DNA of 55,082 nucleotides, taken from contig JAFGNN010000062.1 of NCBI GenBank assembly GCA_016926955.1, forward strand, positions 1 to 55,082, in the 5' to 3' direction. The translations under genes were made by a program, and so were the position numbers. Below are positions 1 to 55,082 of this stretch, one piece after another (position 1 is the stretch's first letter; every line of letters starts with the position of its first letter). Source of the stretch: Spirochaetales bacterium. GTDB taxonomy: Bacteria > Spirochaetota > Spirochaetia > Treponematales > UBA12059. The notes beneath the pieces were generated by a model, which was not told the origin of the DNA, searched no databases, and saw only the letters and a program-made list of their open reading frames with translations.

Positions 1-158
1 AGCACGACCAGTCCACGCGCCCCCGCGCCCCGCCGGACCTTCGAGAGCTCGCGCGCCAGCGAGGCCAGGTCCGGTTCGACGCCGGAGTCGCGGCCCGTGC
101 GGTCCACCAGGATCCACGGATTCCCGGCGACGTGCAGCTTGTAGAAGCGGATGTCCAT
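1..158 (-). CDS. Diaminopimelate epimerase-like protein (5' part only)
   Basis: The first 52 codons of a leftward gene that runs off the left edge of the window. The N-terminus MDIRFYKLHVAGNPWILVDR resembles the start of diaminopimelate epimerase, where a K-M-H-G-A-G-N-D-F segment carries substrate contacts. Here the usual GAGND is replaced by VAGNP. A later A-R-G-L-V-V-L segment parallels the family's G-A-D-G-L-L stretch. The ATG at 158 lies 8 nt after a TAGGCT -10 box and has no Shine-Dalgarno sequence, so the mRNA may be leaderless. It is divergent from rnhB. The missing catalytic region, including both cysteines, lies outside the window, so activity as an epimerase cannot be judged. Confidence 0.6.
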   Translation of the reverse strand, partial: MDIRFYKLHVAGNPWILVDRTGRDSGVEPDLASLARELSKVRRGAGARGLVV

Positions 159-165
159 GCGACCG

Positions 166-195
166 AGCCTACAACCGGAGCGCGGCTTGCCGCAA
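166..195 (-). promoter_or_regulatory. Predicted promoter of the DapF-like gene
   Basis: On the minus strand TTGCGG (190-195), an 18-nt spacer and TAGGCT (166-171), then 7 nt to the ATG at 158. The geometry implies a transcript starting at or next to the start codon. Confidence 0.45.
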
Positions 196-230
196 GCGCC
201 GGAACCCGCGGCGCAGAAACGCCGCCGTCC

Positions 231-259
231 TTGCCTCGCGGCCCGCGCCCGGCTATCAT
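231..259 (+). promoter_or_regulatory. Predicted promoter of rnhB
   Basis: TTGCCT (231-236), a 17-nt spacer and TATCAT (254-259). The -10 box overlaps the ATG at 258, so that ATG would not be in the mRNA. A GTG in the same frame sits 8 nt after the -10 box, at 267. Confidence 0.55.
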
Positions 260-266
260 GCGCCCC

Positions 267-863
267 GTGGACGAGCTGTTCGGGAACTGGGGACTGCCGG
301 AGGGCGCGCCGCTCTGCGGGCTCGACGAAGCGGGCAGGGGCCCGCTCGCGGGACCTGTTACGGCCGCGGCCGTCATGCTGGGCGCGGGCTTTCCCGAGGG
401 CGTCCTGGCCGACTCGAAGGCGCTTTCCGCCCGGCGGCGCGAGGAGGCGTTCGACCTCATAGTCTCCGGCGCGCTCGCCTGGTCGATCGCCTGGGCCTGG
501 CCCTCGGAGATCGACGCGCTCAACATACTCGAAGCCTCGATGCTGGCCATGCGCCGGGCTTTCGCCGGCCTCGACCCGGCCGCGCTTCCCGCCGGCCTCC
601 AGGCGGTGGTGGACGGAAACCGGCTGCCTGGCCTGCCCGTCCCGACCATCGCGCTCGTCAAGGCGGACGCGAAGGTTCCGGCCGTCATGGCGGCCTCGAT
701 CCTTGCCAAGGTCGCGCGCGACCGGGCCATGGAGCGTTGGGACTGCCTGTATCCGGGTTACGGCTACGCCCGCCACAAGGGCTACCCGACGGCCGCCCAC
801 CGCGAAGCCTGCCGCCGCCTCGGCCCCTCCCCCCTCCAGCGCCTATCCTTCACCTACAAATAA
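267..863 (+). CDS. rnhB: Ribonuclease HII
   Basis: Removes ribonucleotides misincorporated in DNA by cutting the RNA strand of RNA-DNA hybrids in the cytoplasm. The 198-residue product has the family's usual length. It shows the GLDEAGRG block with the catalytic Asp-Glu pair at residues 20-21, then ADSKALS, a VDGN motif with the third acidic residue, KADAKVPAVMAASILAKVARD, and GYGYARHKGYPT near the C-terminus. I chose the GTG at 267 because the ATG at 258 overlaps the predicted -10 box. The ATG start would add only three residues. An intergenic inverted-repeat element begins directly after the stop codon. Confidence 0.93.
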   Translation: MDELFGNWGLPEGAPLCGLDEAGRGPLAGPVTAAAVMLGAGFPEGVLADSKALSARRREEAFDLIVSGALAWSIAWAWPSEIDALNILEASMLAMRRAFAGLDPAALPAGLQAVVDGNRLPGLPVPTIALVKADAKVPAVMAASILAKVARDRAMERWDCLYPGYGYARHKGYPTAAHREACRRLGPSPLQRLSFTYK

Positions 864-976
864 ACCACGGAGGCACGGAGTAGGGGAGGGAAGAGGGAGA
901 AGAAACAGGGTCGAGGATTAAAATCCAGGATCCCGTATTCCTCCCTCCCGACTCCGTGCCTCCGTGCCTCCGTGGT
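864..976. repeat. Intergenic inverted-repeat element, copy 1
   Basis: Perfect 17-bp inverted arms: ACCACGGAGGCACGGAG at 864-880 and its complement ending at 976. The right end carries an extra CTCCGTGC unit. Purine-rich GGGAGGG and pyrimidine-rich CCTCCC stretches inside extend the pairing. It fills the gap between two convergent genes, starts right after the rnhB stop, and the right arm is followed by CTTCTTTTT. It could work as a two-way terminator. Confidence 0.85.
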
Positions 977-991
977 CTTCTTTTTCGGGCG

Positions 992-2329
992 CTATTCCTC
1001 GATGCGGGCCACCAGCTCGTCTACCTTCGCGGTGTAGCGCTCGGGCGCGCTCGACTTTGCGAACTCGAGATAGCTTCTCGCGTCCTCGAAGCGGTTCGAG
1101 GCGAAGGCGTTGATGCCGAGCGCATAGTTGGTCACGGCCGGATCGCAGCCGAGCTCGAGCGCCGACTTGTAGTAGAAGTCCGCCAGGGCGAAGTCGCTCT
1201 TCGCGTACGCGACGAGGCCCAGGTAGTAGTAGGGGATGTAGTTCGACTCGTTCTTCTCGAGCGCGAGCGAGAAGGTCTTCCCAGCCAGGTCGATGTCGCC
1301 CGCGCCGTAGGCCGCCACGCCGTCCGTGACCAGGTCGGCGAAGGTCTTCTGCCCGTCGAGCCAGGCCAGGAAGTCCGCCTCGGCCTCGGCGGCGTCGTAC
1401 CAGGAGTCGAAGAGCCCCAGGGTCGCGGCCTGGTTCGCCTCGAATCCGGCCTTCGGGTCGAGCGAGGAGATCGCGTCCCAGAGGAAGCGGTTGTAGCTCC
1501 GGTCCTCGCTGTCGGACAGGAAGGCGACGAAGGCCCAGGACTGCGGGTAGAAGACATCCCGGTTCTCGCGCGACGCGTCGAGCCCGACCGCCAGCAGCTC
1601 GGCGGGCTTGAGGAGCGCGCCGCGGGCTTCAAGCGACTTGACGGTCTCGAGCCAGGCCGTGTTGTCCGGGAAATCGACTTCTCCGGTCGCGGCGTCGGGG
1701 CGCGCGGTCTCGAAGAAGACGGCGAAGCCTTCCTGGATCCAGAGCGGCGGGTTCGGCACGAAGGCCTTGAGGAACTGCACGAAGGCCTGGTGCGCCAGGC
1801 TCGCGGCGAAGTCCTCGGGGTCCGCCTTGTCGAACAGCACGAGCTCGGATCGCTCGACGGTGGAGTAGTGCAGGTAGACGAAGTCCTCGCGGGTCTGTCC
1901 GACCACTTTCTCGAGGTACGCGTCGAACGAGGCCTTGGTCGCGAATATCCTTACCTTCAGCGGCACCGCCAGCGCGTCGGCGTCGAAGCGCAGGTACTCG
2001 TTGTACACGCCGAACAGGGCGTCGAGTTTCGCCGCCAGTTCGGTCGCGCTGGCCTGTCCGAGCTCGGATGTCACCGAGTAGCGTTCGCCGCGGGCCTGGG
2101 CGAGACCGGCAGCCGGAACCGCCGCCTCGGTCTCTTCGCTCGCGGGTGTGGCTATCTCCGTCGTGACCGTTTCGGCCGCGCTCGTTTCGTCCGTCGTCTC
2201 GACCGTGTCGGCGGCGGTCGTCTCGGGAGCCGGCGCCGCGGGCGCGACCTGTCCGGCCGGGGCGGCGTCCTGCCCGAAGGCGGCCCCGACGAGGACCGCG
2301 AGGATCGCGAGCAATGCTATCTTCTTCAT
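992..2329 (-). CDS. Secreted peptidase-MA-like protein with TPR repeats
   Basis: A 445-residue exported protein. It has a signal peptide (residues 1 to about 19), an Ala/Thr/Glu-rich linker to about residue 75, a central domain, and a C-terminal TPR region (about 300-440) with repeats such as NYIPYYYLGLVAYAKSDFAL. The central part contains PPLWIQEGFAVFFE, like the P-x-W-L-x-E-G-x-A segment that follows HExxH in peptidase MA-type metallopeptidases. The preceding helix reads SLAHQAFVQF, so the glutamate of HExxH is not there. It may be a non-catalytic relative. The start is well supported by GGGGGGAG just upstream. No lipobox is present, so a periplasmic location is likely. Confidence 0.6.
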   Translation of the reverse strand: MKKIALLAILAVLVGAAFGQDAAPAGQVAPAAPAPETTAADTVETTDETSAAETVTTEIATPASEETEAAVPAAGLAQARGERYSVTSELGQASATELAAKLDALFGVYNEYLRFDADALAVPLKVRIFATKASFDAYLEKVVGQTREDFVYLHYSTVERSELVLFDKADPEDFAASLAHQAFVQFLKAFVPNPPLWIQEGFAVFFETARPDAATGEVDFPDNTAWLETVKSLEARGALLKPAELLAVGLDASRENRDVFYPQSWAFVAFLSDSEDRSYNRFLWDAISSLDPKAGFEANQAATLGLFDSWYDAAEAEADFLAWLDGQKTFADLVTDGVAAYGAGDIDLAGKTFSLALEKNESNYIPYYYLGLVAYAKSDFALADFYYKSALELGCDPAVTNYALGINAFASNRFEDARSYLEFAKSSAPERYTAKVDELVARIEE

Positions 2330-2439
2330 GGCTCCCCCCTGGGGTACGTTGTATCCCTACGATTATCGGCAGCTTACCGAAATCCGGGGCGCGCCGAGGC
2401 CCTAAAAACGCGCCGCGCGCCTCTTTCCGTACGCGAATT

Positions 2440-3309
2440 CTACTGCGGAGCGAAGCGGTCCACAACGATGTTCACTTCCTCGATCAGGATGCCCGTGAAG
2501 CGCTCTATCGCGTCGATGATGTACTGCTGCAGGTTGTGGATGTTTCCCGAAAGCTGGGTGCCGTAGGGAATCTCCACGCCTATGGTCAGGCGGTAGCCCT
2601 GGCTGTCCGAGCGCACCGATATCTTCTGGATGCGTATGGCGGGGTTGAACTCGTCCACGCAGTGGATGACCATCTGGGCCAGGGCCGACTCCGTGATGGC
2701 CACGCGGCCGCGCTTCGAGAACTCCGGCCGGACCACCGCCTTCTCGTAGACTTTCGGCGCCTGCACCGCGCTCATGCCCAGGTTCCGCTGCAGGAACACC
2801 CGGACGGAGTCGTAGAAAATGTGCGGGTACGAGCGCCTGATCTCGATGGCCGGCACTGGAATGACGTGCTTGCCCTCGACCTTGCGCGAGCGTATGGCCT
2901 TCTCGATCTCCGCCTGGCTCGCGATGTCCTCGATCTTGATGATCTTGTGCGGATGGGGGATCTGCAGGCGCTCGGTGATCTTCCGGACCATCTTCTCGGA
3001 CGTTCCGAGCACCAGCACCTTCTTGAAGCTCGACTTCGAGAGCAGACGCGCCACCTCGTCGCGGTGCTTCTTGTCGTGGAACAGGGCCGTCTTCACGGCG
3101 GCCATGTAGTGCTGTTCCTTTTTGGCGCTGCGCCCCGCCACGATCGCGTCGCCGCGGATCAGCAGGCCGTCGTCGATGATGAAGTCGATGCCGTACTTCT
3201 GCGCCACCAGCTTGGCGCGGAAGCTCTTGCCCGTGCCGCTCTCGCCGACCAGCGCGAAGATGCGGACTCCCTTGAGTTTCCAGTACAGGTCCCCGATGAA
3301 ACGGAACAC
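2440..3309 (-). CDS. P-loop NTPase with C-terminal Asp23/Gls24-like domain
   Basis: A 289-residue cytoplasmic protein. A Walker A motif GESGTGKS lies at residues 22-29, followed by a kinase-like fold with an acidic IIDDGLLI strand. The last about 95 residues (VAITESALAQMVIHCVDEF onward) alternate in the way of Asp23/Gls24 (alkaline shock) domains, ending in YIIDAIERFTGILIEEVNIVVD. The N-terminal part may bind and phosphorylate a small molecule or sense nucleotides. The pairing with an Asp23-like domain is unusual, and I do not know a described function. It is separated from the divergent flagellar operon by a repeat element. Confidence 0.55.
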   Translation of the reverse strand: MFRFIGDLYWKLKGVRIFALVGESGTGKSFRAKLVAQKYGIDFIIDDGLLIRGDAIVAGRSAKKEQHYMAAVKTALFHDKKHRDEVARLLSKSSFKKVLVLGTSEKMVRKITERLQIPHPHKIIKIEDIASQAEIEKAIRSRKVEGKHVIPVPAIEIRRSYPHIFYDSVRVFLQRNLGMSAVQAPKVYEKAVVRPEFSKRGRVAITESALAQMVIHCVDEFNPAIRIQKISVRSDSQGYRLTIGVEIPYGTQLSGNIHNLQQYIIDAIERFTGILIEEVNIVVDRFAPQ

Positions 3310-3380
3310 GGCGCCTCCGAGCCTTTGAATCTAAACCGGAACCGCCTCCCTCCGCAAGGAAAGCCCCCCTGTTGAAGAAG

Positions 3381-3648
3381 ACCACGGAGGGAAGAGGGAG
3401 GGAAGAATGGAGGGGTAAAATGGCGATGGAGGGAAACAAGGCTCCGGCGGGGGCCCTCAGGCATCGCGCACGGTTTGCTTGTCGCGGGAGCCGGAATGGG
3501 CAGCCCGCCGCCTCGGGGCGGTTTGATGAGCTGGATACTTCGGCGCCTGTTCCGCCGGGCTGCGCCCGGCGGTCCTCCCCACATTCCCGCTCCCCGTTCT
3601 TCAATCCTTCTTCTCCCTCTTCCCTCCCGAACTCCGTGCCTCCGTGGT
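3381..3648. repeat. Intergenic inverted-repeat element, copy 2
   Basis: The left arm ACCACGGAGGG starts at 3381 and the right arm CTCCGTGCCTCCGTGGT ends at 3648, followed by TTTTTT. The inner flanks GAAGAGGGAGGGAAG and CTTCTTCTCCCTCTTCCCTC also pair. The core holds a perfect 9-bp hairpin with a TGC loop at 3552-3572 (CCGCCGGGC/GCCCGGCGG). It lies between divergent genes, where a pure terminator role is less natural. I see no gene in 3310-3733. Confidence 0.8.
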
Positions 3649-3733
3649 TTTTTGGACTGTTTGGCGGAGCCGATTGTGGTAAACCCCCGCCGCCATGCGC
3701 CGATCATCAACGAAGAAGGAGCGGAGTCCGCCC

Positions 3734-4231
3734 ATGATCGAGAACACCTTGAACGACGTGCTCGCAGCCATGGACGCCGAGGCGGAACGCCTCGACGCCT
3801 TCGTCGAAGAGCAGAAGCGCCTGGGAGCCGCCGTGCGCGACCGGGACTGGCCCGGGACCGAGCGCGCCCTCCGCGAGCTCGAGGCCGCGTCGCGCCTCGT
3901 CCACGAGGCCGAGTCCGCCCGCCGCGCCGCCTGGTCCGCGCTCGCCCGCGAACTCGGCGACGATCCGTCCGAGCCCGCCGCCGTGCTGGCCCTCAAGGCG
4001 CCGGAACCCTGGCGCAGCGCCCTGCTCGACGGCCGGCGCCGCCTCCGGGTCTCCGCCATGCGCTCGCGCGTCGAGAACGTGGGACTCTCTGCCTGGACCG
4101 ACGCCGCCCGCGGCATGCTCGGCGCCGCCCTCGAGGAACTCATGCCCGAGCGCCGCGGCCGGATCTACGGCCGCCACGGCCGGACCGTCGCCTCGGGAGA
4201 CCGTCCCGTCGTCGTCGACGCGGCCTTCTAG
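3734..4231 (+). CDS. flgN: FlgN-like flagellar export chaperone
   Basis: A 165-residue, mostly helical, highly charged protein with no membrane segment. It sits 9 nt upstream of flgK, where FlgN, the chaperone for the junction proteins FlgK and FlgL, is usually encoded. N-terminal heptad-like helices (IENTLNDVLAAMDAEAERLD, with QKRLGAAVRDRDW after) match the FlgN pattern. The sequence family is poorly conserved, so the call leans on position. I took the ATG at 3734 because GGAG lies 7 nt upstream. An ATG at 3695 would add 13 residues. Confidence 0.6.
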   Translation: MIENTLNDVLAAMDAEAERLDAFVEEQKRLGAAVRDRDWPGTERALRELEAASRLVHEAESARRAAWSALARELGDDPSEPAAVLALKAPEPWRSALLDGRRRLRVSAMRSRVENVGLSAWTDAARGMLGAALEELMPERRGRIYGRHGRTVASGDRPVVVDAAF

Positions 4232-4240
4232 GAGCAGTCA

Positions 4241-6118
4241 ATGCAGTCAACCTTCACCGGCATCGAGATAGGCAAGCGGGGCATGGTCGCCCACAACGTC
4301 GGCCTCACCACGGTGGGCCACAACCTGACCAACGCCTCGACCGAGGGCTATTCGCGCCAGCGGGTCGAGCTCGGCTCGTTCGAGCCGATCTACGCCCCAC
4401 ACCTGAACCGCGAGGAGACCCCCGGCCAGATCGGCCAGGGTGTCATGGTCAACCGCGTCGAGCGCGTTCGCGACATGCTGCTCGAGGGCCGCATCGTCGC
4501 CCAGACCGGCGACCTGGGCTATTGGGACACCCGCGACAAGTACCTGGCCATGCTCGAGCAGGTCTACGACGAGCCCACCGAGGTCTCGGTGCGCTCGCGG
4601 CTCGACCGCTTCTGGGACGCCTGGCAGGAGCTGTCGCTGCATCCCGACGGCATGGCCCAGCGCATCGCCGTGGTCGAGCGCGGCTCCGGCCTCATGGACG
4701 CGATCCACGAGCGCCACCGCCGGCTCTCCGACATCCGCTCCATGGCCGACCGCGACATCCAGGGCACGGTGCTTCAGGTAAACGACCTCGCCATGCAGGT
4801 CGCGAAGCTCAACGAGGAGATCGTCAAGGTGCGCGCCCTCGGGGACAACCCGAACGACCTGCTCGACCGCCGCGACCTCCTCGTGGAGAAGCTCGCCGCC
4901 CTGGTGCCGGTCGTCACCGACGACCGCGACCCCGACGAGTACATGGTCCACGTAGGCGGCCGCGTCCTCGTGCAGGGCTCCATCGCACGCGCCTTCTTCG
5001 TTGCCTCCGACGCCACGAACGACGGCTTCGGCGAGGTGGTCTGGGCCGACACGCTCGACCGGGCCGAGCTCGACGGTGGCAGCCTCGGCGCCCTCCTCGA
5101 CGCGCGCGACGGGGACGCCCGCGAGGAGCTCCGCGCCCTCGACGAGATGACGCTGACCTTCGCGGACCTCGTCAACGAGACCCACCGCGCGGGCTACGGT
5201 CTCGACGGCTCCACGGGCGTCGACTTCTTCGAGGAGCGCCCCTCGGTGCTCAACATCGCGGGCAACTACGACCGCGACGGCGACGGCGCCTTCGACTCCT
5301 CATATATCTACCGCATGACCGGCGCCAACCGCCTCGAGGCGCAGGCGCAGATCGGGCTAGCCGGCACCATCACGCTCTCCGGGCCCCGCGGCGAGCAGAC
5401 CCTCGACTACTACCCGACCGACACCGTCGCCGACCTCGTGTCGCGGATCAACATGGCCGGCGCCGAAGTGACGGCCCGCCTCGACCGCGACGGCCGCCTC
5501 CAGCTCCGCGCCTCCGGATCCGTCGACCGCGCCAACCCCGACTTCGTCATCCGCCACGTGGAGGACTCAGGCGAGTTCCTCGCCGGGTATTCTGGCCTCC
5601 TCGCGGGCTCCGGTCCCGGGGCGGCCTACGACTGGGCCGCGCCCGACGCCGTCCTGGCGCTCCGGGGCGGCGGCACGGACTTCGCCGTGGCGCCCCTCTC
5701 GCGGCCCTCCGGCTGGCTCGAGGTTTCGGACGCCGTCCTCTTCGATCCGGGCCGCGTGGCCGCGGGCTTCGGCGACGGCACGGGACCGGCCGAGGCCGGC
5801 GACGGTTCCGCGGCCCTGGCCATCGCCAGCCTCCGCGACAACGCCGTCATGGTGGGGCGCTCGCCCTCCTTCGACGACTGGTTCGCCGACACGGCCGCCC
5901 GCGTGGGCCTCAAGGGCGAGCGGGCCGAGATCTCGCGCGAGACCGCGAGCCGCATCGTCAAGAACCTGCAGGACCTGCGCGCCTCGATCTCGGGCGTCAA
6001 CATCGACGAGGAGCTGTCCGCCATGATCAAGTACCAGCACGGGTACGCGGCGGCGGCCAAGTTCATTTCCCAGGTCGACGAGATGCTCGACACCATCATC
6101 AACCGGATGGGAGTGTAA
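4241..6118 (+). CDS. flgK: Flagellar hook-associated protein 1
   Basis: First of the two junction proteins joining hook and filament, exported by the flagellar type III system. In spirochaetes the filament is periplasmic. The 625-residue length is normal for Treponema-type FlgK. The N-terminus (FTGIEIGKRGMVAHNVGLTT, then GHNLTNASTEGYSRQRVEL) is the rod/hook coiled-coil motif. The C-terminus has the matching helix (GVNIDEELSAMIKYQHGYAA, ending in IINRMGV). The middle is a variable, acidic region. GGAG lies 8 nt before the ATG. It is followed 6 nt later by flgL and is in one operon with fliW and csrA. Confidence 0.95.
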   Translation: MQSTFTGIEIGKRGMVAHNVGLTTVGHNLTNASTEGYSRQRVELGSFEPIYAPHLNREETPGQIGQGVMVNRVERVRDMLLEGRIVAQTGDLGYWDTRDKYLAMLEQVYDEPTEVSVRSRLDRFWDAWQELSLHPDGMAQRIAVVERGSGLMDAIHERHRRLSDIRSMADRDIQGTVLQVNDLAMQVAKLNEEIVKVRALGDNPNDLLDRRDLLVEKLAALVPVVTDDRDPDEYMVHVGGRVLVQGSIARAFFVASDATNDGFGEVVWADTLDRAELDGGSLGALLDARDGDAREELRALDEMTLTFADLVNETHRAGYGLDGSTGVDFFEERPSVLNIAGNYDRDGDGAFDSSYIYRMTGANRLEAQAQIGLAGTITLSGPRGEQTLDYYPTDTVADLVSRINMAGAEVTARLDRDGRLQLRASGSVDRANPDFVIRHVEDSGEFLAGYSGLLAGSGPGAAYDWAAPDAVLALRGGGTDFAVAPLSRPSGWLEVSDAVLFDPGRVAAGFGDGTGPAEAGDGSAALAIASLRDNAVMVGRSPSFDDWFADTAARVGLKGERAEISRETASRIVKNLQDLRASISGVNIDEELSAMIKYQHGYAAAAKFISQVDEMLDTIINRMGV

Positions 6119-6124
6119 CAAGCC

Positions 6125-7369
6125 ATGACCAGGGTATCCACCGATGCGATGAACGACGACATGCGCTACTGGCTGGGGCGCCGGGAAAGCGAGCTGCTCC
6201 GCGCCGAGAAGCGCATCTCGAGCCAGAACCGCCTCGACGAGCTCCGGACCGATCCGCTCGCCGCCGCGCGCGCGGTAAAGTACGACTCCTTCGTCGCGAG
6301 GCTCGAGCGCTTCGAGGAGAACGCCCGCTGGACGGCGGACTCCATGCGCGTCGCCGAGGGCCACGTGCGCTCGACGGTCGACGTCATGCAGCGCATCCGC
6401 GAACTCGCGGTCCAGGGCGCGCACGGCACCTTCGCCCCCGAGGACATGTCGTACATGGCCGCCGAGGTGGACGAGCTCCTCGCGGAACTCGTATCGCTCG
6501 GCAACGCGCGCGGCCCCGACGGCGAATTCGTCTTCGCCGGCAAGAAGGTGAACACCGAGCCCTTCCGCGCCGTCACCGGGTACGCGGTCGGCTCCGCTTC
6601 TCCCGCCACCGTCTCCGTCGAGTACCTGGGCGACTCAGGCGAGCGCCTCGCCGAGATCTCGCAGGGCGCCTACGCGGTCACGAACCAGGCCGGGTCCGAA
6701 GTCTTCTGGGCTGAGCGGACCCAGGTTTTCGCGACCTTCGACGCCTCGGCGTTCCGGGTGCTCGAGCCCTCGGTCGTCCGCGTCGACGGCATCGACATCG
6801 AGCTCGCCCCCGGCGACACGGTGCACGCCCTCGTGGCCAAGATCAACGGCTCCGGCGCCGCGGTCAAGGCTTCGCTCGATCCGGAGCGCGGCTCGCTGGC
6901 CCTCGAGACCACCGACGCCCGTGCGCTCCGCGTCCAGGACCTCTCCGGACAGGCGGTTTTCGCCGAGCTCGGCGTCGTCAAGGAAGGCGGCACGCCTCCG
7001 TACAACTGGGCCCCGAGCGCGCGCGTCTCGGGCGGCTCCCTCTTCGACGCGGTCATCTCCCTGCGCGACTCGCTCCGCAAGGGCGACCTCATCGAGACCG
7101 GCGGCCGCGTCCTCGCCTCGGTCGACGCGGCCATGGACAACTTGAACGAGCGCCTGGCCGAGCTCGGCGCCCGCGCGGAGCGTCTCGAACAGACCTCGCT
7201 CCGCCTCAACAAGGAGATCCCGGACGTCACCAGGCTCCTCGCCGCCGAGCGCGACGTGGACATGGCCTCCGCCATCTCCGACCTCAAGATGATGGAATTC
7301 GCCCGCGAAGCCGCCCTCGGCGTCTCGGGCCGCGTGCTTCCGCAGACCCTGCTCGATTTCCTGCGTTGA
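6125..7369 (+). CDS. flgL: Flagellar hook-associated protein 3
   Basis: The second hook-filament junction protein, a flagellin relative, 414 residues. The N-terminal flagellin-like helix is MTRVSTDAMNDDMRYWLGRR, followed by EKRISSQNRLDELRTDPLAA. The C-terminal half of the coiled coil includes SAISDLKMMEFAREAALGVS and ends in LPQTLLDFLR, as in other FlgL proteins. The middle domain carries the usual FVFAGKKVNTEPF segment. It is co-transcribed with flgK. Between its stop and fliW lies a GC-rich stem-loop and a possible CsrA site. Confidence 0.94.
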   Translation: MTRVSTDAMNDDMRYWLGRRESELLRAEKRISSQNRLDELRTDPLAAARAVKYDSFVARLERFEENARWTADSMRVAEGHVRSTVDVMQRIRELAVQGAHGTFAPEDMSYMAAEVDELLAELVSLGNARGPDGEFVFAGKKVNTEPFRAVTGYAVGSASPATVSVEYLGDSGERLAEISQGAYAVTNQAGSEVFWAERTQVFATFDASAFRVLEPSVVRVDGIDIELAPGDTVHALVAKINGSGAAVKASLDPERGSLALETTDARALRVQDLSGQAVFAELGVVKEGGTPPYNWAPSARVSGGSLFDAVISLRDSLRKGDLIETGGRVLASVDAAMDNLNERLAELGARAERLEQTSLRLNKEIPDVTRLLAAERDVDMASAISDLKMMEFAREAALGVSGRVLPQTLLDFLR

Positions 7370-7371
7370 CG

Positions 7372-7434
7372 ACGCCGCCCGCGCCGCATCCCTCGAAAGG
7401 GCGGGGCGGCGGGGCGCATTTTATGGAGGCATTA
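7372..7434 (+). promoter_or_regulatory. fliW leader: GC-rich stem-loop and possible CsrA site
   Basis: CGCCGCCC at the 5' end can pair with GGGCGGCG about 25 nt downstream. The ATGGAGG that follows overlaps the fliW Shine-Dalgarno and resembles the A-N-GGA core bound by CsrA, whose gene is two positions downstream. A CsrA-FliW feedback site is an inference. Confidence 0.35.
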
Positions 7435-7875
7435 ATGCGCGTGCAGACGAAAGCCTACGGTCCCCTCGACGTCGACGAGCGGCAACGGCTGGACTTTCCC
7501 AAGGGACTCCTCGGCTTCGAGCGCTATTCAGGCTTCGTCCTGATCGACGCGCCGCAGAAGCCCTTCCTCATCCTCCAGTCGCTCGAGGCGCCGGACCTGG
7601 CCTTCGTGCTGATCGATCCCTTCCTTTTCCGCCCCGACTACACCATCGACGTGGGTGACCGCGAACTCGCCTCGATCGGCCTCGCGCGCCCCGAGGATGC
7701 CCTCGTCTTCGCCATCGTGACCGTACCCCCGGAGGGCGGCGCGGTTACCGCGAACCTGATGGGACCGGTCATCGTCAACCGCGCCAACCGCAAGGGCATG
7801 CAGGCCGTGCTCACCGACCCGCGCTGGCAGGTCAAGCACGACATCGTCGCCGAGCTCGCGGCGAAAAAGGGCTAG
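7435..7875 (+). CDS. fliW: Flagellar assembly factor FliW (CsrA antagonist)
   Basis: FliW binds CsrA and flagellin in turn. When flagellin is exported, free FliW captures CsrA and lifts repression of flagellin translation. The 146-residue protein shows the family pattern FPKGLLGFERYSGFVLID, LQSLEAPDLAFVLIDPFLF and GPVIVNRANRKGMQAVL. The ATG at 7435 is preceded by GGAGG. Upstream in-frame ATGs at 7366 and 7423 would add a low-complexity tail or overlap flgL. The gene ends 5 nt before csrA, the classic partner arrangement. Confidence 0.94.
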   Translation: MRVQTKAYGPLDVDERQRLDFPKGLLGFERYSGFVLIDAPQKPFLILQSLEAPDLAFVLIDPFLFRPDYTIDVGDRELASIGLARPEDALVFAIVTVPPEGGAVTANLMGPVIVNRANRKGMQAVLTDPRWQVKHDIVAELAAKKG

Positions 7876-7880
7876 GTGCC

Positions 7881-8108
7881 ATGCTGGTTCTCTCGCGCAA
7901 GCTCAACGAGCGCATCATCGTAGGCGACGACATCGTCATCAGCGTGGTCGAGGTCCGCGGCGACCAGGTAAAGCTCGGCATCGAGGCGCCCCGCCACGTC
8001 AAGGTCTACCGGCAGGAAGTCTTCGACGCCATCCAGGACGAGAACCGCCGCGCCGCCGAAGCACCCGCGACCCTGCCCGACCTCGGTTTGCCGAACACCA
8101 AAGAGTAA
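7881..8108 (+). CDS. csrA: Carbon storage regulator CsrA
   Basis: RNA-binding dimer that blocks translation of targets with GGA in hairpin loops. In FliW-containing bacteria a main target is flagellin mRNA. The 75-residue protein has the canonical start MLVLSRKLNERIIVGDDIVI and the VKLGIEAPRHVKVYRQEVF block with the RNA-contacting arginines. The C-terminal tail is about 15 residues longer than in E. coli CsrA, as is common in species that carry FliW. Its TAA stop shares its last A with the left end of the next repeat element. Confidence 0.96.
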   Translation: MLVLSRKLNERIIVGDDIVISVVEVRGDQVKLGIEAPRHVKVYRQEVFDAIQDENRRAAEAPATLPDLGLPNTKE

Positions 8109-8488
8109 CCACGGAGACACGGAGTCACGGATGAGGAAGCGCGCGACGAGCGCGCGCTACAATCCATTCCTTGCCGAAAGCGGCGCGAAGCGACGCAGGC
8201 GCGGAGAAATTGGAGGAGTGGGAACAGGGGAAATTCCTGTTCCCTTCCATAAGCGCCATTCTTCCGCCTTCCCTCAGCGTCTCCGCGCCTCTGCGGTTTT
8301 TTCACGGTAGCGGCTCATGGACCAGGGGGCGAATGGCGCGGGCTTCGTCTCCAGCTCGCTTCGACTGTCCTGAATTGCCCGCCCTTCCGTTAGCGAAGCC
8401 TCCAGTCCCCGCAAGCGGTTCGTTTCAGCAGTCCACTCGGTCATTTCCTTTTTTTTCTCCCATCTCCGTGCCTCAGTGTCTCCGTGGT
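8108..8488. repeat. Intergenic inverted-repeat element, copy 3 (with nested copy)
   Basis: Left arm ACCACGGAGACACGGAG (8108-8124), right arm CTCCGTGCCTCAGTGTCTCCGTGGT without gaps at 8464-8488. A second, diverged pair lies inside: GACGCAGGCGCGGAG near 8192-8206 and CTCCGCGCCTCTGCGGT at 8281-8297, followed by TTTTTT. A 74-bp module at 8126-8199 recurs exactly, inverted, in copy 4. There is no gene between 8109 and 8543. The rest (8298-8463) is non-repetitive. Confidence 0.85.
8126..8199 (+). repeat. 74-bp module, exact copy in inverted orientation at 10585-10658
   Basis: Every base matches the reverse complement of 10585-10658. It contains a GCGCGC/GCGCGC hairpin and GGCGCGAAGCG. A diverged copy lies at 11517-11587. 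Confidence 0.95.
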
Positions 8489-8508
8489 TTCTTGATCGTT
8501 TGAGTCGA

Positions 8509-8537
8509 TTGCCCAAGGCCGCGGCGGCCGCTAGAAT
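8509..8537 (+). promoter_or_regulatory. Predicted promoter of the phosphohexomutase gene
   Basis: TTGCCC (8509-8514), a 17-nt spacer and TAGAAT (8532-8537). The ATG follows after 6 nt, without a Shine-Dalgarno, so a leaderless mRNA is predicted. Confidence 0.65.
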
Positions 8538-8543
8538 CGACGC

Positions 8544-10469
8544 ATGGCACTCATCACGCATCCCGGCACCGGTTTCGCCGTGGGCGATCCCGAGAAGCTT
8601 CTCCTCGATCCCGACGCGCTTCCTTCATCGTCCGAAATGGCGGCCGCCGCTAAGCCGCTGATCCTTTCCGCCTCGGGCTGGCGCAAGGTCTTCGCGGCCT
8701 CCGGCGACGAGGATGCTCTGGCGGAGGATGTTTCCCCGGCCGACCTCGTCGTGGCGGGCGCCATGGCGGAGGTGTTCGCGGACTTCATGATCGCGCGCTT
8801 CTCGGCTCCCCGGGTGGCGCTCGGCATCGACTCCCGGCCCACGGGACCCCGGATCGCCGACGCCATGCTCCGCGTCTTCCTCGCGCGCGGCGTCGAGGTT
8901 CGTTACGCCTTCATGGTCGCGGCGCCCGAGCTCATGGCCTGGACCCGCGAAGCGGCCCTCCTGCCCGCCGGCGACGAGGGCCGGCTCGACGGCTTCTGCT
9001 ACGTCTCCGCCAGCCACAACCCTCCCGGGCACAACGGCGTCAAATTCGGCCTCGGCTCGGGCGGCGTCCTTGACGGCGCGGAAGCCGGGCCGCTCGCCGA
9101 CGCCCTCCGGACGGCCCTGGCCGATCCGGCGACCCCCGCCCGCGTCGCCGCCCTCATGGCCATGCCTGAACCGGCCGACATCGGCCGGGAGCTGAGCGCC
9201 TGCGCCGCCCGGAAGCGCCGCGCTCGCTCGGCCTACCTCCTGTTCGCGCGCCGCGTCGCCTCGGACCGGGAGGAGCTCGAGGACCAGGAGCGCGTCCTCG
9301 ACGCGCTCGCCGCGGGGGCCTCTTCGCGCGCTTACGGCGTCGTGGCGGAAATGAACGGCTCGGCCCGCTCGCTGTCCATCGACATCGACTTCCTCGAGGC
9401 GCTCGGCCTCAAGGTCAAGGCGGTGAACGCGGCGCCGCGCGAGTTCGCCCACCGTATCGTTCCCGAGGGCGCGAGCCTCGACGACTGCCGCGTCGAGCTG
9501 GAGATTGCGGCGCGCTCCGATCCCGGCTTCGTGCTGGGCTATGTCCCCGATTGCGACGGCGACCGCGGCAACCTGGTGCGCCTGGAGCGGTCCGGCGCGG
9601 CCGTCGCGCTCGAGGCCCAGGAGGTTTTCGCGCTCAGCGTGCTCTCGGAGCTGGCGGGCCTCGCGCGCGAAGGCGCCTTCCGCGATGGCGGCTCGGGCCG
9701 CCGCGTTATTGTCGTGGCGAACGACGCCACCAGCATGCGCGTCGAGGCCATCGCCCGGGCCTTCGGCGCGGAGGTGGCGCGGGCGGAGACCGGCGAGGCC
9801 AACGTGGTGGGGCTCGCGCGGAAGCTCCGCGAAGAGGGCAACATCGTGCGCATCCTCGGCGAGGGCTCCAACGGCGGCAACATCACCCATCCGGCTGCGG
9901 TCCGCGACCCGCTTTCCACGCTGGTCTCCGTGCTCAAGCTGCTCTGCGTCCGCGGCGACGCCGAGGGGCCCGGGCTCTTCCGGCTCTGGCTGGAGGCCAC
10001 AGGCCGCGGCGAGGCCTACAGGCCGGACTTCGACCTCGACGATATCGTCGCGTCGCTGCCCGCCTTCGTGACTACGAGCGTCTTCGAGCCCCGGGCGGCG
10101 CTCACGGTACGCGAGGCGGACCACGCCTCGCTCAAGCGTCGCTACCGCGAAGCCTTCCTCGAGCGACTGCCCCGAGTCCGCGAGGCCTGCTCCGCCTGTT
10201 TCGAGATCGACGCGTTCCGCGCCCTGGCCACGAACGGCATCGTCGAGCGTGAACTCGGCGAGGACTGGGGCGAATCGGGCAGGGGCGGGCTGCGTGTCCA
10301 GCTCCTCGACGGGGCCGGCTCTCCGCGCGCCTTCCTGTGGATGCGCGGCTCCGGCACCGAGCCGGTCTTCCGCGTCATGGCCGATGCCGAAGGCTCCGAC
10401 CCGGCCCTCGAGGAACGCCTCCTTGCCCTCCACGTCGAAGCCCTCCGAGCCGCCGACACCCCCTCCTGA
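8544..10469 (+). CDS. Phosphoglucomutase/phosphomannomutase family protein
   Basis: Interconverts hexose-1- and hexose-6-phosphates through a phosphoserine intermediate. The 641-residue protein is longer than the usual 450-580. Visible motifs in order: the phosphoserine loop CYVSASHNPPGHNGVKFG, the metal loop DCDGDRGN (usual form DGDxDR), the sugar-binding loop GEGSNGGN in place of GExSGH, and the phosphate-binding loop RGSGTEPVFRVMAD near the C-terminus. Changes in the metal and sugar loops make substrate choice uncertain. It may belong to the spirochaete-type subgroup rather than classical Pgm. It stands alone between two repeat elements. Confidence 0.8.
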   Translation: MALITHPGTGFAVGDPEKLLLDPDALPSSSEMAAAAKPLILSASGWRKVFAASGDEDALAEDVSPADLVVAGAMAEVFADFMIARFSAPRVALGIDSRPTGPRIADAMLRVFLARGVEVRYAFMVAAPELMAWTREAALLPAGDEGRLDGFCYVSASHNPPGHNGVKFGLGSGGVLDGAEAGPLADALRTALADPATPARVAALMAMPEPADIGRELSACAARKRRARSAYLLFARRVASDREELEDQERVLDALAAGASSRAYGVVAEMNGSARSLSIDIDFLEALGLKVKAVNAAPREFAHRIVPEGASLDDCRVELEIAARSDPGFVLGYVPDCDGDRGNLVRLERSGAAVALEAQEVFALSVLSELAGLAREGAFRDGGSGRRVIVVANDATSMRVEAIARAFGAEVARAETGEANVVGLARKLREEGNIVRILGEGSNGGNITHPAAVRDPLSTLVSVLKLLCVRGDAEGPGLFRLWLEATGRGEAYRPDFDLDDIVASLPAFVTTSVFEPRAALTVREADHASLKRRYREAFLERLPRVREACSACFEIDAFRALATNGIVERELGEDWGESGRGGLRVQLLDGAGSPRAFLWMRGSGTEPVFRVMADAEGSDPALEERLLALHVEALRAADTPS

Positions 10470-10476
10470 GAACTCG

Positions 10477-10676
10477 ACCACGGAGGCACGGAGATAGGGA
10501 GTGAAGAAGGAGAGGGAAGTGGAGGAAAAGGCGAATGCCGGAGTATGAATTCAGAGTTCGATCCTTAATAGCTCTTCCTCCCTCCCTGCGTCGCTTCGCG
10601 CCGCTTTCGGCAAGGAATGGATTGTAGCGCGCGCTCGTCGCGCGCTTCCTCATCCGTGCCTCCGTGTCTCCGTGGT
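10477..10676. repeat. Intergenic inverted-repeat element, copy 4
   Basis: Left arm ACCACGGAGGCACGGAG (10477-10493), 7 nt after a stop codon. The right arm ends in GTCTCCGTGGT at 10676. The 74-bp module sits beside the right arm at 10585-10658, inverted relative to copy 3. Confidence 0.85.
10585..10658 (-). repeat. 74-bp module, inverted exact copy of 8126-8199
   Basis: Exact reverse complement of 8126-8199. The two copies are separated by one gene, so recombination between them could flip the interval. Confidence 0.95.
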
Positions 10677-10702
10677 CCTCTTTGGGTAGGCTGCTCCATG
10701 GC

Positions 10703-10731
10703 TTGCGCGGGATTGGAGAAAATGGTAAGAT
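10703..10731 (+). promoter_or_regulatory. Predicted promoter of the PUR-domain gene
   Basis: TTGCGC (10703-10708), a 17-nt spacer and TAAGAT (10726-10731). About 25 nt of leader carries a strong AAGGAG site. Confidence 0.6.
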
Positions 10732-10762
10732 TGCGGCGACAGCAATAGGGAAGGAGATCCGC

Positions 10763-11395
10763 ATGGGTATCAGGGGAGAGCTTTACTCCACCAAGGTGGT
10801 CTGCGAGGGCCGTTCGTACTTCTTCAACGTGAAGGAGAACCGGATGGGGGACCTCTTCCTCAACATCGTCGAGTCCAAGCCCGTCGACGGCGCAGGATTC
10901 GACCGCCACAGCGTGGTGGTCTTCAAGGACGACATGCGGACCTTCGTCGAGGCCTTCCAGAAGGCCCTCAAGTACATCGAAACCGGTTCCGGCGGCTCCG
11001 ATTCCAAGCCCGGCGCCAAGGGCCCGCGCTCCGCGCGCGCCTCCCGCGACAAGTCGGACGACGGGCGCGACGACTGGCGCTCCGAGCGCGACTATCGCGA
11101 CGGCCGCGACGAGTGGCAGAAGACGCGCGACCCCGAGGCCGATCGACGCTACGCCCGCTCCCGCGGCCCCGGTCGCGTCGAGAGCCGCAAGCCTTTCGCC
11201 CCGCGGCCCCCGCGCCCCGAGTCCATGGCCGAGCGCTCGGAGGGCTTCACCCCGAAGCCCCGCCGCGCCCCCGCGGCCGCCGCCCCCGACGGCGAGCGCA
11301 AGCGCAGGGTGCTCCGCGCCACCAAGACCCCCGCCGCCGCCCCCAAAAAGCGCCCCGTCGTCCGCAAGAAGCCCGCCGGCAAGAAAGAAGAGTAA
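10763..11395 (+). CDS. PUR-domain nucleic-acid-binding protein (BpuR-like)
   Basis: Residues 1-75 (IRGELYSTKVVCEGRSYFFN, then NRMGDLFLNIVESK and DRHSVVVFKDDMRTFVEAFQ) form a PUR-alpha-like repeat, the fold of Borrelia BpuR, a single-stranded DNA/RNA-binding regulator. Residues 76-210 are a disordered Arg/Asp then Ala/Pro/Lys-rich tail, which would make a long basic extension not needed for the fold. The ATG at 10763 has AAGGAG 6 nt upstream. The 210-residue length is well above the compact PUR proteins of about 100 residues. Role as an RNA-binding post-transcriptional regulator is inferred from the family. Confidence 0.8.
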   Translation: MGIRGELYSTKVVCEGRSYFFNVKENRMGDLFLNIVESKPVDGAGFDRHSVVVFKDDMRTFVEAFQKALKYIETGSGGSDSKPGAKGPRSARASRDKSDDGRDDWRSERDYRDGRDEWQKTRDPEADRRYARSRGPGRVESRKPFAPRPPRPESMAERSEGFTPKPRRAPAAAAPDGERKRRVLRATKTPAAAPKKRPVVRKKPAGKKEE

Positions 11396-11599
11396 CCACA
11401 GAGGCACTGAGACGCAGAGGGAGGAGGGAGAAGAAAGGGAAGGGTCAGGAACATGGTCTGTCTTGGCTCTTCGCCTCGAATTCCCGATTCCTCCCTCTTA
11501 TCTCCCTTCCTCCGTGCCTGCGTCGCTTCGCGCCGCTTTCGGAGTGGAAGGGATCGTCGTGCGCGCTCGTCGCGCGCGACCTCATCCGCGTCTCGCGGT
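11395..11599. repeat. Intergenic inverted-repeat element, copy 5 (diverged)
   Basis: The left arm ACCACAGAGGCACTGAG starts on the last A of the PUR gene's TAA. The right end is degraded (CATCCGCGTCTCGCGGT to 11599). A diverged 74-bp module lies at 11517-11587. It fills the gap between two convergent genes. Confidence 0.7.
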
Positions 11600-11869
11600 T
11601 CAGTTCCTTTTCGAGCGCTCCCATCGGCGGTTGCGGAGCCAGATGGCGGCGTCCGTCGCGACCATCAGCATGTTGAAGGCATACATCCACAGCACGAAGT
11701 CCTTCGCGTACAGGAGCTTGTGGACGATGCCCGCCGCGTAACCCGCGATCACGATCAGCAGGAACACGAGGCTCTTGCCGCCCGTGGATCGGCTTTTCAG
11801 GCTGCGGACGATGGAGAACGGCCAGGCGGCCCCGAAGCAGAGCAGCATGATGATCTCGAAGACGCTCAT
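11600..11869 (-). CDS. Small PQ-loop-like membrane protein
   Basis: An 89-residue protein of three predicted membrane helices: IIMLLCFGAAWPFSIVRSL, LVFLLIVIAGYAAGIVHKLL and WMYAFNMLMVATDAAIWL, ending in a basic RNRRWERSKRN tail. The PFSI...KSRSTGGKSL pattern between helices 1 and 2 resembles half of a PQ-loop/SWEET unit, which would need to dimerise to make a carrier. No substrate can be named. It is not in an obvious operon: the next gene leftward is convergent and the one behind it is a CheY-like regulator about 105 nt away. Confidence 0.6.
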   Translation of the reverse strand: MSVFEIIMLLCFGAAWPFSIVRSLKSRSTGGKSLVFLLIVIAGYAAGIVHKLLYAKDFVLWMYAFNMLMVATDAAIWLRNRRWERSKRN

Positions 11870-11973
11870 GGAATCTTCAACCTTTCAGTGCGGGCCGGGC
11901 TCCGGATATGGCGGGGGGACGGTCCTGCCGGACCGCCCCCCTGAAGTCGCGCCGGGAATCCGCGGGCGCGCGC

Positions 11974-12411
11974 TCAGTGCTTGAGGATGGAGAGAATGCG
12001 CTCGAGGACCTTCTTGCGGTCGAGCGGCTTCACGATGTAGCTCTTGGCGCCCAGCAGGAGGCTCTTCTTGACCACGTCTTCCTTTCCGAGGGCGCTGACC
12101 ATGACGATGCAGGCGGATTTGTCGAACTCGAGGATCTTCTCGAGCGAGGTGACGCCGTCCATCTTGGGCATGGTTATGTCCATGGTCACGAGATCGACGT
12201 TCGGGTAGAGTTCCTTGTACTTGTCGATGCCCGCGAGGCCGTCGGCGGCCGTTCCGGCGATCTCGAAGCCTTCCGAGCTCAGGATCTGGCCGAGCTGCTT
12301 GGCGATGAACATCGAGTCGTCCACGATGAGCACCCGGTAGGGGGAGCCGTCGCTCTTCGTGCCGTCCGGGCGCTTGTCGTTGATATTCGGCATGTCACTC
12401 TTGGCGATCAT
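11974..12411 (-). CDS. CheY-like single-domain response regulator
   Basis: A receiver domain without an output domain. The acidic pair is in VLIVDDS, the phosphoacceptor aspartate in VTMDITMPKMDG, the Ser/Thr switch in MVSALGKED, and the lysine in YIVKPLDRKK. An N-terminal extension of about 20 residues (MPNINDKRPDGTKSDGSPY) precedes the domain, unlike classic CheY. It is not next to cheA or other chemotaxis genes, so the partner kinase is unknown. The ATG at 12411 has AAGGAG 11 nt upstream. An ATG at 12393 would drop six residues. Confidence 0.85.
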   Translation of the reverse strand: MIAKSDMPNINDKRPDGTKSDGSPYRVLIVDDSMFIAKQLGQILSSEGFEIAGTAADGLAGIDKYKELYPNVDLVTMDITMPKMDGVTSLEKILEFDKSACIVMVSALGKEDVVKKSLLLGAKSYIVKPLDRKKVLERILSILKH

Positions 12412-12490
12412 ACGGTGCGCGGCTCCTTGTCCGGTGTCCCCGTTCCGTCCGGGCGGATCGGGTTCCGCCTGAGCGGGAGGATCGCCTTCG

Positions 12491-12519
12491 GTTATAATCC
12501 ATGGCCGCGGCCTTTGCAA
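12491..12519 (-). promoter_or_regulatory. Predicted promoter of the CheY-like gene
   Basis: On the minus strand TTGCAA (12514-12519), a 17-nt spacer and TATAAC (12491-12496), giving a leader of about 75 nt. The rest of 12412-12605 shows no gene. Confidence 0.65.
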
Positions 12520-12605
12520 GCTCGTTCAGCGAACGCGCGTTCCGGGAATCCGCCGGGGGGGCCGTCCGGGGCGCAAGCCGCGCGCCTCGAGGGGCCCGGG
12601 ACCGC

Positions 12606-12634
12606 TTGACGAGCCCGCTCCGCGCGTGCATACT
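12606..12634 (+). promoter_or_regulatory. Predicted promoter of the 29-residue ribosomal-type protein gene
   Basis: TTGACG (12606-12611), a 17-nt spacer and CATACT (12629-12634). The leader is about 75 nt and ends in AGGAG before the GTG start. Confidence 0.6.
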
Positions 12635-12713
12635 GGCCGCCACACGCAGTCGGCGTAGGCGTCGTCTGGTCCCCCGGGACCCGGCCTGCCGCGCCGGAAG
12701 AGGAGACGCTACC

Positions 12714-12803
12714 GTGCCCTGCGGCAGAAAGCGCAAGCTGAAGAAGATAGCGACGCACAAGCGCAAGAAGAAGAAGAGAAAGAACAGGCACAAGACCCGC
12801 TAA
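12714..12803 (+). CDS. AURKAIP1/COX24-domain small ribosomal protein (bS22/mS38-like)
   Basis: A 29-residue, extremely basic protein starting at GTG with PCGRKRKLKKIATHKRKKKK. This is the short AURKAIP1/COX24 C-terminal motif, known in mitochondrial mS38 and mycobacterial bS22 at the decoding side of the small subunit, and seen as free 29-35-residue proteins in many bacteria. AGGAG lies 9 nt before the GTG, a promoter stands about 100 nt upstream, and a strong terminator follows, so it is a complete single-gene unit. Automated callers often miss it because of its size. Confidence 0.88.
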   Translation: MPCGRKRKLKKIATHKRKKKKRKNRHKTR

Positions 12804-12831
12804 GCGCGTCGCGCGGGCGTGAGCCACAAGG

Positions 12832-12864
12832 AACGGTCGTCCCTCGGGGGGCGGCCGTTTTTTC
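12832..12864 (+). terminator. Rho-independent terminator after the small ribosomal-type gene
   Basis: AACGGTCGTCCC pairs with GGGCGGCCGTT around a short loop, allowing G-T pairs, and is followed by TTTTTTCTT. The -35 box of the next gene starts right at its end. Confidence 0.85.
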
Positions 12865-12893
12865 TTGCTGTCGGCAGGATTTGGGGTTATACA
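12865..12893 (+). promoter_or_regulatory. Predicted promoter of the 635-residue hypothetical gene
   Basis: TTGCTG (12865-12870), a 17-nt spacer and TATACA (12888-12893). The ATG follows after exactly 7 nt, predicting a leaderless mRNA. Confidence 0.65.
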
Positions 12894-12900
12894 AAATACG

Positions 12901-14808
12901 ATGACGCGGGATGTCGACGTCCAGAAACTGCTCGCTGTCTACGCGCAGCGGGCGAAGAGCGCCTCGATTCCTTACCGGGCCTTCGCCCAGGCCGTCCAGA
13001 GACAGGCCCAGGCGAGCGACCAGACCGTACCCGTGTACCGCGACCTCTCGGTGAATCCCGACGTGGTTCTCGTCCCCCGCCTCTACCAGCTTTCCCGCGA
13101 CGGCAAGCTCTCCCTCGAGAACTCCGGGAACCAGATCGATCGCGTCATCCTTCCCGACTACTACGTCGACGCCCTGCGCGCCGAGTACAAGCGCATGGAC
13201 GAGAGTCCCGACGTGCCTTTCCCCGACGAGGAGGCGCTCAAGCTCGGAATTCCGGCCGAGTGGATCCAGTCGGTCTCGATCGACACCGACCTGCCGTCCC
13301 TCATCGAGGTCGAAGGGAACAGGCGGACGCCCTTCTACCGGCTGGTATTTCCGGACGGGGTCAAGCCGTTCATAATCATGTCGGAGATGGTCGGCGAGAA
13401 GCTGCTCGAGCTGGCGGTGCTCAAGATCCGCCAGTACCTGCGCCGCGGGTCCAACAAGGAGTTCGTGCAGCACAAGCTGGCCTACGCCTTTCCCGCCAAG
13501 GAGTCCCAGCTCAAGGACTACCTGCAGGCCATCCTGATCAAGCCGTACGACATCGCGCGCGAGCTCCGCTCGGGCGGTTCCGACTTCTCCTTCCCCTGCT
13601 GGGCCTACCTGACGAGCTACGTCAAGCAGGACGTCATGAAGAAGAACGACAAGACCGCCGAGGAATGGTCGAGCGTCCAGGCGGCCTGGCTCGTCGACGT
13701 CTACAACAACCATTACAAGGGCAAGGCCCAGCGCGAGGCCGACCGCGAGAGCGCCTTCAAGGCGCTCGAGCAGTCCATACGGAAGACTCCCTACCATTGG
13801 GCCCTCGACGACGTGCTGGCCTTCCGGGATTCGAAGGGCCAACCCCTCCTCGGCAAGTACTCCAAGGAGGAGTTCGAGGAGTGGTATCGGGTCCAGACCA
13901 CCGAGGCCGAGCCGGGAAGGCTCCCGCGCCTCCTCGTCGTCGTCACCGCGCAGGGGCAGCGCTGGTTCGTGCCCAAGGATCGCGCCCTCATGCTGGCCTT
14001 GAAGCTCGTGGGCGACGCGCGCAGCTCGATCCGTGCCCGGCTGCTCGAGGATTGGAGGGCCGCGCTCGAGGAGTTCGCCACCCTGCCGGCCATGGAGAGC
14101 GACGATCGCTTCCGCGACGAGCTCGCCGCTCGCCTCACGAAGACCTCGCCCATCCTGGCGGCCCTGGTGTCCGAGCGCATCCTGCCCCTGGTGCACGACG
14201 AGCTCTCGGGCTCCGGCGATTCGCCCGCCGAGCTCGAACGGCTGTTCTACCGCGGCGACCTCGTTTCGCTCGAAGGTCTGCTCGATCTTCACCGGAAACA
14301 GGTGCTGGTCGACGCGCGCAACCTTCTGCCCATCTGGTACTCGATACCGATAGTCTCCGCCATCGTGGCGCTCTTCGTCCGGCGCAAGGCCCGAATGCGC
14401 AAGGAGCGACGCGCCGTCAGGCAGACGGAGGAAAAGGCGGCGACCAAGCTGGCGGGGAAACCCTCGACCGACCGCCGCGTCGAGTTCGCCATGCAGGCCG
14501 AGCGCGTGGCCGCCCAGATACTCCCGAAGGGAACCGAGCTCGAGGAATATCTCGGCGTGCTGATCGGCCGCTGGAACACCATGATCAACCTCGAGGCCAA
14601 GAACAACCTGACCGAGGACGTGAACGTCCTGGTGCGCGACTACCTGCGCGGCCTGATGCGCACGCTCAAGCCCGCCGAGCTGACCCGCGAGCGCGTGGAG
14701 GCCCTGGCATCCACCCTCTCGGACACGCCCAACCTCCTCAAGATCCGCAACCACGCGGCCCTCGAGGAATACATCACCCTCTACATGCTTTTCGCCCTGC
14801 GCCGCTAA
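12901..14808 (+). CDS. Conserved spirochaete-type hypothetical with one membrane segment
   Basis: A 635-residue acidic, mostly soluble protein that I cannot place in a characterised family. It starts MTRDVDVQKLLAVYAQRAKS. A long mixed region up to about residue 470 has no obvious catalytic motif. One hydrophobic helix (LPIWYSIPIVSAIVALFVRR, about residue 480) is followed by a basic stretch and a helical cytoplasmic tail (EYLGVLIGRWNTMINLEAKN, then LTEDVNVLVRDYLRGLMRTL). The layout suggests a membrane-anchored scaffold. It is transcribed alone from a promoter 7 nt away and ends just before the butyrate kinase promoter. Confidence 0.5.
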   Translation: MTRDVDVQKLLAVYAQRAKSASIPYRAFAQAVQRQAQASDQTVPVYRDLSVNPDVVLVPRLYQLSRDGKLSLENSGNQIDRVILPDYYVDALRAEYKRMDESPDVPFPDEEALKLGIPAEWIQSVSIDTDLPSLIEVEGNRRTPFYRLVFPDGVKPFIIMSEMVGEKLLELAVLKIRQYLRRGSNKEFVQHKLAYAFPAKESQLKDYLQAILIKPYDIARELRSGGSDFSFPCWAYLTSYVKQDVMKKNDKTAEEWSSVQAAWLVDVYNNHYKGKAQREADRESAFKALEQSIRKTPYHWALDDVLAFRDSKGQPLLGKYSKEEFEEWYRVQTTEAEPGRLPRLLVVVTAQGQRWFVPKDRALMLALKLVGDARSSIRARLLEDWRAALEEFATLPAMESDDRFRDELAARLTKTSPILAALVSERILPLVHDELSGSGDSPAELERLFYRGDLVSLEGLLDLHRKQVLVDARNLLPIWYSIPIVSAIVALFVRRKARMRKERRAVRQTEEKAATKLAGKPSTDRRVEFAMQAERVAAQILPKGTELEEYLGVLIGRWNTMINLEAKNNLTEDVNVLVRDYLRGLMRTLKPAELTRERVEALASTLSDTPNLLKIRNHAALEEYITLYMLFALRR

Positions 14809-14819
14809 AGCGCTTTTAG

Positions 14820-14847
14820 TTGCCGGATCTCCAATAGGTGCTATACT
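14820..14847 (+). promoter_or_regulatory. Predicted promoter of the buk-ptb operon
   Basis: TTGCCG (14820-14825), a 16-nt spacer and TATACT (14842-14847), about 100 nt before buk. It starts right after the preceding gene's stop. Confidence 0.65.
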
Positions 14848-14953
14848 GGGCTCGCCGGCCGCTGCCGGACTGCAGTCCCGGATCATCGCCCCGATCCGGC
14901 CGACCTTCGAACGCCAAACGACACCCGTCTCGGACACGACGCAAGGAGTTCCC

Positions 14954-16027
14954 ATGCCCTTTACGGTGCTTGTCATCAATCCAGGCTCGACATCGACCAA
15001 GATCGGCGCCTTCGAGGACGGGAAGGAACTGTTCACGGAGAGCGTGGCCCACTCGGCCGCCGATCTGGCTCCCTTCCATACAATCGCCTCGCAGTTCGAG
15101 TTCCGCGAGCGGCACATCCGCGACGCCCTCGCCGCGCGGGGTTTCGACCCGAAGCGGCTCGCCGCCGTCGTGGGCCGCGGCGGACTCTTGAAGCCGATTC
15201 CCGGCGGCGTCTACCGTGTCAACGAGGCCATGACCGCCACCATGCGGGAAGCCCGCTTCGGCGAGCACGCGTCCAATCTCGGCGCCCTGATCGCCGAGGC
15301 GCTCGGCAAGGAGTACGGCGTGCCGTCCTTCATCGCCGATCCGGTGGTGGTGGACGAACTCGAGCCGGTCGCCCGCGTGGCCGGCCACAAGGACTTCCGC
15401 CGCCTGTCCATATTCCACGCGCTCAACCAGAAGGCCTGCGCGCGCCGCTGGGCCCGGGAGAACGGCAAGGCCTACGAGGAAGCCGACCTCGTCGTTGTGC
15501 ACATGGGCGGCGGCGTCTCAGTCGGCCTCCACCGGAAGGGGCGCGTGGTCGACGTCAACCAGGCCTTGAACGGCGAAGGTCCCTTCAGCCCCGAGCGCTC
15601 GGGCACCCTGCCGGCCGGCGAGCTCGTCAAGCTCTGCTTCTCCGGCAGGAAGACCGAGAAGGAAGTGCTGAAGATGATCACCGGCCAGGGCGGCTTCGTA
15701 TCCCTGCTCGGCACCAACGACATGCGCGAGGTCGAGCGCCGCCACAGGGACGGCGACGCCGAGGCGACGCTCTATTACGAAGCCTTCATCTACAACATCG
15801 CCAAGTACGTGGGCGCCATGGCCGCCGCCAACTCGGGCAAGCTGGACGCCATCATCCTGACCGGAGGCATCGCCTACGGCAAGGATGTGGTGGACGGCCT
15901 CGTCGCCCGCTGCGGCTGGATCGCGCCGATCACGGTCTACCCGGGCGAGGGCGAGCTCGAGGCACTGGCGGCCGCGGGCATGCGCGCGCTCTCGGATCCT
16001 TCGTGCGTGATGGAGTACACGGCATGA
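14954..16027 (+). CDS. buk: Butyrate kinase
   Basis: Converts butyryl- or isobutyryl-phosphate plus ADP into the acid and ATP. The 357-residue length is typical. It shows the acetokinase-family N-terminus LVINPGSTSTKIG, a KPIPGGVYRVNEAM segment, the VVVHMGGGVSVGLH block, NGEGPFSPERSG and the C-terminal ILTGGIAYGKDVV. AAGGAG lies 6 nt before the ATG. The stop overlaps the ptb start, so the two enzymes are translationally coupled. With a 2-oxoacid oxidoreductase downstream, branched-chain acyl phosphates are likely substrates as well as butyryl-phosphate. Confidence 0.93.
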   Translation: MPFTVLVINPGSTSTKIGAFEDGKELFTESVAHSAADLAPFHTIASQFEFRERHIRDALAARGFDPKRLAAVVGRGGLLKPIPGGVYRVNEAMTATMREARFGEHASNLGALIAEALGKEYGVPSFIADPVVVDELEPVARVAGHKDFRRLSIFHALNQKACARRWARENGKAYEEADLVVVHMGGGVSVGLHRKGRVVDVNQALNGEGPFSPERSGTLPAGELVKLCFSGRKTEKEVLKMITGQGGFVSLLGTNDMREVERRHRDGDAEATLYYEAFIYNIAKYVGAMAAANSGKLDAIILTGGIAYGKDVVDGLVARCGWIAPITVYPGEGELEALAAAGMRALSDPSCVMEYTA

Positions 16028-16950
16028 TGACGAGCATCGAACAGGTCATTGAGGCCGCGCGCGCGGCCGGACGCAAGCGGATCGCGGTGGCCGCGGCCCA
16101 GGAGGAGAGCGCGCTCGAGGCCGCATGCGACGCCTTCAAGGCGGGACTCGCGGAGCCCATCCTGGTGGGCGACGGAGCGGCCATCAAGGCCGTCGCGGCC
16201 AGGGCGAAGCTCGACGTGTCGGCCTTCCGGATCGTGGAGGAGAAGGACAACGCGAAGGCCGCCGCCCTCGCCGTGGAGCTCGTGCGTTCCGGCGAGGCCG
16301 ACATGCTCATGAAGGGCATCATCGATACCTCAGTGCTGCTCAAGGCAGCGCTCAACAAGGAGAGCGGCCTCAACGCCGGCCGCCTCACGAGCCACGTGGG
16401 CGTCATCGAGTCGCCCCACTACCACAAGCTCCTCCTGGTCACGGACGCCGCCATCAACATCGCGCCCGATCTGGGCGCCAAGCTCGACCTCGTGGCCAAC
16501 GCGGTCTCGGTGGCCCAGGCGCTCGGCATCGAGCGGCCCAAGGTGGCCATGCTGGCGGCTGTCGAGAAGGTGAACGCCGAGAGGATGCCCTGCACGGCCG
16601 ACGCCGCCATCATCACCCAGATGAACCGCCGCGGGCAGGTCAAGGGCTGCGTGGTTGACGGCCCGCTCGCCCTCGACAACGCCATCAGCGCCGAGAGCGC
16701 GAAGATCAAGAAGATCGAGTCCGAGGTAGCCGGCGACGCCGACATCCTCGTGGCGCCGGACATCGAGGCGGGCAACATCCTCTACAAGTGCCTGCTGGAC
16801 CTGGGCGGCGCCAGGGGCTCCGGCCTCGTGGTCGGCGCAGCAAAGCCCATAGTCCTCACGAGCCGCGCCGACAGCGCGGCCACCAAGCTCGCGAGCATCG
16901 CGCTGGCCTCGCTCTGCGCCGCCCGCGAGCTTTCCGCCTGTTCAGGCTGA
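16024..16950 (+). CDS. ptb: Phosphate butyryltransferase
   Basis: Exchanges CoA of an acyl-CoA for phosphate, making the substrate of butyrate kinase. The 308-residue length fits the PTA/PTB family. Recognisable blocks are MLMKGIIDTSVLLKAALNKE, SHVGVIESPHYHKLLLVTDA (phosphate/CoA site) and INIAPDLGAKLDLVANAVSV. The ATG at 16024 overlaps the buk stop (ATGA). An ATG one codon later is equally possible. The 86-nt gap to the next gene has a small GGTTT/AAACC stem but no convincing promoter, so the oxidoreductase genes are probably co-transcribed. Confidence 0.93.
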   Translation: MMTSIEQVIEAARAAGRKRIAVAAAQEESALEAACDAFKAGLAEPILVGDGAAIKAVAARAKLDVSAFRIVEEKDNAKAAALAVELVRSGEADMLMKGIIDTSVLLKAALNKESGLNAGRLTSHVGVIESPHYHKLLLVTDAAINIAPDLGAKLDLVANAVSVAQALGIERPKVAMLAAVEKVNAERMPCTADAAIITQMNRRGQVKGCVVDGPLALDNAISAESAKIKKIESEVAGDADILVAPDIEAGNILYKCLLDLGGARGSGLVVGAAKPIVLTSRADSAATKLASIALASLCAARELSACSG

Positions 16951-17036
16951 CGACACTTCCGTCCGGACCGCGCCCTAGAACGGGACCGTCCGGGCTTCGA
17001 CAGGTTTTCTACAAACCGTTCCGAAGGAGCGAACGA

Positions 17037-17252
17037 ATGGCAGTGAAAGGAAAGACGGAGATCGACCGGGAGCGCTGCAAGGGCTGCCTCCTCTGCGTGC
17101 GGGCCTGCCCGACCAAGGTCCTCGACGTCGACGAGACGGCCAACTCGTGGGGCTACTACCCCGCGAAGGTGGCGAACCCCGACAAGTGCATCGCCTGCGG
17201 CAACTGCTACCTGGTCTGCCCGGACGTCGCCGTCACGGTCTACAAGCTGTAA
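17037..17252 (+). CDS. 2-oxoacid:ferredoxin oxidoreductase, ferredoxin-like delta subunit
   Basis: A 71-residue protein with two [4Fe-4S] motifs, CKGCLLCVRACP and CIACGNCYLVCP, carrying electrons from the TPP centre to free ferredoxin. GAAGGAG precedes the ATG by 7-8 nt. The order delta-alpha-beta-gamma occurs in both ketoisovalerate (Vor) and 2-oxoglutarate (Kor) oxidoreductases. The buk-ptb neighbourhood favours Vor. Confidence 0.9.
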   Translation: MAVKGKTEIDRERCKGCLLCVRACPTKVLDVDETANSWGYYPAKVANPDKCIACGNCYLVCPDVAVTVYKL

Positions 17253-17263
17253 GGGAGGCAAGC

Positions 17264-18331
17264 ATGGCTGAAGACATCCGCCTCATGAAGGGCAACGAGG
17301 CGATCGCCGAGGCGGCGATACGCGCCGGCTGCAGCGCCTATTTCGGTTACCCCATCACCCCGCAGAACGAGCTTACGGCCTACATGGCCCGGCACATGCT
17401 GACGCGCAAGCGCACCTTCATCCAGGCCGAGAGCGAAGTGTCCGCCATCAACATGGTGTACGGCGCTTCCGCCGCCGGCGCGCGCTCCATGACCTCGAGC
17501 TCCAGCCCGGGCGTCAGCCTCAAGCAGGAAGGCATTTCGTACATCTGCGGCGCCGACCTCCCGGCCGTCATCGTCAACGTTGCGCGCTCGGGCCCCGGCC
17601 TTGGCGGCATCAGCCCCGGGCAGGCCGACTACTTCCAGTCGACCCGCGGCGGCGGCCACGGCGACTACTACCACCTTGTCCTGGCGCCCAAGAGCGTCCA
17701 GGAGGCCGCGGACCTCACCTACGAGGCCTTCGACCTCGCCGACGAGTGGCGCATGCCCGCCATGATCCTCGCGGACGGCCTCATCGGCCAGATGATGGAG
17801 GGCGTGGTCCTTCCGGCCGATCGCGACCTTGCCAAGCTGCCGAAGCGTCCCTACGCAGTCGGCCACCAGGGCGAGACGGGGCGCGAGATCAACCATGTCA
17901 GCTCGATCAACCTGGTGCCGCTTGAGCTCGAGGCCTCCGTGCGCGCGCGCTTCGAGCGCTACGCGAAGATGAAGGAGACCCTCGTACGCTTCGAGGAAGT
18001 CCAGGTGGAGGACGCCGACCTGGTCCTGGTCGCCTACGGCACCTCGGCCCGCGTGTCGCTGGGCGCCCTGCAGGAAGCCCGCAAGGCCGGCCTCAAGGTG
18101 GGGCTTTTCAGGCCCATAACGCTCTGGCCCTTCCCCGAAAAGCGGATCGCCGAGCTTGCCGGCAAGGGAAAGCGCTTCCTGGCCGTCGAGATGAGCATGG
18201 GCCAGATGGTCGAGGACGTCCGCCTCGCCGTGAACGGCAAGGCGCCGGTCGACTTCTTCGGCCGCACCGGCGGCGTCATCCCCACCGAGGACGAGGTCCT
18301 CGAAGCCGCCCGCAAGATCCTGGGCAAGTAA
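17264..18331 (+). CDS. vorB: 2-oxoacid:ferredoxin oxidoreductase alpha subunit (Vor-type)
   Basis: Binds the 2-oxoacid and, with the beta subunit, oxidises it to acyl-CoA while reducing ferredoxin. The 355 residues begin IRLMKGNEAIAEAAIRAGCS and show GYPITPQNEL, the segment of the family that contacts the substrate carboxylate and TPP. ESEVSAINMVYGASAAGARS and SGPGLGGISPGQADY are also typical. The length matches the single-domain alpha subunit without the fused gamma domain. GGGAGG lies 6 nt upstream. Specificity (branched-chain against 2-oxoglutarate) cannot be fixed from sequence alone. Confidence 0.88.
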   Translation: MAEDIRLMKGNEAIAEAAIRAGCSAYFGYPITPQNELTAYMARHMLTRKRTFIQAESEVSAINMVYGASAAGARSMTSSSSPGVSLKQEGISYICGADLPAVIVNVARSGPGLGGISPGQADYFQSTRGGGHGDYYHLVLAPKSVQEAADLTYEAFDLADEWRMPAMILADGLIGQMMEGVVLPADRDLAKLPKRPYAVGHQGETGREINHVSSINLVPLELEASVRARFERYAKMKETLVRFEEVQVEDADLVLVAYGTSARVSLGALQEARKAGLKVGLFRPITLWPFPEKRIAELAGKGKRFLAVEMSMGQMVEDVRLAVNGKAPVDFFGRTGGVIPTEDEVLEAARKILGK

Positions 18332-18345
18332 GGACGGAGGGAAGC

Positions 18346-19104
18346 ATGGAACTCGCGTACGGGCACCCGAAAAGCCTCAAGCCCATCCAGACCAAGTACT
18401 GCCCCGGCTGCGGCCACGGCGTCATCCACCGCGTCATCGCGGAGGTGATCGACGAGCTCGGCCTCCAGGGCCGCTCGATCATCACCAACCCGGTCGGCTG
18501 CTCCATCTGGGCCGACCTTTACTTCGACTTCGACTCCGTCCAGCCCGCGCACGGCCGCACCCCGGCCGCCGCCACCGGCGTCAAGCGCGTCCTGCCGGAC
18601 CACCTCGTGATCTGCTACCAGGGCGACGGCGACCTCGCGGCCATCGGCACGGCGGAGATCATCCACGCGGCCAACCGCGGCGAGAAGTTCACCACCATCT
18701 TCGTGAACAACGCCATCTACGGCATGACCGGCGGCCAGATGGCCCCGACCACCCTGGTCGGCCAGCACGCCACCACCGCGCCCTTCGGCCGCGACCCCAT
18801 CGAAGCCGGCATGGGCTATCCCATCCGCGTGCTCGAGATGCTCGCCACCCTCGGCGGCACCAAGTACCTGGCGCGCGGCTCGGTCAACAACGCGGCCAAC
18901 ATCCGCAAGACCAAGCAGTACATCAAGAAGGCCTTCGAGGCGCAGATGCGCGGCGAGGGCTTCACCATGGTCGAGATCCTCTCGCAGTGCCCTACCAACT
19001 GGTCCATGGACGCGGGCGAGAGCGTCGAGTGGCTCGAGAAGAACATGATTCCCTTCTACGCGCTCGGCGAGGTCAAGAACACCCTCGAGGAGGCCGCGAA
19101 ATGA
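18346..19104 (+). CDS. vorA: 2-oxoacid:ferredoxin oxidoreductase beta subunit (TPP-binding)
   Basis: Holds thiamine pyrophosphate. The 252 residues show YCPGCGHG near the N-terminus, a further cysteine in NPVGCSIW, the TPP/Mg motif GDGDLAAIGTAEIIHAANRG and NNAIYGMTGGQMAPTT. Cysteines in these positions usually ligate the [4Fe-4S] cluster nearest TPP. The stop overlaps the next start (ATGA), indicating coupled translation with the gamma subunit. Confidence 0.9.
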   Translation: MELAYGHPKSLKPIQTKYCPGCGHGVIHRVIAEVIDELGLQGRSIITNPVGCSIWADLYFDFDSVQPAHGRTPAAATGVKRVLPDHLVICYQGDGDLAAIGTAEIIHAANRGEKFTTIFVNNAIYGMTGGQMAPTTLVGQHATTAPFGRDPIEAGMGYPIRVLEMLATLGGTKYLARGSVNNAANIRKTKQYIKKAFEAQMRGEGFTMVEILSQCPTNWSMDAGESVEWLEKNMIPFYALGEVKNTLEEAAK

Positions 19105-19634
19105 CCGAGAAGACCTTTATCGCCGGATTCGGCGGCCAGGGCGTCATCTCGCTCGGCCAGCTCTGGGTCTACCTCGGGATGAAGGAAGGCCTCAAGGTCA
19201 CCTTCTTCCCCTTCTACGGCGCTGAGAAGCGCGGCGGCGTCGCCCGCGCCTCGGTCATCGTCTCCACCGAGGAGATCGCGAGCCCGCTCGTCACCAAGCC
19301 CGACAGCGCTGTGGTGATGAACATAGACTCGCTCCCGATCTGCGAGGACATCGTCAAGCCGGGCGGGTTCCTGCTCGTCAACTCCTCGCTCGTCAAGGAG
19401 GAGCCGAAGCGCAAGGACCTCAAGGTCATCAAGGTGCCCTGCAACGAGCTGGCAGAGCAGATCGGCGACGGAAAGATCGCCAACATGGTGATGATGGGCG
19501 CCCTCGCGAAGGTCACCGGGGCCATCAAGATGGACAAGCTCGAGCCCGTGCTCAAGACCTTCTTCCCCGAGACGAAGCACAAGTACATCCCCTCGAACCT
19601 GGCCGCCGTCAAGGCCGGCATGGACGCGGTGTAG
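19101..19634 (+). CDS. vorC: 2-oxoacid:ferredoxin oxidoreductase gamma subunit
   Basis: A 177-residue gamma domain. It starts with GFGGQGVISLGQLWVYLGMK, then FPFYGAEKRGGVARASVIVS, the segment that shapes the CoA-binding site. It is the last gene of the operon. A rho-independent terminator lies about 40 nt past the stop. Confidence 0.9.
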   Translation: MTEKTFIAGFGGQGVISLGQLWVYLGMKEGLKVTFFPFYGAEKRGGVARASVIVSTEEIASPLVTKPDSAVVMNIDSLPICEDIVKPGGFLLVNSSLVKEEPKRKDLKVIKVPCNELAEQIGDGKIANMVMMGALAKVTGAIKMDKLEPVLKTFFPETKHKYIPSNLAAVKAGMDAV

Positions 19635-19671
19635 CTGTCGGGACGATTCATCACAAGCACTATCGATGATC

Positions 19672-19702
19672 AAGGGCGGGAAGCGATTCCCGCCCTTTTT
19701 TT
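19672..19702 (+). terminator. Terminator of the 2-oxoacid oxidoreductase operon
   Basis: AAGGGCGGGAA pairs with TTCCCGCCCTT across a GCGA loop, followed by seven T. Confidence 0.93.
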
Positions 19703-19725
19703 GTCCGGGGGGAAAGGCAGTCCGC

Positions 19726-19863
19726 CCGTGACGGCGCGAAGCGCTACCAGTATTTCGACGAAGGGCATAACCCTTCGTCGCCGTGACGGCGCGAAGCGCT
19801 ATCAGTATTTCGACGAAGGGCATGGCCCTTCGTCGCCGTGACGGCGCGAAGCGCCGTCACGCC
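19726..19863. repeat. Two and a half tandem 55-bp hairpin units
   Basis: Units start at 19726, 19781 and 19836 (the third is only 28 bp). Each holds two hairpins: CGACGAAGGG/CCCTTCGTCG, and GTGACGGCGC/GCGCCGTCAC, the second complete with a GAA loop only in the last unit (19838-19860). Units 1 and 2 differ at only a few bases. The rest of 19635-20028 holds the terminator, a half repeat element and the acyltransferase promoter. Confidence 0.9.
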
Positions 19864-19951
19864 ATTCCCCTGCCCGGAAGCTTCGTGACACCGAGCCTCC
19901 CATCCGCGGAGCGAGACGGTACGCCGGTTGAATTTCTCGTCCCTTGTCCTT

Positions 19952-19969
19952 CTCCGTGCCTCCGTGTTT
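19952..19969. repeat. Half copy of the intergenic inverted-repeat element (copy 6)
   Basis: Only the right-arm sequence CTCCGTGCCTCCGTG is present, followed by TTTCGATTTCTTC. I found no matching left arm upstream. The 55-bp hairpin units occupy that side. Confidence 0.65.
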
Positions 19970-20000
19970 CGATTTCTTCAGTGGCCCATCCCGGACGGCG

Positions 20001-20030
20001 CTGGAAAAATCGGCGCGGATGGCCCACAAT
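20001..20030 (+). promoter_or_regulatory. Weak predicted promoter of the acyltransferase gene
   Basis: CACAAT (20025-20030) lies 7 nt before the ATG at 20038. The upstream TGGAAA is a poor -35. Included because the spacing repeats that of other genes in the window. Confidence 0.35.
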
Positions 20031-20037
20031 GCCCGGC

Positions 20038-20763
20038 ATGATCCGCACCATACTGTTCTACCTGTGGTTCTGGGTTTCGCTCGCGTTGACGATCCCGATC
20101 GTCGTGCCCTACCTGCTGCTGATGGCGTTCGGGCTGCACCGGCCCTTTACGCGCGCCCTGCACGCCGGCGCGCGCGCCTGGGCGCGCTCAGTGCTGTGGG
20201 CCACCGGCTCGCGCGTCACCGTGGAGGGCGCGGAGAACGTGCCGGCGGAGGGCGGTGTCTGCATGGTCGGAAACCACCAGGGCAGCCTCGAGGTGCCCAT
20301 CGTGCTGGCGACCCTGCCGCGCGCGCCTGGCTTCGTCGCCAAGCGCGAGGCCCTCTTCACGCCCTTCCTCAACCTCTGGATCATCGCGCTCGGCGGGGTC
20401 TTCATCCACCGCGGGAACGCCAGGAAGGCCATGAAGGCCATCGACGCGGGCGTGGCCAGGCTCAAGGCCGGCGGCATCGTGCTCGTCTACCCGGAGGGCA
20501 CGCGGAGCCGCGGCGACCGCATCGGCGAATTCAAGCACGGCAGCTTCAAGCTGGCCACGAAGGCCGGCGTGCCCGTCGTGCCGGTGACGGTGGACGGCTC
20601 GTGGCACGTCTGGGAGGAGAAGCGGCGGATCTGCCCCGCTGACGTCCGCGTGACCATGCATCCCGCCATTCCGACCGCGGGCCTTACGCCCGACGAGCGC
20701 AAGGCCCTGCCGGAGAAGGTGCGCGACATCATCGCCTCGGCCCTGCCGGGCGGCGGCGCCTGA
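20038..20763 (+). CDS. plsC: 1-acyl-sn-glycerol-3-phosphate acyltransferase (PlsC family)
   Basis: Adds the second acyl chain to lysophosphatidic acid at the inner membrane in phospholipid synthesis. A hydrophobic N-terminal helix (ILFYLWFWVSLALTIPIVV) precedes the catalytic motif NHQGSLE. The usual form is N-H-x-x-x-x-D, so the acidic residue here is Glu. Motif III VYPEGTRSR is intact. The 241-residue length is normal. The ATG at 20038 sits 8 nt after a -10-like box. An ATG at 20029 would overlap that box and add three residues. It could act on another lysolipid. Confidence 0.85.
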   Translation: MIRTILFYLWFWVSLALTIPIVVPYLLLMAFGLHRPFTRALHAGARAWARSVLWATGSRVTVEGAENVPAEGGVCMVGNHQGSLEVPIVLATLPRAPGFVAKREALFTPFLNLWIIALGGVFIHRGNARKAMKAIDAGVARLKAGGIVLVYPEGTRSRGDRIGEFKHGSFKLATKAGVPVVPVTVDGSWHVWEEKRRICPADVRVTMHPAIPTAGLTPDERKALPEKVRDIIASALPGGGA

Positions 20764-20854
20764 GGTGCCGCGGGCCGGAGCTTCCCGGTTCCGGCCCGCG
20801 TCCCCGGCAGGATGCCGGACTGCCTGAGGCATTCCGGCATTCCGCTCAGGAGTC

Positions 20855-21388
20855 TTACTTGCCGAGCTTCTTGGCCACGTAGTCGAAGAACGCCTTGAAA
20901 TCGGTTCCCATGGTCTTGGTGGCATCGGTGATCGGGTTGAATTCGCCGCCCGCGACGTAAGCCTGCAGCGAGCTCGTGCCCGTGTCGGTAGTGGCCTTCC
21001 CTGTCCCGGTGCCCGTCCCCGCGCCGGGCGTGCCGGTCCGCGTCGCGGCGGCCGCCGCGGCGAGCTTGTCGACAGCCATGAGCTGCGCGGGGGTGAGTAT
21101 CCCGTCCTCGATGGTCTCCAGCCAGGTCTCGGCCTGTTTCGGCTCGACGCGCTTGGTGGCCTTGATGGCGACCATGATGTCGTACAGCCTTTTAAGCTGG
21201 GTCGTCGAGAGGGCGGCCACCTTGGCGTCCTTTTCGATGCCCATGAGGTAGCCGAAGGTCCTGCCCAAGTCGAAGACCACGACCGTGTCCTCGCGGGCTT
21301 TCTGGATGGCCGGGTCCGGGGTGGTCTGGGCGAAGGCGAGGCTCCCGAGGACCAGGGCCGCGACGGACAGGATGACGATGCGCTTCAT
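20855..21388 (-). CDS. Secreted protein with LTxxQ-like motifs
   Basis: A 177-residue exported protein with a clear signal peptide (MKRIVILSVAALVLGSLAFA). The helical middle contains ALSTTQLKRLYDI and ILTPAQLMAVDKL, which resemble the LTxxQ motifs of the Spy/CpxP periplasmic stress proteins. A Gly-Thr repeat linker (TGTPGAGTGTGTG) leads to a C-terminal helical end. It follows the MacB permease by 20 nt with AAGGAG at the start, so it is the last gene of the export operon and may be a partner or sensor of that system. The family is not recognised. Confidence 0.55.
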   Translation of the reverse strand: MKRIVILSVAALVLGSLAFAQTTPDPAIQKAREDTVVVFDLGRTFGYLMGIEKDAKVAALSTTQLKRLYDIMVAIKATKRVEPKQAETWLETIEDGILTPAQLMAVDKLAAAAAATRTGTPGAGTGTGTGKATTDTGTSSLQAYVAGGEFNPITDATKTMGTDFKAFFDYVAKKLGK

Positions 21389-21408
21389 GCGATGCTCCTT
21401 TTCCCGCG

Positions 21409-22629
21409 CTATTCGTAGCGCAGGGCTTCTATCGGATCGAGACGCGACGCCCGGAAAGCCGGGTAGCCGCCGAAGAAGAGACCGGTGACGAGGCTGAAGG
21501 CGAAGGCGAGGACTATCGACCCCGCGCTGACCTGGGCGGCCATGCCGCCGAAGCGCGAGAAGGCCCAGGCCGCCGCCACGCCCGCCGCGATGCCGAGCAC
21601 TCCGCCCGAAACGGAGAGCAGGACGGCTTCGACCAGGAACTGCGTAAGGACGTTGCCCGGCTTCGCGCCGAGTGCCATGCGTACCCCGATCTCGCGGGTG
21701 CGCTCGGTGACCGAGACCAGCATGATGTTCATGATGCCGATGCCGCCCACCACGAGGCTGATGGCCGCGATGCCGCCGAGCAGCAGGGTGAAGGTGCCCG
21801 CGGTGCCCTGGGCGGCGCCGAGCACGTCCAGCTGGTTGGCGATGTAGAAGTCCGCGACCTCCATCGAAGGCAGGCCGTGCAGGCGCAGCAGTTCCGCCTC
21901 GATGGCGGCCTGGGCTTCGCGCATCAGGCCCATGTCGACGGCCTGGACGTTGATTGCCGCGTACTTCGTCCCTCCCGCGATGCTCCGGAGGAAGGCGCTG
22001 ACCGGCACCCAGATCTGGCCGTCGGTCGTGTCGTTGCCCTTCGACTCCATGACCGCGACCACGGTGAAGGGCAGGCCGTTCAGGCGGACCTTCGCGCCGA
22101 TCGGGTCGACCTCGGGGCCGAGAAGGTCGAGGGCCGCCTTGCTGCCGAGCGCCGCGACCATGCGGCGCGAATCGACGTCGGCTTCACCGAAGAATTCGCC
22201 CGCTGCCGGATAGTGGTTGCGCACCGCCGGGTAGTTCGAGTCGGTGCCGATGACGGTGACCGACGAATTTCGGTTCTCGAACTTGGCCTGGACGCTCGCC
22301 GAGGACTCGGGCGAGGTGACGGTCACCAGGTCGAGCGCAGCGATGGCCTCGAGGTCGTCGGCGCTCAGGGTGGGTACGATGTTGGTGGTGTTGCGGCGGA
22401 CCAGGGCGGTGCCCCGGGGCTGGCCCGAGTAGACGATGAGCAGGTTCGAGCCGAGGCTCTTGAGGCTCTCCTCGACCGCCAGCGAGGCGCCGTTGCCGAG
22501 CGCGGTCAGGGCGATCAGGCTACCGGCGCCGATAAGGACGCCGAGCGTGGTCAGGAAGGAGCGCCCCATGCTGCCGCGTATGCTCTTGAGCGCCATGCCG
22601 ACGCTCTCCCCCAAAACGCGCGTTTTCAT
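21409..22629 (-). CDS. MacB-family ABC transporter permease
   Basis: A 406-residue permease of the MacB/FtsX type. One N-terminal membrane helix ([20 protein letters not shown]) is followed by a large periplasmic domain (about residues 45-275). Three C-terminal helices include [20 protein letters not shown], and the protein ends in [14 protein letters not shown], the classic MacB ending. The family moves substrates from periplasm to exterior by a mechanical action on TolC rather than by transport across the inner membrane. It overlaps the ATPase gene (ATGA). The substrate is not identifiable. Confidence 0.9.
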
Positions 22630-23333
22630 GCAGCCTCCCCGGCGGGACCGTCCGACACGATGAGGCCGTCGATGATCCGCACGACTCTCGGGGCCTGGCG
22701 CGCGATGCCGAGGTCGTGGGTCACGAGGATGATGGTGGAACCGTCGGCGTGCAGGGCGGCGAACATCTCCATGATCTCGGCGCCGGTCTTCTGGTCGAGG
22801 GCGCCGGTGGGCTCGTCGGCCAGCAGGACCGAGGGCTTGCCGGCCAGGGCCCGCGCTATGGCCACGCGCTGCCGCTGGCCGCCGGACAGCTCGGCCGGCA
22901 GGTGGTGCTCGCGGCCGGAGAGTCCCACCCGCGAAAGCATCTCGCGTGCCCGTTCCCGGCGTTCGGCCTTCGGCATGCCGGCGTAGACGAGGGGCAGCTC
23001 AACGTTGCCGAGGGCGTCGAGGCGGGGCAGCAGGTTGAAGCTCTGGAAGATGAAGCCGATCTCGCGGTTCCGGATCTCCGCGAGGCGGCCCCGCGAAAGG
23101 CCCTCGACCGGCTCTCCGTTGATGCGGTAGGAGCCGTCGGTGGGCGTGTCCAGGCAGCCGATGATGTTCATGAGGGACGACTTGCCGGAGCCGCTCGGCC
23201 CGATGATCGAGACGAACTCGCCCTTGGAGACCTGGAACGAGACGCCGTCCAGCGCGCGCACCGTCGTCGGTCCCATGATGTAGTGGCGCTTGATGTTCTC
23301 GAGCGCCATGACCGGATGCTCGAGCGCGCTCAT
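22626..23333 (-). CDS. MacB-type ABC transporter ATP-binding protein
   Basis: A 235-residue ATPase with Walker [11 protein letters not shown]-loop [10 protein letters not shown], signature [15 protein letters not shown], Walker [13 protein letters not shown] and the H-loop VTHD. Close to LolD/MacB ATPases. It overlaps both neighbours by 4 bp. Confidence 0.93.
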
Positions 23334-24544
23334 CGCGTGCCTCCGCCCGAGCCGGGCACGCTGATCGGGATGATCGAGGTGCCGGTCGTGGACTTGTCCG
23401 CCTCGGCGGGCGCGGCGACCGGGGCGGAGCCCGGCAGTACCACGAGGGCGCCGGCTTCGAGCCCCTCGGTGACGACGACGTTGCGCCCGTCGTCCGTGCC
23501 GATTTCGACGCGGACGGTCTCGACCGTCCCGTCCGCCCCGACCAGGTCGACGTAGGAACGGTCGCGGACTGTGGTCACCGCCTTGAGCGGGATTACGATG
23601 CCTTTTTCGGAGCTGATCTGGATGACGACGTCGGCGCCCATACCGGGCCGGAGCTCGAGCTCCGCGTTGTCGACGACCACGCCGACCCGGAAGACGGCGA
23701 TCGAATTGACCACCTCCGCGGAAGGGCTGATCAGCTCAACCCGGGCCCGGAACGAGCGTTCCTCGAGCGCGGGCACCGTGACAGTGGCGGGCAGGCCGGT
23801 CCTGACCTTGCCGATGTCGTACTCGTCCACCTCGGCCCGGAAGAGGATGCGCGAGGAATCCACCACCGACACGATCTGGGAATTCGCGGGCGCGTAGTCG
23901 CCCGACTGGAAGCTCGAGCGCGTGACGAGGCCGGCGAAGGGGGCGCGGAGCGTCGCGGCGGCGAACTCGGCGCGCGAGCGCTCGAGGGACAGCCCCGCCT
24001 GCTCGACGGATACCTCGGCGGCCCGGCGCGCGTACTCGGCCGAGGCGAGTGTCTCGACGGCGGCGTCGACCTGCTCCTGGGTGGCGGCCTTGGCGGCGAA
24101 GAGCGAACGCTTCGCGTCGAGCTCGGCCCGTGCCCGCGTTTCGGCTGACCGGGCCTTTTCCAGGTTGATGCGCGCCTGCTGGAGGGCGAGCTCGTCGGCG
24201 GAGAGCTCGTCGCGGAGTTCTCCGTCGTCCATCACCACGACCGGATCGCCGGCCGCGACGGAGGCGCCCTCGGCGGCGGTCCAGCGGACGTAGCCGGCCG
24301 AGCGGTTGCGGATGGTCACGGTCTGGAAGGGTTCCGCCACCGAGATGGCCTGGACCGAGATTCCGACGGTGCCGTTCGCGGCTTCTACCGTGAGCGGTCC
24401 GGCGGAGCCGGCCTCATCGGTTCCGGCATCACCCCGGAGCAGGAGCCAGGCTCCGAGTCCCAGGGCGACGAGGACCGCGGCCCCGACGATGATGGCCGTA
24501 TTCCTCTTCTTCATGTTCTTCGTGTTTCCGTTTTGGCCGCTCAT
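23330..24544 (-). CDS. MacA-like periplasmic adaptor (membrane fusion protein)
   Basis: A 404-residue adaptor with an N-terminal membrane anchor ([19 protein letters not shown]), a lipoyl half-motif around [20 protein letters not shown], and a coiled-coil hairpin of about 90 residues ([20 protein letters not shown] onward). The second lipoyl half is [20 protein letters not shown], and beta-barrel and membrane-proximal domains follow. It would bridge the MacB permease to the TolC-like protein. Four-base overlaps on both sides show tight coupling. Confidence 0.9.
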
Positions 24545-25869
24545 GGCTGTACCTCGTTGATTTCAGCGGGATGGCGCGCGGCGATGGCCGCGGCGAGTCG
24601 GGCGCGCTCGGCGTCGACGGCGCCGGCGAGCGCCCGGTAGGCGGCCCGGTCCGCGTCGATGGCGGCGCGCAGGAGTTCCGTTTCGGTGGCGCCGCCGGTC
24701 GCGCCGCGAGCCTCCATGGTCCGGAGGGCCTCCCGCGCGATGTCCTCGGCCCGCAGCGCCTGTTCGGCCGCGTCGGCCGCCCGCACCCAGGACTGGTAGG
24801 CGAGCCGGATCTCGACGCCGTACGACGCGAGCCGTTCTTCGAGCCGCGCGCGGGCGGCGAGGACTTCGAGCTCGATGCTCGCGACGCTCCGGCGGTCCGC
24901 TCCGCCCGAATCGAACGTCAGGGTAGCGGAGGCCGTCAGGGTCCAGGGCTCGGGCGCGAGGCTCGTGCCTTCGAGCGGCAGCTCGTAGGCGCCGCCGGCG
25001 GAAAGGCGCGCCGTATCGGAGGCCCACGCAAGCGAGGCCGAAAACCCGTCCTTGGCGCCGGAGACGCGCGCGCTGAGGGATGGAGCGAAGGCATAGGCAT
25101 CAGCCAGCTCCCGCTCGAGCAGCTCGAGCTCGGCGAGGGCCTTCCGAGCGTCGGGATCGCGCGCCTGGGCGCTCGCGGCCAGGTCCGCGGCTCGCGGCAG
25201 GGTGCCGGGCGCCACGCTCGGCGCGGCGAGAACTCCGTCGTCATCGGCGAGGCCGAGCCAGGCGAACAGCTCGAGGCGGCTGACCCGAGCTCGCATGGAT
25301 GAATGGAGCTGGTCGTCGATGGTCGCGAGCAAGGCTTCCTCCGCCTTGCGGTACTCCGAGTAGGAGAGGCTGCCCGCCTCGAAGCGAGCCTTGGACGCGG
25401 CGAATTCCCGTTCGGCCGCGTCGAGTTCCCGGATCAGCAGGGCCGCTTCCTCCTGCGCTTCCCAAGCGTCCGCGTAAAGCGAGAAAGCCTTGAGCCGGAT
25501 TGCGGCGAGCTGCCACTCGAGGATCGCCGCCGCCCATTCCGCCTGGACTCGAGCCGCCTCGGCCTTTAAGGCGGCCGATTGGACGAGCCCGAGGGGCGTC
25601 GAGAGGGAGAGGCCGAGATCGAGGGTGGAGCTTTTCGCCTCGCCGAGAATGTCGTCCGCGCTGCGCTTCAAGGCAGGATCGAGGGAGAGGCGCAGGTCGC
25701 CCGGGTAGGCGGCCTCGCGGTACTGGGCTTCGGCGTATTCGGCGAGCGCGAGGGCGGCCCTGGCCTCCGCCGTTTCGACGGACCTGCCGAGCGTTGTCGC
25801 GAGATCGAGGGACAGGGCCGGCGCTGAGAGCGCGGCCAGGAGGACCAAGGCGGGAATGCGTCGTTTCAT
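24541..25869 (-). CDS. TolC-like outer membrane factor
   Basis: First gene of the export operon, 442 residues, with a signal peptide ending near APALSLD. It is rich in long Ala/Glu/Arg helices in two similar halves (for example AEREFAASKARFEAGSLSYS and RRSVASIELEVLAARARLEE), as in TolC's helical barrel. Beta strands such as LDLGLSLSTPLG and LTASATLTFDSGG would form the membrane pore. GAGG lies about 6 nt before the ATG at 25869. Sequence identity to known TolC is low, so the call rests on architecture and operon. Confidence 0.82.
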   Translation of the reverse strand: MKRRIPALVLLAALSAPALSLDLATTLGRSVETAEARAALALAEYAEAQYREAAYPGDLRLSLDPALKRSADDILGEAKSSTLDLGLSLSTPLGLVQSAALKAEAARVQAEWAAAILEWQLAAIRLKAFSLYADAWEAQEEAALLIRELDAAEREFAASKARFEAGSLSYSEYRKAEEALLATIDDQLHSSMRARVSRLELFAWLGLADDDGVLAAPSVAPGTLPRAADLAASAQARDPDARKALAELELLERELADAYAFAPSLSARVSGAKDGFSASLAWASDTARLSAGGAYELPLEGTSLAPEPWTLTASATLTFDSGGADRRSVASIELEVLAARARLEERLASYGVEIRLAYQSWVRAADAAEQALRAEDIAREALRTMEARGATGGATETELLRAAIDADRAAYRALAGAVDAERARLAAAIAARHPAEINEVQP

Positions 25870-25932
25870 AAACACCTCACGTATTGCAATGCAGGCTTCA
25901 TGCCAAAACTTCGCGGGAGCCAGATAATAATG

Positions 25933-25956
25933 TAATATAGTAAAATAACTATGTTA
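25933..25956. promoter_or_regulatory. AT-rich dyad upstream of the export operon (operator candidate)
   Basis: TAA-T-ATAGT, six bases, ACTAT-G-TTA: a 24-bp dyad with one mismatched pair in an AT-rich island (25925-25965) that also offers -10-like TATATT and TATTTT on the minus strand. Its size and symmetry fit a TetR/MarR-type repressor site. No regulator gene of that kind is nearby. Confidence 0.5.
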
Positions 25957-26066
25957 TCGGGAGATTCCAAGCCCGAATGACGAACCAGTCCTCGCGGCGC
26001 TCCCTCAATCATGGGGAAGCTAATTCCCGCATCGCGGGACGGCGCGGCAGTATTTGCGCGTTGCGC

Positions 26067-27365
26067 TCAGCCGACGACGCGCAGGAAGACCGCCGACACG
26101 AAACCGAGTATGGTGGCCATTCCGGTGATGGAACCGCCCTGCTCGAAAGCTTCGGGCATCATCGTCTCGGCGAGCATGGCCAGCATGGAACCGGCGGCCA
26201 GGCTTTCGAACAGCGCCACGAGCTCGGGCGGCGCGGAGCGGAAGGCCAGGTTGCCGAGCGCCGCCCCGACGGCGGTGAGCAGCACGATCGAGCCCCAGAG
26301 CAGGCTGACGCGCCGGATGGACATTCCCAGCTTCCGCATGCCGACCGCGCTCGAGAGCGCTTCCGGGTAGTTGGCGATGAAAAGCCCGAGCACGAGCGCG
26401 AGGCTGGCCTTTTCCGCGCCTATCATGGAGGCGCCGATGACCGCCGACTCCGGGATGCCGTCGAGCAGGATGCCGAGCCAGATGGCCATCGGAGCGCCGC
26501 CGGCCTTCCTCCCGCCGGCTTCCGCGAGCGCTTCGTCGAGCTCGAGCGAGCTCGGGCGCCAGTCGCCGCCGCCCGCCTTGCGGGCCCAGGCTTCCGGGTC
26601 GACGGAAGCGGCCGCCTTCTCCAGGGCTTCACGGCGTTCACCTGACAGCGCTTCCACAGCCGCCCTGAGCTCGGGATTGGCGTCGAGCAGGCGGTCGAAG
26701 TCGGCCTTGCGAAGGGAAAGGAGCGCGGCCTCGTCGAGAGCGGTCACGTCGGCCGTCCGGGTCTCCCCGCTGAGCAGGGCCATCTCGCCGACCATTTCGC
26801 CGGAGCCGAGGGTGGCGAGCGGCAAGCCCGAGCGCGTGACCGCGAGGCGGCCGGATTCCACCAGGTAGAGCTCCGTCCCCGCCTCGCCCGCGGCGATCAC
26901 GCGGGTGCCGGCCGGGCAGCGCAGGCGGCGCACCTGGACGGCCAGGCCGCGCATAGCCTCGGGGGGAAGGCTGGCGAAGATGGGTACGCGAGCGAGGCTC
27001 TCGAGGAGCAGGCGGACGTCGCGGCGGCGCTCCGCGCGGAGCCTGCGCTGGAGGGTCGAGCGCTTGCGGAGGAAGCCGCCCGCGTCGTTCACGAGGCGGT
27101 TGAGCGCGACGAAGAGCAAGCCTCCAGCGACAAGCCCGAGCCCGACGGGCCAGAACCCGCCCTGAAGACGCTCGACCGCCTCGCCGACCAGCTCGAGCGA
27201 GAGCGCCGCGAACAGGGCTCCCGCGCCGAAGGCCATGATGCCGGCCGCGAGCCGCGGCGGCGGTTTCAGGAAGGCCCCGGTCCACGCGCCGAGGAGCAGG
27301 CTTGCGGCGGAAAGCGCGCCGAAAGCAAACGCCGAGAATGCCTGCGACAAGGCCTGAGCGCCCAT
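26067..27365 (-). CDS. ZIP-like membrane permease with inserted cyclic-nucleotide-binding domain
   Basis: A 432-residue protein. Three N-terminal membrane helices (residues 1-92) precede a cytoplasmic cNMP-binding domain (about 120-235) with a phosphate-binding cassette GEMALLSGETRTADV. C-terminal helices follow from 292 on. The latter contain DGIPES (302-307) and NYPEALSS, matching in place the ZIP motifs HNxPEG and HxxPE. The metal-binding histidines are changed to Asp and Asn. GGGAGG lies 5 nt upstream of the ATG. It may be a ligand-gated metal or other solute carrier. Transport direction and substrate are unknown. Confidence 0.7.
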   Translation of the reverse strand: MGAQALSQAFSAFAFGALSAASLLLGAWTGAFLKPPPRLAAGIMAFGAGALFAALSLELVGEAVERLQGGFWPVGLGLVAGGLLFVALNRLVNDAGGFLRKRSTLQRRLRAERRRDVRLLLESLARVPIFASLPPEAMRGLAVQVRRLRCPAGTRVIAAGEAGTELYLVESGRLAVTRSGLPLATLGSGEMVGEMALLSGETRTADVTALDEAALLSLRKADFDRLLDANPELRAAVEALSGERREALEKAAASVDPEAWARKAGGGDWRPSSLELDEALAEAGGRKAGGAPMAIWLGILLDGIPESAVIGASMIGAEKASLALVLGLFIANYPEALSSAVGMRKLGMSIRRVSLLWGSIVLLTAVGAALGNLAFRSAPPELVALFESLAAGSMLAMLAETMMPEAFEQGGSITGMATILGFVSAVFLRVVG

Positions 27366-27454
27366 GACGCCTCCCTCGCTTACCCGGCAAGTGTCGTCGA
27401 AGGCGGGGAGGCATGCCAGTCTCAAAAAGGGGGCGGAACGACTGTCCCGGAGGC

Positions 27455-27488
27455 GAAAAAAAACCGGGCCCCGTGCGGGACCCGGTTT
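27455..27488 (-). terminator. Terminator of the FMN-binding protein gene
   Basis: On the minus strand AAACCGGG pairs with CCCGGTTT, with further pairing inside, followed by a run of T. It lies about 20 nt past the stop. Confidence 0.88.
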
Positions 27489-27510
27489 CCGCCCTCGCGG
27501 GCTTCGCGCC

Positions 27511-28422
27511 TTACTTGCGCGAGTTGATGAGCTGCTGGGCAAGCGCCAGCTTGTAGGCGGCCTGGAGCTCGAGGGCGTAGTGCGGGAAGTCGGAGAAGGT
27601 GGCGCCGGTGACGGCGTCAGCGAGGAAGAAGACCGAGTCGTCGGCCGCGGTGAATGCGGCGGCGTCGGCGAGGTCGACGGCCTTGTCGGCGACGATCCTG
27701 AGCGGGGTCTTGGCCTTGGCAACCGCGTCCGCGAAGGGGGCGAGCGGGTTGGCCATGAAGAAGTCGACGGTGGCCTTCATGTTGTAGCGGTAGCCAATGG
27801 TGGCGGCGCCGATGGGCATGTAGGTGGCCTTCGGGTTGGACTTGTCCATGTGGCCGTAGTGCACGGTCTCGGAAGCCTTCTTGCCCACGGTGACCTTGAG
27901 GCCGTCGATGGTGACGTTGACCAGCTTGTCGGCCTTGGCGGCGGCGACGTAGGCGGCGGCGCGGATGGGGTTGCCCATGAGGCCCTCGAAGTCGCGCTCG
28001 TACTGGCGGGTCGGACGGCCGAAGGCATCCTTGCCGGGAGTGTACTGCGACCAGATGCCGAGGCCGTCCTTCACGTTGTAGATGTAGAACATGTAGCCCT
28101 TGATCTCGGGGTCGGCGTGGGTCGGGTTCGCGAGCGGATCCGGGACGCGGACGACGGCGCCGTCGACGATCGACTTGCCGTCGGCGGAGTTGTTCTCGGC
28201 CCAGCCGCCGGGACCCTGCCATTCGTGGAGCTCCGCGGACTTGACGGAACCGTCGGGATTGACCGTGACGACGGCCTCGCCGATGTAGCCGCCCTGGTGG
28301 GCGACGAAGTACTTGACCGCGGTGGCGGGACCGAGGGCGGCGCCGCCTTCCTTGGAGCCCATGGCGCCGGCGAAACCGGCGAACGCGACGAGCGCGAGCG
28401 CGAAGATAACGATCTTCTTCAT
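27511..28422 (-). CDS. Secreted FMN-binding domain protein with flavinylation motif
   Basis: A 303-residue exported protein with a signal peptide (KKIVIFALALVAFAGFAGA) and no lipobox. An FMN_bind-like start GGYIGEAVVTVNPDGSVKSA is followed later by a second similar half. Near the C-terminus lies DAVTGATFS (residues 269-277), matching the D-x-x-T/S-G-A-T motif to which ApbE attaches FMN through the last Thr. It probably shuttles electrons outside the inner membrane. ApbE is not in the window. GGAGG precedes two tandem ATGs. The second (28422) has the better spacing. Confidence 0.75.
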   Translation of the reverse strand: MKKIVIFALALVAFAGFAGAMGSKEGGAALGPATAVKYFVAHQGGYIGEAVVTVNPDGSVKSAELHEWQGPGGWAENNSADGKSIVDGAVVRVPDPLANPTHADPEIKGYMFYIYNVKDGLGIWSQYTPGKDAFGRPTRQYERDFEGLMGNPIRAAAYVAAAKADKLVNVTIDGLKVTVGKKASETVHYGHMDKSNPKATYMPIGAATIGYRYNMKATVDFFMANPLAPFADAVAKAKTPLRIVADKAVDLADAAAFTAADDSVFFLADAVTGATFSDFPHYALELQAAYKLALAQQLINSRK

Positions 28423-28509
28423 CATATGCCTCCGAATGGTGTTCGCGCGGCGACCTTGGCGCGCCGCGCCGGTCCGGAGGCGCGGGGGCGCCGTCCGTTC
28501 CGGTAAATC

Positions 28510-28538
28510 ATGATTGGCCAGAAAAGCGTTTTGGTCAA
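28510..28538 (-). promoter_or_regulatory. Predicted promoter of the FMN-binding protein gene
   Basis: On the minus strand TTGACC (28533-28538), a 17-nt spacer and AATCAT (28510-28515). Further AT-rich sequence at 28540-28600 could hold another start. I see no gene in 28426-28743. Confidence 0.45.
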
Positions 28539-28743
28539 GATAGGGTAAAAAGAAATCTATAAAAATCGTTTTATATCTAAAAACAACTATATAGCTTGCC
28601 ACGTCGGTGCGGCGGAAGGGCGAAGCGAGCTGCCGGGTGCCCCCGGGCGGGCAGCCGCGAAGGGGAGGGTCGGCCCGCCCGCCTGACCCGGCGGCCGAGT
28701 TGCCCTTTCCCCCGTTGTCGTCCCCGGACTCCCGATCCGCCCC

Positions 28744-29100
28744 TCAGGAAGCCGGGACGGAACGGACGTAATGGGGCAGCTCGAAGGGGATTTCCATGGA
28801 AAGCTCGACGAGGCCGGCGATCGCGCCATCCGGCCCCCGCCAGGGCGTCTGGTAGATGAACTTCTTCACCCCGGCTTTCTCGATGGTGTAGGCGTTCGGA
28901 GCGCCGGTCTCGAGCATGCGCGCGATGATGCGCCGCGAGTTTTCGTTGTGGCAGCCTCCCATGCTCGTGCCGAGCAAGGCCCTGCCGCCGTCCTTCTCGA
29001 GCGTTTTCGCGGCCTTGTCGTTCATCCAGACCAACACCTGGTTCGTGTCGCTCACCGTCACGGCGCCGGGAAAGCGCGTGACCCAATCGGGCATGTCCAT
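28744..29100 (-). CDS. Small PAS-like sensor domain protein
   Basis: A 118-residue stand-alone PAS-type domain. VTVSDTNQVLVWMNDKAAKT is the usual PAS start, and GCHNENSRRIIARMLETG resembles the C-H-P-x-x-S segment in the PAS part of DUF438 proteins. The end GPDGAIAGLVELSMEIPFE is the terminal beta strand. The Cys-His pair could hold haem or a metal. GGAGG lies 7 nt before the ATG. There is no output domain and no two-component partner beside it. Confidence 0.6.
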   Translation of the reverse strand: MDMPDWVTRFPGAVTVSDTNQVLVWMNDKAAKTLEKDGGRALLGTSMGGCHNENSRRIIARMLETGAPNAYTIEKAGVKKFIYQTPWRGPDGAIAGLVELSMEIPFELPHYVRSVPAS

Positions 29101-29149
29101 GGAAACCTCCGTTCCCGGGAGTATAACCCGAGGCTACAATACCAAGAAG

Positions 29150-29315
29150 ACCACGGAGGCACGGAGGCACGGAGATCGGAGGGAGGAACCCTGGAATTGG
29201 AATCGGGATCACAGTCTTCGCGCAGGAGATATGCTCTTGACCTGTATGCTCCCGTACCCCGACTTGCCTTCTCATTCTCTCCCTGATTCCTGATCTCCCT
29301 CCGTGACTCCGTGGT
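29150..29315. repeat. Intergenic inverted-repeat element, copy 7
   Basis: The left arm has an extra unit (ACCACGGAGGCACGGAGG, then CACGGAG, 29150-29174). The right arm CTCCCTCCGTGACTCCGTGGT splits as 29295-29315. It lies between divergent genes. I see no gene in 29101-29430. Confidence 0.82.
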
Positions 29316-29351
29316 GGAATTCCGGGGGCGTGGCGAAATGTGCGGAGGCGC

Positions 29352-29381
29352 TTGCGCGGAGGGCCCGGCCGGGGCTAGCAT
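29352..29381 (+). promoter_or_regulatory. Predicted promoter of the NfeD-SPFH operon
   Basis: TTGCGC (29352-29357), an 18-nt spacer and TAGCAT (29376-29381), about 50 nt before nfeD. Confidence 0.5.
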
Positions 29382-29430
29382 CGTGCTGTCCGGCGCCCGG
29401 CAGCGGGCCGCCGGGGAAGGATAGGTTCGA

Positions 29431-29955
29431 ATGTTCGGAGCCTGGTTCTGGTGGTCCCTGCTCGGCGTGCTCCTGATCGGCGCCGAGGCTTTCATCCCGG
29501 GGCTCGCCATCATCTTCTTCGGCCTCGGGGCGCTCGCCACGGCGCTCGTGTCGCTGGTGCCGGGGCTTTCGGGCGCCTACGGGCTCCAGGCCCTGTTCTG
29601 GACCGTCGCCTCGGTCGGCTCGCTCGTGCTGCTCCGGAAGAAGTTCAAGGCGCTGCTGGCGGGCACGGCCTTCTACCGGAATCCGGACGAAGGCCCCGTC
29701 GACGCGCTCGCGGGCGAGGAGGCGGAGGTGATCGAGCGGATCGCCGACGGCGCGCCGGGCCGCGTCCATTTCCGCGGCACGAGCTGGAAGGCCGTCGCCT
29801 ACGACGAGGCCTTCCAGCCCGGCGCGAAGGTGCGCGTAGCGGGCCGCGAAGGCCTCGCCCTCGTGGTCACCCACGATTTTCTGGCCCCGCCCGAGGGCCT
29901 CGAGTCGCTCCCCGATCCCGGCGCCGACGGAAGCGGGCCGGATCGTGATCGTTAG
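29431..29955 (+). CDS. NfeD family membrane protein
   Basis: A 174-residue short-form NfeD: membrane helices GAWFWWSLLGVLLIGAEAFI, IIFFGLGALATALVSLV and LFWTVASVGSLVLL, then an OB-fold domain (DALAGEEAEVIERIADGAPG, then VHFRGTSWKAVAYDE). NfeD proteins pair with SPFH-domain stomatin-like proteins, and two such genes follow directly. The complex is thought to organise membrane microdomains. The protease domain of long NfeD is absent. Confidence 0.9.
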   Translation: MFGAWFWWSLLGVLLIGAEAFIPGLAIIFFGLGALATALVSLVPGLSGAYGLQALFWTVASVGSLVLLRKKFKALLAGTAFYRNPDEGPVDALAGEEAEVIERIADGAPGRVHFRGTSWKAVAYDEAFQPGAKVRVAGREGLALVVTHDFLAPPEGLESLPDPGADGSGPDRDR

Positions 29956-29982
29956 CGGATTTCCGTAACACAAGGAGGAAGC

Positions 29983-30972
29983 ATGTTCGGGATCATCGGA
30001 GCCTATGCGGTCGCGCTCGTCGCGATCCTCACGTTCTTCAGGCTGATCGTCGTGGTGCCGGAGCAGAAGGCCTACGTCGTGCAGTTCCTCGGCAAGTACC
30101 GCAGGACGCTCGGATCGGGCTTCCACGTGCTCCTGCCCTTCCTCGAGAAAGTGGCGTACAGGCACTCGCTCAAGGAGGACGTCATCGACGTGGAGCCGCA
30201 GGTATGCATCACCGCGGACAACGTGCAGGTGGCGGTCGACGGCATCCTCTACTACAAGATCTTCGACCCGGCACTCGCGAGTTACGGCATCGACGATTAC
30301 CGCTTCGCCACCATCCAGCTCGCGAAGACAACGATGCGCTCCGAGATCGGCAAGCTCGAGCTCGACCGGAGCTTCCAGGAGCGCGAGACAATCAACGACA
30401 ACATCGTCAAGGCGGTGGACGAGGCGACCGATCCCTGGGGCATCAAGGTGACCCGCTACGAGGTCCGCTCGATCACGCCGAGTCCGGTCATCACCGAGGC
30501 CATGGAACGACAGATGCGCGCGGAGCGCGAGAAGCGCGCCGAGATCCTGGCGTCGGAAGGCGTCAAGGAAAGCCGCATCAACGTCTCCAAGGGCGAGCGG
30601 CAGGAGGCCATAAACCTCTCGATGGGCGAACGGACGAGGCGCATCAATTCCGCCGACGGCCGGGCCTCGGCCATCACCACGGTGAGCGAGGCGACCGCCG
30701 AGGGCCTCAAGCTGGTTGCCGACGCCCTGGCCGCCCCGGGCGGCAAGGACGCCATGACGCTGCGCCTCGCGGAGCAGTATGTCGAGCGCCTCGGCGAGAT
30801 ACTCGGCTCGTCGACGACCACGGTGCTGCCCGGCAGGCTCGCCGAGCTCAAGGGCGTGGCAGAGTTGCTCGGGCTCGGCGGCGCCGAGCGGGTGCCGCTC
30901 GACAGCGTCCCCGATTTCGGCCGCGACAAGGCGCGCGCGGCCCTGCGGAAATCCGAAGGAGGCCTGGCGTGA
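29983..30972 (+). CDS. SPFH/band 7 paraslipin-like protein 1
   Basis: A 329-residue stomatin relative. An N-terminal membrane helix (YAVALVAILTFFRLIVVV) precedes the SPFH domain (VPEQKAYVVQFLGKYRRTLG, LLPFLEKVAYRHSLKE, AVDGILYYKI), then a long coiled coil starting near AMERQMRAEREKRAEILASE. AAGGAGG precedes the ATG. Its end overlaps the paralogue (GTGA). The region after the coiled coil is longer than in the second copy, by about 20 residues. Confidence 0.9.
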   Translation: MFGIIGAYAVALVAILTFFRLIVVVPEQKAYVVQFLGKYRRTLGSGFHVLLPFLEKVAYRHSLKEDVIDVEPQVCITADNVQVAVDGILYYKIFDPALASYGIDDYRFATIQLAKTTMRSEIGKLELDRSFQERETINDNIVKAVDEATDPWGIKVTRYEVRSITPSPVITEAMERQMRAEREKRAEILASEGVKESRINVSKGERQEAINLSMGERTRRINSADGRASAITTVSEATAEGLKLVADALAAPGGKDAMTLRLAEQYVERLGEILGSSTTTVLPGRLAELKGVAELLGLGGAERVPLDSVPDFGRDKARAALRKSEGGLA

Positions 30973-31895
30973 GCGCGTTGATTCCCCTGTTCGTCATCGT
31001 GGGGCTTTTCGGCCTCGTGTTCGCCATCCAGGTCCTCAGGTCCATCCGCGTGATTCCGGCGCAGTCGGCCTACATCGTCGAGCGCCTCGGCAAGTTCAAG
31101 GGAACGCTCGACGCGGGCTTCCACCTGCTCATGCCCTTCGTCGACCGCGTGGCCTACAAGCTCAACCTCAAGGAGCAGGCCATCGACGTGCCGAGCCAGG
31201 AGTGCTTCACGGCCGACAACGTCAAGGTGCACGTCGACGGTGTGCTCTACCTCAAGGTGGTGGACCCCAAGCGCGCCTGCTACGGCATCACGGACTACCG
31301 CTTCGCGAGCGTGTGCCTGGCGCAGACCACCATCCGGGCCCTGATCGGCAAGCTGGTGCTCGACAAGACCTTCGAGGAGCGCGGCACGGTCAACGCGTCC
31401 GTGGTGCGCGCGGTCGACGAGGCCGCCGGCCCCTGGGGCGTCAAGGTGACCCGCTACGAGATCCAGAACATCAAGGTGCCCGACTCCATCCTCAAGGCCA
31501 TGGAGCTCCAGATGAAGGCCGAGCGCGACAAGCGGGCGGAGATCGCCCGCTCGCTCGGCGAGATGGAGTCCAAGATCAACTACTCGCAGGCGGCTATGGA
31601 GGAGGCGGTAAACAAGAGCGAGGGCGAAAAGGAGCGCATGATCAACGAGGCCCAGGGCCAGTCGGCTGAGATCCTCGCCGTCGCCAAGGCCACCGCGGCC
31701 TCGATACGAGGGCTCGCGACCGCCCTTACCCTGCCCAACGGCGCCGAGGCGGCCGGGCTCCGCGTGGCCGAGTCGTACATGGAGTCGCTGCGCAAGCTCT
31801 CCGAGGGGGGGACGCGCATCGTGCTGCCGCTCGACCTGGCCGACCCCGAGGCCATCACCGCCAACGCTTCGCGCCTGCTCGGGAAGAAGTCCTGA
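30969..31895 (+). CDS. SPFH/band 7 paraslipin-like protein 2
   Basis: A 308-residue paralogue of the upstream gene. The GTG at 30969 overlaps the previous stop. The membrane helix is LIPLFVIVGLFGLVFAIQVL, the SPFH segment is IPAQSAYIVERLGKFKGTLD, and the coiled coil is in KAMELQMKAERDKRAEIARS. The pair probably forms a mixed SPFH assembly with NfeD. It differs from copy 1 mainly in the coiled coil and tail. Confidence 0.9.
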   Translation: MSALIPLFVIVGLFGLVFAIQVLRSIRVIPAQSAYIVERLGKFKGTLDAGFHLLMPFVDRVAYKLNLKEQAIDVPSQECFTADNVKVHVDGVLYLKVVDPKRACYGITDYRFASVCLAQTTIRALIGKLVLDKTFEERGTVNASVVRAVDEAAGPWGVKVTRYEIQNIKVPDSILKAMELQMKAERDKRAEIARSLGEMESKINYSQAAMEEAVNKSEGEKERMINEAQGQSAEILAVAKATAASIRGLATALTLPNGAEAAGLRVAESYMESLRKLSEGGTRIVLPLDLADPEAITANASRLLGKKS

Positions 31896-32455
31896 TGCCG
31901 GACCGCTCCGCCCCCTGGAGGGAAGGCGCGCGGCGCGCGCTCTGCGACGCGCGCATCTTCAGCGTGGCGGAGCGGCTCATGACGGGCCCCCACGGTCGTG
32001 AGGCCGCCTTCACGACCATCGAGGCGCCCGATTGGGCCGTGGTGGTGCCCGTGCTCGAGGAGGCCGGGAAGCGGCGCCTGGTCATGGTGCGCCAGTGGCG
32101 CCACGGCTCCGGCCGCCACAGCCTCGAGTTTCCCGGCGGGGTGGTCGAGCCGGGCGAGGATCCGGCCGCGGCCGCCCTCCGCGAGCTCCGTGAGGAGACA
32201 GGCTGGCGCGCGCGCTCGGTGCGCGCGCTCGGCGATCTTTCGCCCAACCCCGCCATCATGGAGAACCGCTTCCGGGTTTTCGTAGCCGAGGGACTCGAGG
32301 CCGACGGCGCCCAGGAGCTCGACGAGCACGAGTTCGTCGAGGTCGAGGCCATGGACGAGGACGCGGCGCTGGCCGCACTCGGGACGGGCGAGGGCGACCA
32401 CGCCCTCATGCTGTCCGCGGCCTTCCTGTATCTGCGCTACCGCGGCCGCGCGTAG
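31895..32455 (+). CDS. Nudix hydrolase (ADP-ribose pyrophosphatase-like)
   Basis: A 186-residue Nudix protein. The Nudix box GGVVEPGEDPAAAALRELRE continues as ETGW, with all catalytic glutamates present. The layout and the preceding MVRQWRHGSGRHSLEFPG resemble ADP-ribose pyrophosphatases. The ATG shares its A with the preceding TGA. The 3' end overlaps the convergent fumarase by 19 bp. Confidence 0.88.
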   Translation: MPDRSAPWREGARRALCDARIFSVAERLMTGPHGREAAFTTIEAPDWAVVVPVLEEAGKRRLVMVRQWRHGSGRHSLEFPGGVVEPGEDPAAAALRELREETGWRARSVRALGDLSPNPAIMENRFRVFVAEGLEADGAQELDEHEFVEVEAMDEDAALAALGTGEGDHALMLSAAFLYLRYRGRA

Positions 32456-34092
32456 GCGTCGACTCCGCGCGCATCGACCGCCACCAGGGCGGGAAGGTCC
32501 CGCACGACGACGCGCCGCACCGCTTCCATGCCCAGTTCCGGCCAGGCAAGGGTCTCCACCGATTCGACGCAGCGCGCGCCGAAGAGGGCCGCCGCCCCGC
32601 CGGGCACCGCGAGGTAAGCGCCGCCGTGGCGCGAGCAGGCGCTGCGGCAGGCCTCCGTGCGCTCGCCCTTGCCGAGCGTGAGGAGCGAGGCGCCCGCGGC
32701 CATGAGGGTCTCGAGGTAGCCGTCCATGCGCTTCGCGGTGGTGGGTCCGAGGGCGCCCGCGGGGGCGAGCGGCGTCGGCTCCGAGGGGCCGGCATAGAGG
32801 ATGGCGGTCCCGAGGGCCCACGGGGGGAGCGCGACGCCACGCGAGAGAAGGGCCGCGAGCCGCGCGTGGGCCGCGTCGCGCGCCAGCACGAGGGGACCCG
32901 AGACCGAGACGAGCTGCCCGGAGCGAAGGGCGCGGACGCGCGCGGACAGTTCCGCGGCCGGGCAGGAGAGCTCGAGGCGGGGAAGGGCGCGGGCGGCATT
33001 GAAGGAGCCGTCCGTTTCCGCGCGCGCGAGGACGGCGCCCGGGTCGCGTTCGAGCTCCTCGAGGAATACGCCTTCCCGGTCGATCCGCGCGAAGGCCCGA
33101 CGGTGCGCCGCGCAGGAAACGCCCGTGGCGACGTGCAGGCTGGCCGCGTGGCGGGGGAGCCGGACGACGCGGGCGTCGAGTGCCAGGCGCGAGCCGCCGA
33201 ACTGGGCGCCCCAGGCGGACGCCGCCGCCAGTTCGAGGATGCGCGCCTCGGCGTCGCGGAGGCGGAGCGCTCCGACCGGGCTTTCGCCCTCGTCCGGGGC
33301 GGGCAGGGCGTCGAGCGCTCCGGCGGCTGCCAGCTTCATGGCTTCGAGCGTCTCCTCCGGCGAAACGCCGCCGATGGCGATCGCGAGTCGGTAGGGCGGG
33401 CAGGCCGCGACGCCGAGACCCTCGACGAAGCCGCGGAGGAACGCGTCGAAAGCCTCGGGCTCGAGGAGGGCGCGCGTCTCCTGCCGCAGGCTCGACTTGT
33501 TGGAGGATCCGCCGCCCTTGGCGGCGAAGAGGAAGGCGTACGCTTCGCCCGTGACCGGTCGGACGGAGACGGCGGCCGGCAGGTTGTCTCCCGTGTCGGT
33601 TTCGTCGAAAAGGTTCCGGGGAGCGACGACGCTCGAGCGGTAGCCGCCGGCCTTCCACGCGTCGGCGACGCCGAGCTCGAGCTCGGCCTCGTCGCCGCGT
33701 TCCGAAGCGGCCAGTACGCGCTCGCCCCGCGCCGCGTGGACGGAGGCTATGCCGGTATCCTGGCAGAGCGGCAGGCCCGTCTCGGCGGCGGTGACCGCGT
33801 TTGCCGCGAGCGCGTCGAGGACGAGACGCTCGCCCTCGGTCGAGGCTGCCGCCCTTGCCGCGAGCAGTGCCTCGAGGCGGCCTCGGGGAAGGAAGCGGCC
33901 GAGTTCGAGGAAGGCCTCGCGCGCGAGGGCGCGGAGCGCGCCTTCCGCCGGGACGAGATACGCGCGGCCGTCGAGCGGGACGACACGCGGGGCGGGAAGG
34001 TCGAGGCGGCGGAAGGCGACGGGAGACCCGTCGTCCCTGGGCGCGAGGAGGGTGCGCGCGAGCTCCCCCGAGAATCCGGTTCCCGCTGGCAT
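32437..34092 (-). CDS. Class I fumarate hydratase, fused alpha-beta form
   Basis: Interconverts fumarate and malate using an oxygen-sensitive [4Fe-4S] cluster. The 551 residues cover both the alpha-like and beta-like parts. Probable cluster cysteines are in LPLCQDTGIA (C110), GVAACPPYRLAIAIGG and VSCAAHRR. The C-terminal part has GPTTAKRMDGYL and LGKGERTEACRSAC, typical of the beta domain. The ATG is 8 nt after TACAAT and has no Shine-Dalgarno, so it is probably leaderless. Class I enzymes also act on tartrate-like acids, so a related dehydratase is possible. Confidence 0.88.
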   Translation of the reverse strand: MPAGTGFSGELARTLLAPRDDGSPVAFRRLDLPAPRVVPLDGRAYLVPAEGALRALAREAFLELGRFLPRGRLEALLAARAAASTEGERLVLDALAANAVTAAETGLPLCQDTGIASVHAARGERVLAASERGDEAELELGVADAWKAGGYRSSVVAPRNLFDETDTGDNLPAAVSVRPVTGEAYAFLFAAKGGGSSNKSSLRQETRALLEPEAFDAFLRGFVEGLGVAACPPYRLAIAIGGVSPEETLEAMKLAAAGALDALPAPDEGESPVGALRLRDAEARILELAAASAWGAQFGGSRLALDARVVRLPRHAASLHVATGVSCAAHRRAFARIDREGVFLEELERDPGAVLARAETDGSFNAARALPRLELSCPAAELSARVRALRSGQLVSVSGPLVLARDAAHARLAALLSRGVALPPWALGTAILYAGPSEPTPLAPAGALGPTTAKRMDGYLETLMAAGASLLTLGKGERTEACRSACSRHGGAYLAVPGGAAALFGARCVESVETLAWPELGMEAVRRVVVRDLPALVAVDARGVDAYARPR

Positions 34093-34099
34093 GTTCCCG

Positions 34100-34129
34100 A
34101 TTGTAGCAGGGCTTCGGCGCCGGGGCCAA
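34100..34129 (-). promoter_or_regulatory. Predicted promoter of the fumarase gene
   Basis: On the minus strand TTGGCC (34124-34129), an 18-nt spacer and TACAAT (34100-34105), with the ATG 7 nt further on. Confidence 0.55.
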
Positions 34130-34149
34130 GTACGCAGCCTTCTTCGCCT

Positions 34150-34178
34150 TGCCCCTCGCGGCGATCGGTACTATACTG
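34150..34178 (+). promoter_or_regulatory. Predicted promoter of the compatible-solute operon
   Basis: TTGCCC (34150-34155), a 17-nt spacer and TATACT (34173-34178). It leaves an untranslated leader of about 125 nt before the first gene. Confidence 0.65.
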
Positions 34179-34310
34179 GTTCGCGGATTGTTAATTCCTA
34201 TTCATTGAACGAAATGCGCTCATGAGCGCCGGTGGGGGGGCGTCGCGCGGCAGGTTGGCGCGCAAGCCGATGGCCGCTCCCTTCCGCCGGAGAGCCGAGC
34301 GGGGAGGATC

Positions 34311-35507
34311 ATGGAGGAGCCCATCCTGAGTTATGGACCCGACGACGGCGAGATCGCGGCCATGGCGGATCGCATCGGAGCCATAGAGGACCTCGTGCTC
34401 GGCAATACGGTCATGCTGGGGGAATTGCCCTCGGACCAGGACACCGTGGCGAGCGACGAGGCAGCGTCGCGCGTCGGCATCCGGCCGCGCTTCTTCGCCG
34501 AACGGCTTTCCGCGCTCGGCGCGGACGAAGCCTGGCTCGACGAGGACGGGCATGCCGTTGGCCTCATCGAGGGACTCGACCGATCTGCGCCGCCCGTCCT
34601 GCTCGGCGCGGAGCTCGACTCCGCCTATGTCGATTCGTGGGAAGTCCATTACGCCATCGATGAAGGGTGGATATCCGGTCCCGGACTGCTCGACAACGCC
34701 CTCGGAGCTTCCGCCCTCCTGTGCGTGCCGGACTTGTTCCGCGCCCTCGGGACGCGGATGCAGAGCGACCTGATCATCGTGGCCTACTCAGGCACCATGC
34801 GCGAAGGACCGATGCTCGGCCTGGTCGAGCGCTTTCTCTCGCGTCTCGAGCGCAAGCCGCGCGGGGCCCTCGCCGTCAAGGGCATCGAGTTCGGACGGCT
34901 CAACTACGAATGCGAGGCGGTCGTGCGCGCGGATCTGCACATCCAGATGGATCCGGCGAGGACGGGACGGGCGAACGCGATCGCCGTGGCCGCCGAGTTC
35001 GTCGACCGCGTGCTCCGCCTTCGTGTCCCGTCCCGTCCCGAGACGGTCATCACCATCGGCACCATCGAGGGCGGCTACAAGCACGGCGAGAACGCGCCGG
35101 ACGCGACGGTCGGCTTCGAGGTCCGCTCCGAGTCGAACGCCCTGCTCGTCTCGGTGATGTCGCGGATCGCCTCGATCGTCGAGGAGCTCCGCTACGCCCG
35201 CAAGGTAGACACGGAAATACGAACCGGCACCAAGCTCGGCGCCTCGGGCATCGGCTTCCGCCACCCTCTGGTCCGGGAGGCCTTGCGCACCATCAAGGCG
35301 CTCGGCGCCGTTCCCAGCGTCTACCCGAGCGTATCGGAGCTCCACCACTACCACTCGCTCGGCATTCCCGCCGTGACCATCGGAATCGCCGAAGGCGAGG
35401 ATTACCACACCGACCACGCGCGGGCGAGGGTCGCGAGCATCCGGAAGGGGCTCGCGCAGATGGTCTCGCTGGCGCTGGCCATCGACGGAGGCGCCTGCGA
35501 TGCCTGA
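34311..35507 (+). CDS. M20-type peptidase-like protein with altered active site
   Basis: A 398-residue relative of the M20/PepT metallopeptidases. The fold marks are visible: the second-half SGPGLLDNALGASALL loop, the dimerisation-domain block YECEAVVRADLHIQMDPART, and a C-terminal HHYHSLGIPAVTIGIAEGED. In the first metal site the usual G-H-x-D is LGAELDSAY, and the E-E catalytic pair appears as MREG. Either the metal site is remodelled or the protein is not a peptidase. GGGGAGG precedes the ATG. Its 3' end overlaps the GpgS-type gene by 8 bp, so a role in the same pathway is plausible. Confidence 0.65.
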   Translation: MEEPILSYGPDDGEIAAMADRIGAIEDLVLGNTVMLGELPSDQDTVASDEAASRVGIRPRFFAERLSALGADEAWLDEDGHAVGLIEGLDRSAPPVLLGAELDSAYVDSWEVHYAIDEGWISGPGLLDNALGASALLCVPDLFRALGTRMQSDLIIVAYSGTMREGPMLGLVERFLSRLERKPRGALAVKGIEFGRLNYECEAVVRADLHIQMDPARTGRANAIAVAAEFVDRVLRLRVPSRPETVITIGTIEGGYKHGENAPDATVGFEVRSESNALLVSVMSRIASIVEELRYARKVDTEIRTGTKLGASGIGFRHPLVREALRTIKALGAVPSVYPSVSELHHYHSLGIPAVTIGIAEGEDYHTDHARARVASIRKGLAQMVSLALAIDGGACDA

Positions 35508-36483
35508 CACCACGCCCTGGTTCGAGCGCAACACCTTCCACCACTCGGATTTCTCCGATCTCGGCCGCCTCGTGGACCTGAAGCGGGAACTCGGCTTCAA
35601 GGTGTCGCTCTGCTTCCCCACGCTCAACGAGGCGGCGACCATCGCCAAGGAGATCGTGGTGGTCAAGGCCGAGCTCGCCACGCGCTTTCCCCTCATCGAC
35701 GAGATCGCCGTTATCGATTCCGGCTCCTCCGACCGCACCCGCGAGTTGGCGGCTGAGTGCGGAGCATCGGTCTGGCTTGCCCAGGACATCCTGCCCGGCC
35801 TGCCGCCGCTCAAGGGCAAGGGCGAGAACCTCTGGAAGGCGCTCCACGTGCTATCCGGCGACGTCATCGTCTACGTCGACGCCGACATAAAGAACATCCA
35901 CCCGCGCTTCGTCTACGGACTGCTCGGCCCCATACTCGCGCGCGGGGGCGTGAAATACTCCAAGGCCTTCTACGACAGGCCCATCGCCGTCGACCAGAAG
36001 AACCTGAAACCTTCGGGCGGCGGCAGGGTCACCGAGCTGGTCATACGGCCGCTCTTCTCGCTCTACTACCCCGAGCTCGCCGAGATCGTCCAGCCGCTTT
36101 CCGGCGAGTACGCGGGCACGCGCGACGTCCTCGAGGCCATCCCCTTTCCCATCGGTTACGGCATCGAGACCAGCATGCTGATCGACATCCTCGAACGCTG
36201 GGGCATGGACGTGATCGCACAGGTCGACCTCGACCGCCGCGTGCACCGGAACCAGGACACCCTCGCCCTCGGCCGCATGGCCTTCGGCATCATGAAGACC
36301 TTCTTCCGCAAGCTCGAGTCCTCGGGAAAGGCCTCCTGGCCCGCGGAGTCTGCGGACGACATGATCCAGTTCCAGCTCGAAGGGATGAAGTATCGCCGCG
36401 ACACCCGGCGCATCGAGCTTGTCGAGCGCCCGCCCATCATCGAGATCCCGGAATACCTGGCGGGGCAGAAGGCCGCGCGGTGA
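35500..36483 (+). CDS. gpgS: Glucosyl-3-phosphoglycerate synthase-like glycosyltransferase (GT81)
   Basis: In the family, transfers glucose from NDP-glucose to 3-phosphoglycerate, the first step of glucosylglycerate synthesis. The 327-residue length and motifs match GpgS: SLCFPTLNEAATIAKE, VIDSGSSDRTRELAAECGAS, KGKGENLWKALHVLSGD, and the metal-binding YVDADIKNIHPRFVYGLLGP with SKAFYDRP after it. SGEYAGTRDVLEAIPFPIGYGIE follows. Its start lies within the end of the M20-like gene, and its stop overlaps the next GTG. I place it in GT81 with good confidence, but the sugar donor (glucose or mannose) is not certain. Confidence 0.82.
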   Translation: MPDTTPWFERNTFHHSDFSDLGRLVDLKRELGFKVSLCFPTLNEAATIAKEIVVVKAELATRFPLIDEIAVIDSGSSDRTRELAAECGASVWLAQDILPGLPPLKGKGENLWKALHVLSGDVIVYVDADIKNIHPRFVYGLLGPILARGGVKYSKAFYDRPIAVDQKNLKPSGGGRVTELVIRPLFSLYYPELAEIVQPLSGEYAGTRDVLEAIPFPIGYGIETSMLIDILERWGMDVIAQVDLDRRVHRNQDTLALGRMAFGIMKTFFRKLESSGKASWPAESADDMIQFQLEGMKYRRDTRRIELVERPPIIEIPEYLAGQKAAR

Positions 36484-37991
36484 GGATACTCCTCGTCCAT
36501 TTCCACCTGGGAGCCGGGGGCGTCGGCTCGGTGCTGCGAGCCCAGGCCGAACTGGCGCGGAAGGCCGGGTTCGCCGTCGGCATCGCAGCGGGCAGTTTCG
36601 ACGGGCCGGTCGGCGATTTCGAGCGCTTCGAGATCCCCGAGCTGGCCTACGAAATGCCCGGCGGCGGGCCGCCCGACGAAAAGGTACTGGACGCGCGGGG
36701 GCGCGCGCTCGGCGAGAAGCTGGTCGCCGCGGCCCGGAGCCTCGGGGGAAGGGGACGCGCGTCCGACGAGGGACTGCTCGTCCACGCCCACAACCTGGCG
36801 TTGCGCAAGACGCGCGTCTATCCCGGCGCCCTGGCCTTCGTCGCGCGCGAGTTGCCGGTGCTCGTCCATTGCCACGATTTCGGCGAGGAGTGGCGGCCGG
36901 ATTCGGTCCACGACTCCGCGGGTTATCCCGAGGGCTGCGCCTGGGCCGCGCTCAACGGCCGCGACCGCGCCGCCCTCGTCGCCGCCGGCCTGCCCCCGGA
37001 GTCCGTCGCCCTGATCCCGAACGCGGTGCGGATACCCGACCATCGCGAGCTCCCCGCCGGCGCTTCCGCCCGGGACCGCGATCTGGTCCTCTACCCGGTG
37101 CGCGGCATCCCCCGCAAGAATCTCGGCGAAGCCTTGCTCGCCTCGCTCTTCCTTCCCGCGGGAGTCGAGCTCGCGGTCACGCTTCCGCCCTCCAATCCGC
37201 TCGACCTGCCTGACTATGAACACTGGGTCGCCTTCTCGGCCCGCCTGGGCCTGCGCGCGCGCTTCGGCGCCGGACTGTCCGCGCAGCTCGACGAGCTCTA
37301 CGCACGTTCGCGCTGCGCGCTCAGCACCTCGGTCAAGGAGGGCTTCGGCTTCTCCTTCCTCGAGCCGATCGCCAGGGGACTGCCCGTTGCCGGCCGGCGC
37401 CTCGAATCGGTCATCCCCGATTTCGAGGAATCCGGATTGCGTTTCCCTTCCCTGTACACGGGCATCGCGACGCCCGAAGGGCTTTACGACAGGGCGGCCT
37501 TCGAGCGACGGCTCGAGGTCCTGCTGGACCGGGTCTCCGCCGCCTATCGGGATGCCCTCGGCTCCCGCGGCCGCCCGGGGCTCGCCGCTGTCGACGAAGC
37601 CATCGAGCGCACCCGCGCCATGTACGGCAATTCCATGATCGACTTCGCCGCCCTTGACGCCGAAGCGCAGTCTGAGCTCATCGCGCTCGCGGCGTCCGAC
37701 CCGGGAGCCCGCGCCGACGTGCTCGAAGCCGCGCCTTTCCTGTCCGCGCTCGCGGACGCGATCCCGCCGACCGAGGCCGACCGGGCGGCCCTCGGGGCAG
37801 CCTACTCGCCGGAGAAGGCGGGCGCGGTGCTGCTCGCTGCCTGGCGCGGGGCGGCGGCCGCCGCGCACGCGGCCTCGGGCAGGTCGCCCGATCCCGTTTC
37901 GCTTTTTCGTTCGCTTTCCAGACCCGACAATTTCTCGCCGCGCGGCTTCCGCCCCTTCGCTGGCGCGGGCAACGCAAGGAGTCCCGCATGA
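36480..37991 (+). CDS. GT4-type glycosyltransferase with C-terminal extension
   Basis: A 503-residue GT-B enzyme starting at a GTG that overlaps the gpgS stop. RILLVHFHLGAGGVGSVLRA is the N-terminal Rossmann segment, VHCHDFGEEWRPD the acceptor side, and KEGFGFSFLEPIARGLPVAG the donor E-x7-E motif. Residues from about 380 to 503 form an extension of unknown function, Ala-rich and helical, not typical of GT4. It may add a sugar to glucosyl-3-phosphoglycerate, as MggA does in Petrotoga. That is inference from position. Confidence 0.7.
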   Translation: MRILLVHFHLGAGGVGSVLRAQAELARKAGFAVGIAAGSFDGPVGDFERFEIPELAYEMPGGGPPDEKVLDARGRALGEKLVAAARSLGGRGRASDEGLLVHAHNLALRKTRVYPGALAFVARELPVLVHCHDFGEEWRPDSVHDSAGYPEGCAWAALNGRDRAALVAAGLPPESVALIPNAVRIPDHRELPAGASARDRDLVLYPVRGIPRKNLGEALLASLFLPAGVELAVTLPPSNPLDLPDYEHWVAFSARLGLRARFGAGLSAQLDELYARSRCALSTSVKEGFGFSFLEPIARGLPVAGRRLESVIPDFEESGLRFPSLYTGIATPEGLYDRAAFERRLEVLLDRVSAAYRDALGSRGRPGLAAVDEAIERTRAMYGNSMIDFAALDAEAQSELIALAASDPGARADVLEAAPFLSALADAIPPTEADRAALGAAYSPEKAGAVLLAAWRGAAAAAHAASGRSPDPVSLFRSLSRPDNFSPRGFRPFAGAGNARSPA

Positions 37992-39004
37992 AGCACGCGG
38001 AGCGCGATCAGCAGCGCGTCGCACCGGTTCCGCCCGACGCCGCCGAGCTTTCCGTGTTGAGCGCCATCTTCCGCGCTCGCGCGCTGCCCGTCGAGCCGCT
38101 ACCGCCACCGGCCCTGCCCGGATCCTTCGCGTCCCTCCTCGGCCGCGCCCTGCCGCGCCGTCCCCGCGCCATCCTGTTCGACGTCTACGGCACCTTGCTC
38201 TCGAGCGACGCGGGCGAGGTCGGCGTGCATCGCGCTTCCGTCGAAGCGGTCGCCCCGCGCGACGCCCGGTCTTCCCGCCGCCACCGGCTCGATGCCGCGC
38301 TCGCCGCGTTCGGCGTGACGCTCGGTCCCGAGGAATTCGAATCGGAGTTCGCGCGCGTCGTCAGGCGGATCCACGCGGAGGGCCGTTCTCGCGGACTCGT
38401 GCAGCCCGAGGTGGACGCTCCGGCCGTCGTGGCCGAGATCACGGGCTTCGATGCGCGCCGCGCCCGCGAGTTCTGCGTCGAGCGCGAATGCGCGGTCAAC
38501 CCGGCCGCCGCCATGCCCGGCGCCGCCGAACTGCTCGCGCGCGCGAAAGCGGCGGGCCTGCTGCTTGGCCTGGTATCCAACGCCCAATTCTACACCCCGC
38601 TGGCCCTCGAGGCGGCTTTCGGGGCCACGCTCGACGAGCTCGGTTTCGATCCGGCCGTCCGCGTGCTGTCGCACGAATTGGGCGCGGCGAAGCCGGACCG
38701 CGCTCCCTACGCCCTGGCCGCAGCCCTGCTCGCGGAGAAGGGCGTGCGCCCCGAGGACGCGGTGATGGTCGGCAACGACCTTGCGAACGACGTCGAGCCC
38801 GCGCGCGAACTCGGTTTCATGACCGCGCTGTTCGCGGGCGACGGCCGTTCGCTCCGGCTCGGGCGCTCCAGGCTCAGGGCGGAGGCTGGCGGATCCGGCA
38901 CGGACGCGGGCTCCGGCGCGCCGCCGCCCTCCTTGCCGGACACCGTGCTCCCCGATTTCGGTCCCGTCGCGCGGCGGGCGCTCCTGGGGCTCGACGAAAA
39001 CTGA
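37988..39004 (+). CDS. HAD-family phosphatase
   Basis: A 338-residue HAD hydrolase. The nucleophile motif is ILFDVYGTLLSSD (about residue 62), motif II is GLVSNAQF, the lysine is in HELGAAKPDRAPY, and motif IV is AVMVGNDLANDVEPARELG. Together they form a complete acid phosphatase site. An N-terminal tail of about 55 residues precedes the domain. In an operon with GpgS it could release phosphate from a glycosyl-3-phosphoglycerate. Its ATG overlaps the preceding stop. It could also be a general sugar phosphatase. Confidence 0.78.
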   Translation: MKHAERDQQRVAPVPPDAAELSVLSAIFRARALPVEPLPPPALPGSFASLLGRALPRRPRAILFDVYGTLLSSDAGEVGVHRASVEAVAPRDARSSRRHRLDAALAAFGVTLGPEEFESEFARVVRRIHAEGRSRGLVQPEVDAPAVVAEITGFDARRAREFCVERECAVNPAAAMPGAAELLARAKAAGLLLGLVSNAQFYTPLALEAAFGATLDELGFDPAVRVLSHELGAAKPDRAPYALAAALLAEKGVRPEDAVMVGNDLANDVEPARELGFMTALFAGDGRSLRLGRSRLRAEAGGSGTDAGSGAPPPSLPDTVLPDFGPVARRALLGLDEN

Positions 39005-39023
39005 GGACGCGAGGAGGTTCTCC

Positions 39024-40313
39024 GTGTACTTGACCACCTTCCGGGACATCAAGCGCATCGGCTTCGTCGGCACGCGCTTCGCCGGTACCGACGGTGTCAG
39101 CCTCGAGGCTGACAAGTGGGACATCGTGCTCCGCGAGCTCGGCTACAGCACCTTCTGGTTCTCGGGGCTCTCGGACCGGGATCCCGCCACCAGCGTCGTC
39201 TACCCGCCCGCCTTCTTCGGAACTCCGGAAATGCGCGCGCTCCACGCCAAGTTCTTCAACTTCGCCGCGAGGCCGCCTGAACTCTCGGACCTGGTTGAAC
39301 GGATGAAGGACGACCTGAAGCGCCAGCTCCGCGCCTTCGTCGACCGTTTCTCGATCGACCTGCTTGTCGTCGAGAACGCCCTGGCCATACCGGTGCACAT
39401 CCCGCTCGGCCTGGCCATCGCCGAGTTCGTCGCCGAGACCGAGATGCCGACCATCGCCCACAACCACGATTTCGTCTGGGAACGCGAGCGCTTCCGCCGA
39501 TCCTGTGTCGATGATTGGCTCGACGCGGCGTTTCCGCCGAGCCTGCGATCAATCTACCACGTGGTCATCAATTCCGAGGCTCGCCGCGAGCTCGCCTGGC
39601 GCAAGGGCATCGCCTCGGTCATGATTCCCAACGTGCACGACTTCGATGCCGAGCCCCAGGGCCGCGACGCGTACAACGCAACGCTCCGCGCCGAGCTCGG
39701 CGTCGAGTCCGGCGAGGTGCTGATGCTCCAGCCTACCCGCGTCATCGCGCGCAAGGGCATCGAGAGCTCGATCGAGCTGGCCTCGCGCATGGAGCAGATA
39801 GGCGGCCTGCGGGTCAAGATCCTGATCGCCCATCCGGAGCGCGACGAGGGCGGCGAGTACTTCGAGCGGATCAAGGCCTACGCGAAGCTGCTCGATGTCG
39901 AGCTGCTCCTGAGGCCCGATCTCTTCGGCACGGAGCGCGGGGCTCGCGACGACGGCGGAAAGCGCTATTCCCTCTGGGACGCCTACGCGTGCGCCGACTT
40001 CGTCACCTATCCCTCGACCTACGAGGGCTTCGGCAACGCCTTCCTGGAAGCCGTCTTCCACCGGAAGCCGGTGATGGTCAACCGTTACGCCATCTTCCGC
40101 CAGGACATCGAGCCGGCAGGCTTCTCAGTCGTGGCCATCGACGGCTACCTTCACGACGAGGCCGCGCGCGAGGTGCTCGACCTGCTGGCCGATCCGAAGC
40201 GCGTCGAGGCCATGACGGCCCGGAACTTCGAGCTCGGCCGGAAGTACTTCTCCTATGACGTCCTCCGTCGCCGCCTTCCGTTCATCCTGATGAACTTCGG
40301 CATCGTGTCCTGA
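39024..40313 (+). CDS. GT4 glycosyltransferase, MggS-like
   Basis: A 429-residue enzyme starting at a GTG with GAGGAGG 7 nt upstream. The N-terminal RIGFVGTRFAGTDGVSLEAD, then VENALAIPVHIPLGLAIAEF and HNHDFVWERERFRRS, are hallmarks of the GT4 group I associate with mannosylglucosylglycerate synthases. The donor site is in YPSTYEGFGNAFLEAVFHRK. The substrate could be glucosylglycerate, giving mannosylglucosylglycerate. It is the last gene of the operon. The assignment is from memory of the group plus context. Confidence 0.62.
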   Translation: MYLTTFRDIKRIGFVGTRFAGTDGVSLEADKWDIVLRELGYSTFWFSGLSDRDPATSVVYPPAFFGTPEMRALHAKFFNFAARPPELSDLVERMKDDLKRQLRAFVDRFSIDLLVVENALAIPVHIPLGLAIAEFVAETEMPTIAHNHDFVWERERFRRSCVDDWLDAAFPPSLRSIYHVVINSEARRELAWRKGIASVMIPNVHDFDAEPQGRDAYNATLRAELGVESGEVLMLQPTRVIARKGIESSIELASRMEQIGGLRVKILIAHPERDEGGEYFERIKAYAKLLDVELLLRPDLFGTERGARDDGGKRYSLWDAYACADFVTYPSTYEGFGNAFLEAVFHRKPVMVNRYAIFRQDIEPAGFSVVAIDGYLHDEAAREVLDLLADPKRVEAMTARNFELGRKYFSYDVLRRRLPFILMNFGIVS

Positions 40314-40353
40314 GCCGGGGATCCGGGACGCGGGGGAAGGGGAAGGGGAAGGG

Positions 40354-41982
40354 TCAGAAGGCGATGCCGAGCGACGCCACGACGCGGAACGGGCCTGCGG
40401 CAGGATCCGCCCCGAGGACGGCTTCGCACGCGACGGACAGGACGAGCGGCGAGCTTCCCGGCATGAGATGCGCCTCCACGGCCGCGCGGGGTTCCCGCGC
40501 CTCGGGTCGGCCATCGCCGAAGCGGGCGTCGAAGACCTGCTCCGCCGAGAGACCGAGACGCCAGGCCGCGCCGCCGACGCTGGCTCCGCCGCGCAGCGCC
40601 AGGAACCAGGACGGTACTCCGTCGCCCAGGGCGAGCGCGAGCTCGCCCTGGGCGCCCAGCCAGGCGCCCTTGCGTCCGTAGGCTCCGGCGAGTCCCGCGC
40701 CGAAGCCGCCCGAGGCGCTCGCCTTCGCGTCTCCGGACCACGCGAGCCCGGACTCCGATCCTTCGCCGCCGCCCGCCCGGGCGCTCGCCATGAGGCTCCA
40801 GGGCGAGCTTCGCCCCGTCAGCGGCCAGACCGAAGCGAGTCCGAGCTGCCAGGCCGCTCCCGCCTCGGCGGCCAGCGACGCCGAGGCCGTCACGGCGAAG
40901 GCATCGGCCGCGAAGGAGAGCGAGGCCAGCAGGTCCGGCCCCGCCGCGCCGTCCGGGTGGAGCGCGGCGCCCAGCGCCATCCGGACGAGGCCCGGAGGGT
41001 CCGCGAAGGGTTCCGCCATCAGGGCGAGGCCCGGTCCCGCGGCTCCCGTGCCCCCTGGCGTCCAGGCAAGGCTGGAATCGACGCGCACCATGGTTTCCCT
41101 GGTGAGGCCGTCCCCGGGATCGGCAAGTTCCACCGAAGGGTCGGGGCGGACTGCGAGGATGGCCCGGTACTCGCCGTCCGGCAGCGGCCCGGTCTCGTCG
41201 CGGCCGTCCCAGCGGTAGCCCTGGGCGCTGCGCGAGAACGGGCCGAGCTCCGCGGCGAGCACGGACTTGCCGTCGGCGTCGAGGATCTCGAGGGTCGCCA
41301 CGCCGAAGGAGCTGACCTCGAACGAGAACTCGGCCGAACCAAGCGGTCCCGCGTTGCGCGGATCGAATGCCTCGCGCCTCGAGCGCAGCTCCGAGAGACG
41401 GAAGCTCGCCGCGGGAAGCGCCGCTTCCAGGCGCGTCACGAGATCTTCGGCGATCTCTACCCGGAAGGAACGGCTTTCGCGGGCGAAGCGCGAAACCTCC
41501 ACGTGGTGAAGGCCCGGCCTGAGCTCCATGAGGCCCGCTTCGCGCGGCTCGCCGTCCTTGTCCACCTCGACGAGGGCGTCCGGCGGATCCGCAACGACGA
41601 GCAGCCAGCCGCGTAGCGCCTCGAGCCGCAGGCTGACGGAAATCTCCGTCAGTTCCTCCGCCACCAGGACGATTTCCCGGGCGCGGTAGCCCTCGAGCGA
41701 GACGGACAACGCGTGGGGGCCCGGCGCCAGCCTTTCGACCACGAGCGGCGTCCTGCCGGCTTCGACTCCGTCGATGCGCACCCCCGCGCCGCGGGGCTCG
41801 GTGGCGACGATGAGCCTGGCATGGCCCTGCGCGCCGCCCGGCGCGACCCTCAGCTCGGGCGGCTCGTCCCCGCGGAGCGCGGACGGGGCCAGGAGGAGGG
41901 TGGCCAAGGCCAAAAGGAGGGCGCCGGCGCGGGGCGCTGCGAAGGGGACGGCGCGGACGGACGATCGCTTCGCTCGGCTCAT
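40354..41982 (-). CDS. Outer-membrane PEGA-domain protein
   Basis: A 542-residue exported protein. The signal segment is AGALLLALATLLLAPSALRG. Two PEGA-like repeats follow (LIVATEPRGAGVRIDGVEAG, with TPLVVERLAPGPHALSVSLE after; and LLVVADPPDALVEVDKDGEP). Next comes a FlgD-Ig-like segment (TLEILDADGKSVLAAELG, then QGYRWDGRDETGPLPDGEY). The C-terminal half of alternating strands ends in VVASLGIAF with a terminal Phe, the mark of a beta-barrel. The ATG is 8 nt after TAGAAT with no Shine-Dalgarno. It is divergent from the MinD-like gene. Confidence 0.75.
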   Translation of the reverse strand: MSRAKRSSVRAVPFAAPRAGALLLALATLLLAPSALRGDEPPELRVAPGGAQGHARLIVATEPRGAGVRIDGVEAGRTPLVVERLAPGPHALSVSLEGYRAREIVLVAEELTEISVSLRLEALRGWLLVVADPPDALVEVDKDGEPREAGLMELRPGLHHVEVSRFARESRSFRVEIAEDLVTRLEAALPAASFRLSELRSRREAFDPRNAGPLGSAEFSFEVSSFGVATLEILDADGKSVLAAELGPFSRSAQGYRWDGRDETGPLPDGEYRAILAVRPDPSVELADPGDGLTRETMVRVDSSLAWTPGGTGAAGPGLALMAEPFADPPGLVRMALGAALHPDGAAGPDLLASLSFAADAFAVTASASLAAEAGAAWQLGLASVWPLTGRSSPWSLMASARAGGGEGSESGLAWSGDAKASASGGFGAGLAGAYGRKGAWLGAQGELALALGDGVPSWFLALRGGASVGGAAWRLGLSAEQVFDARFGDGRPEAREPRAAVEAHLMPGSSPLVLSVACEAVLGADPAAGPFRVVASLGIAF

Positions 41983-41989
41983 GGCGACG

Positions 41990-42018
41990 ATTCTAGCGCG
42001 GCCGGCTCGGGAGGTACA
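41990..42018 (-). promoter_or_regulatory. Predicted promoter of the PEGA-protein gene
   Basis: TAGAAT on the minus strand (41990-41995), 7 nt before the ATG. The -35, TGTACC (42013-42018), is weak. Confidence 0.4.
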
Positions 42019-42081
42019 GGCGGCAAACAGGCGCGCGGAAGCGGGCCCCGGCCGCGAGGGTGTCCGCGCTTGCCCGGGCGC

Positions 42082-42110
42082 TTGCCCGGGAGGTCCCCAG
42101 CGTGTACAGT
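42082..42110 (+). promoter_or_regulatory. Predicted promoter of the MinD-like gene
   Basis: TTGCCC (42082-42087), a 17-nt spacer and TACAGT (42105-42110), followed after 7 nt by GTG at 42118. Confidence 0.6.
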
Positions 42111-42117
42111 CTTCGCG

Positions 42118-43125
42118 GTGGAGGGCGCGACGATGGTCAGGATAGTGCCGGTGGCTTCCGGCAAGGGCGGGGTCGGGAAGACGGTGCTGGCGGCGAACCT
42201 CGCGGTCGCGCTCGCGCGACTCGGACGCGTTACGGTGCTCGTCGACCTCGACCTCGGAGCCTCGAACCTCCACACCTGCCTCGGCATCAAATCCTCCTCG
42301 ACAGGTCTTGGAGCCCTGGCCTGGAGGCAGGAGCGGAGCTTCGACGCGCTCGTCATGGAAACCCCGGTTCCCCGGCTCCATTTCGTCCCCGGCGACGGAC
42401 TCCTTCCGGGCACCGCCAACCTCGACCATTCGATCAAGCGCAAGATCCTCAAGGGGATCGCCTCGCTGCCGGCGGATTTCGCGATCCTGGACCTCGGCGC
42501 GGGGTCCTCCCACAATGTCGTGGACTTCTTCCTCGCCTCGTCGCGAGGCCTGCTCGTGGCGCGTCCTGAGACGACGAGCGTCCTCAACGCCTATTCCTTC
42601 CTCAAGACCACGGTCTGGCGCCTGCTCTTCCGCGCTTTCCCGAGGGGAGGGCAGGAACGCGCGCGACTGGCCGAATTCGCCGCCCGCCGCCTTGAAGGTT
42701 CGGGCTCGAGTTTCCTCGATCTCGCCGACCTCCTCGCCCGCGAGTTTTCCGACAGCGCGGCCGCCGCGCTCGGCGAGCTCCGATCCTTCGTTCCGCGCGT
42801 CGTCCTCAACCAGGGGCGATCGCGCGCCGACGTGGAGCTCGGTTCCCGGATACGGGCCATCGCCGGCCGCAACCTCGGCATCGGCGTGGAATACGCGGCT
42901 TTCCTTCCTGAAGATGCGTCTGTGCCGCATTCGATCGCGGAGCGCGAGCCGCTGGTCCTGACGCGACCGGAGGCGCCCTATTCCCTCGCCGTCGCCGACC
43001 TGGCCGCGCGCATGGCCGCGGAAGGGCCCGACTCGCCGCCGCGCCTGGCGCTGGATGACGAGGACCTCGCCTCGCTGGCCGCCGCCGCGCTCGCCGCGGG
43101 CGCGGATCCCGCGGAAGGGTCCTGA
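42118..43125 (+). CDS. MinD/ParA-family ATPase
   Basis: A 335-residue P-loop ATPase of the deviant-Walker type. VASGKGGVGKTVLAANLAVA is Walker A, DLDLGASNLHTCLGI follows, and FAILDLGAGSSHNVVDF is the Walker B/switch part. Members position flagella, cell division sites or other cargo. It lacks an adjacent flhF, minC/E or parB. The GTG at 42118 lies 8 nt after a -10 box. An in-frame ATG at 42133 is possible. It is followed after 22 nt by the GH3 gene, suggesting an envelope or positioning role. Confidence 0.85.
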   Translation: MEGATMVRIVPVASGKGGVGKTVLAANLAVALARLGRVTVLVDLDLGASNLHTCLGIKSSSTGLGALAWRQERSFDALVMETPVPRLHFVPGDGLLPGTANLDHSIKRKILKGIASLPADFAILDLGAGSSHNVVDFFLASSRGLLVARPETTSVLNAYSFLKTTVWRLLFRAFPRGGQERARLAEFAARRLEGSGSSFLDLADLLAREFSDSAAAALGELRSFVPRVVLNQGRSRADVELGSRIRAIAGRNLGIGVEYAAFLPEDASVPHSIAEREPLVLTRPEAPYSLAVADLAARMAAEGPDSPPRLALDDEDLASLAAAALAAGADPAEGS

Positions 43126-43147
43126 CGGAACGATCCACGGAGAACGC

Positions 43148-44473
43148 ATGAAACGAACCCTCATCGAGCGCCGGGCGTTCCCGGACGCGCCAAGCTCCGG
43201 AGCGGGCGGACCGCGAAGCGGCCCGTCGCCGGCGAAGCTCGCCGCGACCTTCCTCGCGCTGGCCCTGCCGCTCGCGCTGTACGCCTGCGGATCGGGCGTC
43301 CCGCGTCCTGGCGCCGGAGTCGACCCCGCGGCGCCCGCCTCGACGGCGAGCGCGTATCCCGACCGAGCGGAGCCGCACCGCGCGCGTGCCCGGGCGCTCG
43401 CCGGCATCCTGGGCGACGCGGACCTTGTCGGCCAGCTCCTCATGGTGGGCGTCGACGGCTCCGGGGCCCTGCCGCGTTCCGCCCGCGCCCTCCTCGAAAC
43501 CGCGCGTCCGGGCGCGGTCGTGCTCTTCGGCTTCAACGTGCCCGACGACCCGCGCTCGCTCGGCCGCTTCCTCGGCGAACTCCAGGACGCGGCCGCCTTC
43601 CTGCCCGCGCCGATCCTTGCCGCCATCGACCACGAGGGCGGAGCGGTGCAGCGTTTCCGGTCGGGACTCACGCGCCTTCCCTGGGCGGCCGAGCTCGGCG
43701 CGAAAGGGCCCGCGGCGGCCGGGCTCGCCGGCGCCGTCGCCGGAGCGGAGCTCCGCTCCCTCGGCGTCGCCCTGAACCTCGCGCCCGTAGTCGAGTCCTC
43801 GCTCGCGTACCAGGCTTCCTTTGTCGGACGGCGCGCCTTTTCGTCAGACCCGGCGGAATCCGGGAAGCTGGCAGGCGCCTTCGCCGCGGGCCTCGCGTCC
43901 GCGGGCGTCGGAGCCGTCCTCAAGCATTGGCCCGGATCGGCGGAGCTGGATCCGCACCTGGGCCTGCCCACCCTCGAAGCCTCCGTCGAGGTCCTCGCCG
44001 CCCGCTACGAGCGGCCCTTCGCGGATGCCTTCGCCGCGGGGCCCGCCGCCGTCATGCTCTCGCACGTCATGCTGCCCGCCCTCGACGCGCGCAATCCCGT
44101 GACCTGGTCGCAGGCCGCCATCGAGCGGCTCCGCGCCGCCGGTTTCCGCGGCCTCGTCATGACCGACGACGTGGCGATGAAGGCTTCGCTCGAGCTCCTC
44201 CCCGCGGGCGAGGCCGCCCTGGCGGCGCTCTCGGCCGGCGCCGACCTCGTGATGGTCTCCGGGGGCCCCTACACGGCCGAGGTGGTCGCGACCCTGCGCG
44301 CCGCCCTCGCCGACGGCCGCCTGCCGCGGGGGCGGGCCCTCGAGGCCTGCGCGAACGTGCTGGCCTGGAAGTTCGCGCTTGAGCTCGAGACGGAACGCGA
44401 CGCCGCGACGCGAGAGGCGCGCCTCGACGCCTTCCCCGCTCTCGTCGCATCCCACGCGGGATTGCTCGATTGA
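43148..44473 (+). CDS. GH3 beta-N-acetylhexosaminidase-like lipoprotein
   Basis: A 441-residue GH3 enzyme of the NagZ type. A 30-residue n-region and hydrophobic stretch lead to a lipobox LYAC (Cys47), so it is probably anchored in an outer or inner membrane leaflet rather than cytoplasmic like classic NagZ. AIDHEGGAVQRFRSGLT is the substrate loop and MTDDVAMKAS contains the nucleophile Asp. The catalytic-dyad loop reads KHWPGSAELDPHLGLP: D-x-H is kept but the usual G-H is G-S. It probably cuts muropeptide or other N-acetylhexosamine ends. Confidence 0.82.
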   Translation: MKRTLIERRAFPDAPSSGAGGPRSGPSPAKLAATFLALALPLALYACGSGVPRPGAGVDPAAPASTASAYPDRAEPHRARARALAGILGDADLVGQLLMVGVDGSGALPRSARALLETARPGAVVLFGFNVPDDPRSLGRFLGELQDAAAFLPAPILAAIDHEGGAVQRFRSGLTRLPWAAELGAKGPAAAGLAGAVAGAELRSLGVALNLAPVVESSLAYQASFVGRRAFSSDPAESGKLAGAFAAGLASAGVGAVLKHWPGSAELDPHLGLPTLEASVEVLAARYERPFADAFAAGPAAVMLSHVMLPALDARNPVTWSQAAIERLRAAGFRGLVMTDDVAMKASLELLPAGEAALAALSAGADLVMVSGGPYTAEVVATLRAALADGRLPRGRALEACANVLAWKFALELETERDAATREARLDAFPALVASHAGLLD

Positions 44474-44490
44474 CCGCTCTTTCCTAATAC
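44462..44490 (+). promoter_or_regulatory. Predicted promoter of the VWA-protein gene
   Basis: TTGCTC (44462-44467), a 17-nt spacer and TAATAC (44485-44490). The -35 lies in the last codons of the GH3 gene. Confidence 0.5.
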
Positions 44491-44519
44491 AGGCGGCGCC
44501 GCGCGCCGAAAATCGAGGC

Positions 44520-45728
44520 ATGGGAAACGTCCGCCCGAACGAGCGCCCGAAGCTCGACGCGACTCCGCGCTCCCCGCTCCGTCGCGTGGCGATGTCACGC
44601 GCCCGCGCCTTCCTCGCGTGCGCCTGCCTCCTCTGCCTCGCCGCGGCGCTCCCGGCACAGGACCTCGCCATCGCTCCCGGCGAGCTTCGCATCGAGGAGC
44701 GAGGCGACGGGGGCTATCACCTCTTCGTAAAGGCGAAGCCGGGCCTCGGCAGCGTGCTGCTCACGGAATCCACCAAGGATCCCGCCCTCGAGCTCGCCAA
44801 CTACGCCTATCGCGCGAAGGAACGCAACGCCGTCAACGGCGGCGAGAAGCGCCTGCTCGACGGCGAGTTCCTTCCCGAATCCTCGGGCTGGTTCATCATC
44901 GACTCGACGCCCGAGCCCGACGCCGCCTTCGGCAGCGCCTTCGAGCTGTTCATCCCCTACGTGCTCCAGTACGGCTACGCCTGGACCCGGAACGGCGAGC
45001 TCTTCGTCGCCGACGGCACCTTCGTAAGCGTTCGAGCCTTCGCCCTGCCGTACGCCGATTACCGGGGCGCCTGGGCCGACAACCCCTACCTGATACGCGT
45101 CGCGCAGAAACCCTTCGAGCGTCCGCCGGCCAGCCCGGAGGCCGGGCGGGACCTGTCCATCTACCTGGACGACACGGTCAAGGCCTTTACCGACATCGCG
45201 GAGCGCGGCAAGGGCACGGTGCGCTTCGTCGAGGCCGCCGAGGACCTGCCCGGCGAACTGGCGCGCATCCTCGACGGGCTCGAGGGCCCGCGCGTCGACC
45301 TCGTGGTCTGCATCGACACCACCGACTCCATGAGCGACGACATCGACGCGGTCAAGACCTCGTTGCCGGGCCTGCTCGCCGAGCGCGTCGGCCGCTTCGA
45401 GCGCTTCCGCCTGGGCCTCGTGTTCTACAAGGACTATTACGAGGAATACGTGGCGAAAAAGTGGGACTTCACCTCGGACCTGGGCGTCTTCCAGACGCGC
45501 GTCGACGCGGTCAAGGTCGCCGGAGGCCGGGACATCCCCGAGGCAGTCTACGAGGCGCTCTCCGAGGCCGTCACGGGCTTCGCGTGGGACGCCGACGACC
45601 GGCTCGTCGTCCTCGTGGGCGACGCGCCTCCGCACCCGCTGCCGCGCGGCACGGTCACCAAGGAAAAGGTCGAAGCCGAGGCGGCCATGCGCGACGTCGT
45701 CATCGACGTCATAATCCTGCCGCATTGA
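44520..45728 (+). CDS. Exported von Willebrand factor A-domain protein
   Basis: A 402-residue protein. A signal peptide (RAFLACACLLCLAAALPAQ) comes after a 24-residue n-region if the ATG at 44520 is used. An ATG at 44592 gives a more usual signal peptide. Neither has a good ribosome-binding site. A first domain of about 200 residues is unknown. The C-terminal VWA domain has the metal-adhesion motif VVCIDTTDSMSDDIDAVKTS, the Thr-equivalent segment and VVLVGDAPPH. It could be a periplasmic binding protein for an envelope complex. Confidence 0.75.
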   Translation: MGNVRPNERPKLDATPRSPLRRVAMSRARAFLACACLLCLAAALPAQDLAIAPGELRIEERGDGGYHLFVKAKPGLGSVLLTESTKDPALELANYAYRAKERNAVNGGEKRLLDGEFLPESSGWFIIDSTPEPDAAFGSAFELFIPYVLQYGYAWTRNGELFVADGTFVSVRAFALPYADYRGAWADNPYLIRVAQKPFERPPASPEAGRDLSIYLDDTVKAFTDIAERGKGTVRFVEAAEDLPGELARILDGLEGPRVDLVVCIDTTDSMSDDIDAVKTSLPGLLAERVGRFERFRLGLVFYKDYYEEYVAKKWDFTSDLGVFQTRVDAVKVAGGRDIPEAVYEALSEAVTGFAWDADDRLVVLVGDAPPHPLPRGTVTKEKVEAEAAMRDVVIDVIILPH

Positions 45729-45792
45729 GGACCGGGCAGGCGCGGCGCCGCGTCGATTCCGGAGATCGTCGGGCGAAACGGACGATTCTCGA

Positions 45793-45822
45793 TTGCGCGA
45801 TTTCCGGTTTTCCGGCTAGTAT
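45793..45822 (+). promoter_or_regulatory. Predicted promoter of the M23-peptidase gene
   Basis: TTGCGC (45793-45798), an 18-nt spacer and TAGTAT (45817-45822). Confidence 0.5.
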
Positions 45823-45860
45823 CCGGACAGCGCATACACCTTGAGAGGAGCGGCTGGACG

Positions 45861-46871
45861 ATGCGGATGGACGGCTTGAAGGATTTCCTGGACCGGGTCG
45901 ACGAGCGAGTCGCCATTCCCGTCGCCTTCGGCGCTTTCGCCGCCCTGGCGCTCGGAGCGGCCCTGCTTTCCGGCCTCGTGGCCGGCGCGGGACGAAAGTC
46001 CGAGAGCGCGGTAGTGCCCGTCCCGCCGTCGCAGGGCGGCTACTCCTTCGCGGAGGGATACGTCCCGGGCGCTTCCGATCCGTCCTTGGCCGACCTCGAG
46101 CTCCTCGGCGAGGCTCCCGCCGACCTGGCCGCCGACGAGGACCTGCACTACCGCGTGCGCACCGTCGTCCCCGGCGACACGGTCTGGGACATTTCCATCG
46201 AATACGGCGTGTCCATGGACGCCATCTTCAGCATGAACGACATCCCGCGCGCGCGCGCGCTCCGAGTCGGCATGCGCCTCAAGATTCCCAGCGTCAACGG
46301 CATACTCCGCGCGGCCAAGGCCGGCGACACCCCGCTCTCGCTCGCCGAGGCCTTCGGCGTCTCGCCCGAGCGCATCGTCGCGGCCAACCGACTCGAGGGC
46401 GTCGAAGTCGCGCTGGAAAAAGGCCGCTCCATCTTCCTTCCCGACGCCTCGCTGCCGCGCTCCGAGATGGGCGAGCGCACGGGCGACCTCTTCCGCTGGC
46501 CCTACGGCGGCCGCATCACCAGCTGGTACGGCTGGCGACGCGACCCCTTCAACGGGCGCCGCGTCTTCCACGGCGCTCTCGACATCGCCGGCGCGCGCGG
46601 CTCCACGGTGCGCGCCGCCATGGCCGGCACCGTCGCGCAGGTCGGCTTCTCGAGCATCCTCGGGAACTATGTGACCATACGCCACCCCGTTGGCGGCTAT
46701 TCGACCCTCTACGGCCACCTCGACGCCGCCACCGTCAAGGTCGGCCAGTGGGTGGCGGTAGGGCAGGGCATCGGCAAGCTCGGCAACACCGGCTACTCCA
46801 CCGGCCCCCACGTCCACTTCGCCGTCTTCAAATACGGCGTCGCCATCAACCCCGTCCCGCTTCTGTATTAG
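45861..46871 (+). CDS. LysM-M23 family metallopeptidase
   Basis: A 336-residue periplasmic peptidase anchored by one N-terminal helix (VAFGAFAALALGAALLSGLV). Two LysM domains bind peptidoglycan (VVPGDTVWDISIEYGVSMDA; then KAGDTPLSLAEAFGVSPERI). The C-terminal M23 domain has the Zn ligands in HGALDIAG and GPHVHFAV, so it is likely an active endopeptidase cutting cross-links or stem peptides. GAGAGGAG lies before the ATG. It ends against a repeat element. It may act in cell division or remodelling around the periplasmic flagella. Confidence 0.92.
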   Translation: MRMDGLKDFLDRVDERVAIPVAFGAFAALALGAALLSGLVAGAGRKSESAVVPVPPSQGGYSFAEGYVPGASDPSLADLELLGEAPADLAADEDLHYRVRTVVPGDTVWDISIEYGVSMDAIFSMNDIPRARALRVGMRLKIPSVNGILRAAKAGDTPLSLAEAFGVSPERIVAANRLEGVEVALEKGRSIFLPDASLPRSEMGERTGDLFRWPYGGRITSWYGWRRDPFNGRRVFHGALDIAGARGSTVRAAMAGTVAQVGFSSILGNYVTIRHPVGGYSTLYGHLDAATVKVGQWVAVGQGIGKLGNTGYSTGPHVHFAVFKYGVAINPVPLLY

Positions 46872-46880
46872 CGAAGGTTC

Positions 46881-46986
46881 ACCACGGAGGCACGGAGGGA
46901 AGAGGGAGGAAGAAACAGGAAGGGATTTGTTTTCGACCCCCTCCGTGCTTTTCCCGCTTTCCTCCCGAACTCCGTGTCTCCGTGGT
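46881..46986. repeat. Intergenic inverted-repeat element, copy 8
   Basis: Left arm ACCACGGAGGCACGGAGGG at 46881 and right arm CTCCGTGTCTCCGTGGT at 46970-46986. It fills the gap between two convergent genes (M23 peptidase and nfnB). Confidence 0.85.
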
Positions 46987-46990
46987 CTGA

Positions 46991-48478
46991 TTATTCTTTC
47001 AGCAATTCGTTGATGCTCGCGGCGGCGCGGCGGCCTTCGCCCATGGCCAGGATCACGGTCGCCGCTCCCAGCACGATGTCGCCGCCGGCGTAGACCTTTT
47101 CCATCGAGGTCTTGCCCGTTTCGTCCACCGTGATGTTGCCCCGCCTGTTGACGTGGATCTCGGGCGTGGTGGCGGGAATCAGCGGGCTCGACGAATTGCC
47201 GATCGCCACGATCACCGCGTCCACCGCCATCGTCTCCTCGCTGCCCGCGACGGGCACAGGCCGGCGCCTGCCGGAGTCGTCCGGCTCGCCGAGCTCGTAG
47301 TGGAGCACTTCCATTTCCTTCACGCGGCCCTTCTCGTCCGGGATGATGCGCGTCGGATTGGTCAGCAGCTTGAAGATGATGCCCTCTTCCTTGGCGTGCG
47401 CCACTTCCTCGACGCGCGCGGGCATCTCGACCTCGGTGCGTCGGTAGACGATGTAGACGGTCTCGGCGCCGAGGCGCTTGGCCATGCGCGCGGCGTCCAT
47501 GGCGACGTTGCCGCCGCCGAGCACGGCCACGGTCCGGGCCTCGAAGATGGGGGTCGCGGCCTTGCCCTTCGCGTAGGCCTTCATGAGGTTGGCGCGGGTC
47601 AGGTACTCGTTGGCGCTGAACACGCCCACCAGGTTCTCGCCGGGTATGTCCATGAAGTTCGGCAGCCCCGCGCCCGAGCCGACGAAGGCGGCGTCGAAGC
47701 CGTCCTCGGCCAGCAGGTCTGCGAGCTTGCGGGTGCGGCCCACGAGGAAATTGGTCTCTACCGTGACGCCCATCTCGCGGAGCGCCTCGATCTCGTCCTG
47801 CACGATGGCCTTGGGCAGGCGGAATTCCGGGATGCCGTACATGAGGACGCCGCCGGGCTTGTGGAAGGCTTCGAAGATGGTCACCTCGTGGCCGGCCTTG
47901 CGCAGGTCCGCGGCTGCGCTGACGCCGGCGGGGCCGGAACCGACCACGGCCACCTTCTTGCCGGTTGCGGTCGCGGGTGCGTGCGTTTTCCGCGTTCCCT
48001 TCTCGCGCTCGAGGTCGGCGACGAAGCGTTCGACGCGGCCGATGGAGACGGCCTTGTCGACGCTCTTGAGGCTTTTGCCCAGGGTGCAGGGCGCCTGGCA
48101 CTGGCTTTCCTGGGGACAGACCCGGCCGCAGACGGCGGGCAGGAGGCTCGATTCCTTGATTACCGCGAGCGAGCCCTCGAAGTCGCCCGCGGCGGCCTTG
48201 GCCAGGAAGCGGGGAATGTCGATGCCGACGGGGCAACCCGCTACGCAGGGCGCGGTCTTGCACTGGAGGCAGCGGCTAGCTTCGACCATGGCCTGCTCGG
48301 CCGAATACCCGATGGCCACCTCGTTCATGTTGCATACGCGGACGGACGGGTCCTGGCTCGGCATCTCCTGGAGCGGGAGGGCCATGCGCTCGCGGGGGCC
48401 GAGGGTCTTGCCTTCAATCGAAGCGAGCGTTGCGGCGGCCGCGGCGCGGAGTTCTTCCTTGGTGGCGTGGTGGCTCAT
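46991..48478 (-). CDS. nfnB: NfnB-like FAD/Fe-S subunit of NADH-dependent ferredoxin:NADP+ oxidoreductase
   Basis: A 495-residue subunit resembling the small subunit of glutamate synthase (GltD family). The N-terminal domain holds two [4Fe-4S] motifs, CLQCKTAPCVAGCPVGIDIP and CGRVCPQESQCQAPC. FAD- and NAD(P)-binding folds follow with VAVVGSGPAGVSAAADL and VAVLGGGNVAMDAARMAKRL, and GDIVLGAATVILAMGEGRRA closes the FAD site. Paired with NfnA it would transfer electrons reversibly between NADPH, NADH and ferredoxin, with flavin bifurcation. Two nt separate it from the preceding nfnA. A stand-alone GltD role is less likely without gltB. Confidence 0.86.
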   Translation of the reverse strand: MSHHATKEELRAAAAATLASIEGKTLGPRERMALPLQEMPSQDPSVRVCNMNEVAIGYSAEQAMVEASRCLQCKTAPCVAGCPVGIDIPRFLAKAAAGDFEGSLAVIKESSLLPAVCGRVCPQESQCQAPCTLGKSLKSVDKAVSIGRVERFVADLEREKGTRKTHAPATATGKKVAVVGSGPAGVSAAADLRKAGHEVTIFEAFHKPGGVLMYGIPEFRLPKAIVQDEIEALREMGVTVETNFLVGRTRKLADLLAEDGFDAAFVGSGAGLPNFMDIPGENLVGVFSANEYLTRANLMKAYAKGKAATPIFEARTVAVLGGGNVAMDAARMAKRLGAETVYIVYRRTEVEMPARVEEVAHAKEEGIIFKLLTNPTRIIPDEKGRVKEMEVLHYELGEPDDSGRRRPVPVAGSEETMAVDAVIVAIGNSSSPLIPATTPEIHVNRRGNITVDETGKTSMEKVYAGGDIVLGAATVILAMGEGRRAAASINELLKE

Positions 48479-48480
48479 CT

Positions 48481-49332
48481 TCACTTCACCTCTCCGGCGA
48501 TGCCGAGGTCCAGGTGGCAGACGTGGTGGGCTTCCTTCTCCTGCGTCTTGTAGGCGCCGAGGCGCGAGAGCATGTTGTCCCAGTCCACGAGGTGGCCGTC
48601 GAACTCCGGGCCGTCCACGCAGACGAACTTGGTCTCGTTCCCGACCGTGACGCGGCAGCCGCCGCACATGCCGGTGCCGTCTATCATGATGGTGTTGAGG
48701 GATACGACGGTCGGAACCTTGAAGGGCCGCGTGGTCTCGGCGCAGAACTTCATCATGATCGGAGGGCCGATGGCCACCGCCAGCTGGGGCGGGTTCGGGC
48801 CCTCGCAGGCTTCCTTGAGGGGCTCGGTGACCAGGGCCTTGCGGCCGTAGCTGCCGTCGTCGGTGACGATGACGAGCTCGTCGGCGAGGGCTCGCATCTC
48901 GTCCTCCATGACGATGAGCTCCTTCGTGCGCGCGCCGATGATCACCTTCACCGTGTTGCCCGCGGCCTTGAGGGCCTGGACGATGGGGTGCAGGGGCGCG
49001 ACGCCGATGCCGCCGCCCACGCAGACCACCGTGCCCACCTTCTCGATATGGGTGGGGCGGCCGAGGGGGCCGAGCACGTTGGCTATGGAATCGCCGACCG
49101 CCATATCGGCTAGGCGGTGCGTGGTGGCGCCGACGGCCTGGAACACGATGTCCACGGTGCCGGCGACCGGGTCCGCGTCGGCGATGGTGAGCGGAATTCG
49201 CTCGCCGAAGTCGGAGTCGAGCTGGACGATGATGAACTGTCCCGCTTTTCTTTCGCGGGCGATATTGCGCGCCTCGAATTTCATGCGGAATACTTCTTCC
49301 GACAGCTGGCGCTTTTCCAGTATCCGGTGCAT
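48481..49332 (-). CDS. nfnA: NfnA-like FAD/[2Fe-2S] subunit of NADH-dependent ferredoxin:NADP+ oxidoreductase
   Basis: A 283-residue ferredoxin-NADP reductase-type protein. AGQFIIVQL and RIPLTIAD give FAD binding, VGTVVCVGGGIGVAPLHPI the NAD fold, and the C-terminal [2Fe-2S] site lies in DGTGMCGGCRVTV followed by KFVCVDGPEFDGHLVDW. This is the layout of NfnA and of dihydroorotate dehydrogenase electron-transfer subunits. The directly following nfnB settles it. GGAG precedes the ATG. In an anaerobe it would balance the ferredoxin made by the 2-oxoacid oxidoreductase. Confidence 0.87.
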   Translation of the reverse strand: MHRILEKRQLSEEVFRMKFEARNIARERKAGQFIIVQLDSDFGERIPLTIADADPVAGTVDIVFQAVGATTHRLADMAVGDSIANVLGPLGRPTHIEKVGTVVCVGGGIGVAPLHPIVQALKAAGNTVKVIIGARTKELIVMEDEMRALADELVIVTDDGSYGRKALVTEPLKEACEGPNPPQLAVAIGPPIMMKFCAETTRPFKVPTVVSLNTIMIDGTGMCGGCRVTVGNETKFVCVDGPEFDGHLVDWDNMLSRLGAYKTQEKEAHHVCHLDLGIAGEVK

Positions 49333-49362
49333 GGGACGCTCCGTTCACGACAGGGTGACTAA

Positions 49363-49391
49363 GAAATACACCCTTTCGGAGCGAAACGCAA
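49363..49391 (-). promoter_or_regulatory. Predicted promoter of nfnAB
   Basis: On the minus strand TTGCGT (49386-49391), a 17-nt spacer and TATTTC (49363-49368). Leader about 25 nt with GGAG. Confidence 0.5.
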
Positions 49392-49409
49392 CCTCGAAAC
49401 ATAATGCTC

Positions 49410-49437
49410 TTGCAATATTGGAGAAATGCCATATACT
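49410..49437 (+). promoter_or_regulatory. Predicted promoter of the Mrp/Mbh-type operon
   Basis: TTGCAA (49410-49415), a 16-nt spacer and TATACT (49432-49437). A separated dyad ATGCCA (49426-49431) and TGGCAT (49467-49472) flanks the expected start site. Confidence 0.55.
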
Positions 49438-49540
49438 CAATTCGGACTAAATAGCTCAGGTATTATTGGCATATGACCATCACGGACGGATCGGGGGCCG
49501 GCGAAACCGGAAACGGGTCCGCGATGAAAAGGAGAGAACC

Positions 49541-50038
49541 ATGAAAGACCTCAAGGGAAGGGCGGCGCGCTTCGTCCTCCTTCTGGGGGCCTGGCTCGTC
49601 CTCACGGACGCGCGGAAACCGGACGAATGGATCGCGGGCATCGTCGTCGCCCTGCTGGCCGCCGTCCTGCCGCTTTTTCCGCGTCCGGTCCTGGGCGACC
49701 TCAAGCTCTCGCCGAAGGCCCTCTTCGGCATGATCGCGTACGCCGCGGTCTTCATGAAGGCGCTCGTCATGTCGAACCTCGACGTCGCCTTCCGCGTCCT
49801 CCACCCGAAGCTGCCGATCAACCCGGGGATCGTCGCGATCCGCACGCGGCTCGTCACCCCGCTGGGGCGCCTCCTGCTGGCCAATTCCATCACCCTGACC
49901 CCCGGCACCATCACGGTGGAGACGAAGGGCGACACCTTCTACATCCACTGGATCAACGTCGCCGAGCGCGACGTCGGGGCGGCCACCAAGGCCATCGTCG
50001 GGGAATTCGAAAAGCGGCTGGAGGTGTTCTGTGGCTGA
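49541..50038 (+). CDS. mrpE: Na+/H+ antiporter subunit E (MrpE/MbhA)
   Basis: First gene of a seven-gene operon, 165 residues with two membrane helices. The ending SITLTPGTITVETKGDTFYI, with HWINV after, is the family mark. AAGGAG lies 8-9 nt upstream of the ATG. The 3' end overlaps subunit F by 8 bp. Confidence 0.92.
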   Translation: MKDLKGRAARFVLLLGAWLVLTDARKPDEWIAGIVVALLAAVLPLFPRPVLGDLKLSPKALFGMIAYAAVFMKALVMSNLDVAFRVLHPKLPINPGIVAIRTRLVTPLGRLLLANSITLTPGTITVETKGDTFYIHWINVAERDVGAATKAIVGEFEKRLEVFCG

Positions 50039-50294
50039 AACCGTCTTCCTCGTCGCCTCCGGCATCGCGCTGCTCGCGCTCGTGCTCGCCGGACTCCGGA
50101 TGGCGCTCGGACCGACCGCGGTCGACCGGACGGTCGCGCTCGACGGCATGACCATCATCGCCCTTTCGCTGATCGCGGCCTGGGCCTGGTTCTCGGGGAG
50201 GGGCATCTACCTCGACGTGGCGCTGGTGTACGGCCTCGCGAGTTTCGCCGGCGTCGTCGCCATCGCGCGCTACCTGGAAGGGGGCCTCAAGTGA
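50031..50294 (+). CDS. mrpF: Na+/H+ antiporter subunit F (MrpF/MbhB)
   Basis: An 87-residue protein of three helices, starting at a GTG. RMALGPTAVDRTVALDGMTI is the MrpF signature. The stop overlaps the GTG of subunit G. Confidence 0.92.
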   Translation: MAETVFLVASGIALLALVLAGLRMALGPTAVDRTVALDGMTIIALSLIAAWAWFSGRGIYLDVALVYGLASFAGVVAIARYLEGGLK

Positions 50295-50683
50295 ACGGGA
50301 CCATCGGCGCTTTCCTGGCCCTCGGCGGCTCGGTCTTCCTCCTCCTGGCCTCCATAGGCCTCATCCGCATGCCCGACTACTACAACCGGATGCAGACCGG
50401 GACCAAGGCCACCACGCTCGGTTCCATCCTCTTCCTGCTTGGCGTCGGCGTCATGCGGCCGGAGTGGCTCGGCAAGCTGCTGCTCCTCGTCGGTTTCGTC
50501 GTGCTCACGAACCCGGTCAGCTCGCACGCTCTCGCGCGCGCCGCGCACAGGATCCGTGACCGCCTCGGCAAGCTCGAGAAGGCGGTGCTCGCGGTCGACG
50601 CCCTGGCGGATGACGAGGCCGCGGAGACCGCAGCTGACCGGTCGGATACGGATGCCGGGAACGGGGAGGCGAAGCATGCTTGA
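50291..50683 (+). CDS. mrpG: Na+/H+ antiporter subunit G (MrpG/MbhC)
   Basis: A 130-residue protein of three helices. GLIRMPDYYNRMQTGTKATT and LTNPVSSHALARAAHR are typical MrpG blocks. An acidic C-terminal tail of about 35 residues (LGKLEKAVLAVDALADDEAA onward) is an extension. The start is GTG. Confidence 0.92.
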   Translation: MNGTIGAFLALGGSVFLLLASIGLIRMPDYYNRMQTGTKATTLGSILFLLGVGVMRPEWLGKLLLLVGFVVLTNPVSSHALARAAHRIRDRLGKLEKAVLAVDALADDEAAETAADRSDTDAGNGEAKHA

Positions 50684-50960
50684 CGGCAGGACGACCCTCG
50701 ACCTGGTCATCGGCTTCCTCGGGCTCCTCATGATCCTCGCGGCGCTCTGGTCGGTGCTCGCGAAGCGCCTGCTCAGCTCGGTGCTGCTCTCGGGCGGCGT
50801 GAGCCTGCTCGCCAGTCTCGTGTTCCTCGCGCTCGGCGCCCCCGACGTGGCCATGACCGAGGCCGCCATCGGCTCGGCCCTGACCACCATGGTGTTCCTC
50901 TACTCGCTCTCGCGCATGAAGGTGGAGTGCGACGCGAGCGAAGACGGAGGCCGCTCATGA
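50676..50960 (+). CDS. MbhD-like membrane subunit (DUF4040)
   Basis: A 94-residue protein of three helices (LVIGFLGLLMILAALWSVLA, SSVLLSGGVSLLASLVFLAL and a third with AIGSALTTMVFLYSL). GAPDVAMTEAAIGSAL is the DUF4040/MbhD motif, which corresponds to a C-terminal piece of MrpA. It overlaps mrpG by 8 bp and the next gene by 4 bp. Confidence 0.85.
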   Translation: MLDGRTTLDLVIGFLGLLMILAALWSVLAKRLLSSVLLSGGVSLLASLVFLALGAPDVAMTEAAIGSALTTMVFLYSLSRMKVECDASEDGGRS

Positions 50961-51667
50961 TGAAGAAAATCCTCCTCCTCGCCGCGATCGCGCTGCTCGC
51001 GTTCGCGCTCTGGCCCTTCGTCCGCGACGTGGGCCTCGCGGAGCCCGGTGCTCTCGCGACGGCCTACCTCGAGCAAGGGCCGGCCGAGCTCGGCACCGCC
51101 AACGTGGTAACCGCCATCGTGGTGAGCTACCGCGGCTTCGACACGCTCGGCGAGGTCACCGTGCTCTTCACGGCGACCGCCGGCGTCGGCGGGCTCCTCG
51201 CGCGCCGCAAGGGCCACGGGAAGAAGAAGGCCGCGGAGCGCGGCGCGAGCGACGCGTCGGAAATCCTCAAGACGGCCTCGCGCCTGCTTTCGCCGCTCCT
51301 CGTGCTGTTCGGCGTCTACATCTTCCTGCACGGCCACCTGACGCCCGGCGGCGGCTTCCAGGGCGGCGTGGTCATCGCCACGGCGGTGCTGATCGGCCTG
51401 CTCGCGGATCCGGAAGCCGGACTCGCGCACGGCGTCATGCACCTCGTCGAGGGCCTCTCGGGCTTCGCCTACGTCGCGCTCGGCGCGGCGGGACTCTGGT
51501 TCACCGGGGTTCAGGAGGGCTTCCTCGACCCGCGCTTCCTGCCGCTCGGCGAGCTCGGCCGCCTCGCGAGCGCGGGCGCCATCCCGGTCATCTACTCGCT
51601 CGTGGGGCTCAAGGTCGGCGCCGAGCTGACCGGCATCCTCGACGCCATGAAGGAGGACGCCGAATGA
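50957..51667 (+). CDS. Fused MbhE-MrpB (MbhF) antiporter subunit
   Basis: A 236-residue fusion. Residues 1-80 resemble MbhE (GTANVVTAIVVSYRGFDTLG, then EVTVLFTATAGVGGL), and residues from about 105 are MrpB (LLVLFGVYIFLHGHLTPGGG, then FQGGVVIATAVLI). In the archaeal Mbh complex these are two genes, here one. The start ATG overlaps the previous stop and the end overlaps mrpC. Confidence 0.85.
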   Translation: MMKKILLLAAIALLAFALWPFVRDVGLAEPGALATAYLEQGPAELGTANVVTAIVVSYRGFDTLGEVTVLFTATAGVGGLLARRKGHGKKKAAERGASDASEILKTASRLLSPLLVLFGVYIFLHGHLTPGGGFQGGVVIATAVLIGLLADPEAGLAHGVMHLVEGLSGFAYVALGAAGLWFTGVQEGFLDPRFLPLGELGRLASAGAIPVIYSLVGLKVGAELTGILDAMKEDAE

Positions 51668-52026
51668 GCGACATCAACATCGTCACCCTGATCGGGGTCG
51701 CTCTGCTCCTGATCGGATTTTACGGCGCCCTGTCGCGGCCCAACATCGTCAAGATGATCGTCGGCTTCGCGATCGCGGACACTGGCGTCAACATGATCAT
51801 CGTCGCGGTCGGCTACCTGCCCGGCCGCACCGCGCCCATCCTCGACTCGGCCGCCGACGCCGCGGGCGCCGCCGCCCGCATGGTGGACCCCATTCCCCAG
51901 GCGCTCGTGCTGACCGCCATCGTCATCGGCCTCGCCGTCACCGCCCTCATGCTGTCCTTCGCGGTCCGCATGCGGCGCTCGGGCGGCGGCATGTCCATCG
52001 ACACTTACGGAGAGCAGAAATGGTGA
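51664..52026 (+). CDS. mrpC: Na+/H+ antiporter subunit C (MrpC/MbhG, NuoK-like)
   Basis: A 120-residue NuoK-like protein. GFYGALSRPNIVKMIVGFAI and DPIPQALVLTAIVIGLAVTA are the MrpC hallmarks, with the DP-PQALVLTAIVI segment at the ion path. It overlaps its two neighbours by 4 and 7 bp. Confidence 0.92.
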   Translation: MSDINIVTLIGVALLLIGFYGALSRPNIVKMIVGFAIADTGVNMIIVAVGYLPGRTAPILDSAADAAGAAARMVDPIPQALVLTAIVIGLAVTALMLSFAVRMRRSGGGMSIDTYGEQKW

Positions 52027-55000
52027 CGCCGCTCGCGATCTTCGCCGCCTTCCTCGCGACGGGCTTCCTGCTGCCCCTCGCCGACAAGCTCGGCCGCCGG
52101 CTGTCCGCGACGCTCTTCTGGGCGCTGCTCGCCGGCTTCGCGGGACTCGCCGCGTACTACCTCGCGTCCTTCGTCGCGGCGCCGGGCACGCTCGAAATCT
52201 ACACGGGCGGCTTCGAGCCGCCGCTCGTCATCGCCCTCAGGCTCGGCCTCGAGGAGTCCGCCGCCCTGGCCGCCATCGCCGCGGTCGCCCTGCTCTCGGC
52301 CTTCTCGATGCGCAAGGCCCTCTTCGCGGCGCCCGTCTCCGGCATGATGACCTTCCTCATGCTGGTCATGGGCCTCTCGGGCCTCGTCCTGACGCGCGAC
52401 CTTTTCAACCTCTTCGTCTTCCTCGAGATATCCGGCATCGCGGGCTACGCCCTGCTCGGCTTCGACGACCGGAGGCTGGCCATGTCGGCGGCCTTCAAGT
52501 ACATGGTCGCGGGCGGCATCGCGAGCGCCGCGTACCTGGTCGGCGTCATCTACCTTTACCGCCTGACCGGCACGCTCAACCTCGACCTCATGATCGGCTC
52601 CGCCGGGCTCGAGGGCGCGGCGGGCGCCGCGGCGGTCTTCTTCGTGCTGGCGGCCCTGCTCGTCGAGCTCAAGCCCTTCCCCGCGAACGGCTGGGCCATC
52701 GACGCCTACGAGGCGGCCAACCCGGGCCTCGGCGCCCTGTTCTCGGGCGCCCAAGCCACGGCCATGCTCTTCGCCCTCTACAAGATCTTCCCGCTGCTCA
52801 CCGACGCGCACCTCTCGGTGGTCATGTGGGCGGGCATCGTCACCTTCGCGGGCTCCAACCTGGTGGGCCTCCGCCAGAAGGCCACGCGGCGCATGTTCGG
52901 CTACTCGTCGGCGGGCCAGGTCGGCTTCGTCTCGGCCGCGCTCGCCTTCGGCGCGCGCTACGTGGAGGGAAGCGGGTTCGCCTGGCTCGTCGCGGGCGGC
53001 CTCCTCGCCAACCACCTCCTGGCCAAGACCGGCCTCTTTCTCCTCTCGGCGGCCTTCGAGCGTGACGGGGACGCTTCGATGAAGGGAAGGCCGGGGACCA
53101 TCGTCGCGGTCGCGGCGGGCGTCCTCGTGGCGGCCCTCGTCGGCCTGCCTCCCTTCCCGGCCTTCTGGGCCAAGTGGGACCTGGTCCGCGTCGCCCTCGC
53201 CACGCGCGAGTACGCCTTCGTGGCCCTCATCGGCGCGGGCGGCCTCTTCGAGGCCTGGTACCTCTTCTCCTGGCTCGTCCGCCTCGTCAAGGGCGGCGCG
53301 GACGAGACGCCAGAGTCCGCTCCGGCCGCTGTCCTCCGCGTCGGCGCCGAGGGCATCGGCCCGGTGCTGGCGGCTTCAGGTCTCGCGGCGCTCGGCGGCC
53401 TGTCCGCCTGGACGCGCGGCTTCACCGACCCGCTCTTCTGGGCGCCGCTGGCGGGGGGACTCCTCTTCCTCGCCCTCGACTGGCTGCCCGGCAAGCTTAA
53501 GGCCCTGCTGGCCACCGCGGCCATCGCGGCGTTCGGGTATTTCGCCCTGCCTGCCATGTCGGACTTCCAGAAGCTCTTCGCCCTCATGATCCTGGGCGGC
53601 GGCGCGCTCCACGCCTTCGCGGGCGGCTACCTCAAGGGCCGCCGCGCCGGGCACTTCCCGCTCTACGTCCTGACGGTGCTGGCCCTGGGCTACGCCCTCG
53701 TGGCGGAGTCCGCGCTCGGCTTCTTCATGGCCTGGGAGCTCATGGCGCTCGGCGGCTACTTCCTCGTGCTCAAGAGCGCGAAGGGCCGCTCGGCTTCGAT
53801 GATCTACCTCGCCTTCTCGATCGGCGGCGCCTTCCTCATGATGGCGGGCCTGCAGACAGGCGGCGGATGGATAGGCGGCGCGGCGCTTTCGCCAGCGGCA
53901 CTCGTCCTGGTCGGGCTCGGCCTCCTCGGCAAGCTCGGCGCCTTCGGCCTCCACGTCTGGCTGCCGGGCGCCTACGCCGAGGCCGCCGACGACTTCTCGA
54001 GCTTCTTCTCGGCCTCGCTCTCCAAGATCGCGATATTCGCCCTGATGGCGGCCATGGCGGTCTTCGGCGAAGCCCTGCCGGGCGGCGAGCTCGCGTGGCG
54101 CGTCGTGGGCTGGGTGGGCATACTCGGCGCCGTGCTCGGCGCGCTTGCGGCCATCTTCCAGGAGGACGCCAAGTACGCGCTGGCCTTCAGCTCGATGGGC
54201 CAGATGGGCTACATCCTGGCGGCCCTGGCCATGCGCGACCAGATGGGCTGGACCACGGCGCTCTACCTCGCGGCCACGCACTTCCTCTACAAGGGCATGA
54301 TGTGGCTCTCGGTCGCGGGCGCGTCCTTGCGCACCGGGACCAGGACCATGTACCTGATGGGCGGCCTCATCAAGCGCATGCCGCTCAGCTTCGTGTCCTT
54401 CCTCGTGGGCATCATCGCGCTCTCGGGCGTGCCCCCGCTCACGGGCTTCGGCGGCAAGTGGCTGCTCTACCACTCGCTCATCGCCAAGGGCTGGTACTTC
54501 GAGGCGGCGGCCAGCTTCCTCGCCTCCGGCATCGCCTTCCTCTACCTCTACCGGATGATCCACTCGATCTTCCTCGGGCAGCCGAAGGACGAGCACCGGA
54601 CGGTCAAGGAAGCGCCGATCTGGCTCATCCTGCCGCAGCTCCTCCTGCTCGCGGCCGTCATCGTCTTCTCGGTCTTCCCGCGGCTCATCCTCGACCCGAT
54701 CATGGCGGTCGTCGGGGCGCGGTACCCGGCCGCGCTCTTCGTCTTCGAGGGACAGACCCTCGTCTCCTCGCTCGGCTACTGGAACGGCTTCCTCACCATC
54801 ATCGTGGTGGTCGTGGTCTTCGTCCTGACCCTGATCTGGATGCTCATGAACCTCCGGAAGCCGCGGCTCGTGAAGCAGTTCAACATCGTCTTCGCGGCCG
54901 AGCGCCCGTTCCGCCCCGAGACCACGCACTTCGCCTTCGACTTCTTCGCCCCGTACCGCCGCGCGCTCGGCTTCCTGGTGCGCGGCCGATCGGAAAAAGC

Positions 55001-55082
55001 CTGGACCGCCGTCGCGGGTCTCGCGACGAGCGTCGCGGGCGCGATCCGCCGGCTCTATACCGGCAACGGCCAGACCTACGCG
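52020..55082 (+). CDS. Giant tandem-module antiporter-like subunit (MrpD/MbhH/NuoL-type), 3' end outside window
   Basis: An open frame of at least 1,021 codons from the ATG at 52020, overlapping mrpC, without a stop to the window edge. Two proton-channel modules lie in tandem. Module 1 (to about residue 500) has LVELKPFPANGWAIDAYEAA (about 213), GYSSAGQVGF and NHLLAKTGLFLL. Module 2 (from about 540) has GKLGAFGLHVWLPGAYAEAA (about 637), EDAKYALAFSSMGQMGY, THFLYKGMMWL and ALSGVPPLTGFGGKW. The C-terminal part (from about 917) has another helix and a tail ending at a HyfB/NuoL-like RRLYTGNGQTYA. Each module keeps the channel lysines. Mrp and Mbh have these subunits as separate genes. Confidence 0.86.
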   Translation, partial: MVTPLAIFAAFLATGFLLPLADKLGRRLSATLFWALLAGFAGLAAYYLASFVAAPGTLEIYTGGFEPPLVIALRLGLEESAALAAIAAVALLSAFSMRKALFAAPVSGMMTFLMLVMGLSGLVLTRDLFNLFVFLEISGIAGYALLGFDDRRLAMSAAFKYMVAGGIASAAYLVGVIYLYRLTGTLNLDLMIGSAGLEGAAGAAAVFFVLAALLVELKPFPANGWAIDAYEAANPGLGALFSGAQATAMLFALYKIFPLLTDAHLSVVMWAGIVTFAGSNLVGLRQKATRRMFGYSSAGQVGFVSAALAFGARYVEGSGFAWLVAGGLLANHLLAKTGLFLLSAAFERDGDASMKGRPGTIVAVAAGVLVAALVGLPPFPAFWAKWDLVRVALATREYAFVALIGAGGLFEAWYLFSWLVRLVKGGADETPESAPAAVLRVGAEGIGPVLAASGLAALGGLSAWTRGFTDPLFWAPLAGGLLFLALDWLPGKLKALLATAAIAAFGYFALPAMSDFQKLFALMILGGGALHAFAGGYLKGRRAGHFPLYVLTVLALGYALVAESALGFFMAWELMALGGYFLVLKSAKGRSASMIYLAFSIGGAFLMMAGLQTGGGWIGGAALSPAALVLVGLGLLGKLGAFGLHVWLPGAYAEAADDFSSFFSASLSKIAIFALMAAMAVFGEALPGGELAWRVVGWVGILGAVLGALAAIFQEDAKYALAFSSMGQMGYILAALAMRDQMGWTTALYLAATHFLYKGMMWLSVAGASLRTGTRTMYLMGGLIKRMPLSFVSFLVGIIALSGVPPLTGFGGKWLLYHSLIAKGWYFEAAASFLASGIAFLYLYRMIHSIFLGQPKDEHRTVKEAPIWLILPQLLLLAAVIVFSVFPRLILDPIMAVVGARYPAALFVFEGQTLVSSLGYWNGFLTIIVVVVVFVLTLIWMLMNLRKPRLVKQFNIVFAAERPFRPETTHFAFDFFAPYRRALGFLVRGRSEKAWTAVAGLATSVAGAIRRLYTGNGQTYA

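Follow-up and report, generated by a model that had tools for sequence, protein, structure and literature searches.

A putative complex I-like ion pump with an Nfn-type flavoprotein fused to subunit N, apparently encoded across a contig end in a Spirochaetales bacterium

Complexes of the Mbs/Mbx type have been described in archaea and bacteria. The membrane-bound sulfane reductase (MBS) of Pyrococcus furiosus, previously called Mbx (PDB 6u8y), reduces sulfane sulfur with ferredoxin as donor; a discussion in PMC7684303 places it between hydrogenases and complex I in evolution. Bacterial Mbs-like operons, termed MBX and 12 or 13 genes long, occur in Thermotoga maritima and Thermoanaerobacter, and have been proposed to link ferredoxin with sulfur or NADP+. 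A putative Mrp-Mbx complex is described in Endoriftia, the Riftia symbiont and a sulfur-oxidizing gammaproteobacterium, where it is grouped with the rTCA cycle and its function and direction are given as unknown. An MBX-type operon of Thermosphaera aggregans contains a SudA/GltD-like gene and was suggested to be NADPH-linked. That operon is archaeal and its dehydrogenase is described as a separate gene, whereas the locus reported here is bacterial and encodes a fusion. With MBS, our locus shares the Mrp module, the H/H' pair and subunits M, J, K, L and N. It differs in that H is fused to H', MbhE to MrpB, and N to the large subunit of Nfn.

The window we analyzed is the entire contig JAFGNN010000062.1 (55,082 nt), so the contig end is also the window end. 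Seven genes on the + strand, running from 49541 to that end, bear out the order E-F-G-D-(E+B)-C-H given in an earlier sequence-only reading. Pfam assigns them in turn to MNHE, MrpF_PhaF, PhaG_MnhG, MbhD, MbhE plus MnhB (one protein), Oxidored_q2 and Proton_antipo_M (two stretches), and neighboring genes overlap. We take this to be the order of mbhABCDEFGH with E and F (MrpB) fused. A divergent pair of Nfn-like genes lies alongside:

46991..48484, - strand: NfnB-like (large) subunit, divergent (Fer4_20 1.8e-38, Pyr_redox_2 7.3e-36)
48481..49332, - strand: NfnA-like (small) subunit, divergent, adjoining the operon (PF10418 1.1e-13)
49541..50038, + strand: MrpE/MbhA-like subunit (PF01899 MNHE 7.2e-38)
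50031..50294, + strand: MrpF/MbhB-like subunit (PF04066 2.4e-16)
50291..50683, + strand: MrpG/MbhC-like subunit (PF03334 1.9e-25)
50676..50960, + strand: MbhD-like subunit (PF13244 5.5e-19)
50957..51667, + strand: MbhE + MrpB/MbhF fusion, one protein (PF20501 1.6e-10, PF04039 7.6e-23); the start is the ATG at 50957, matching the same-genus homolog, where the ORF list has the GTG at 50927
51664..52026, + strand: MrpC/MbhG-like subunit (PF00420 5.4e-20)
52020..55082, + strand: MbsH + MbsH' fusion, C-terminus cut (PF00361 in two stretches; 6u8y_H and 6u8y_X match the halves)

The last of these genes is cut at the contig end, 17 codons short of its stop: the full-length H-H' protein of a same-genus genome has 1038 aa, and the window copy is 17 residues shorter. 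In that genome, H-H' is followed by M-J-K-L-(N+NfnL). The same five genes open another contig, C73, in the genome that the window comes from, and mapping puts C73 at 7 bp from the window end. The window thus seems to break off within an operon of twelve genes that would encode an ion pump related to complex I, apparently driven by NADPH or NADH through a flavoprotein of its own. The hydrogenase-like subunits that the sequence-only reading had raised as a possibility beyond the right edge are therefore found, as homologs of J, K, L, M and N. Its alternative, a stand-alone Mrp antiporter ending at the giant gene, fits the point at which the window stops but is refuted by the five redox and anchor genes that follow in both the same-genus genome and C73; its probability is virtually nil.

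The arrangement is widespread, with a near-identical gene order in many bacterial phyla. Of the 80 loci that we kept, 48 are complete, with the twelve genes in this order and on one strand. Another 31 are truncated, but what they retain is contiguous and follows this order, and in one locus G and MbhD are swapped. Gene order is conserved beyond chance in these relatives. Some of the hosts are respiring proteobacteria, and cultured hosts with the NADH type (see below) include Thiothrix caldifontis and Celeribacter litoreus. The scan for relatives gave at least 563 matches, a number unfit as a family size because proteins of complex I could also satisfy one of the two search patterns.

The redox core is closest to MBS. 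Apart from the NfnL half of the fusion at the operon's end, all the redox and pump subunits that we tested have P. furiosus MBS (6u8y) as their best PDB match: J at 7e-66, L at 2e-93, M at 9e-47, both halves of H-H', and the N part, for which it is the best NuoI-type match. K was identified by Pfam only. A [NiFe] membrane-bound hydrogenase (Mbh) would share the Mrp-type gene order, but MbhJ and MbhL match far more weakly (1.7e-22 and 4.5e-44). Moreover, none of the four NiFe-ligand cysteines, which we located by alignment to MbsL and from PMC7684303, is present in the window genome's L. The sequence contradicts this reading, to which we assign next to no probability; of the Mbh/Mbx parallel drawn earlier, the Mbx/Mbs side stands and the Mbh side falls.

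J retains the three-cysteine proximal cluster of MBS. The equivalents of MbsJ C28, C93 and C123 (numbered as in PMC7684303) are cysteine in 81, 83 and 83 of 86 rows, the MBS row included, and the other rows have gaps or an X, plus one M and one V. In the window's clade, unlike in MBS, both remaining MbsL cysteines are absent. The quinone-headgroup residues of the 49-kDa subunit (Nqo4) are missing from L, as they are from MBS: H38 is replaced by T and Y87 by V in the window genome, with T at the first position in 90 of 92 rows and V at the second in all 92. From these alignments, the complex seems to have neither a nickel-iron nor a quinone site.

The absence of both quinone-headgroup residues counts against a further possibility, a quinone-reducing complex I with an NfnL module in place of NuoEFG. 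J and L do score above the NCBIfam NuoB and NuoD models (NF005012 and NF004739), and the respiring proteobacteria among the hosts would suit such an enzyme. The window's own genome, however, has no MqnA/D-type match and only a sub-threshold match to MenA, and we consider quinone reduction very improbable. L and J each have a single match in that genome, which thus shows no second enzyme of the complex I kind. The NADH module NuoEFG is absent from the operon, and the three NuoF-like matches in the genome are either rnfC (contig C77) or near FeFe-hydrogenase matches (C92, C30).

The giant gene shows that the single fusion counted in the sequence-only reading, MbhE+MrpB, has a companion. Its residues 8-313 match MbsH and residues 608-1031 match MbsH' (6u8y); by these matches it is a fusion of two antiporter-like pump modules, H and H', and not one MrpD. 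Conserved pump residues suggest that the complex would move Na+ or H+. The lysine in TM8 of MbsH is absent from the first pump module in 61 of 62 rows; only L102 has K at this position, and L035 has E. Pumping by the first module may therefore differ from that in MBS, which counts against the reading that we favor below.

The operon's last subunit is an MbsN domain fused to an Nfn large-subunit flavoprotein. Its C-terminal part has the features common to the Nfn large subunit (NfnL/SudA, 5jca_L) and the glutamate synthase small subunit, namely FAD, an NADP(H) site and two [4Fe-4S] clusters, but here they lie behind an MbsN/NuoI-like two-cluster domain. In a structure model of the fusion (pLDDT 82, pTM 0.79), the nearest fold is the NADP(H)-bound NfnI large subunit, 5jca_L. 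We aligned 89 homologs and dropped nine that were not full length; the 16 cluster cysteines are invariant in all 80 that remain. The nucleotide site takes two forms, each seen in 40 homologs: YRR, the NADPH type, and a motif ending in Glu, the NADH type. Half of the homologs thus differ from the Nfn large subunit, in that a Glu replaces the Arg pair that binds NADPH. On the L tree, the two forms switch at least three times, compared with about 26 times in shuffles. Overall, the sequence of the fusion points to NADPH as the cytoplasmic partner, and the earlier proposal that the complex oxidizes ferredoxin finds no support.

The NCBIfam model NF010590 / PRK13984, "putative oxidoreductase", a name that assigns no function, spans residues 3-590 of the fusion at 679 bits, below the model cut-off of 946 bits. 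The cut-off is exceeded in one of 14 control genomes, and T. maritima is among the genomes with any NF010590 signal; its MBX may thus also have the N fusion. In the open-access literature searched, PRK13984 is not named and we found no description of the fusion complex.

The C-terminal part of the operon's last protein has a homolog in the divergent NfnB-like protein (36% identity, L031), and the same-genus genome also has the NfnA-like gene next to the operon. We rejected linkage to NfnAB as a general clue: the pair is near the operon in only two of 80 loci, one of them from the same genus, which also counts against the reading favored below. Within the operon, we found no Nfn small-subunit partner (second FAD, [2Fe-2S]) among the loci surveyed. 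This weighs against an ordinary ferredoxin-driven MBS whose Nfn module either adds a second input or supplies a confurcating/bifurcating flavin that handles ferredoxin and NADPH together. The FAD of the Nfn large subunit bifurcates in Nfn, and the fold match to that subunit fits such a role; on balance we regard it as improbable.

Instead, we favor, at even confidence, an Mbs/Mbx-type ion pump of the complex I superfamily with a rebuilt electron entry, linked to NADPH and with sulfane sulfur as a tentative acceptor. The subunits would assemble as one complex, with NADPH oxidized at the FAD of the Nfn-large-subunit-like module fused to N. Electrons would travel along four [4Fe-4S] clusters, two of the Nfn type and then two of the MbsN type, before they reach J and its proximal cluster with three cysteine ligands. 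A small non-quinone acceptor would then be reduced in the J/L/M chamber; our best guess is sulfane sulfur, present as polysulfide or in a similar S-S bond. This reduction would power the movement of ions through M, H-H' and the Mrp module. In principle the reaction would be reversible, and a high ion gradient could yield NAD(P)H.

Several points count against this NADPH-driven pump. MbsN in MBS receives electrons from ferredoxin (PMC7684303), and none of our analyses points to loss of a ferredoxin site here, so that ferredoxin may still dock. PMC9431562 discusses the T. maritima MBX operon as ferredoxin-driven. In addition, no acceptor gene was found linked to the operon: when 541 flanking ORFs from 88 loci were grouped by single linkage, no sulfur gene was recognized among the clusters identified. 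Pfam assignments for nine proteins from the flanks include rubrerythrin-like, CBS, DHODH-like, Crp, Rex-like and ArsR-like neighbors.

Alternatively, the complex could be an ion-translocating ferredoxin:NADP+ oxidoreductase, in which the N part would receive reduced ferredoxin and the Nfn-type FAD would pass the electrons to NADP+, much as Rnf does with NAD+. A fermentative setting, with a 2-oxoacid:ferredoxin oxidoreductase encoded in the window, would suit this activity, and a Fd:NAD(P)+ reaction was earlier proposed for MBX (PMC3608648, PMC3035292). Yet with both substrates on the peripheral arm, the conserved J cluster, whose three ligands are nearly invariant, and the J/L/M chamber would have no role. 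The genome also already has Nfn and Rnf (rnfC on C77, 1.8e-147). We consider this alternative unlikely, though it deserves the most attention after the NADPH-driven pump. The presence of rnfC likewise led us to reject replacement of Rnf by the complex as a simple account; the RnfC cut-off is exceeded in 130 of 146 genomes sampled from the same order.

A broader and rather doubtful extension of the NADPH-driven pump is that pyridine nucleotides were wired into the complex I machinery a second, independent time. The product would be an ion-motive NAD(P)H:sulfane oxidoreductase, reversible and independent of quinones, with an Mbs core and an Nfn-type flavoprotein replacing NuoEFG, running forward in fermenters and in reverse in sulfur oxidizers. 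If so, fermenters such as this spirochaete would oxidize NADPH and pump ions, while Thiothrix, Sedimenticola and Thiosymbion would run the complex backwards, using an ion gradient and reduced sulfur to make NADH, and at least three changes between the NADPH and the NADH type would have taken place within the family.

A bacterial branch in which a pyridine-nucleotide module was fused onto a retained MBS core would have arisen in parallel with complex I and would not be its ancestor. The split between NADPH and NADH motifs makes a clean, testable prediction of coenzyme preference. Such a complex would supply quinone-less anaerobes with an NADPH-driven pump and might let sulfur-oxidizing bacteria make NAD(P)H directly.

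At the right end of the window, the sequence-only reading placed seven genes in the Mrp/Mbh-type order E-F-G-D-(E+B)-C-H, and this arrangement holds:

49541 to window end, + strand: seven overlapping genes for MrpE, MrpF, MrpG, MbhD, an MbhE+MrpB fusion, MrpC and a large protein

Its count of one fusion is right for the single MbhE+MrpB protein but misses the large protein, H-H', which has two Proton_antipo_M stretches; the best PDB chains for its first and second halves are 6u8y_H and 6u8y_X, respectively. The window is the entire contig C81 of a 94-contig assembly, and the contig end interrupts the H-H' gene. The copy in a same-genus genome (G001) has 1038 residues and matches the window protein with 95% identity across 1021 residues, so 17 residues are missing from the window.

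In G001, H-H' is followed by NuoH/MbsM-like, NuoB/J, NuoC/K and NuoD/L genes and then by a 592-residue protein. Because a PTS enzyme I and an EngA-type GTPase come next, we place the end of the operon after the 592-residue protein. In the window's own genome, one end of contig C73 carries these five genes, with 93-98% identity to G001. On the G001 stretch, the C81 end falls at 7821 and the C73 end at 7829, leaving a gap of 7 bp; we kept them as separate contigs and read their adjacency from this mapping. The M, J, K, L and N-type genes sought by extending to the right are present in G001 and on C73, and these five additional genes, redox subunits included, argue against the suggestion of a stand-alone Mrp antiporter.

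For J, L and M, the best PDB matches are chains of the P. furiosus membrane-bound sulfane reductase (MBS, 6u8y; 7e-66, 2e-93 and 9e-47), with MbhJ and MbhL of the membrane-bound hydrogenase (MBH) at 1.7e-22 and 4.5e-44. Among NuoI-type chains, 6u8y_N is the best match for the first 116 residues of the last protein (2.8e-22); the remainder of this protein matches the Nfn large subunit 5jca_L in sequence (2.6e-85). A model of this protein (pLDDT 82, pTM 0.79) aligns to 5jca_L with a Foldseek TM of 0.88 by target.

PMC7684303 describes MBS as having neither of the Nqo4 quinone residues, H38 and Y87, and as keeping two of the four NiFe cysteines, which are dispensable for activity. Three J cysteines ligate its proximal cluster, whose open iron reduces polysulfide. 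In the own-genome L, T and V occupy the two quinone positions, and alignment shows all four NiFe cysteines to be absent, which counts against the Mbh (hydrogenase) alternative. The own-genome J keeps the three cluster ligands, and the non-ligand fourth cysteine, MbsJ C25, is Gly. In the L alignment (92 rows, 91 plus MBS; L and J row counts include some genomes twice, reached by two routes, such as L008/L043), the H38 position is T in 90 rows and the Y87 position V in all 92. Position C85 is C in 64, A in 26 and S in 2, and C385 is Y in 58, C in 33 and a gap in 1. The J ligands are C in 81, 83 and 83 of 86 rows, the rest being gaps or an X, bar one M and one V.

A deeper variant, with ~50% identity in L, occurs at loci L035 (G017) and L036 (G011) and in genome G015; both loci retain cysteines of the MbsL type as well as a counterpart of MbsJ C25. 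Remoter L- and J-like proteins, with L identities of 26-28%, occur at L040 (G010) and L041 (G020) and in G012, and at the two loci their genes lie beside antiporter-like subunits in an order unlike the operon's. This set is a different group-4-like complex.

Over 62 long H-H' rows, the first half always has the TM5 Glu, TM7 Glu and TM12 Lys. Its TM11 His is present in 57, and its TM8 Lys (MbsH K250) is kept in one row and replaced in 61 (T 31, A 14, S 10, G 2, L 2, P 1, E 1). The second half has TM5 Glu in 62, TM7 Lys in 61, TM8 Lys in 59 and TM11 His in 61, with Lys (48) or Arg (14) in TM12. These labels are keyed to the MbsH and MbsH' residues given in PMC7684303.

The fused subunit alignment has 89 rows, and all 80 full-length members share 8 MbsN-type and 8 Nfn-type cluster cysteines. 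Where the second strand of the pyridine-nucleotide Rossmann fold ends, 40 of the 80 carry YRR, as does the window's own NfnB, and the other 40 carry Glu two positions beyond a residue that is mostly small. In Rossmann folds of this kind, Arg at this position favours NADPH and Glu favours NADH. The own-genome subunit is of the YRR type. With shorter rows included (n=91), there are 44 Glu, 40 YRR and 7 without a call; the 80 named loci alone give 43, 31 and 6. On the L tree (86 rows), the two motif states need at least 3 changes, versus ~26 in shuffles. A mainly Glu clade holds Pseudomonadota, Bacteroidota, Neomarinimicrobiota and some Spirochaetota, and L086 and L116, both YRR, are nested in it; the mainly YRR part holds the window's family, Cloacimonadota and others, and L035 stands apart. 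L035 also carries a fused subunit, of the Glu type.

Coupling in this superfamily, as established for complex I, MBH and MBS, requires that electrons arrive in the J/L/M chamber. By homology, electrons would pass from FAD through two Nfn-type clusters, two N clusters and the J cluster to the chamber. The near-invariant J ligands, together with this superfamily requirement, argue for delivery to the chamber, and the flavoprotein fused to N argues for NAD(P)H at the other end. The main rival reading makes the complex a ferredoxin:NADP+ pump. In the sulfur-reducing reading that we prefer, the absence of any NiFe ligand or quinone residue makes a small, oxidised compound of sulfur the likely acceptor, as it is in MBS; this is the weakest step of the mechanism.

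Elsewhere in the window, one row of genes is arranged as in 2-oxoacid fermentation:

14954-18331: acetate-kinase-, phosphotransacylase- and 2-oxoacid:ferredoxin oxidoreductase alpha-type genes

An Nfn pair adjoins the operon in divergent orientation within the window, and the genome also encodes Rnf and FeFe-hydrogenase genes near NuoF-like genes. Searches of this genome found no second L or J and no MqnA/D-type protein, and a MenA-type match only below the cut-off. Contig C47 of this genome carries another Mrp operon (E, F, G, MbhE+B, C, D; locus L009, ~3630-8399), which P-II-like and PTS EIIA genes precede. Queries with the subunits of the window's operon found no Nuo-type redox subunit in the 16 kb examined there.

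Mbx operons in bacteria, the Mrp-Mbx complex of Endoriftia and the SudA-linked MBX of Thermosphaera are already in print, and an NCBIfam model without assigned function covers the fusion protein. Searches of open-access literature, with few subscription journals, turned up no account of the NAD(P)H module fused to N, of the two coenzyme forms it takes or of a twelve-gene operon with nearly fixed order.

From a scan of named genomes with the L alignment, 80 loci were kept, which, among the matches listed, span Spirochaetota, Cloacimonadota, Bacteroidota, Chlorobiota, Calditrichota, Neomarinimicrobiota, Aminicenantes, Fermentibacterota, alpha-, beta- and gammaproteobacteria, and others. Hosts are mostly metagenome bins; Tropicimonas, Thiothrix, Aliiruegeria and Celeribacter are strains. 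The twelve genes occur in one order, complete in 48 loci and as a contiguous part in 31, with G and MbhD swapped in one. The distribution is patchy: J is found at <=1e-45 in 12 of 296 genomes sampled across the phylum.

Directly 3' of the fused subunit, two clusters (18 and 6 loci) have a rubrerythrin/ferritin-like protein of ~150 aa, which flank clustering did not find in the window's genus:

L032, 12960-13415: rubrerythrin/ferritin-like gene
L084, 12928-13422: rubrerythrin/ferritin-like gene
L065, 12990-13439: rubrerythrin/ferritin-like gene
21 more loci: rubrerythrin/ferritin-like gene

A dihydroorotate-dehydrogenase-like gene adjoins the operon in 13 loci, mostly Bacteroidota (e.g., L106, 13214-14191), and Crp-type regulators lie nearby in 13, mostly divergent upstream. 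Just upstream in L102 (1840-2469) is a Rex-like regulator with a DNA-binding N-terminus and a CoA_binding Rossmann domain, as identified by a domain scan of this locus only; similar ORFs occur in L103 and L107, and the hosts are Aminicenantes and Fermentibacteria. Such an upstream regulator would fit control by NADH/NAD+.
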